A DNA stretch of 28,907 bases, from the IMG/VR virus record IMGVR_UViG_3300034104_002496, positions 1 to 28,907 of that record; one strand, given 5' to 3'. Shown here in pieces: positions 1-28,907 of the stretch (within the stretch, counting starts at the first letter, position 1; each line of letters starts with the position of its first letter). The translations under genes and the position numbers were made by a program. Under the pieces are notes generated by a model, which was not told the DNA's origin, made no database searches, and saw only the letters and a list, made by a program, of their open reading frames with translations. This stretch comes from a virus.

Positions 1-573
1 TATGGTTCATTAAATAAAGCACAAAGAGATATTGCTTTCTATCATACCAATTATTACAATGATGATTCTACTTTAGATGTATCAGAATATAATTCTCTTA
101 CACCGAGTTCACGTAAAAAGTATTGGGCTCCAGTCTTGGATTTATATGGTAATCCCTATGAATACGTTAGGTCTAAAGAAGATATTGTGATTTCAACAAA
201 TAAAATAATCAGTGCAAATATCACTTTAACCACTAATACATCTTTTATTGTTGGCGAAAAGATAACTCAAAGCACAAGTGGAGGAACAGCTTTCGTTGCA
301 TTTAGCAATTCATCTATGTTAACAATACAACATATCACTGGAACTATTAATGCTAATAATATTACTGGTAATGATTCCGGTGCAGTTGCAACTGTTCAAG
401 ATGTAACGACCATAAGCACTCCAATATCAGAAGATGAGTTTGTATACTTCACACCAATTTCTTATTATGATTATGAATTAGATTTAAACACAAAGAAAAA
501 GAATATTAATGTTCTGGACAAAGCTTATACTGAAATTGTAAGTTCTCAATTTAGGCAATTGCTCAATGGCTAA
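1..573 (+). CDS. gp53: Baseplate wedge protein, gp53-like (3' part; 5' end lies outside the window)
   Basis: The frame is open from the first base, so this is the C-terminal 190 residues of a longer gene. A TTG at 136 is not the start, because coding continues upstream with a wedge-like segment ending in KKYWAPVLDLYGNPYEYVR. In T4, gp53 joins the gp7-8-10-6 wedge to the hub. Two features suggest gp53: the YFTPISYYDYELDLN stretch followed by a basic Lys run, and the final segment INVLDKAYTEIVSSQFRQLL, which is the typical closing helix of gp53 proteins. Between them lies an inserted beta-type repeat (about residues 65-135 of the visible part) with the motif FIVGEKITQSTSGGTAFVA, a type that recurs in the giant wedge proteins downstream. 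The next gene starts inside its last codons. The identification rests on motif resemblance and position beside the hub genes. The missing N-terminus prevents a full comparison. Confidence 0.75.
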   Translation, partial: YGSLNKAQRDIAFYHTNYYNDDSTLDVSEYNSLTPSSRKKYWAPVLDLYGNPYEYVRSKEDIVISTNKIISANITLTTNTSFIVGEKITQSTSGGTAFVAFSNSSMLTIQHITGTINANNITGNDSGAVATVQDVTTISTPISEDEFVYFTPISYYDYELDLNTKKKNINVLDKAYTEIVSSQFRQLLNG

Positions 574-1822
574 TAATAATGAATTAAACTATGATATTCT
601 AATAAAGGCAATTAATGTCATATCTTATGATGGAAAAACTAAACAGAGTATAATCTCTCAAGTTTCCAGCATTGACATTTATGAATCAATATTCAATGCA
701 CTCGTAAGTTGCGATGTTCAAATGATTGACCAGATCAATATCATTGAAACATTTCCTTTATTGAGACAAAAAGTATATCTTGAGATGGAATACTCTACTC
801 CTAAACTTGAAGGCAGCGTGAAAAGAAGATTTATTGTAAATGAGATTGGATTACGTACATATGACAATCAACTTAAAACTTCTAAATATGTTTTACAGTG
901 CTTAAGCGAAGAAGTTATTCAACATTCAAACCAAGTTGTGACAGAAGCAATTACTGGAGAAGAGATTTCTAAAGCAATTCCTCGATTTGTAAAAACATAT
1001 TTAAACTCCAATAAAAAAGTATCAGTAGATAATACTAAAGGTACTCAGTCTATTCAAGTTCTAAATCTCAAACCGTTAAAAGCAATAGATTTCTTAAGAA
1101 AGAAAGCAATATCTAAATCATATGTATCCAATACTTTTCTTTTCTTTGAGAACGTACATGGATTTTATTTTGTAACTCTTGAGTGGCTAATAAACAATAT
1201 TAAAGGTCCGGCTGATGCTAAGTTTTTTCTTAAATGGGGGGATGATCCATCAGTTGAAAGATTTAGAAACATATTAGGTTATCAGGGAATAGTGCAAGAT
1301 AACGCTACAGATATTATTGCATCAGGTGGTTTACATACAGTTCATAAACGTTTAGATATTGCAACTGGTGTAGTAACTGAGTTTGTGACTAAACCAAACG
1401 TTGAAGCATTCCTTAGAGGAGCTGGAGTCAATATTTCTCCTCATCTTTCTACGTTCATTACTGATAATAGCAAACAACCCGCGATCACAGTGTATACTGT
1501 ATGGGATTCTACTCAAGGTGAAACGTTCTCATATGAACAACCTTTAAGAGATTTTTATATTAATTTATGCACAAGTAATATAACGAGAATATATGTGTAT
1601 GGTGATGCAGCATTGACATGTGGAGACACAGTTGATCTGCAATTGCCAGTAGCAAGTAGTGATGTAGAAGATATGAAAAAAGTTAACTATAGCAAATATA
1701 TGTCTGGCAAATTTCTAATTTCAAAGATTAGACATATGATTAGCGTTCAGGGTAATGCTTCATTTTCATATCGTATGTCTTTAGAGTTAATACGACCAGC
1801 ATATGGAGAAACTATACTATGA
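566..1822 (+). CDS. Baseplate hub protein, gp27-like
   Basis: This 418-residue protein probably forms the trimeric baseplate hub ring that connects the tail tube to the spike, as T4 gp27 (391 residues) does. The N-terminal 120 residues look like a beta-barrel domain: DIYESIFNALVSCDVQMID is followed by charged strands. The middle (about 130-215) has the hub-type pattern of a short PRFVKTYL helix, an IDFLRKKA helix and then FLFFENVHGFYFVTL, comparable to the 'retrieve residue, FVFWQD, G' stretch of T4 gp27. The C-terminus (about 345-415) has GDAALTCGDTVDL and SGKFLISKIRHMI, the second barrel. It overlaps the preceding gene by 8 bases and shares an ATGA with the spike gene, so the three are probably translationally coupled. 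Adjacency to the spike supports the call. Sequence identity to T4 gp27 is too low to be sure by eye. Confidence 0.72.
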   Translation: MANNNELNYDILIKAINVISYDGKTKQSIISQVSSIDIYESIFNALVSCDVQMIDQINIIETFPLLRQKVYLEMEYSTPKLEGSVKRRFIVNEIGLRTYDNQLKTSKYVLQCLSEEVIQHSNQVVTEAITGEEISKAIPRFVKTYLNSNKKVSVDNTKGTQSIQVLNLKPLKAIDFLRKKAISKSYVSNTFLFFENVHGFYFVTLEWLINNIKGPADAKFFLKWGDDPSVERFRNILGYQGIVQDNATDIIASGGLHTVHKRLDIATGVVTEFVTKPNVEAFLRGAGVNISPHLSTFITDNSKQPAITVYTVWDSTQGETFSYEQPLRDFYINLCTSNITRIYVYGDAALTCGDTVDLQLPVASSDVEDMKKVNYSKYMSGKFLISKIRHMISVQGNASFSYRMSLELIRPAYGETIL

Positions 1823-2550
1823 ATAGTTTAAATGATTTAGGAGGAGATGGACTTCTTCGATGGTTCATAGGCACTGTTGAAGACATTAATGATCCTCTAA
1901 AACTAGGTAGGGCTAAAGTAAGAATTCCTGCATTACAAGATGGAATCTATACTGAAAACTTAATCTGGGCTCGACCAATTAGTCCAGTGCAAAGCGCAAG
2001 CTATTATGGGATTGGAATCTCACCTAATGGTCTTCTCAATGGATCACAAGTTTTTGGTTTCTTTTTAACAGGAACTGAAGGAAATATTCCAATGATAATT
2101 GGATCAATTTCTAAACACAATAACAATGATCCAAATTTGAGTGATGTCAATGCTCTTGCTAGAGAAGTAAATGACATACCAAAAACGCAAATTGATTATG
2201 AAAGTTCTGCTAACCCTGGCGTAACGTTCAAAGAACCAAAACCAACATATGCTGCTAAGTATCCTTACAATCATGTAATGAGAACTATATCTGGGCACAC
2301 TGTTGAATTTGATGATACGCCTGGTGCAAATAGAATTCACATTTATCATTCATCTGGAACATACATTGAGATTTCCGCAGATGGCAGTCAGGCTACTCAT
2401 ATTAAAGGTAACAATACAAACGTTACTCTTAAAGATGAAAAAGTCTTTGTTGAAGGTAAGTCGACCATCATCGTAAAGGGAGAAGCAGAAATCTATTCAG
2501 ATACTAAGATAACACTTCAAGCTCCTGAAGTAAGTATAAACGGAGGTTGA
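1819..2550 (+). CDS. gp5: Baseplate spike, gp5-like OB-fold and beta-helix protein without a lysozyme domain
   Basis: This 243-residue protein is the central membrane-puncturing spike that sits under the hub. Residues 14-100 form the gp5 OB-fold, with WFIGTVEDINDPLKLGRAKVRI near the start and GSQVFGFFLTGTEGNIPMIIGSI at its end, both typical of this domain. After a linker of about 50 residues rich in Asn and Pro, residues 153-243 form the needle: HVMRTISGHTVEFDD, then IHIYHSSGTYIEISADG, then short alternating strands ending VSINGG. T4 gp5 is 575 residues and carries a lysozyme domain between OB and needle; there is no room for one here. The start is set by ATGA overlap with the hub gene and a GGAG at 1804-1807. 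The needle has no visible PAAR tip domain, so a tip protein may be encoded elsewhere. Confidence 0.87.
   Translation: MNSLNDLGGDGLLRWFIGTVEDINDPLKLGRAKVRIPALQDGIYTENLIWARPISPVQSASYYGIGISPNGLLNGSQVFGFFLTGTEGNIPMIIGSISKHNNNDPNLSDVNALAREVNDIPKTQIDYESSANPGVTFKEPKPTYAAKYPYNHVMRTISGHTVEFDDTPGANRIHIYHSSGTYIEISADGSQATHIKGNNTNVTLKDEKVFVEGKSTIIVKGEAEIYSDTKITLQAPEVSINGG
2541..2546 (+). promoter_or_regulatory. Shine-Dalgarno site deciding the start at 2552
   Basis: CGGAGG ends 5 bases before the ATG at 2552. A second in-frame ATG at 2567 would lie 20 bases away, so the upstream start is preferred. The site sits inside the last codons of the spike gene. Confidence 0.7.
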
Positions 2551-2551
2551 T

Positions 2552-3643
2552 ATGGTTATCGTATGTATGAATGGACCATTTGGTGGATTTGATTCTTTAT
2601 ACAATCAAATCAAAGACAGTTTAACGCATCCTCCTTTGTTTTCAAGAATTGTAGTTCCAGACATCATTGGAACCCTCCAAGAAAAGATGTTCTCGACGGT
2701 TGAAGATATTGTTGATGCTGCAGGTAATTTAGTTGAAAGAACTAGATCTTATATTAGTAGTGTGAACATGGAAGTTTGTCATTTACTATCACATTTAAAT
2801 GATATGTCTTTCTTTGATTTAATCATTAAAGGCGTTAAAAAGATACTTGATTTTGTTGGGCTTAGTAATCTTTTTCGTTCATTCTTTCCAAAGATTTTAG
2901 GATTAGGAATATCCATTTACGATATTATTGTTGGCGGAATATCTCCTAAAGAAATCTACAAAGCAATACGAGAAGCAATTGACAATGGTTTAGATGTTCT
3001 TTGGAGTTTTGTTCCAAAACCATTTTATATTGATTTGAATCTTCCTGACATTTCTTTACCTAATATCTTTCAAATGATTCTAAAACAATACAAAGACATT
3101 ATTTTAAAGCCAATCATGGATTTGGTAGGTATACTTACTGACTTTTTAGATAGCATATCTTTAGGCTTATTTAGTTTTACTCTTCCTCAAGTTCCATCTA
3201 TTGGTGAAATAGTCAATAAGCTTTATGAAAAAATTAAATTGTTTGCAATTGCTAAAGCCATTGATTTAAAGAATATGGTAATAGGAGGATTTAATGAGGT
3301 GATGGCTTTAGCTAGAAAAATGATGAATTTTGGAATGAAAATTTCTGATCTACTAAATGGATTATCTTTTGGTAGTCTTTCTGGATGGTTGTTCAACGCA
3401 ATAGATAATATGTTTAATACAGTGAAAATGATGAGCGTTGAATTATTGATGCAAGTTAACAATATGGTTGATTCGATTTATACCTTTGTATATAAATTGA
3501 TATGGGATTTTATTACGAGTTTACCGGTAATTGGTGACATTATTAAAGCTTTGTTTTTTCCAATATGTATTCCAATTCCAACTGTTCAAGATGCGGTAAA
3601 CGAAGCAACGAGTGTGGGTGCTTCTGCTATTCCGCGGGTATAA
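2552..3643 (+). CDS. Unrecognised hydrophobic, helix-rich baseplate-associated protein
   Basis: I do not recognise this 363-residue protein. It is almost wholly predicted amphipathic or hydrophobic helix with many Ile, Leu, Phe, Met and Asp, few charged runs and frequent helix breaks. Examples are IIKGVKKILDFVGLSNLF (about 90-107), FPKILGLGISIYDIIVGGIS (about 113-132) and LIWDFITSLPVIGDIIKALF near 318-337. There is no signal peptide; the N-terminus is MVIVCMNGPFGGFDSL. No single segment reads as a classic long transmembrane span, but several could associate with membrane. It lies between spike and gp25 in a tightly packed operon, so a baseplate or tail role is likely by context only. Possibilities include a hub plug, a tube-lumen or tape-measure-like protein, or a protein delivered into the host envelope. 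T4 gp28 is a membrane-associated hub protein, but I see no specific match to it. Confidence 0.6.
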   Translation: MVIVCMNGPFGGFDSLYNQIKDSLTHPPLFSRIVVPDIIGTLQEKMFSTVEDIVDAAGNLVERTRSYISSVNMEVCHLLSHLNDMSFFDLIIKGVKKILDFVGLSNLFRSFFPKILGLGISIYDIIVGGISPKEIYKAIREAIDNGLDVLWSFVPKPFYIDLNLPDISLPNIFQMILKQYKDIILKPIMDLVGILTDFLDSISLGLFSFTLPQVPSIGEIVNKLYEKIKLFAIAKAIDLKNMVIGGFNEVMALARKMMNFGMKISDLLNGLSFGSLSGWLFNAIDNMFNTVKMMSVELLMQVNNMVDSIYTFVYKLIWDFITSLPVIGDIIKALFFPICIPIPTVQDAVNEATSVGASAIPRV

Positions 3644-3646
3644 ATA
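3639..3646 (+). promoter_or_regulatory. Candidate T4-type late promoter, TATAAATA
   Basis: TATAAATA is identical to the T4 late-promoter core recognised by the gp55 sigma with gp33 and the sliding clamp. It overlaps the stop codon of the previous gene and lies in a 21-base gap, the second longest in the window, with the gp25 start 19 bases downstream. In such AT-rich DNA I estimate about four chance copies per strand in the window, and three others do occur inside genes. Position, not sequence alone, supports this one. Confidence 0.45.
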
Positions 3647-3664
3647 GGAATAAAAAGAACTACT

Positions 3665-4090
3665 ATGGATACATCTTTTCCCGATAGAAAAACTACAGCA
3701 CTTCCAAAGACTGAATACTTTAGTGATTTTCTTGTCAATCTGGACGCCCATCCGGATAATATGCAAGTTGTTAAGAATATCAATGAAAAAGCTGTAATCA
3801 GATCCATTAGGAATCTTTTATTCACAAATAAATATGAAAGACTATTCCAACCAGACATTGGTTGTGAGATAAACAAGATACTATTTGAGCCACTTACTCC
3901 AGCATCGGTGTCCGCTTTAAAGACAGTAATTGAAACCACTATTCAGAGATATGAACCAAGAGCTGGTCTTTTAGAAGTAATAGTAACTCCATATATAGAA
4001 CAAAATTTATTAGTAGTTACTATTAAGTTTTTTATCTCAAATAGTCAACAGCCTGTATCTTTCACCGTTCAACTATCAAGAGTTCGATAA
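3665..4090 (+). CDS. gp25: Baseplate wedge protein gp25
   Basis: This 141-residue protein is the gp25-like wedge subunit, homologous to type VI secretion TssE. With gp6 and gp53 it forms the inner core bundle, and it primes sheath assembly. The family core is clear: AVIRSIRNLLFTNKYERLFQ at residues 43-62, followed by PDIGCEINKILFEPLT with the typical G and FEP, then the hallmark RYEPRA near 95-101 (the conserved EPR of the family). T4 gp25 is 132 residues, so it is full length. It has a 35-residue N-terminal arm ahead of the core, beginning MDTSFPDRK. An AGGA at 3646-3649 is rather distant from the start (15 bases), so a weak ribosome site is likely. The stop codon shares one base with the start of gp6. 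Confidence 0.96.
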   Translation: MDTSFPDRKTTALPKTEYFSDFLVNLDAHPDNMQVVKNINEKAVIRSIRNLLFTNKYERLFQPDIGCEINKILFEPLTPASVSALKTVIETTIQRYEPRAGLLEVIVTPYIEQNLLVVTIKFFISNSQQPVSFTVQLSRVR

Positions 4091-5883
4091 TGGCAAATAA
4101 CAGTATAAACTTAGTCAATCTTGACTTTGCTTCATTCAAAACTCAATTAAAAACTTATCTTAAATCACAAGATATTTTTAAAGACTATGATTTTGAAGGA
4201 AGTAATATATCCGTTCTATTGGACATTCTTTCATATAATACTTATACAAACTCTTTTTACTTGAATATGGTTGGTAACGAAATGTTCATGGATACCGCTG
4301 TGTTACGTGACAGCGTAGTCTCTCATGCTAAGTTATTGAATTATGTTCCACGGTCATTCAAATCTGCCCGCGCAATTGTTGATCTTACGGTATATGGTGG
4401 AAACACATCAGTTACATCAATCATTGCACCAAAGGGCACCTCGTTTACTTCTAGGGTTAGTTCTAATAACTTTGTATTCGTTACGGATCAGAACGTTATT
4501 CTTACTGGAGCTAATGGAACATATTCTGCGGAAAATGTAGATATCTACGAAGGTGATTATGTCAGTGAAAGTTTTGTTGTAAATTATGCAAATACTACTC
4601 AACGATATGTTTTAAATAGCACAAACATTGATACGGATTCGATTACCGTTGCTTCTATTGAAGATAATGGTGGCAATACAATTCACTATACTTTAGCCAC
4701 TTCACTATTAGATAAAACTAGCAATTCTCAAATCTATTTTGTTCAAGCCGCCCAAGATCAAAAATATGAAATTTTATTTGGTGATGGTATTAGTGGTAGA
4801 AAGCCAAAAGATAATGCAATTATTTTATGTGAATATCGTGTAACAAATGGCGAAATTCCTAATGGTGCATTTAGATTTATATCTGACGGCGCTATTGGCG
4901 GACTATCAAACGTTCAAATTGGCACAGTTGCTGCAGCAATAGGTGGTTCAGTTAATGAATCGATTGAATCTGTTAAATTCAATGCTCCACGTTATTTTAC
5001 TGCTCAGGAAAGAGCAATCACTACTGAAGATTATGAAAATCTTCTGAAAATTAACTTTCCAGAAGTTCTTGCTGTATCAGCTTATGGCGGTCAAGATGTA
5101 GATCCTCCCCAATATGGTCGGGTGTTTGTTGCAGTTGACATTGATCAAGTTGATGGCTTACCAGCAAGTAAACGAGATGAGTATTATAGTTTCTTAAAGA
5201 CTAGATGCCCAGTATCCATTGAACCAATTATCATTGAGCCTGAAATGACATTTGTTTATATTTCAAGTCTTGTTCGTTACAATATTAACACTACAGATTT
5301 GTCAGATGGTGATATTAAATCATTTGTTTTATCAGCCATTAGCACTTATTCTACTACTTATCTGAATGATTTTAATAAAACATTAAGATATAGCCAATTA
5401 GTCACAGCTATTGATAATGCAGATGAAAACATTGTTGGTAATGAAACCGACATTGAAGCAGTTAAGAAAATACGTCCACGAGTGAATAGTAATACTCCTA
5501 TAATATTAGATTTTAATTTTGCTTTAGAGAGTGGTGTTACTTCCGGTAAATTGCGGCATAATAATAGAAGTACTAGTCCAATATTTTCTACTAGTTTTGA
5601 TTTTCAAAATCAAGTTGCTAGATTGCAAGATGATGGATTAGGTAGTCTTAATATAGTAAAAGCAGATGTTGGTGCTTCTATTGAGAAATTAGCTCCTGCC
5701 GGAACTGTAGATTATACAACTGGAAGATTGAATATTACAGGATTAAATATCCAATCATATTATGGTTCAAGTATTAAGATATATGTTAGGCCTTTGCTTA
5801 AAGATATATTCTCAACTAAGAATTCAATATTACAAATAGTTGCAGACGATGTTGAAATTGCAATTGAACAGGTTCGTATATAA
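4090..5883 (+). CDS. gp6: Baseplate wedge protein gp6
   Basis: This 597-residue protein is the dimerising wedge protein that forms the iris-like ring of the inner baseplate (T4 gp6 is 660 residues; the domain is the J-like protein of other contractile systems). The N-terminal signature is present: FEGSNISVLLDILSYNTYTN, then a short FYLNMVGNEMF and TAVLRDSVVSHAKLLNYVPR (about residues 36-92). A beta region follows. The core J-like motif comes at about 300-355: RYFTAQERAITTEDY, a short NFPEV, then GGQDVDPPQYGRVFVAVD, all family hallmarks. The C-terminal third has IRPRVNS and a beta sandwich ending VEIAIEQVRI. Translation is probably coupled to gp25 (TAATG overlap, with AAGAG seven bases upstream). 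Nothing seems missing. Confidence 0.96.
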   Translation: MANNSINLVNLDFASFKTQLKTYLKSQDIFKDYDFEGSNISVLLDILSYNTYTNSFYLNMVGNEMFMDTAVLRDSVVSHAKLLNYVPRSFKSARAIVDLTVYGGNTSVTSIIAPKGTSFTSRVSSNNFVFVTDQNVILTGANGTYSAENVDIYEGDYVSESFVVNYANTTQRYVLNSTNIDTDSITVASIEDNGGNTIHYTLATSLLDKTSNSQIYFVQAAQDQKYEILFGDGISGRKPKDNAIILCEYRVTNGEIPNGAFRFISDGAIGGLSNVQIGTVAAAIGGSVNESIESVKFNAPRYFTAQERAITTEDYENLLKINFPEVLAVSAYGGQDVDPPQYGRVFVAVDIDQVDGLPASKRDEYYSFLKTRCPVSIEPIIIEPEMTFVYISSLVRYNINTTDLSDGDIKSFVLSAISTYSTTYLNDFNKTLRYSQLVTAIDNADENIVGNETDIEAVKKIRPRVNSNTPIILDFNFALESGVTSGKLRHNNRSTSPIFSTSFDFQNQVARLQDDGLGSLNIVKADVGASIEKLAPAGTVDYTTGRLNITGLNIQSYYGSSIKIYVRPLLKDIFSTKNSILQIVADDVEIAIEQVRI

Positions 5884-8800
5884 TGAAAGATATTGAAAAA
5901 AATATATCGACATTAATCCAGTCACAATTTCCTTCTTTCTATAATGAAGAAGGAGAGATGTTCATTGCTTTTGTTAAAGCGTACTATGAATGGTTAGAAG
6001 AAAACGGAAATACTCTATATCATTCTCGCCGTCTTTTAGAATATAGTGATGTTGATAGAACTTTAGATACTTTCATAAAGCAATTTAAAGAACAATATTT
6101 AAAGAATATTGTATTCACTACTGATTCAAATAAACAACTTTTTATTAAGCATGCATTAGAATTCTATAAGTCTAAAGGATCTCAAAGATCTATAGACTTA
6201 TTTTTTAGACTAGTCTATGGTATTCCTGCAGAAGTTTATGTTCCAGCAGATGACATCTTTAGGTTATCTGCTAGTGAATACACAACTCCATATTATCTTG
6301 AAGTCACTGGTCATCCTGATAATATCAATTTTGTAGGAAATCAGATTACAGGAGCTCTTTCTGGCGCTACGGCTTTCGTTGAAAAATTAATTAGAAAAAG
6401 AATTAATTCTCAAAATATTGATGTTTTTTTCATATCAAACATCAATAAAGATTTCCAAGTTCATGAACCAATTTCTTATTCTAACAATTTTGGTGATTCA
6501 CCTAGAATCATTGGATCACTTTCTAGGTTTGAAGTAATTGCAGGTGGTTCAGGATTTGCTGTAGGAGATATTGTTGATATTGATTCAACTACTACAGGAG
6601 CTCAAGCAAAAGGTCGAGTAACAGAAGTTGATAATGTTACAGGCGTTGTTAATTTTGCATTAGTCGATGGTGGTTGGGGTTTTTCTACTAATGCTCAAGT
6701 CATTGTGTCTGAGAGAGTATTAGTTGTTAATAATGTGATTATGGCAAATACCTCTGTTCCAAACACATATTTGCTATTTGAGAAAGTTACACAGCCTTTA
6801 GCTAATATCATATTCACAACGATGACTGGCGCATTTGCTTCAAAAGAAGTATTTCAAAAATATCATTCAAATGGTTCACTTGCAGCAAATGGAAGAATTT
6901 TAGCAGTCACTCAAAATACTGTAACTAAAACTGGTGAGTTGTTAGTCAATACGAACAGAGGAAATGTTGAACTTGGAACAAGCACAATCTATATAACGGG
7001 TAATGCAACATTTGCTACGGCTACAAGCATTACTGATAAGACAGCAACCGCAAATGTTATGGGTGTTTCGAGTAATGTAGTTTTATATTGCTATGATTCA
7101 CATGGTTCATTTAAAATAAATGATGAAGTTTACCAAGGAAATTCAACAGTTGAATGGGCAAATGGCATAGTCTACGATGTAATAGGAACATCAGCAAATC
7201 TAGAATTAATAGTATCTAATGTTAATGGGATATTCCGACCATCCGTTGCAAATGTATACGCAAGAGCTTCCATTTCTACATATGCACAAGTAAATTCATT
7301 TTCTACAACCATTGGGGTTTACGATGTAGATAATGCATTTTCTAAACTTGAATCAAATTATATTAGAGCTCAAACTCCATCTGGGTTTGTAGTTGTTTCT
7401 ACTGGTGGTGTTGGATTTGTTAATGCTCAAGCATTAACTTTGATTGGTGATACTTCAACTATTAGTACGGCTACTGCCACAGCTACTACAAATGCTACTG
7501 GTGGATTAATAAGAGTAACCATTACATCTGGATTATCTAATTACATAGATAATGAAACTCTCACAATTCAAAGTGGAACATCATCTACAAATGCTACTGG
7601 TGTCATCAATATTATTCCTGGCTCATCGACTGTAGCAAATATCGAACTTATTAGCGAAGGTTCTCTAGCCGGATTCTCAGTTGGCGATTTATCATTTGAA
7701 GAAACTGTAGTAGTCAATCAAGATTTAATTTCTTCAAACAATGCAGCAAACGTATATTTTACAAATACTGCATTTATCTTAGATGGTACCGGTTCTGGCA
7801 TTTCTTCAAATGGTTATGGGTTTATTAAATTTCCAGCCGGAAATATAAATTCAATTATTCTTGATTGTTTAGACATTTCAAGCAAAGTAGTTGGTACTAT
7901 TACTGAAATTACTGGTATTAGTCAAGGCACAAACTATACACTTGATCCATTTGTTGCAGTAGTTGAACCTGCAATTGTTGCACAAGGTGCAAATGATTAC
8001 ATCTTTACCGTTATGAACGCAACAGGAAACTTTGCTAATGGTGAATTAATTCAACAAAGTAGAAACATTGCAAACGTTAACATATTAACCGTTTCAAGCG
8101 TTACGAGTGGTAATGTAGATATACTCACTGTTACTGATGCAACCGCTCCTTTCACTCTTGGAGAAATAATTTATCAATCAAATGGCACTGCAAATATTGG
8201 ATATGGTACTTTGCAAACTTCTGTCATTACTTCTAATGCTGGAACTATGACTATTAGGTCAGTATCTAACGGGTTCTCAAATGGCATTTATAAAGTAGTA
8301 GGTGCAACTTCTGGCGCAAATGCGACTGTATCGTTAGTTAATTATAATTTCTTCCAGATTAATGAACAAATTCAACAATATGCTAATAGTACAACAGTTG
8401 TTGCTAATGCAATTGTTCAAAGTGTTTCTATAAACCCAACAACACGCGTTGGATCAATCACAATTAATTCTGTTTCTTCTAATTTTCAAGTGTCTTCAAA
8501 TAGTTCAAATGGTTTGATCAGAGGAACTTTGACCGTTGCAAACGCTATTGTTGACACCGTGAATACGGCTAACATAACAGTCAATACACGAGCAATTATT
8601 GATGGGATTGCAAATGATTCAACAATATATGTTAAACGATTAAGCCTTGCAAATTTCTTTGAAGTCACAACTAATAGTATGGTTATTGGATTATCTTCAG
8701 GTGTTTCAGCTAACTTAGTAGCATTTGATTATGATGATACAAAGTCAGGAATCAATGCAAACGTTACTGCTGATTCAACTATCGCCAATGGCTATGTAGT

Positions 8801-10307
8801 TTCACTTGACTTAGCTGATTCTGGGTTTGGATATGCAAATGGTGATGTTTTAGATTTTATATCTCAAGATGGTTCACGTCTTGGAACAGCTAAGTTAATT
8901 CTTGAAAAGCAAGGAAAAGGTGAAGGATATTTTAGAAATCAAAAAGGCTTCTTGAGTCAAAATTCAAACTTATTTGATGGTCAATTCTATCAAGAATATT
9001 CTTATCAGATTATTTCTAGACTACCATTTGAAAAATATTCAGACATGTTTAAGAAAGTTTTACATGTAGCAGGTACTGAAGTATTTGGCAAAGTATTATT
9101 GGAAGAAATTAATGAGTTACCAATAGAGATTGCTAATGTAAATCTAACGACAGCTAATGTAATATTTAAGAATGTATCAAATACTGAACAAATTATTCCT
9201 AATCTTTTTGTGTATCAAACAAATGGTTCAGTCAACACTGCAACTGGTTATGCTAAAGATTATCCGTCTGCTGAATTAGTATTAAGCAATACTACGGTTT
9301 CATATGAAGTAGGAGCAACAGTATATCAGTCTAATACACAAGTAAATGCTGCATCTGGTTATTTGCAATATAAGAGTTCAAACGCAACTCATACAACTCT
9401 ATACTTATCAAATACTAGAGGAACTTTTGCAAATACTTCAAATATTGAATCAATTATTCAGCGTAAGATAGTAGTTAATCCTTTTATTGATGTTATTATG
9501 AAAACAATAGCTTTACCAAGCAATACTACTCAGTCATTTGTCTCTGGTGAAACAGTATATCAAGGTTCAGTTGGATCAGAAACATTTATTGGAACAGTTA
9601 TTGCATCTAATTCATCAGTGATTAGAGTTTCAACTACTTCAGGTTCAATTACGAATAATGCAACAATTTCAAGTTCTAATTCATCTACTACTGCAATTGC
9701 TAATGGTGTTACATCAACAACTTTCCCAACATCACAAACAGTATATCAACAAGTAAAGACATTATTCTTGAGTAATGTTTCTAATTCTTTCTCAAATGGC
9801 GAATCAGTTTATCAATATAAACACAATTCAAGCGTATCTGCTAATGTTTATAACGTAAATACTGCAATCGGTAAAGTTGTATCTGTCAATACAACCGCAA
9901 TTCAAGTTGTTAATATCTTTGGTAATTTTGCTAATACTAGACAAGTATTTGGTTCCACATCCAATTCATATGGTGTAATAAATTCGATAGTTTCTCAAAA
10001 TTCAGCAACAGGTAATGTAGTGCTTTCAAACACTACAACTTTAATAATCAAAGATGTTGTAGGAACATTTGCAAGTGATCGACAAATTATTGGCGCAAAT
10101 AGTATTGCTAATGCTACATCAATAACATCAAATACACAAATTATCAGTGACAGCAATATTGCATCAGTAATAAATATACTAGTAATCTCAAATACACAAG
10201 GCACTTTCAGTGCTAACTCGACTTCCAATGGTGTAGTAGTATTGTATTCTAATAATACAACTGCCGCAACCGCTAATTTAACCGCAGTAAAAATAGAATC
10301 ATTGTAA
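5883..10307 (+). CDS. Giant baseplate wedge structural protein at the gp7 position, repeat-inflated
   Basis: This 1474-residue protein lies between gp6 and gp8, the place of gp7 in T4-like phages. The N-terminal domain (residues 1-145) is a conserved structural-protein start: SQFPSFYNEEGEMFIAFVKA, YYEWLEENGNTLY, then IKHALEFYKSKGSQRSIDLF and FRLVYG. A second landmark is at 1011-1080: GKGEGYFRNQKGFLSQ, then YQEYSYQI and VAGTEVFGKVLLEEI. Everything between is Asn/Thr/Ser/Val-rich beta sequence containing two repeat types. One is a 'G-GF-G-hydrophobic' type near 220-260 and 500-570. The other is a 'F-x-x-G-E-x-x-x-Q' type, for example FANGELIQQ, FTLGEIIYQ, FVSGETVYQ and FSNGESVYQ. About 390 residues of such repeats follow the second landmark. 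T4 gp7 is near 1030 residues, but I see no direct sequence match to it, so the gp7 role is inferred from synteny. The start shares a base with the gp6 stop. Confidence 0.65.
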   Translation: MKDIEKNISTLIQSQFPSFYNEEGEMFIAFVKAYYEWLEENGNTLYHSRRLLEYSDVDRTLDTFIKQFKEQYLKNIVFTTDSNKQLFIKHALEFYKSKGSQRSIDLFFRLVYGIPAEVYVPADDIFRLSASEYTTPYYLEVTGHPDNINFVGNQITGALSGATAFVEKLIRKRINSQNIDVFFISNINKDFQVHEPISYSNNFGDSPRIIGSLSRFEVIAGGSGFAVGDIVDIDSTTTGAQAKGRVTEVDNVTGVVNFALVDGGWGFSTNAQVIVSERVLVVNNVIMANTSVPNTYLLFEKVTQPLANIIFTTMTGAFASKEVFQKYHSNGSLAANGRILAVTQNTVTKTGELLVNTNRGNVELGTSTIYITGNATFATATSITDKTATANVMGVSSNVVLYCYDSHGSFKINDEVYQGNSTVEWANGIVYDVIGTSANLELIVSNVNGIFRPSVANVYARASISTYAQVNSFSTTIGVYDVDNAFSKLESNYIRAQTPSGFVVVSTGGVGFVNAQALTLIGDTSTISTATATATTNATGGLIRVTITSGLSNYIDNETLTIQSGTSSTNATGVINIIPGSSTVANIELISEGSLAGFSVGDLSFEETVVVNQDLISSNNAANVYFTNTAFILDGTGSGISSNGYGFIKFPAGNINSIILDCLDISSKVVGTITEITGISQGTNYTLDPFVAVVEPAIVAQGANDYIFTVMNATGNFANGELIQQSRNIANVNILTVSSVTSGNVDILTVTDATAPFTLGEIIYQSNGTANIGYGTLQTSVITSNAGTMTIRSVSNGFSNGIYKVVGATSGANATVSLVNYNFFQINEQIQQYANSTTVVANAIVQSVSINPTTRVGSITINSVSSNFQVSSNSSNGLIRGTLTVANAIVDTVNTANITVNTRAIIDGIANDSTIYVKRLSLANFFEVTTNSMVIGLSSGVSANLVAFDYDDTKSGINANVTADSTIANGYVVSLDLADSGFGYANGDVLDFISQDGSRLGTAKLILEKQGKGEGYFRNQKGFLSQNSNLFDGQFYQEYSYQIISRLPFEKYSDMFKKVLHVAGTEVFGKVLLEEINELPIEIANVNLTTANVIFKNVSNTEQIIPNLFVYQTNGSVNTATGYAKDYPSAELVLSNTTVSYEVGATVYQSNTQVNAASGYLQYKSSNATHTTLYLSNTRGTFANTSNIESIIQRKIVVNPFIDVIMKTIALPSNTTQSFVSGETVYQGSVGSETFIGTVIASNSSVIRVSTTSGSITNNATISSSNSSTTAIANGVTSTTFPTSQTVYQQVKTLFLSNVSNSFSNGESVYQYKHNSSVSANVYNVNTAIGKVVSVNTTAIQVVNIFGNFANTRQVFGSTSNSYGVINSIVSQNSATGNVVLSNTTTLIIKDVVGTFASDRQIIGANSIANATSITSNTQIISDSNIASVINILVISNTQGTFSANSTSNGVVVLYSNNTTAATANLTAVKIESL

Positions 10308-10309
10308 AA

Positions 10310-13300
10310 ATGGCAGCAAATACACATAAACTTGTCACAAATAATTTTAAAAACTATTCGGTTAATCAGTTTATTGAATCATTAACTGAACCCGCAAATA
10401 CCATTTTTTATGTGTTTGCCGGTAAACATACTGAATATACTGGTGGTGATTCTAATGTTGCGTATCCAAATAATAGCACTCAATCATTGAGTATTGATGC
10501 TTATAGACAGATGGTATTTGGAAAACAAATTACCGATAATGATGTTAAAGTTATGATTCCACGGTATGATTGGACAGCCGGAACAGTCTATACGCAATAT
10601 AGTGATCAAGATGGTGAATTATTTGGAAAGATGTTTTATACAATATCGCGCGCTGGAAGCAATTATTACGTATTTAAATGCTTGTTTAATAACAATGGTG
10701 CGCCATCTACAATTAAACCTGACTATAATGAAACTGCAGCAGATGACATTATTTATGAAACTTCAGATGGATATCAGTGGAAATATCTTTTTACAATTAC
10801 TAAAGATGTATTTGATAAATTCGCAACTACGAGTTATATTCCAGTAATTGAAGATACTAATGTCACTGCAAATGCAATATTTGGCGCAATTGATGTTATT
10901 ACAGTTTCAAGTAATGGTGCCGGATATAATAATTTTTATAGCGGGCAATTTAAAACTGAAGATGTTGCTGTAAATGGTAATACTTTAGTATATAACATAG
11001 GATCTGATGCTTCTCCTGCAAATAATCAATATTATAGTTGTATCATTAAGATCACTGAAGGAAAAGGAAAAGGTGGTTATAGAAAAGTAAATGGCTATCG
11101 TGTTTCTGGTAACACTAAGCAGATCATAGTCAATAGTGCATTTACTACTGCGCCAGATGCAACTTCTACTTATGAAATTTCTCCTTTAGTTTTAATCACT
11201 GGTGATGGAAAACAAACTGCCGAAGCTGAAGCACGAGCACTCGTCAATACCGCAGCAAGTAATTCAATCTATAAAATTGAAATATTAAATAGAGGTGCTG
11301 GATATTGTTTTGCATTTGCGAACGCTCAAGTGTCTAATGTTATTTCTATTTCTAATTCTGCTAATTTAGCGGTTGTTATACCTCCGCGCGGTGGGCATGG
11401 AGCAAATGTTCAAGCAGAACTTGGAGGTTCCAGAGCAGGAATTAGTGTTTCATTTGCAAATGGTGAATCTAATACTATTCTTACTGAAAACGATTATAGA
11501 GTAATCGGTATCATTAAAGATCCTGCATTTTCAAACGTTGGATTAACTGTTGGAAATATTTCTGGTACATTTGCAGCAACTGAAAAGCTTTATCAAGTAA
11601 GACCAATTAAAATAGACGGAATGGTTACGATTAGCAATACAAGTAATTCTATTACTTCAAATAGTGTTAATCTTCAAGACACATTTAACGTAAATGATTA
11701 TGTTTACATTGCAGATCTTAAAGGTTCAGAAGTAACTAACATTCTTGTTTCTCAAGGTGGAAGTGGTTACGTTACGGGCGACAGCTTAACGTTCACAGGT
11801 GGCGGTGGTTCAGGCGCAGTAGCATATGCTGTTACTGTAAACGGAGCAATCACGGAAGTAAGATTCAATAGCATTACTAATCTTACATTTTCCTCAGGTG
11901 GGTCAGGATTCAGAAATAATCAATCTTTAGGAATTACGGGTCAAACTTCCGGAAATTCTTCAGCTACTGGTTTTGCCACAACAAATGCTACAGGTGGGCT
12001 TACAAGCATTACTCTTACTTCCGGAGGAAAAGGGTATACGAATAATGAAACAGTAACTGTTCAAGGTCAAGCAAGTTACGTAAATGGAACAGTTCTATTT
12101 TCTAATACTACAGCTCAAACTTTCTTTGGTAACACAACTTCTGTTTTAATAGGTAATGCTACAGTTAATGGATTTATTGGTCTTGGCACAAACCGAACGA
12201 GATTTGTTAACAATGATATTGTAACATATATTGCAAATAGTGGAAACACAGTTTTGGGTGGATTAACTAATAATACTTCTTATTTTGTAATTACAACAAA
12301 TGCTACTCATATTCAATTGACAGCAACAAATAGTGGAGCAGCTATTAATTTAACATCAGTTCCTACATCAATACAAACACATTCTCTTACACCACTTAGT
12401 GCATCATTAACTAATGCAGTATACACTGCTACAGTTCCTAATGGAGGTGCTGGGTTTACAAATAACCAAACAGTAAACATCAAAGGTGTAAATTCTGTAG
12501 TGAATGTTGCAACTGGATTAGCTACGACAAATGTAACTGGTGGATTAACTTCAGTTTCTATAGTTGAAAATGGATTTTCTTATGTAGAAAATGAATCGGT
12601 TCAAATTAGTAGTTCAACTTCAAGTTCTAATGCTTCAGGTACAGTTGACACAGCAAACGGTGTTATACGTTCAGCTATTTTGAGTTCTTCGGGATATGAT
12701 TATTCATCAGCACCATCAGTTGGAGTAACCACGACGGGTGGATCTGGTGCAAATTTATCTGCAGTAGTTAATACAACTCCTGTTTCTTCACGAAGAATGT
12801 TGGCTAAAATTGGTTCAATTGCAAACGCAACAACCATGAGTTTAATGTCAAATGGCTTATTCACAGACTCAACTGCTACAATTTTCTTAGCGAATGTTGG
12901 TGCATCTGGAACGATTGATACTTTTGATGTTGACTTAATTCAAGTTCAAAATAGTGTAGGTTTCTTTACTGTTAACTCGTTTGTAATTGGTAACACATCT
13001 CTTGCAACAGCAAACATTGATTCTATTCAAATTAGCGGTGCAACTAAACCTTATACTACTTTTCTTCAAGCTACAAGATATGAAGGATCTATTGCAATTA
13101 GTGGAACTTATGTAGAAGATGAAAAAGTAATTCAAGATACAGCCGGAGCATTCCTTGCTAATGCATATTTACATACTGCTAATACTTTAAACAATACAAT
13201 TTATGTAACAGAAGAGCAAGGAAACTTTTTAATAGCTAATACTATTACTGGTGCAAACAGCGGTGCTACATTAACTATAAATAACATTTATAAAGGCGAC

Positions 13301-13402
13301 TTGGTTCCTTGGTCTGGCGATGTAGTATACATTCAAAACATGGACCCAATTGCACGTTCAGCTGAACAAACAGAGACAATAAAGATCATCTTGGAGCTCT
13401 AA
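10310..13402 (+). CDS. gp8: Baseplate wedge protein gp8 with a very large internal repeat insertion
   Basis: This 1030-residue protein is gp8, the wedge protein that binds gp7 and gp10, but T4 gp8 is only 334 residues. The N-terminal part matches the family: a start with VTNNFKNYSVNQFIESL, then NTIFYVFAGK, then MIPRYDWTAGTVY near residue 80, YYVFKCLFNNNG, and DGYQWKYLFTITKD at about 153-166, which parallels the DGYVWEYLFEIPPD of T4. The C-terminal 28 residues, beginning GDVVYIQNMDPIARSAEQTE and ending in IILEL, parallel the T4 end (GEMIYMENRPPI, DQTEEINILF). Between about 190 and 1000 lie beta repeats with GGSGY or GGAGF starts, a segment near 620-690 with IVTYIANSGN and TNNTSYFVI, and FxxGE-type repeats. 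Only two bases separate it from the previous stop and no good Shine-Dalgarno site is visible, so coupling is likely. Confidence 0.9.
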   Translation: MAANTHKLVTNNFKNYSVNQFIESLTEPANTIFYVFAGKHTEYTGGDSNVAYPNNSTQSLSIDAYRQMVFGKQITDNDVKVMIPRYDWTAGTVYTQYSDQDGELFGKMFYTISRAGSNYYVFKCLFNNNGAPSTIKPDYNETAADDIIYETSDGYQWKYLFTITKDVFDKFATTSYIPVIEDTNVTANAIFGAIDVITVSSNGAGYNNFYSGQFKTEDVAVNGNTLVYNIGSDASPANNQYYSCIIKITEGKGKGGYRKVNGYRVSGNTKQIIVNSAFTTAPDATSTYEISPLVLITGDGKQTAEAEARALVNTAASNSIYKIEILNRGAGYCFAFANAQVSNVISISNSANLAVVIPPRGGHGANVQAELGGSRAGISVSFANGESNTILTENDYRVIGIIKDPAFSNVGLTVGNISGTFAATEKLYQVRPIKIDGMVTISNTSNSITSNSVNLQDTFNVNDYVYIADLKGSEVTNILVSQGGSGYVTGDSLTFTGGGGSGAVAYAVTVNGAITEVRFNSITNLTFSSGGSGFRNNQSLGITGQTSGNSSATGFATTNATGGLTSITLTSGGKGYTNNETVTVQGQASYVNGTVLFSNTTAQTFFGNTTSVLIGNATVNGFIGLGTNRTRFVNNDIVTYIANSGNTVLGGLTNNTSYFVITTNATHIQLTATNSGAAINLTSVPTSIQTHSLTPLSASLTNAVYTATVPNGGAGFTNNQTVNIKGVNSVVNVATGLATTNVTGGLTSVSIVENGFSYVENESVQISSSTSSSNASGTVDTANGVIRSAILSSSGYDYSSAPSVGVTTTGGSGANLSAVVNTTPVSSRRMLAKIGSIANATTMSLMSNGLFTDSTATIFLANVGASGTIDTFDVDLIQVQNSVGFFTVNSFVIGNTSLATANIDSIQISGATKPYTTFLQATRYEGSIAISGTYVEDEKVIQDTAGAFLANAYLHTANTLNNTIYVTEEQGNFLIANTITGANSGATLTINNIYKGDLVPWSGDVVYIQNMDPIARSAEQTETIKIILEL
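13393..13396 (+). promoter_or_regulatory. Shine-Dalgarno site for the start at 13403
   Basis: GGAG lies six bases before the ATG and inside the last codons of the gp8-like gene. The ATG directly follows the gp8 stop codon, so ribosomes could reinitiate here. Confidence 0.55.
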
Positions 13403-16400
13403 ATGCCTATTAAGACAAACCTTGAATCACCACCATATTTTGATGACTATGATGGTAATAATGACTACTATAAGGTGCTTTTTAAGCCTGGAGTTCCTGT
13501 TCAGGTTAGAGAACTTAATCAACTGCAAACCATGCTTCAATCTCAGATTGAACGGTTTGGCGATAATATCTTTAAGCGTGGAACAATAATTGATGGTTGT
13601 GGTTTTACTTTTCATGATAATATTCCATATATTAAAATCAAAGATAGTGAAGCCAATACCGGAGCTCCAGTAAACGTTGCGGGTTATCCTGGTCTATATG
13701 CACGGAATGAAACCACAAACGTTCATGCGTATGTTATTGCATCCAACACTGGGTTTGAAACACAGGCTCCTGATTTAAATACTCTATACTTAAAGTATAT
13801 AAACAGTGGTATTGCCGGTGAAGCATCATTTTCTTCAAATGACCAAATTATAATCTATAATAAAGAAGAATCAGTTTATGAAGTTGGTATTGATAATGGA
13901 AGCACGGGATTCTCAAATACAGATTCAGTACTATTTTTAAGCGCTATAAGCGTACAAAATTCGTCTTCAGGTAAAACATTCTCAAATAGTTCAGGGCTTC
14001 TTTCTACATTTTCTCCTGGCCAAACAATTATTGGATCTACTTCTGGTGCTCAAGCTGTAGTTGTAGAAGCAAATACTACAGCAAATGCTGAAGCTATTGT
14101 TCTTAAACTAAGACCAGTTTATGCAGACCTAACCGCAAACCCAGCAAATACGGCAAAATGGACTTTTGCTTCTGAAGAAAATGTTACAGTAACTAATGGT
14201 CCAACAAATGCACGATTAATTAGTAAAATTGGTTCAGGCGCAACTGGTTCACTCGTCACAGATGGTGCAGGTAAGCTTATAACACTTACCGTTACTTCTG
14301 GTGGTCAAGGATATTATGTTCCTCCTTTTGCTACTATTATTTCTATTGGTGGTACTCCAAGCGCTCTTTCTTTAGAATCAAGAAATTATTTTGCTAAAGT
14401 TACAGTCGCAACTGTAGACTCTTCTGTAGGAACCGGATATGGTTTCTCTATTAGTAATGGCGTAATATATCAATTAGGTTATTTTTCAAGAGTTGCAAAT
14501 CAGTTTACCATTGTTGAAAAGTATTCAAATACACCTGACGCAAAAGTAGTTGGGTTTGATACCACAGAAATTATTAAGAACAGCAATCAAGATCAATCTC
14601 TTCTTGATAATGCTTTAGGAACATTTAATTATACAGCACCGGGCGCAGATCGTCTTGAACTAGTTCCTACTCTTGTAGTTCTTGATAAAACCAATGCTGA
14701 TGCGAATAATGACTTCTTCTCTATTGTTGAATTTTCTGAAGGTAAACCCTTTAAACAGAATAGAGTAACACAGTACAAAGCAATTGAAGATGAACTTGCT
14801 AAAAGAACATATGAAGAAAGTGGAGATTATGTTCTCGATCCTTTCTTAGTTTCTACTCTTTCTGATGAAAATTTTGAATGGGTAGATGCCGGCACTTCAA
14901 ATGAAGCAAATAATTTTGATATAATTATTGATCCAGGCAAGGCATATATTAGTGGTTATCGCGTAGAGACAATGGGTAACTATAGAGCAACTCTTGATAA
15001 ATCTGTTGACACCGAAATTGCATTAAACAGATCAGCCGGTGTAAATTATGAAAACTTTATTCGCGTTAAGAACGTTGCAGGGGTCTTCTTATTTTCAACA
15101 GGTGATATAGTTTCTTTACGCGATACTGTTAAGACGTTCTTAGAAACTGGGTCAAACTATGGCATTGCGCCAACTGCAGCTGGTTCTGAAATTGGTTCTG
15201 CAAGAATTAGATCAATGATATATGAATCAGGAATTCCTGGTTCAAATCAAGCAGTATATCGGTTATACCTATTTGATATTTCAATGAACACTGGCAAGAA
15301 CTTTAAAGATGTTCGCTCATTGTTCTATGATGGTGCAACTTATGATGGCGTAGCTGATGTTATTCTAGACACAACTTCATTAGGCACAAGCATTGCATCT
15401 CTTCAAGGAACAGCTAATGATATATTAGTTTTCCCAGTTGGTGAAAAAGCAGTCAAATCTGTCAACAACATTTCATATACGTATAGAACAATTAATCAAA
15501 CTGCGCTAACTGCAAACGCAGCCGGTAAGATTACAATAACAGTTACTGGTAATGAAACGTTCCCTTATCTTGGTGCGCTAAATTCAAATGAAAAAGAAGA
15601 CATTATTGTAATTCCCCTTGCCAATATTGCTGCTGCAGCTGCTATCACCGGAACTATTTCAGTCAATACTACAACGACAAATGTAGTTGGATCTGGAACA
15701 AGTTTTACTACTCAATTTGAAGCTGGTGATTATATTAAAATTTCTGCAAATGCTACTGGTGGATTTGATCATAGAAGAATCACAAGCATTACGAATGGTA
15801 CATTTTTAACTATTGATTCTAATGCTTCTTTTACAAATGCTGTTTCGACCGCCACGTTTGCTTTCCCTGCTTTTATTCCTGTTCCTCTTTCAACAAGAAC
15901 TGGGCGCGTTGCAAACGTTGATACCGCTCAACAAACAATGATCATTGATTTAAATCAGGCATTAAGTGGTGCAAATAATGTTGCTGTTGCATATAATGTA
16001 AAAGTAACTAATTCTACTCCAATTGCTAAGCAAGCTCAAAGAAACCTATTTGTTCGTATAGACTGCTCCAATAATACGGGTAACACTTCTGGTCCTTGGA
16101 CTCTAGGCGTACCTGATGTATTCAGACTAAGAAAAGTTTATAAGGGAACAACAAATACATTCACGTCTGCTACGTCCGGAATAGAAGATGTTACAAGAAA
16201 CTTTGTGATTGATCATAATCAAGATGAGAATGTATATAACCAAAGCTATCTTTACATTAAACCTGGTACCAATCAGACTTTGGCGGGTGGTGATAGACTA
16301 TTAGTTCAATTTGATTGTTTCTCCAACAATTTATCAAATACACTATTCAGTATTGGTTCATATACTGAAAATGATACTAAACTATTAGCTAATCTTACTA

Positions 16401-17839
16401 CAAGCGTTAACAGATTAGAAATTCCTCAGATGATTACTTCTAGAGGACAGAATGTAGATTTAATTGAATACTTTGATTTTAGACCTCTTTCTGTAAACAC
16501 TGCAGTTTTGTCCACAACTGAAGCTTCTGCTACAATTCATCCAGCAGAACCAGCAAGAGCTGCAAAATTTGGCAATACGCGTGATCCTGTTAATGATCAA
16601 AAATTCCCTGTGCCTGATAGTGATATCACATTTGATGCAGAATATTATGTTGGAAGAAAGGATCTTGTAATCATTGGATCTAACGGTGATTTCAATGTAA
16701 TCAAGGGAAAACCTGGTCTTACTCCAGTTGCACCAAAAACTCCAAGCGATAGTTTAGTTATTGAACTACTTAATATTGTGCCATATCCTTCATTGCCCCA
16801 GAATTTGTCTGCTAATACTTTAGCTTTCATTGATACTAAAGTCATTAATCATGTCAATTTGAATGAAAGAAAGAAACTTTATTCAATTACAAAAGAAGCT
16901 CAACTTAATCCTACCAAGTATAGTCAAACACCTGGCTTTACAATGCGAGACATTAAGAGCCTTCAGGATAGAGTTGAAGCATTGGAATATTATTCAACAC
17001 TATCTTTGGTTGAAGATAAAGTTAAGAATGAAGTAATCCCAAGTGGTGCAAATACTCAAGTTAATCGGTTTAAGTTTGGTTATTTTATTGATAATTTTAC
17101 TTCTTTAATTTATGCAGATATTAATGATCCAGAATTTAATGCTGGATATAATGCAGAAAGAAATAGATTAGTGCCTGCAAATGAACAAATAAATCTTCCT
17201 TTTAAGATTTATTCTGGTGAAGCAATAAATCAAAGCTTATATGGTAAGACGTTGATGTTACCATTTGAAAGCGTTTCTGTTGTAAGTCAATTACAAGCAA
17301 CTGGTGTTCCAAATGTTGGTTCAGCTTTGCCATTGACATATAATAAAGGAAAATTCTTTACTAAGATTCCTGCTACATTTACGCCGAAAGCGGTTGTTCC
17401 ACCAATTTATCAAACTTTAAATACTATAACTTTTCCATTTTTAAACCCACTATTTGTGCCACCAAAACCAACTACTCCAGTTAGAACAACCATTAGCCAA
17501 ACATTTCAGTTTATTGTAAATGGTTTAAGACCTTCTACTAGATTTTACTTTTTCTTTGATGGAAAAGATAATAGTTCAAAGTGTAAACCTATTGGTGGAA
17601 AAATTGGCGACCCAATAAAATCAGATAAGTATGGTATTGCTAATTTCCAATTCTTTTTAAATACTGTCCCATCAGACTTAGTTTCAAAAGAGTTAAATAC
17701 AAGAAAGATAACAGAATCACAAGCAGTTGGCCAAACATTATCCACTAGCAAAACTCTACAAATGAAAGAAAGTTCTTCTACTGGTACGATAGTAGCTGAA
17801 GGCGTATTACCAGTAAAAGTAACATTTACAAATAGTTAA
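13403..17839 (+). CDS. DUF4815-family virion structural protein (outer baseplate or fiber network), N-terminal half
   Basis: This 1478-residue protein begins with the DUF4815 signature: PPYFDDYDGNNDYYKVLFKP at residues 10-29, then VQVRELNQLQTMLQSQIERF at 33-52 and GDNIFKRGTIIDGCG. Members are large phage baseplate or fiber-attachment proteins found beside wedge genes. A second landmark is MRDIKSLQDRVEALEYY, then LSLVEDKV at about 1180-1205, a conserved coiled-coil-like stretch of the family. The region 750-815 is a 'GSGTSFTTQFEAGDYIKI' repeat of a type that recurs twice in the next gene. Near 1370-1440 is an Ig-like domain with NGLRPSTRFYFFFDGKD and SDKYGIANFQFFL. The end (TSKTLQMKES to VKVTFTNS) is short. 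It occupies the place of T4 gp9/gp10, but I see no sequence match to those. Homologs I recall continue past this point with sequence resembling the next gene. Confidence 0.85.
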   Translation: MPIKTNLESPPYFDDYDGNNDYYKVLFKPGVPVQVRELNQLQTMLQSQIERFGDNIFKRGTIIDGCGFTFHDNIPYIKIKDSEANTGAPVNVAGYPGLYARNETTNVHAYVIASNTGFETQAPDLNTLYLKYINSGIAGEASFSSNDQIIIYNKEESVYEVGIDNGSTGFSNTDSVLFLSAISVQNSSSGKTFSNSSGLLSTFSPGQTIIGSTSGAQAVVVEANTTANAEAIVLKLRPVYADLTANPANTAKWTFASEENVTVTNGPTNARLISKIGSGATGSLVTDGAGKLITLTVTSGGQGYYVPPFATIISIGGTPSALSLESRNYFAKVTVATVDSSVGTGYGFSISNGVIYQLGYFSRVANQFTIVEKYSNTPDAKVVGFDTTEIIKNSNQDQSLLDNALGTFNYTAPGADRLELVPTLVVLDKTNADANNDFFSIVEFSEGKPFKQNRVTQYKAIEDELAKRTYEESGDYVLDPFLVSTLSDENFEWVDAGTSNEANNFDIIIDPGKAYISGYRVETMGNYRATLDKSVDTEIALNRSAGVNYENFIRVKNVAGVFLFSTGDIVSLRDTVKTFLETGSNYGIAPTAAGSEIGSARIRSMIYESGIPGSNQAVYRLYLFDISMNTGKNFKDVRSLFYDGATYDGVADVILDTTSLGTSIASLQGTANDILVFPVGEKAVKSVNNISYTYRTINQTALTANAAGKITITVTGNETFPYLGALNSNEKEDIIVIPLANIAAAAAITGTISVNTTTTNVVGSGTSFTTQFEAGDYIKISANATGGFDHRRITSITNGTFLTIDSNASFTNAVSTATFAFPAFIPVPLSTRTGRVANVDTAQQTMIIDLNQALSGANNVAVAYNVKVTNSTPIAKQAQRNLFVRIDCSNNTGNTSGPWTLGVPDVFRLRKVYKGTTNTFTSATSGIEDVTRNFVIDHNQDENVYNQSYLYIKPGTNQTLAGGDRLLVQFDCFSNNLSNTLFSIGSYTENDTKLLANLTTSVNRLEIPQMITSRGQNVDLIEYFDFRPLSVNTAVLSTTEASATIHPAEPARAAKFGNTRDPVNDQKFPVPDSDITFDAEYYVGRKDLVIIGSNGDFNVIKGKPGLTPVAPKTPSDSLVIELLNIVPYPSLPQNLSANTLAFIDTKVINHVNLNERKKLYSITKEAQLNPTKYSQTPGFTMRDIKSLQDRVEALEYYSTLSLVEDKVKNEVIPSGANTQVNRFKFGYFIDNFTSLIYADINDPEFNAGYNAERNRLVPANEQINLPFKIYSGEAINQSLYGKTLMLPFESVSVVSQLQATGVPNVGSALPLTYNKGKFFTKIPATFTPKAVVPPIYQTLNTITFPFLNPLFVPPKPTTPVRTTISQTFQFIVNGLRPSTRFYFFFDGKDNSSKCKPIGGKIGDPIKSDKYGIANFQFFLNTVPSDLVSKELNTRKITESQAVGQTLSTSKTLQMKESSSTGTIVAEGVLPVKVTFTNS

Positions 17840-17842
17840 AGG
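17837..17842 (+). promoter_or_regulatory. Shine-Dalgarno site overlapping the stop of the preceding gene
   Basis: TAAAGG includes the stop codon of the DUF4815 gene and lies eight bases before the ATG at 17851. It gives the downstream half-gene its own translation start, which argues that the break between the two genes is real and not a sequencing error. Confidence 0.6.
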
Positions 17843-17850
17843 TATTTTAA

Positions 17851-20800
17851 ATGGCAAAGTACGATGCAATTCAAACTTTTTTTGTTCCTAGAGATCGCGT
17901 GAATGGATCACCCTATTGCTTTTTAACTGGCATTGATTTATATTTCAAAGCTAAACCAGATGCATTGAAGTCTATTTCTGGTATACTTAATCCTGGTGTC
18001 TCAGTTCATCTTTGCCCCGTAGAAGGAAACCATGAACCAAAGCCAGACAATATCTTAACTGATTCGCTAGTTCGTTTATCATATGACGAGATTCCAATTC
18101 TTCAATATCAAGTAGTACAAAAAGATGTGATTGATACTGAAACTCTTCAATCATATGCATATAGTCCATTATACACTGATGCTAAATTTAAAATAGTTGT
18201 TCCAAAAGATAGTTTATTAACTGTCGATCCACGATATTTTGATTTTGCTCCAATTGATTCTACTGCCACATTATTCTTTAATGCAAAAGGATCAGATAAC
18301 AAGGGTGGAAATTATAATGTTTCCAGTTCAACAAAAGGTAACTTTATTCAAGCATCATCTGCTACTTACCCTGGTATTTCTAAATTATCATCAACTGAAA
18401 AACAATCAGTTGGGCCTAAAATGTATCTTGATTCCGCTGAAGCTGGCCGTGGTGCTATAGCCTTACCAGATTGGTCATATGGAAGAGGAACGAATGAAAT
18501 TAAAGGTGTTGGTAAATTTACGTGGAATCATAAGAAAACTGATTCCGGAAGATATACAATTCAACTCGGTGCAGGAAAAGGTTGCAGTGTAGTATGTATC
18601 CTTAGATATGCTAGCGCAATCAAGACAGATAGTGCTCTTTCTGGTTCTATAAAAGTTCCAGGTATTTCTTCTGGTTCTAAAGTATTTGGTAATGCTGCAA
18701 AGGTTTTGTTTGACACTCCGGTAATCGTTAAGACAGATACTCTGTATGGTATTGTTGTAGATTATGAAGATAATGGATACCAACTATGGACAAACAAACA
18801 AGGTGAAAGATTAATTGGTACGATTGGCCAATCGGGTTCTAACCTATCACCAGGCGCAAGTGGTAAAGGTGATGGCAAATATTTTGATTATACAAATGAT
18901 CAATTGAGAGCAATAAATGATCAAGATTTAATGTTTGAAGTTTTTGCTGCTAAGTTCAAAGCTAATACAGCAAATGTAGAAATTACTCATCGTGATTATG
19001 AATTTATTACTGTTGGAAGTTATTCTTTAACAGGAAACAGCGCATATCCAGGTGAATTTGTGTATCAAGATTATGGTAACACAGTTGCAAACGTAACACA
19101 TGGATTTACTGGTTCAGGTTTCTTTAAGCAAGGCACAGTAAATGTTGATACACGAATTGGAACTGAATCCGCTTCTTATTCAGCTCTTATAGGAACAAAC
19201 ACAGTATTCACTCAAGACTTTGGTATTGGTGATTATATAGTTGTTACAGATTTAACCAGAAGTAACACCGATATTCGTCAAGTTTCTTATATTGCAAATA
19301 ACACGTATTTAACTACGGATCAGCCATTAACATTTGCAAATACTGCAGCCTTTGTAAAGAAAACTGCTATTGCTAAAGTATTTGATGCCGACTATGGTAC
19401 AAATAACATGATTCTTTTTGACACAAATGCTAACAGTTCAGTTAAGTTTCAAAGTTCTGGAATTGCATACGTAACAGTTACTGCAGGAGGAAGTTCTTAT
19501 ACAAATACTGACATTCTTCGTGTATATAGTGGTGGATCTACTCTCAATGCAACCGCAGCTGTAGTCACAAATTCTGCAGGTGGAATTGTTGCTCTTAGGT
19601 TCTCAAATGTTGGTGTTGGGTTTGCTTCTGCTCCAAATTTTATTGTATCTAATTCAACAGTATTAACATCCAACTCTTCAGCTGGATCTGGTGCAACATT
19701 TACTGCTAATATTGATGGGTCATATATCTTTGGTGAAACATCTCTATATTCAGCTAATCTAATTTCTGTTGATAATCGACCAATTAGCGTATTTGATCCA
19801 GATATAAAATTGAATAGAGAATCTATTGATACAGAATTAACTATTCAACATAATTTTGCATATTCAAATGGTGGAAATTATTATGTAAATACATCATTTT
19901 TAGCTACGACTTCTGATGGTAATAACTACATTACGAAATATAGTGGATTGATGATGTCTAGATCTAATGAAGTGAATTCTCCAACTTATCTTTATAACTC
20001 AGATAAATCTTCAGTAATGAAAGTACATTTGAATGCTAAGAAGCCATATGCTGCTTCTAGTGGCGGGTTATATGTTTCACCAATTCTTCATACTGACATG
20101 CTAAATGTGTTTACTTATCAATATGACGTTAACAGTGATTATACAAATGAAACTACTCGTTCTGGTAATGCTCATTCTAAGTATATAAGTAATAAAATTT
20201 CTTTTGCTAATAACAAATTTGCTGAAGATATTCGTGTATTCATGACTGCATATAAACCATCTGGAACAGATATTAAAGTCTATGCAAAAATTTATCATAC
20301 AGCAGATGGTGAAGCATATACAAATAAGAGTTGGAGTGCTTTGGACTTAATTGATGGTTCTGGTCTTCAGAGTAGCAAAACTAATTCTGATGACGTTATT
20401 GCATTGACTTTTGGATTTCCAAAATATCCAGAAGTTTTATCTACTCTAACTGGTAGCGTTACTGTTGGATCTGGTAGCGCTACTATTACTGGTGTTGGTA
20501 CTAATTTTTCATCAGATCTTGCTAATAATGATTTAATAAGAATTTATGATCCATTGCAGTCTAATACTAACTACTTTGTAGCAATTGCGACTTCAATTGG
20601 AAATACAACTTCGATGACTATAAATAGTACAACAACCAACAGTAGCGTGCTTGGATCAGGATTAAAAGTTGATAGACTCAAATATAAGACTGCCGCTTTC
20701 GTTAATCCACAAAATGATAATATCGTAAGATATTATACTTCTACAAATGTAGAACTTGATGGATATAACGTAATGGCAGTTAAGATAGTATTACTTTCAA

Positions 20801-20859
20801 ACAATATCAATTTAGTCCCTGAAGTTGAAGATATAAGAGTCATTGGAGTATCTGCATAA
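17851..20859 (+). CDS. Virion structural protein resembling the C-terminal half of DUF4815-type proteins
   Basis: This 1002-residue protein opens with IQTFFVPRD and CFLTGIDLYFKAKPD (residues 7-38). That 'QTF ... FLT-IDLYF-SK' motif I know from the interior of one-piece DUF4815-type structural proteins of marine T4-like phages. The associated beta-sandwich landmarks follow: VLFDTPVIVKTDTLYGIVVD near 288-305, YQLWTNKQGERL near 310-321 and DLMFEVFAAKF near 359-369. Two 'GT-x-F-x-GD-x-I' repeats lie at about 430-500 and 868-935, and a GGSSY repeat is near 543. The C-terminus, with DGYNVMAVKIVLLS then VEDIRVIGVSA, is a common closing domain of these proteins. Likely role: outer baseplate or fiber anchor acting with the preceding protein. 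Its stop shares a base with the next start. Confidence 0.75.
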   Translation: MAKYDAIQTFFVPRDRVNGSPYCFLTGIDLYFKAKPDALKSISGILNPGVSVHLCPVEGNHEPKPDNILTDSLVRLSYDEIPILQYQVVQKDVIDTETLQSYAYSPLYTDAKFKIVVPKDSLLTVDPRYFDFAPIDSTATLFFNAKGSDNKGGNYNVSSSTKGNFIQASSATYPGISKLSSTEKQSVGPKMYLDSAEAGRGAIALPDWSYGRGTNEIKGVGKFTWNHKKTDSGRYTIQLGAGKGCSVVCILRYASAIKTDSALSGSIKVPGISSGSKVFGNAAKVLFDTPVIVKTDTLYGIVVDYEDNGYQLWTNKQGERLIGTIGQSGSNLSPGASGKGDGKYFDYTNDQLRAINDQDLMFEVFAAKFKANTANVEITHRDYEFITVGSYSLTGNSAYPGEFVYQDYGNTVANVTHGFTGSGFFKQGTVNVDTRIGTESASYSALIGTNTVFTQDFGIGDYIVVTDLTRSNTDIRQVSYIANNTYLTTDQPLTFANTAAFVKKTAIAKVFDADYGTNNMILFDTNANSSVKFQSSGIAYVTVTAGGSSYTNTDILRVYSGGSTLNATAAVVTNSAGGIVALRFSNVGVGFASAPNFIVSNSTVLTSNSSAGSGATFTANIDGSYIFGETSLYSANLISVDNRPISVFDPDIKLNRESIDTELTIQHNFAYSNGGNYYVNTSFLATTSDGNNYITKYSGLMMSRSNEVNSPTYLYNSDKSSVMKVHLNAKKPYAASSGGLYVSPILHTDMLNVFTYQYDVNSDYTNETTRSGNAHSKYISNKISFANNKFAEDIRVFMTAYKPSGTDIKVYAKIYHTADGEAYTNKSWSALDLIDGSGLQSSKTNSDDVIALTFGFPKYPEVLSTLTGSVTVGSGSATITGVGTNFSSDLANNDLIRIYDPLQSNTNYFVAIATSIGNTTSMTINSTTTNSSVLGSGLKVDRLKYKTAAFVNPQNDNIVRYYTSTNVELDGYNVMAVKIVLLSNNINLVPEVEDIRVIGVSA

Positions 20860-21080
20860 TGGCTCTTCCAAGATTAATTAAGATTGACAATCAATTTGCT
20901 CGTGATACGACTACTATGGCTATTATAAATACTGATAGTTCTTACTATGATACAATTGTTGCAAATCGTCAGCAATCAAGTACAATAAAAGAAGTACAAC
21001 TTCAAGTTGAAAGCCTTAGAAATGAATTTAGTGAAATCAAAACAATGCTTCTTCAGATAATAGGAAATAAGAATGGCTAG
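20859..21080 (+). CDS. Small coiled-coil protein between the baseplate and fiber genes
   Basis: This 73-residue protein starts MALPRLIKIDNQFARD, followed by a short beta-like stretch. Residues 38-68 form a probable coiled coil with heptad-spaced hydrophobics (STIKEVQLQVESLRNEFSEI, then MLLQIIG). A GGAG at 20845-20848 lies ten bases before the ATG, and its end overlaps the first fiber gene by eight bases, so it is coupled to both neighbours. Small proteins of this shape sit at the same position in other marine T4-like phages, but I cannot name a function. By context it may trimerise and link fibers to the baseplate. It has no enzymatic motif. Confidence 0.72.
   Translation: MALPRLIKIDNQFARDTTTMAIINTDSSYYDTIVANRQQSSTIKEVQLQVESLRNEFSEIKTMLLQIIGNKNG
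21062..21065 (+). promoter_or_regulatory. Shine-Dalgarno site for the first fiber gene
   Basis: AGGA lies seven bases before the ATG at 21073, inside the end of the small coiled-coil gene. It supports this start despite the eight-base overlap. Confidence 0.55.
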
Positions 21081-24000
21081 AAGTGTATCTAACGTAAATA
21101 TAAGTACGGATTCATTCTTAACATGGATCACGCAAACTAATAAACTTCTAGAAGCTCTTAGAACCGATGTCATTACGGTTTCTACCTCTGTTACTGGAGG
21201 CAATGCAACATTAGCCAATACAACAGGCAATGCACAACTTATTGGTATCTTTGGCGCTAACACGGTTGTAGCAACTGATGGTTTGCGTGGTGGTAATGCA
21301 ACGGCTACTAATGTTCTCAACATTCTTTCAAACACTTCAGTAACTGGTGATTTTCTAAAAGTTGGCGCAAATGTACAATTAAATGCAACTAGTGTTTCTG
21401 TTGGTAATGCAACTATTAATTTAGTTGCAACACAAAATCTTCTTAAAATTTCTAATGCAACATCAACAGCAAATTTATCACCACTTGATTTAACAATTGG
21501 ATCAGCTGTTGTAAATGCAACTGTTCTTACAATTGGAACAGGTAATTTTTCTACTGGTGCTAATGTTGGTGCTAACGTTAATTTCACAACTTCAAGCATT
21601 CAAGTTGTAAATTCAATTTCAAACGTCGTGGTTAATTCTGGATTAGTAAAAGCATCTAATTCAACATCTACTGCTAATCTTACACCATCAGATCTTACAA
21701 TAGGTAGTGCAATTGTAAACTCTACTATTCTTACAATTGGAACAGGTAATTTTTCAACTGGTGCAAACATTGGTGCTAATGTTAATTTTACAACTTCCAG
21801 CATTGAAGTTGTAAATTCAATCTCAAATGTTGTTGTTAATTCTGGATTAGTAAAAGCATCTAATTCAACATCTACTGCTAATCTTACTCCTAAAGAATTA
21901 ACGATTGGTGCCACTGTTGTAAATTCTTCTTTAGTCACTGTCACTGGTGTAAATACAAGTTATGCTAATGTAACTGGACAAGTTAATACAGCAACATTAT
22001 ATGTTGCTACAAGCGCAAACGTAGGAACTGCTTTTACTGCTAATGCATCATTAGTAAATGCTATAGCTCTTAATGTAGTTAACCAAACAAATACAACAAC
22101 TCTTTATGTTACAACTTCAGCCAATATAGGAACTGCTTTTACTGCTAATGCATCATTAGTAAATGCTATAGCGCTTAATGTAGTTAACCAAACAAATACA
22201 ACAACGTTATTTGCTACTACATCTGCTAATGTTGGTGGTAATGTCCAAATGACGGTTTCACAGTATGGTATTACTGGTAATGCAACTACTGTTCCAACAA
22301 TGTCTCTTACTGCATCATCGTTGACAATTGGTAATAACACTATCACTGGTGCTCCAACAATTAATCTTGCTAACTCTACTGGCAACACCATAATTTATGC
22401 TAATGCAATTGATTCGACTTGGGGATTTGATGCGAATAATACTGGCGTTTATGTTACAAATTTTGTAAATGCTGCTTCTCATACAGTTGGCTCAAGTTTC
22501 ATAGCTAACGCTACAGCATTAGTCCATACTGGATTTGCTAATGTAACAACAAGTGTTAACTCGGCATTACTAACTGTTGGTACGGCTTTTACTGCTAATG
22601 CAACAGCCTTAGTTCATACCGGGTATGCTAATGTGACTGGAGCAGTTAATGCTTCTAGTCATACTGTAGGAACTAACTTTATAGCTAACGCTACAGCATT
22701 AGTCCATACTGGATTTGCTAATGTAACAACAAGCGTTAATACAGCATTATACACTGTTGGAACAACATTTACTGCTAATGCTACATTAGTAAATGCTATA
22801 GCACTTAATGTAGTTAATCAGACAAATACAGCAACGTTATTTGCTACTACATCTGCTAATGTTGGCGGTAACGCCCAAATAACAGTATCACAATATGGTA
22901 TTACTGGTTCCGCCACCGTGCCAACAATGGCATTAACTACATCATCATTGACAATTGGTAATAACACTATCACTGGTGCTCCATCAATTAACTTAGCAAA
23001 TAGCACAGGTAATACTACAGTTAATGCTATTGCTATTGGATCTAGTTGGGGATTAAGTTCTAACGCTTCAGGCATATATCATAGTGGCGTAGTTAATTCT
23101 TTTAGTCATACTTCTGGTTCTGGGTTTATCGCTAACTCAACTGCTATTGTTGGTACAGGCTATGCTAATGTAACTACAGGTGTCAATTCTGCACTACTAA
23201 CTGTTGGCACCAATTTTATAGCTAACGCTACAGCATTAGTCCATACTGGATTTGCTAATGTAACAACAAGTGTCAATTCTGCTTCACATACTGTTGGCAC
23301 CAATTTTATAGCTAACGCTACAGCATTAGTCCATACTGGATTTGCTAATGTAACAACAAGCGTTAATACCGCATTATTCACGGTTGGAACAACATTTACC
23401 GCTAATGCCACATTAGTTAATGCTGCTGCTATTAACGTTGTGAATCAGATTAATACTGCTTCTCTATTTGCTAGTTCAAACGTTAGTACTGTTAACGTAC
23501 TTGCTACATTAGTTACTTCTAACGTATCTGCTGGTTATGCTAATGTAACTGGTCAAGTTAACACCACAACACTATATGCAGGAACATCTGCAAATGTTGG
23601 CGGTAACGTTCAGATAACCGTGTCTCAATATGGCATCACGGGTAATGCAACCACTGTTCCAACAATGTCTCTTACTGCATCATCATTGACGATTGGTAAC
23701 AGTTCGATTACTGGTGCACCTCAGATTAATATTGCCAACAATCTTGGAAATACGATTGTTAACACTACATCAATAAGCACAACTACTGTATATGCTAATA
23801 CCACTGGTATTCATACCGGTAACGTATCAGCCACTGTTGTAAATGCTAGTGCCAATGTTAATGCTCCTTTAGTGTTTGCTAATGTTACAGGTACATATGC
23901 TAACATTACGGGCCAGGTTAATACTACAACGTTCTATGCTTCTACGTCTGCTAATGTTGGTGGTAATGTACAGATTACAGTATCACAATATGGTATTACT

Positions 24001-24834
24001 GGTAATGCAACTACTGTTCCAACAATGTCTCTTACTGCATCATCATTGACGATTGGCAATAGTACAATCACTGGTGCTCCAACAATTAACCTAGCAAATT
24101 CAACCGGTAATACTACGGTTAACACTACATCAATAAGCACAACTACTGTATATGCTAATACAACTGGTATTCATACGGGTAACGTATCAGCTACTGTTGT
24201 AAATGCAAGTGCTAACGTAAATGCACCATTGGTATTTGCCAATGTTAGTGGTACATATGCTAACATTACGGGCCAGGTTAATACTACAACGTTCTTTGCA
24301 ACTACATCTGCTAATGTAGGAGCAAATGTACAGTTAACTACTTCACAACTGTTTATTGGCAATTTAACAGCAAACGTATTATCAAACTCAACAATTGTTA
24401 CAATAGCTAATTCTTCTGGTATTGCAAATCTTCAACCTGCATTGCTAACGATTGGCGGATCGGTTGTTAATACTACTTATGTAGCAGCAAATAATTTAGT
24501 AATTAATACAGATTGTGAGATGCGAGTATCGTCAAATACTCTTAATGCAAATATTACTTCTGCTCAAGTATTTTTCACATTTGCTACTTCTTTCTCATCT
24601 GCAAAAATTACGGCTCAAGTAAAACGCTCGGGTAATGTTCAAACTTCTGATATGATCATTGTGCATGATGGAACAGATGCATTTATTTCTGTATATGGTA
24701 CTGTTATAGCTCCTTCAGCTTCATCTGATCTTGGTGATTTTAGTGTTGGCGTAAATGCTGGTAACGTTGAATTGAAATATCAACAAACAGCTGCTAGTTC
24801 TGTTATTAAAGTAATCGCTCACCTAATAAAGTAA
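21073..24834 (+). CDS. Tail fiber protein 1, built of tandem beta repeats
   Basis: This 1253-residue fiber has an attachment-type N-terminus typical of marine myovirus fibers: STDSFLTWITQTNKLLEALR at residues 11-30, then VITVST, GNAQLIGIFGANTVVATDGL and RGGNA. Residues about 110-1130 are repeats rich in Asn, Thr, Ala, Val and Ser with no Cys, consistent with a long beta-solenoid or triple beta-helix shaft. The period changes along the chain: 68, 35, 30 and then 120 residues. The last 110 residues form a separate globular domain (CEMRVSSNTL, MIIVHDGTDAFISVYGTVI, DLGDFSV, VELKY) that is recognisably related to the end of the next gene. No intramolecular chaperone motif or sugar-binding domain is visible. 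The protein probably binds host surface structures, but that is inference from fold and position. The antisense open frames over this gene are by-products of its repetitive codons. Confidence 0.87.
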   Translation: MARSVSNVNISTDSFLTWITQTNKLLEALRTDVITVSTSVTGGNATLANTTGNAQLIGIFGANTVVATDGLRGGNATATNVLNILSNTSVTGDFLKVGANVQLNATSVSVGNATINLVATQNLLKISNATSTANLSPLDLTIGSAVVNATVLTIGTGNFSTGANVGANVNFTTSSIQVVNSISNVVVNSGLVKASNSTSTANLTPSDLTIGSAIVNSTILTIGTGNFSTGANIGANVNFTTSSIEVVNSISNVVVNSGLVKASNSTSTANLTPKELTIGATVVNSSLVTVTGVNTSYANVTGQVNTATLYVATSANVGTAFTANASLVNAIALNVVNQTNTTTLYVTTSANIGTAFTANASLVNAIALNVVNQTNTTTLFATTSANVGGNVQMTVSQYGITGNATTVPTMSLTASSLTIGNNTITGAPTINLANSTGNTIIYANAIDSTWGFDANNTGVYVTNFVNAASHTVGSSFIANATALVHTGFANVTTSVNSALLTVGTAFTANATALVHTGYANVTGAVNASSHTVGTNFIANATALVHTGFANVTTSVNTALYTVGTTFTANATLVNAIALNVVNQTNTATLFATTSANVGGNAQITVSQYGITGSATVPTMALTTSSLTIGNNTITGAPSINLANSTGNTTVNAIAIGSSWGLSSNASGIYHSGVVNSFSHTSGSGFIANSTAIVGTGYANVTTGVNSALLTVGTNFIANATALVHTGFANVTTSVNSASHTVGTNFIANATALVHTGFANVTTSVNTALFTVGTTFTANATLVNAAAINVVNQINTASLFASSNVSTVNVLATLVTSNVSAGYANVTGQVNTTTLYAGTSANVGGNVQITVSQYGITGNATTVPTMSLTASSLTIGNSSITGAPQINIANNLGNTIVNTTSISTTTVYANTTGIHTGNVSATVVNASANVNAPLVFANVTGTYANITGQVNTTTFYASTSANVGGNVQITVSQYGITGNATTVPTMSLTASSLTIGNSTITGAPTINLANSTGNTTVNTTSISTTTVYANTTGIHTGNVSATVVNASANVNAPLVFANVSGTYANITGQVNTTTFFATTSANVGANVQLTTSQLFIGNLTANVLSNSTIVTIANSSGIANLQPALLTIGGSVVNTTYVAANNLVINTDCEMRVSSNTLNANITSAQVFFTFATSFSSAKITAQVKRSGNVQTSDMIIVHDGTDAFISVYGTVIAPSASSDLGDFSVGVNAGNVELKYQQTAASSVIKVIAHLIK
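21451..21927 (+). repeat. In-frame tandem repeat, 204-base (68-residue) period, 2.3 copies
   Basis: Units start at 21451, 21655 and 21859. Each begins SNATSTANL or SNSTSTANL and includes LTIGTGNFSTGAN and FTTSSI(Q/E)VVNSISN. Copies 2 and 3 are more alike than 1 and 2. The third copy breaks off at about 21927. A related element (ASNATSTANLSPVDLKIGSA) recurs once in the third fiber gene near 26430-26490. Confidence 0.85.
21994..22230 (+). repeat. In-frame tandem repeat, 105-base (35-residue) period
   Basis: Units begin at 21994, 22099 and 22204 (partial). The core is TSAN(V/I)GTAFTANASLVNAI followed by ALNVVNQTNTTTL. Related single copies occur at about 22750-22840 and 23370-23460 and in the third fiber gene at about 27830-27930. 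Confidence 0.82.
22501..23400 (+). repeat. In-frame 90-base (30-residue) repeat region with a 53-base segment identical in four copies
   Basis: The unit is roughly ANATALVHTGFANVTTSVN plus a short SASHTVGTNFI. A 53-base segment starting ATAGCTAACGCTACAGCATT is identical at 22501-22553, 22681-22733, 23218-23270 and 23308-23360. The last two copies are tandem and share a further 20 bases upstream. Copies 1 and 2 are two units apart. The two pairs are separated by a 537-base stretch carrying other modules. Confidence 0.88.
23596..24315 (+). repeat. In-frame tandem duplication, 360-base (120-residue) period
   Basis: The two units start at 23596 and 23956, each with VGGNVQITVSQYGITGNATT; a diverged third start is at 24316. 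Each unit runs through TSISTTTVYANTTGIHTG and VNAPLVFANV(T/S)GTYANITG. The proteins are nearly identical, while the DNA differs mainly at third codon positions. Confidence 0.88.
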
Positions 24835-24845
24835 AGTAAAGCAAA

Positions 24846-25754
24846 ATGCCATCAGCAAATAGTAGATTTAAAACAGAGAATGGACTTTTCGTAACCGGTG
24901 GTAATGCTGAGTTTACTCAGATAGTTACAGTAGGAGGTAATTGCACAGTAAGTGGTGATTTGTTATTTGTTGGTGGCAACCTTACAGTCCAAGGCACTCA
25001 AGTTTTTCAAGGTGGTCAAATTTATGTAAGCAACATCACTGCCAGCATGGCTGGTCTAGGTATTGGTAACACCACTTATGCCTTTGATGTCTATTCCGCT
25101 AATCTTTTTGTTAACACTGCAGTACTACCACTAAATAACACTATTCCATTAGGAAACACTACACGAAGATTTGTAACTTATTCAAACACGCTTGATGTTT
25201 CTACCACTGCATTGATTTCTGGTAACGTCACTATTTCTGGAACATCACACACTATTGCCGGTAATGTTAATATTGACTCTGGTGTGTTGTTTATTGATGG
25301 AACAAACAATCGGGTTGGTATAAACAATACTGCTCCAACTACAGGTGTAAATTTACAAGTAACTGGTAATGCTAACGTTTCTGCTAATTTGGTTACTTCT
25401 TTAGTAGTGGTTAATAATGCTATTTTTGCATCCAATAGTAAATCTGTTACTTCTACTACTCAAGTGCTAGTTGATGATTTCCCATTAGTTCTATCAAACT
25501 GTGTTAAATATCTTGTGTTTACAAGAAATACAGGAAACACTGTTGTTCATACATTAGAATTAATGGCAATTCATGATGGTACTAATGTACTTTTATCTCA
25601 ATATGGTGAGGTTTTTAATACTTCACTTGGTTCATTTGATGTGAACATTAACGTTGCAAATGTTGAATTAAAGTTTACAGCAACTGCAAACGGAGCAGCA
25701 CCAAACGTAACACATCCATATACAGTCAAAGTATTAAGAACACAAATTACATAA
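24846..25754 (+). CDS. Short tail fiber protein 2
   Basis: This 302-residue protein begins RFKTENGLFVTGGNAEF, then VTVGGNCTVSGDLLFVGGNL and TVQGTQVFQGG, the usual N-terminus of short phage fibers with successive beta-hairpin turns. The middle has the fiber motif VLFIDGTNNRVGINNTAPTT, which recurs twice in the next gene. The last 110 residues (from about 190) form a closing beta domain: TSTTQVLVDDFPLVLS, KYLVFTRNTGN, LMAIHDGTNVLLSQYGEVF, LGSFDVNI and YTVKVLRTQIT. The same domain, more diverged, ends fiber 1. This one looks like the better preserved version. The start has only a weak AAAG-type ribosome site in the 11-base gap after fiber 1. Its shaft is far shorter than that of either neighbour, so it could be a separate short fiber or a minor tip protein. 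Confidence 0.83.
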   Translation: MPSANSRFKTENGLFVTGGNAEFTQIVTVGGNCTVSGDLLFVGGNLTVQGTQVFQGGQIYVSNITASMAGLGIGNTTYAFDVYSANLFVNTAVLPLNNTIPLGNTTRRFVTYSNTLDVSTTALISGNVTISGTSHTIAGNVNIDSGVLFIDGTNNRVGINNTAPTTGVNLQVTGNANVSANLVTSLVVVNNAIFASNSKSVTSTTQVLVDDFPLVLSNCVKYLVFTRNTGNTVVHTLELMAIHDGTNVLLSQYGEVFNTSLGSFDVNINVANVELKFTATANGAAPNVTHPYTVKVLRTQIT

Positions 25755-25760
25755 GCATTA

Positions 25761-25770
25761 GAGGAGAGGG
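25761..25770 (+). promoter_or_regulatory. Strong Shine-Dalgarno site for the third fiber gene
   Basis: GAGGAGAGGG ends six bases before the ATG at 25777, in a 22-base gap. It is the strongest ribosome-binding site in the window and suggests that the third fiber is made in quantity and without dependence on coupling. Confidence 0.75.
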
Positions 25771-25776
25771 AATCTA

Positions 25777-28700
25777 ATGGCAATTTCTAAAGATTTCGTT
25801 GTTAAGAACGGCCTACAGGTCGGTTCTAGTTTACAAGTCAACTCTACTGCTACATTTTCAAACGATGTAACTATTTCTGGCAACTTAACTGTTTCTGGAA
25901 CAACTACGTACGTTAATACTGCAACTTTAAACATTGCAGATAATATTGTTACACTAAACGCTGACGTATCTGGCGCAACATCTCCTACTGAAAATGCAGG
26001 ATTAGAAGTTAATCGTGGTAGTTCAGCAAACGTTCAATTGCGTTGGAATGAAACAACTGACTCATGGGAACAGTCCAATGCTGGATTAAGTGTTTATTAT
26101 AAACTCTTAGCAAACAGTGATATTCTCGATAGTCTTGTAAGCACTAGCATAACTGTTGCAGCTTCAGCTAACTCAGTAAAAGCAGCATATGATACTGCAA
26201 TATCACAAGGATCAACTGCATATAGCAATGCAACTACATATGCATCAAATGCAACGAATATCTCATCTGGTACTTTAAACACTGCACGCTTACCAGCTCA
26301 AGTCAATGTAAGTGCTAATCTTAACATTGGCGCTTTTGGTACAACGAATGGTGTGAATATTCAAAACACAGCAATCGTTGTTGGTAACTCAACAGCCAAT
26401 GCAACACATGCCTATAATTTATTACAGGCTTCTAATGCTACAAGCACTGCTAATCTTTCTCCTGTTGATCTTAAGATAGGTAGCGCTATAGTTAACTCAA
26501 CTGTGTTAACTATAACAACAGTGAATGCCACTACTGTGAATGCAAACACGTCTGGTATTCATACCGGTAACGTATCAGCTACTGTTGTAAATGCTAGTGC
26601 CAATGTTAATGCTCCTTTAGTATTTGCCAATGTTACTGGTACATATGCTAATATCACTGGTCAAGTCAATACTGCAACGTTCTTTGCTGCCACAAGCGCT
26701 AACGTTGGTGGTAACGTTCAAATTACAGTGTCTCAATATGGCATCACGGGTAATGCAACCACTGTGCCAACAATGTCTCTTACTGCATCATCATTAACGA
26801 TTGGTAATAGTACAGTTACGGGTGCTCCATCAATTAACCTAGCAAACAGTACTGGTAACACTACAGTTAATGTAACTTCTATTGGATCCAGTTGGGGTCT
26901 AATTTCAAATGCATCTGGTGTGTATCATAGTGGTGTAGTTAATGCTGCATCGCACACTACTACTACAACTGTATCTAATACAACTGGATTCTTTCCAACA
27001 ACGAATGCTATAGCATTAGGAAACAGCATAGGACTTTGGGTAATTTCAGCAAACAGCTTAGGCGCCAATAGTATCACTGTAACTGGTGGTAACCTTAACG
27101 CTGCTACTGTTTATGCTACTGGTCTTGTTAATGCTCAAAACTTTACAACTACTGGTACAGTCAATACTGCCACGGTTTTTGCAACTGGTCTTGTTAATGC
27201 TGCTAATTTTACAACTACTGGTACAGTCAATACTGCTACAGTTTTTGCAACTGGACAAATAAATGCGGCATCATTCAGGACAACCAATAGTGTATCCAAT
27301 ACATCTGGGTTTTTTCCAATAAGCAATGCAGCAGTTGGAGCATTAGGAAACTCAACTGGTCTTTGGGTAGTGTTGGCTAATAGCGTTACTACTAATACTT
27401 TAACAGTTTCCGGCGGAACAATTACTTCTGGAAACGTTAATATTACTGGATATGTTAACGCTTCAGCTAACTTAGTTGCTCCTTTAGTATTTGCTAACGT
27501 ATCTGCTGGTTATGCTAACGTGACAGGTCAAGTGAATACAGTTACGTTCTTTGCAACTACATCTGCAAATGTTGGTGGTAACGTTCAAATTACAGTGTCT
27601 CAATATGGTATTACTGGTAATACTACTACTGCGCCAACATTGTCATTGACTGGTTCAGCTTTAACGATTGGTAACAGTTCGATCACAGGCGCACCTTCAA
27701 TTAACCTAGCAAATAGTACCGGCAATACTACGGTTAATGTAACTTCTATTGGATCCAGTTGGGGTCTAATTTCAAATGCATCTGGCATATATCATAGTGG
27801 TGCAACTGCTGTAATTAATGCTTTTAGTCATACAGTTGGAACAACATTTACTGCTAATGCTACATTAGTTAATGCTGCTGCTATAAACGTCGTAAACCAA
27901 ACAAATACTGCGACTCTTTTTGTAACTACATCAGCTAACGTAGGTACAGCATTAACGATTAGCGCCACAGCACTTACTGTAGCACCTAATGCTAACTTTG
28001 ACTCAGGTACACTATTCGTCGATGCTGTCAATAATCGTGTAGGTATCAATAACACTGCTCCAGGTGTTGCTCTAAGAGTTACTGGTGCGGTTGATATTAG
28101 TAGTACAGCTAATATTCAAGGTAATACTAATGTTGGTGGTACTTTAGGTGTTACTGGTGCTGCTAATGCGTTAAGCACATTAGGTGTTAATGGTTTATTA
28201 ACTGCTGCGGCAGGCCTTACAGTTACTGGCACGGCTAACGTATCATCTAATTTAAATATTGGTACATTTGGTACAACGAATGGTGTGAATATTCAAAATA
28301 CAGCAATTATTGTTGGTAACTCATTAGCTAATGCTTTAATAAGTGGTAATTTAATTTCTGTAAGTAATACAGCTAACCTAACATCTACAACATTAACGAT
28401 TGGTACTACGACTGTTACTACAGCTTTGATTAATACTGCTGCGCTAAACGTTGTCAATCAAACAAACACAGCGACACTTTTTGTAACTACAAGTGCTAAC
28501 GTAGGTACAGCATTAACGATTAGCGCCACAGCACTTACTGTAGCACCTAATGCTAACTTTGACTCAGGTACACTATTTGTTGATGCAGTTAATAATCGTG
28601 TAGGTATCAATAACACTGCTCCAGGTGTTGCATTAAGAGTTACTGGTGTGGTTGATATTAGTAGTACAGCTAATATTCAAAGTAATGCTAACGTTGGTGG

Positions 28701-28907
28701 TACTTTAGGAATTGCTGGTTTAACAACTGCTGCGGCTGGGCTTGCAGTTACTGGCACGGCTAACGTATCATCTAATTTAAATATTGGTACATTTGGTACA
28801 ACGAATGGTGTGAATATTCAAAATACAGTTATTATCGTAGGCAACACAACTTCAAATGCTTTGATAAGTGGTAATTTAGTATCAGTAAGCAACACGGCTA
28901 ACTTAAC
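25777..28907 (+). CDS. Tail fiber protein 3, long repeat-rich fiber (5' part; runs off the window)
   Basis: I translated this frame by hand. It stays open for 1043 codons to the window edge, so the gene is partial. It starts MAISKDFVVKNGLQVGSSLQ, followed by VSGTTTYVNTATLNIADNIV. Residues about 62-110 then form a fiber domain found in many marine phage proteins: TLNADVSG, then SPTENAGLEVNRGSSANVQL, then RWNETTDSWEQ. After a helical stretch (ITVAASANSVKAAYDTA) the rest is beta repeats of the same kinds as in fiber 1, including two VGGNVQITVSQYGITGN modules, two GSSWGLISNASG modules, a 22-residue tandem repeat and a 187-residue repeat. Fiber motifs such as NNRVGINNTAPGVALRVTG occur twice. I predict that the missing C-terminus carries a closing or tip domain. 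It is probably the long host-recognition fiber, but binding specificity cannot be read here. Confidence 0.9.
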   Translation, partial: MAISKDFVVKNGLQVGSSLQVNSTATFSNDVTISGNLTVSGTTTYVNTATLNIADNIVTLNADVSGATSPTENAGLEVNRGSSANVQLRWNETTDSWEQSNAGLSVYYKLLANSDILDSLVSTSITVAASANSVKAAYDTAISQGSTAYSNATTYASNATNISSGTLNTARLPAQVNVSANLNIGAFGTTNGVNIQNTAIVVGNSTANATHAYNLLQASNATSTANLSPVDLKIGSAIVNSTVLTITTVNATTVNANTSGIHTGNVSATVVNASANVNAPLVFANVTGTYANITGQVNTATFFAATSANVGGNVQITVSQYGITGNATTVPTMSLTASSLTIGNSTVTGAPSINLANSTGNTTVNVTSIGSSWGLISNASGVYHSGVVNAASHTTTTTVSNTTGFFPTTNAIALGNSIGLWVISANSLGANSITVTGGNLNAATVYATGLVNAQNFTTTGTVNTATVFATGLVNAANFTTTGTVNTATVFATGQINAASFRTTNSVSNTSGFFPISNAAVGALGNSTGLWVVLANSVTTNTLTVSGGTITSGNVNITGYVNASANLVAPLVFANVSAGYANVTGQVNTVTFFATTSANVGGNVQITVSQYGITGNTTTAPTLSLTGSALTIGNSSITGAPSINLANSTGNTTVNVTSIGSSWGLISNASGIYHSGATAVINAFSHTVGTTFTANATLVNAAAINVVNQTNTATLFVTTSANVGTALTISATALTVAPNANFDSGTLFVDAVNNRVGINNTAPGVALRVTGAVDISSTANIQGNTNVGGTLGVTGAANALSTLGVNGLLTAAAGLTVTGTANVSSNLNIGTFGTTNGVNIQNTAIIVGNSLANALISGNLISVSNTANLTSTTLTIGTTTVTTALINTAALNVVNQTNTATLFVTTSANVGTALTISATALTVAPNANFDSGTLFVDAVNNRVGINNTAPGVALRVTGVVDISSTANIQSNANVGGTLGIAGLTTAAAGLAVTGTANVSSNLNIGTFGTTNGVNIQNTVIIVGNTTSNALISGNLVSVSNTANL
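26704..26862 (+). repeat. VSQYGITG module, fifth copy, shared with fiber 1
   Basis: About 53 residues from VGGNVQITVSQYGITGNATT to SINLANSTGN. Copies in fiber 1 start at 22231, 22861, 23596 and 23956. This copy shares a 38-base identical tract (26728-26765) with 23620-23657 but differs there from the fiber 1 copy at 23956. Confidence 0.85.
27121..27265 (+). repeat. In-frame tandem repeat, 66-base (22-residue) period
   Basis: Units start at 27121, 27187 and 27253 (partial, diverged). The unit is GLVNA(A/Q)NFTTTGTVNTATVF plus AT. The first two copies are almost identical in DNA. Confidence 0.85.
27571..27729 (+). repeat. VSQYGITG module, sixth copy
   Basis: This is the same module as at 26704, with NTTTAPTLSLTGSALTIGN in place of NATTVPTMSLTASSLTIGN. 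It is followed, as in the copy at 26704, by the GSSWGLISNASG module, whose DNA is identical for about 50 bases between the two places (about 26863-26920 and 27733-27785). Confidence 0.83.
27871..28907 (+). repeat. Large in-frame direct repeat, 561-base (187-residue) period
   Basis: Unit 1 covers 27871-28431. Unit 2 starts at 28432 and continues to the window edge. Segments 27940-28016 and 28501-28577 are identical over 77 bases. Unit 2 lacks 36 bases (12 residues) of the stretch GVTGAANALSTLGVNGLL, near 28144-28200 of unit 1, so later parts of the units are 525 bases apart. The deletion keeps the frame. Confidence 0.87.

Follow-up and report, generated by a model that had tools for sequence, protein, structure and literature searches.

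Two fibre genes of an uncultured T4-like phage probably draw on a common stock of recombining repeat modules

Recombination between repeats is already known to change phage fibres, in single cultured phages. In T4, duplications of small domains in the tail-fibre adhesin are said to have widened host range, a result credited to Tetart in 1996; there a small domain was duplicated, whereas the locus described here has a long shaft. The Xanthomonas oryzae phages OP1, Xp10 and Xop411 likewise differ in the number of in-frame repeat domains of their tail fibre, and the available text of the report ties these domain duplications to host range (PMC2248197). Those domains are small, N-terminal and confined to a single gene, and exchange between two fibre genes is not described in the same text. 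In the Enterococcus myovirus EfV12-phi1 the tail fibre also changed its length in frame, through 1.8-kb tandem duplications that arose during co-evolution with the host; according to the available account these are tandem copies of one segment in a single gene (PMC6365445). The cyanomyophage S-TIM4 is an aquatic T4-like phage, as is the virus treated here. Its ORF108, a structural protein with a YadA domain, has synonymous changes clustered in 120 bp that are identical to regions up- and downstream, and two or more recombination events are suggested by the authors (PMC6224464). That study, as far as its available text goes, concerns one gene in experimental populations and reports no change in module number, whereas here two genes are compared among wild relatives. 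In the literature, judged by titles and the beginnings of abstracts, neither the present locus nor an exchange between two fibre genes was found, which is no proof of absence. Here the recombination of modules is seen in wild relatives and, apparently, across two fibre genes at once.

The locus and its repeated modules

The window, which is the whole stretch of DNA analysed, is the 28.9-kb IMG/VR record IMGVR_UViG_3300034104_002496 (W). It was compared with five uncultured IMG/VR records (relatives A to E), which are 94–97% alike across long colinear stretches. Our reading, which we hold to be probable, is that in this T4-like phage fibres 1 and 3 share a stock of in-frame modules that recombination reshapes. 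The features are as follows.

21073..24834, + strand: fibre 1, ORF of 1253 aa, with a conserved N-terminal anchor, a shaft built of repeats and a conserved gp9-like C-terminal domain (predicted fold)
21073..21402, + strand: N-terminal anchor domain of fibre 1, common to at least 80 IMG/VR loci by alignment and scan
22195..22404, + strand: YGITG module f1_1, left partner in the 630-nt difference of relative C
22825..23034, + strand: YGITG module f1_2, right partner in the same 630-nt difference
22468..23412, + strand: two arrays of 90-nt (30-aa) repeats (22468-22785 and 23095-23412), with one unit fewer in B
23560..23769, + strand: YGITG module f1_3, sharing 38 + 29 nt with f3_1; in A its 3' half is partly identical to f1_4
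23920..24129, + strand: YGITG module f1_4, sharing 56 nt with f1_1 and lying in a 360-nt tandem unit missing from C and D
24475..24834, + strand: C-terminal domain of fibre 1, predicted fold similar to the T4 gp9 C-terminal domain, 98-99% aa identity in A, C, D and E
24846..25754, + strand: fibre 2, ORF of 302 aa without repeats and of constant length, its C-terminus alignable to that of fibre 1
25777..28907, + strand: fibre 3, ORF of at least 1043 aa that runs off the end of the record
26668..26877, + strand: YGITG module f3_1, fibre-1-like at 26728-26793 in W and not in A, C or D
27535..27744, + strand: YGITG module f3_2

The initial annotation, made from the letters of W, had described two genes that together hold six VSQYGITG modules, with a third gene between them, and this is what is found: four lie in fibre 1 and two in fibre 3 (a count of SQYGITG gives the same numbers), with fibre 2 separating them. 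All 36 pairs of exact repeats of at least 25 nt in the whole window fall inside fibres 1 and 3, 18 within fibre 1, 9 within fibre 3 and 9 between the two. The N-terminus of fibre 1 matches the tail fiber protein family phrog_25747 (E 2.8e-4), and the gene lies downstream of baseplate genes. Fibre 1 as a whole has no Pfam or PHROGs match at E 1e-3, and the N-terminal anchor belongs to no Pfam family (best E 0.037, unrelated). Among 50,697 phage records, fibres 1 and 2 have no match at E 1e-3, and fibre 3 has 18, the best place of each lying within its first 133 residues. The upstream 1002-aa protein has no relative among GTDB genome contigs.

Identical tracts beside diverged ones

Modules f1_1 and f1_4 share an exact tract of 56 bases (22264-22319 and 23989-24044), and an exact tract of 38 bases is common to fibres 1 and 3 (23620-23657 and 26728-26765), both as first annotated. 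Past the latter there is one mismatch, followed by 29 further identical bases (23659-23687 and 26767-26795). The stretch 23804-23873 had been described as closer to fibre 3 than to its own tandem copy, and it does differ from 26552-26621 at only 1 of 70 positions, against 9 of 70 for the copy 360 nt downstream. When each pair's own differences were scattered at random within codon positions (20,000 trials), the 56-nt run had P = 0.00015 and the 38-nt run P = 0.0003. In a permutation test of the GENECONV type (2,000 permutations, six module copies), the global P over all sites was 0.0185 for the 56-nt pair; for the 38-nt pair it was 0.0165. At silent sites the fibre 1/fibre 3 pair was significant (P 0.0055), but the 56-nt pair was not. 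By both kinds of test, divergence along the module pairs is not uniform. Nor does a single tree describe the module: three segments reject one another's trees in 6 of 6 cross-tests (AU P < 1e-4), based on 17 distinct copies of 25, seven duplicates and one truncated copy being left out. The PHI test on one genome's six or seven copies was not significant at 50 nt (P 0.79 and 0.54); with 18 copies it was not significant at 50 nt (P 0.11) and significant at 30 nt. By the scattering and permutation tests, identical tracts beside diverged ones exceed chance, which is the pattern that gene conversion would leave, and recombination among modules is strongly supported.

It is hardly credible that the tracts are instead conserved by selection on DNA, RNA or codons without any copying. 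The YGITG core is indeed almost invariant at the protein level. Selection of this kind would, however, fix identical columns in every copy; instead, different pairs share different tracts, and the synonymous codons of the shared tracts differ in the remaining copies.

Length differences and the source of exchanged sequence

In the four records holding the whole gene, fibre 1 is 1253, 1253, 923 and 714 aa long, with ends and neighbours nearly constant. Fibre 2, between the two variable genes, has 302 aa in 5 of 5 records, and the neighbour genes of 1030 and 1002 aa are constant in W, A, B and C (a 1478-aa gene has 1479 aa in C). This gives a natural series of lengths (714, 923 and 1253 aa) in which the ends stay constant and an unrepeated neighbour gene of constant length serves as control. 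Compared with W, fibre 1 lacks 630 + 360 nt in C, 1257 + 360 nt in D and 90 nt in B, all in register, so that the differences between relatives amount to complete in-frame repeat units. Structural variation between related genomes, whose absence would have spoken against the initial annotation, is therefore present, and it takes the form of module number differing in register among close relatives. Similarity as high as that at the 360-nt junction occurs in 4.8e-5 of fibre 1 endpoint pairs with a spacing that is a multiple of three; for the 1257-nt and 90-nt junctions the fractions are 1.6e-3 and 1.8e-4. The arms of the 630-nt junction match at 43/50 positions on the left and 41/50 on the right, and those of the 1257-nt junction in D are weak (111/200, with 8 nt exact).

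Complete fibre 3 proteins have 1490, 1490 and 656 aa, and their far ends differ. Their N-terminal 200 aa are 97–99% identical in A, C, D and E, and the rest is rearranged between relatives. For the main rearrangements in A and D a single-break model was rejected, with minima of 123 and 89 mismatches. These are two of the four fibre 3 junctions tried; the other two, a 66-nt unit in A and a second junction in D, resolved better, with 9 and 19 mismatches.

The relatives are IMG/VR contigs, and four of the six records (W, B, C and E) break off inside fibre 1 or fibre 3, W itself in fibre 3. Catalogues of viral contigs may thus hide structural variety at fibre loci. The broken ends also raise the question of whether short-read assemblers misjoined repeat copies in the metagenomes, and A has an exact tandem repeat of 113 nt at the place where B is 90 nt shorter, which an assembler could collapse. 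On the other hand, near the junctions of the C and D differences the longest exact matches between the arms in W are 32, 44 and 8 nt, which is short for a misjoin. The separate records A and E agree across a 4473-nt fibre 3 except for one base, and W and A, about 3% apart, have one and the same fibre 1 architecture. Reading frames are open in all variants, although in-frame repeats would give that regardless. An assembly artefact is thus quite unlikely.

At 26728-26793, fibre 3 of W has 1 mismatch in 48 to its own fibre 1, against 13–15 in 48 to all three orthologues (A, C and D). Gene conversion between the fibre genes, as first suggested, is supported at this one place, and even here the donor may be another strain's fibre 3. 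The third fibre 3 module of A (f3_3) has nearly the same fibre-1-like haplotype, and a fibre 3 module of a co-infecting strain with an almost identical haplotype could have been the donor. Within fibre 1, comparison with A revealed five templated patches and comparison with C three, and one stretch of f1_3 in A has the f1_4 sequence where another type is retained in W and D. Windows in which W differs from its orthologue at 5 or more of 48 positions mostly have no near-identical paralogue in W (134/179 for A, 223/256 for C and 93/100 for D). Since most divergent windows have no donor in their own genome, imports from other strains weigh at least as much. Relatives A and E are 99.6% identical, with 34 differing sites in 8006 nt, and 29 of these lie inside one 217-nt patch in a fibre 1 module; the patch is at the start of the E contig, and no exact donor was found for it.

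It is possible to go further and to explain everything by allelic recombination between strains, at matching positions and over old duplications, with no conversion between paralogues. The scarcity of own-genome donors and the haplotype in A's third fibre 3 module fit this, as does the divergence between W and A, which is patchy over the whole region, unrepeated parts included. Purely allelic exchange would, however, leave the number of modules unchanged, whereas the in-register length differences require misaligned pairing, and it does not account for f1_4 sequence in f1_3 of A. We regard it as unlikely. In the explanation that we prefer, both fibres would be assembled from a common stock of diverged in-frame repeat modules, and sister modules would recombine whether they sit in the same gene, one in each gene or in different co-infecting genomes. 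Unequal exchange in register would lose or gain whole modules and thereby change shaft length, and exchange of short tracts (∼30–70 nt) would overwrite parts of modules. Fibre 1 lengths would then differ among close relatives because recombination deletes, duplicates and overwrites repeated modules.

Recombination enzymes and the constant end of fibre 1

The initial annotation suggested that such shuffling could do without a reverse transcriptase or invertase. None was found, although the records are fragmentary: reverse transcriptase RVT_1 (PF00078), serine recombinase/resolvase (PF00239) and tyrosine recombinase/phage integrase (PF00589) each matched in 0 of 9 records, window included, possibly all fragments. 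As a control, PF00078 matched in 3 of 14 genomes. The region 20800-28907 has six pairs of inverted repeats, of which the longest measures 25 nt (at 80%), and no pair is positioned as the borders of an invertible segment would be. The length variation of fibres 1 and 3, far above that of their neighbours, is what a dedicated diversifier (retroelement or invertase) at the locus might produce; given these null results in fragmentary records such an element is very improbable. The exchange may rather be carried out by the phage's general recombination, through a UvsX-type recombinase. UvsX-like recombinases are present in two other records (G007 and G008) and were not found in the records of the close relatives, which are fragments.

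The C-terminal domain of fibre 1 was modelled with pLDDT mostly 80–95, and the model aligns to residues 169-282 of T4 gp9 (1qex) with Z 13.3 and rmsd 2.2 over 107 residues. Next come 9f4a (Z 11.2) and then tailspikes and fibres (10.4–8.1, two with large rmsd). The domain is thus predicted to be a gp9-type C-terminal beta-sandwich. PF23618, the Pfam gp9/10 C-terminal family, exceeded its curated cut-off of 25 bits in 0 of 7 records; the best score, 18.4 bits, was in a fibre 2 relative in G010. According to its PDB title, 1qex is gp9 of T4, the connector of the long tail fibre. The gp9 chain has 288 residues, whereas fibre 1 has 1253 and a variable shaft. For the shaft module, AlphaFold2 with 15 sequences gave an unusable model (mean pLDDT 44), and profile A3 found no solved relatives by sequence at a useful E-value (best 0.06).

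It had also been suggested that the phage could shuffle both shaft length and receptor-facing modules. The first part agrees with the length change in fibre 1, but the end of that fibre is 98–99% conserved and gp9-like, and distal ends differ among relatives in fibre 3 only. As the constant end of fibre 1 is gp9-like, variation of the shaft may bear on reach and not on specificity. Fibre 1 may be a stalk with a constant end for docking a further fibre or for binding to the cell, and selection on reach and attachment may keep the variation. The likeness to the T4 fibre connector makes it a testable proposal that reach, as well as receptor binding, may evolve. A bolder version, which we consider doubtful, is that fibre 1 is a gp9-like connector with a recombining hypervariable stalk, and that each of fibres 1 and 3 serves the other as a sequence bank, so that the phage population tunes the reach of its long fibres and renews the shaft surface through ordinary recombination of one gene with the other, without a dedicated enzyme. 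If it is true, a constant anchor, a variable stalk and a constant gp9-like end, in proteins of 190–1253 aa, would be common among uncultured T4-like phages. One pair of family members, L187 and L191 (766 and 723 aa), was considered as a repeat-mediated pair and rejected, its 129-nt difference having no flanking repeats (arms 18/62). The fibre 1 family as listed has 81 members (at least 80 loci and the window), near-duplicates being kept and A, C and D included. Its 74 complete members have 190–1253 aa, and 67 of them share the C-terminal domain type.

The fibre locus and its close relatives

The window is a single IMG/VR record of 28,907 bases. Pfam and PHROG matches identify a T4-like baseplate block upstream of the fibres, with a hub protein, wedge proteins and two proteins of 1478 and 1002 aa. 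One of the wedge proteins carries the name gp6 in cyanophage records, and among 50,697 phage records the nearest relative of this gp6-type protein is found in Caulobacter phage Cr30 (41%). Fibre 1 and fibre 2 have no match in the same set at E 1e-3. The fibre genes are as follows:

21073-24834, plus strand: fibre 1, open reading frame of 1253 aa
24846-25754, plus strand: fibre 2, open reading frame of 302 aa
25777 to the end of the window, plus strand: fibre 3, open reading frame still open at the record end

Five close uncultured relatives, here called A to E, cover parts of this locus. The 1002-aa neighbour is encoded in four of their records at 97-98% identity, and the fifth record starts inside fibre 1. 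Relatives A, B and E form one strain cluster (A/B 99.8% over 15,472 nt; A/E 99.6% over 8,006 nt). Over 19,101 gap-free nt the window and A are 97.2% identical, and colinearity stops inside fibre 3 at 26951. Between 10310 and 26951 the window diverges patchily from A (L009): by about 1% in the genes for the 1030-aa and 1478-aa proteins, 1.3% in fibre 2, 4-5% in both the 1002-aa gene and the N-terminal part of fibre 1, and 14% in the last colinear stretch.

The 1478-aa protein (13403-17839) matches the front of phrog_358 (2056 positions) and the 1002-aa protein (17851-20859) its back; judging from these matches, a protein that is one gene elsewhere is perhaps two genes in the window and in A, B and C. 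The wedge proteins at 5883-10307 and 10310-13402 exceed their best PHROG profiles roughly twofold in length (1474 vs 765 and 1030 vs 478 positions), and look repeat-rich at the protein level, yet contain no exact repeats of at least 25 nt. Long open frames of 207 to 83 aa also run antisense to fibre 1, on the minus strand (20976-21599, 21600-21944, 22104-22391, 22818-23075 and 23160-23411), and probably arise from its repeat composition.

Length variation in fibre 1 and fibre 3

Complete fibre 1 proteins have 1253 aa in the window and in A, 923 in C and 714 in D, while the gene is incomplete in B (cut at 951 aa) and in E, which holds only the gene end. Taking the window as reference, with no polarity implied by "missing", C lacks 630 nt between the first and second copies of the ~210-nt YGITG module and 360 nt between the tandem third and fourth copies; D lacks the same 360 nt and, between two "FTANA.LVNA" repeats, another 1257 nt; and a single 90-nt unit is absent from B. 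The missing nucleotides in C and D account exactly for their fibre 1 protein lengths. Structural variation between related genomes, whose absence the initial annotation had named as a refutation, is present as module-number differences in fibre 1 with junctions in register. Among fibre 1 endpoint pairs a multiple of three apart, the fraction at least as similar as the junction is only 4.8e-5 for the 360-nt difference (scored once, since C and D have the identical breakpoint interval), 1.6e-3 for the 1257-nt and 1.8e-4 for the 90-nt difference. The arms of the 630-nt junction match at 43/50 (left) and 41/50 (right) bases, allowing a one-codon copy difference. Those of the 1257-nt junction are weak (111/200 matching, 8 nt exact), which suggests either recombination between diverged repeats or a parent whose copies were closer.

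Assembly error is a possible cause of the missing unit in B, as A has a 113-nt exact tandem repeat where B is shorter. It is less likely for C and D: near their junctions the longest exact matches between the arms in the window are 32, 44 and 8 nt. A and E, which together with B may not be independent samples, are also identical over the 4473-nt fibre 3 except for one base. Fibre 2, which is unrepeated and flanked by both variable genes, has 302 aa in all five records containing it. The 1030-aa and 1002-aa neighbours do not vary in length among the window, A, B and C; the 1478-aa gene encodes 1479 aa in C.

In fibre 3 the first 200 aa of the window are 97-99% identical to those of A, C, D and E, and the records differ past about residue 300. 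There are three YGITG modules in A and E (1490 aa), two in the window (at least 1043 aa), and one each in D (656 aa) and C (cut at 476). The last 361 aa of the A/E protein have no match at E 1e-5 in either the window or D, and the D protein has a different end; the far end of fibre 3 therefore varies besides the shaft. The window and C records stop before that end, and two of four attempted junction placements in fibre 3 resolved poorly. The 381-aa protein that D encodes immediately after fibre 3 (L012 8023-9165) contains a 2OG-Fe(II) oxygenase domain (PF13640); some of its PHROG matches bear the label ferrochelatase.

The fibre 1 N-terminal anchor retrieves at least 80 IMG/VR loci. Among the matches listed, 74 of 81 family members (the window included) are complete, at 190 to 1253 aa, and 67 of these 74 have the same C-terminal domain type. 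Sixty pairs among them are alike at both ends, 43 of equal and 17 of unequal length (five in the window's group), a count that holds many near-duplicates and is not a rate. Outside this group, the length difference of the unequal pair L187/L191 is, judged by its arms, not repeat-mediated, and in a further group the number of 12-aa repeats varies, as judged by eye. The YGITG module itself occurs in 14 loci, in some of them in another fibre type starting MANN or MANT.

Patchwork identity among module copies

The initial annotation had described six module copies in fibre 1 and fibre 3 with mosaic relationships, and its coordinates for copies and shared tracts hold on re-checking the window sequence. 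All 36 exact repeat pairs of at least 25 nt in the window lie within fibre 1 and fibre 3, nine of them joining the two genes. The copies can be aligned over 210 nt (77-84% identity for the three window pairs examined), and identical blocks do stand beside synonymously diverged ones. When each pair's own differences are scattered within codon positions, the longest identical runs have P 0.00015 and 0.0003 for the two pairs first singled out, and none of 20,000 random scatterings is as long for the third and fourth fibre 1 copies (f1_3/f1_4). A permutation test on all polymorphic sites agrees. With silent sites only, the sole surviving window pair joins fibre 1 and fibre 3 (f1_3, 23560-23769, and f3_1, 26668-26877; global P 0.0055), and in A f1_3/f1_4 is significant (0.0285). 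The PHI test is mixed, with P 0.79 and 0.54 for six or seven copies within one genome, and 0.11 at 50 nt and <0.001 at 30 nt for 18 copies. Module trees proved incongruent: for 17 distinct copies in three segments, each segment rejects the other two trees (AU P 3e-11 to 9.6e-5, values somewhat flattering because the segments were picked after inspection of the alignment).

Short-tract exchange was examined by comparing 48-nt windows with orthologous sites in A (1944 windows), C (1659) and D (1399). A window counted as divergent at 5 mismatches or more, and as having a donor when the fibres of either genome contained a further copy with no more than 1 mismatch. Such a copy exists for 45/179 divergent windows against A, 33/256 against C and 7/100 against D. 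The clearest patch is 26728-26793 in fibre 3, with 13-15 mismatches to its orthologues and 1 to the window's own fibre 1 at 23632. In A, the third fibre 1 module bears fourth-module sequence over a stretch where the window and D retain another type. The proposed fibre 1/fibre 3 conversion is supported at 26728-26793. Most divergent windows have no donor in their own genome, and import from other strains is the better reading of them. The patch at 26728-26793 could also derive from a fibre 3 module like the third of A, which has nearly the same haplotype there. Of the 34 differences between A and E in 8,006 sites, 29 fall inside a single 217-nt stretch of one fibre 1 module; this is weaker evidence, because the stretch lies where E's contig begins and matches no donor exactly.

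The constant end, known systems and a likely agent

The predicted structure of the fibre 1 C-terminal domain (fragment residues 126-234; pLDDT mostly 80-95) resembles T4 gp9 residues 169-282 (Z 13.3, rmsd 2.2 over 107 residues) and a Klebsiella phage KP1 chain (Z 11.2). Tailspike and fibre domains come next, at Z 10.4 and below, two with large rmsd. A weak sequence link exists to PF23618 (T4 gp9/10 C-terminal), at E 0.017 in one of 16 aligned proteins; none of seven records passes the 25-bit cut-off, and one reaches 18.4 bits. As the fold is also common to tailspikes, the model is consistent with either a connector or a receptor-binding role for this end. The C-terminal end of fibre 2 can be aligned with that of fibre 1. 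With a C-terminal domain of the type in fibre 1 and a size near that of T4 gp9 (302 vs 288 residues), fibre 2 may correspond to gp9 better than fibre 1 does.

In the available passages of the papers concerned, in-frame change of repeat number is described for tail fibres of Xanthomonas phages (PMC2248197), EfV12-phi1 (PMC6365445) and T4 (Tetart 1996, as cited in PMC2248197 and PMC9603124), as is seen in the window's group. Short-tract recombination has been proposed for ORF108, a fibre-type gene of the T4-like cyanophage S-TIM4 (PMC6224464), and pelagimyophages have hypervariable host-recognition islands (PMC7029224). Those passages of the five papers describe neither two fibre genes that trade modules from a shared stock nor, in wild relatives, a series of lengths between constant ends with a gp9-like terminus.

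The initial annotation had suggested shuffling without a reverse transcriptase or invertase. Searches of nine records including the window, all of them possibly fragments, gave no match to a reverse transcriptase, a serine recombinase or a tyrosine recombinase, and the fibre region of the window (20800-28907) has no inverted repeats fit for inversion. Most likely the agent is general phage recombination between diverged repeats, which would act on the fibre modules. UvsX-like recombinases were seen in two other records, G008 (gp6-type protein 54% identical) and G007 (which has the module), and none in the close set, whose records are fragments. The UvsX-like gene of G008 (L124 1420-3568) is seemingly interrupted after residue 217 by a sequence with intein-like ends, with a separate ORF in between; other PHROG matches, belonging to other proteins, begin near the same residue.
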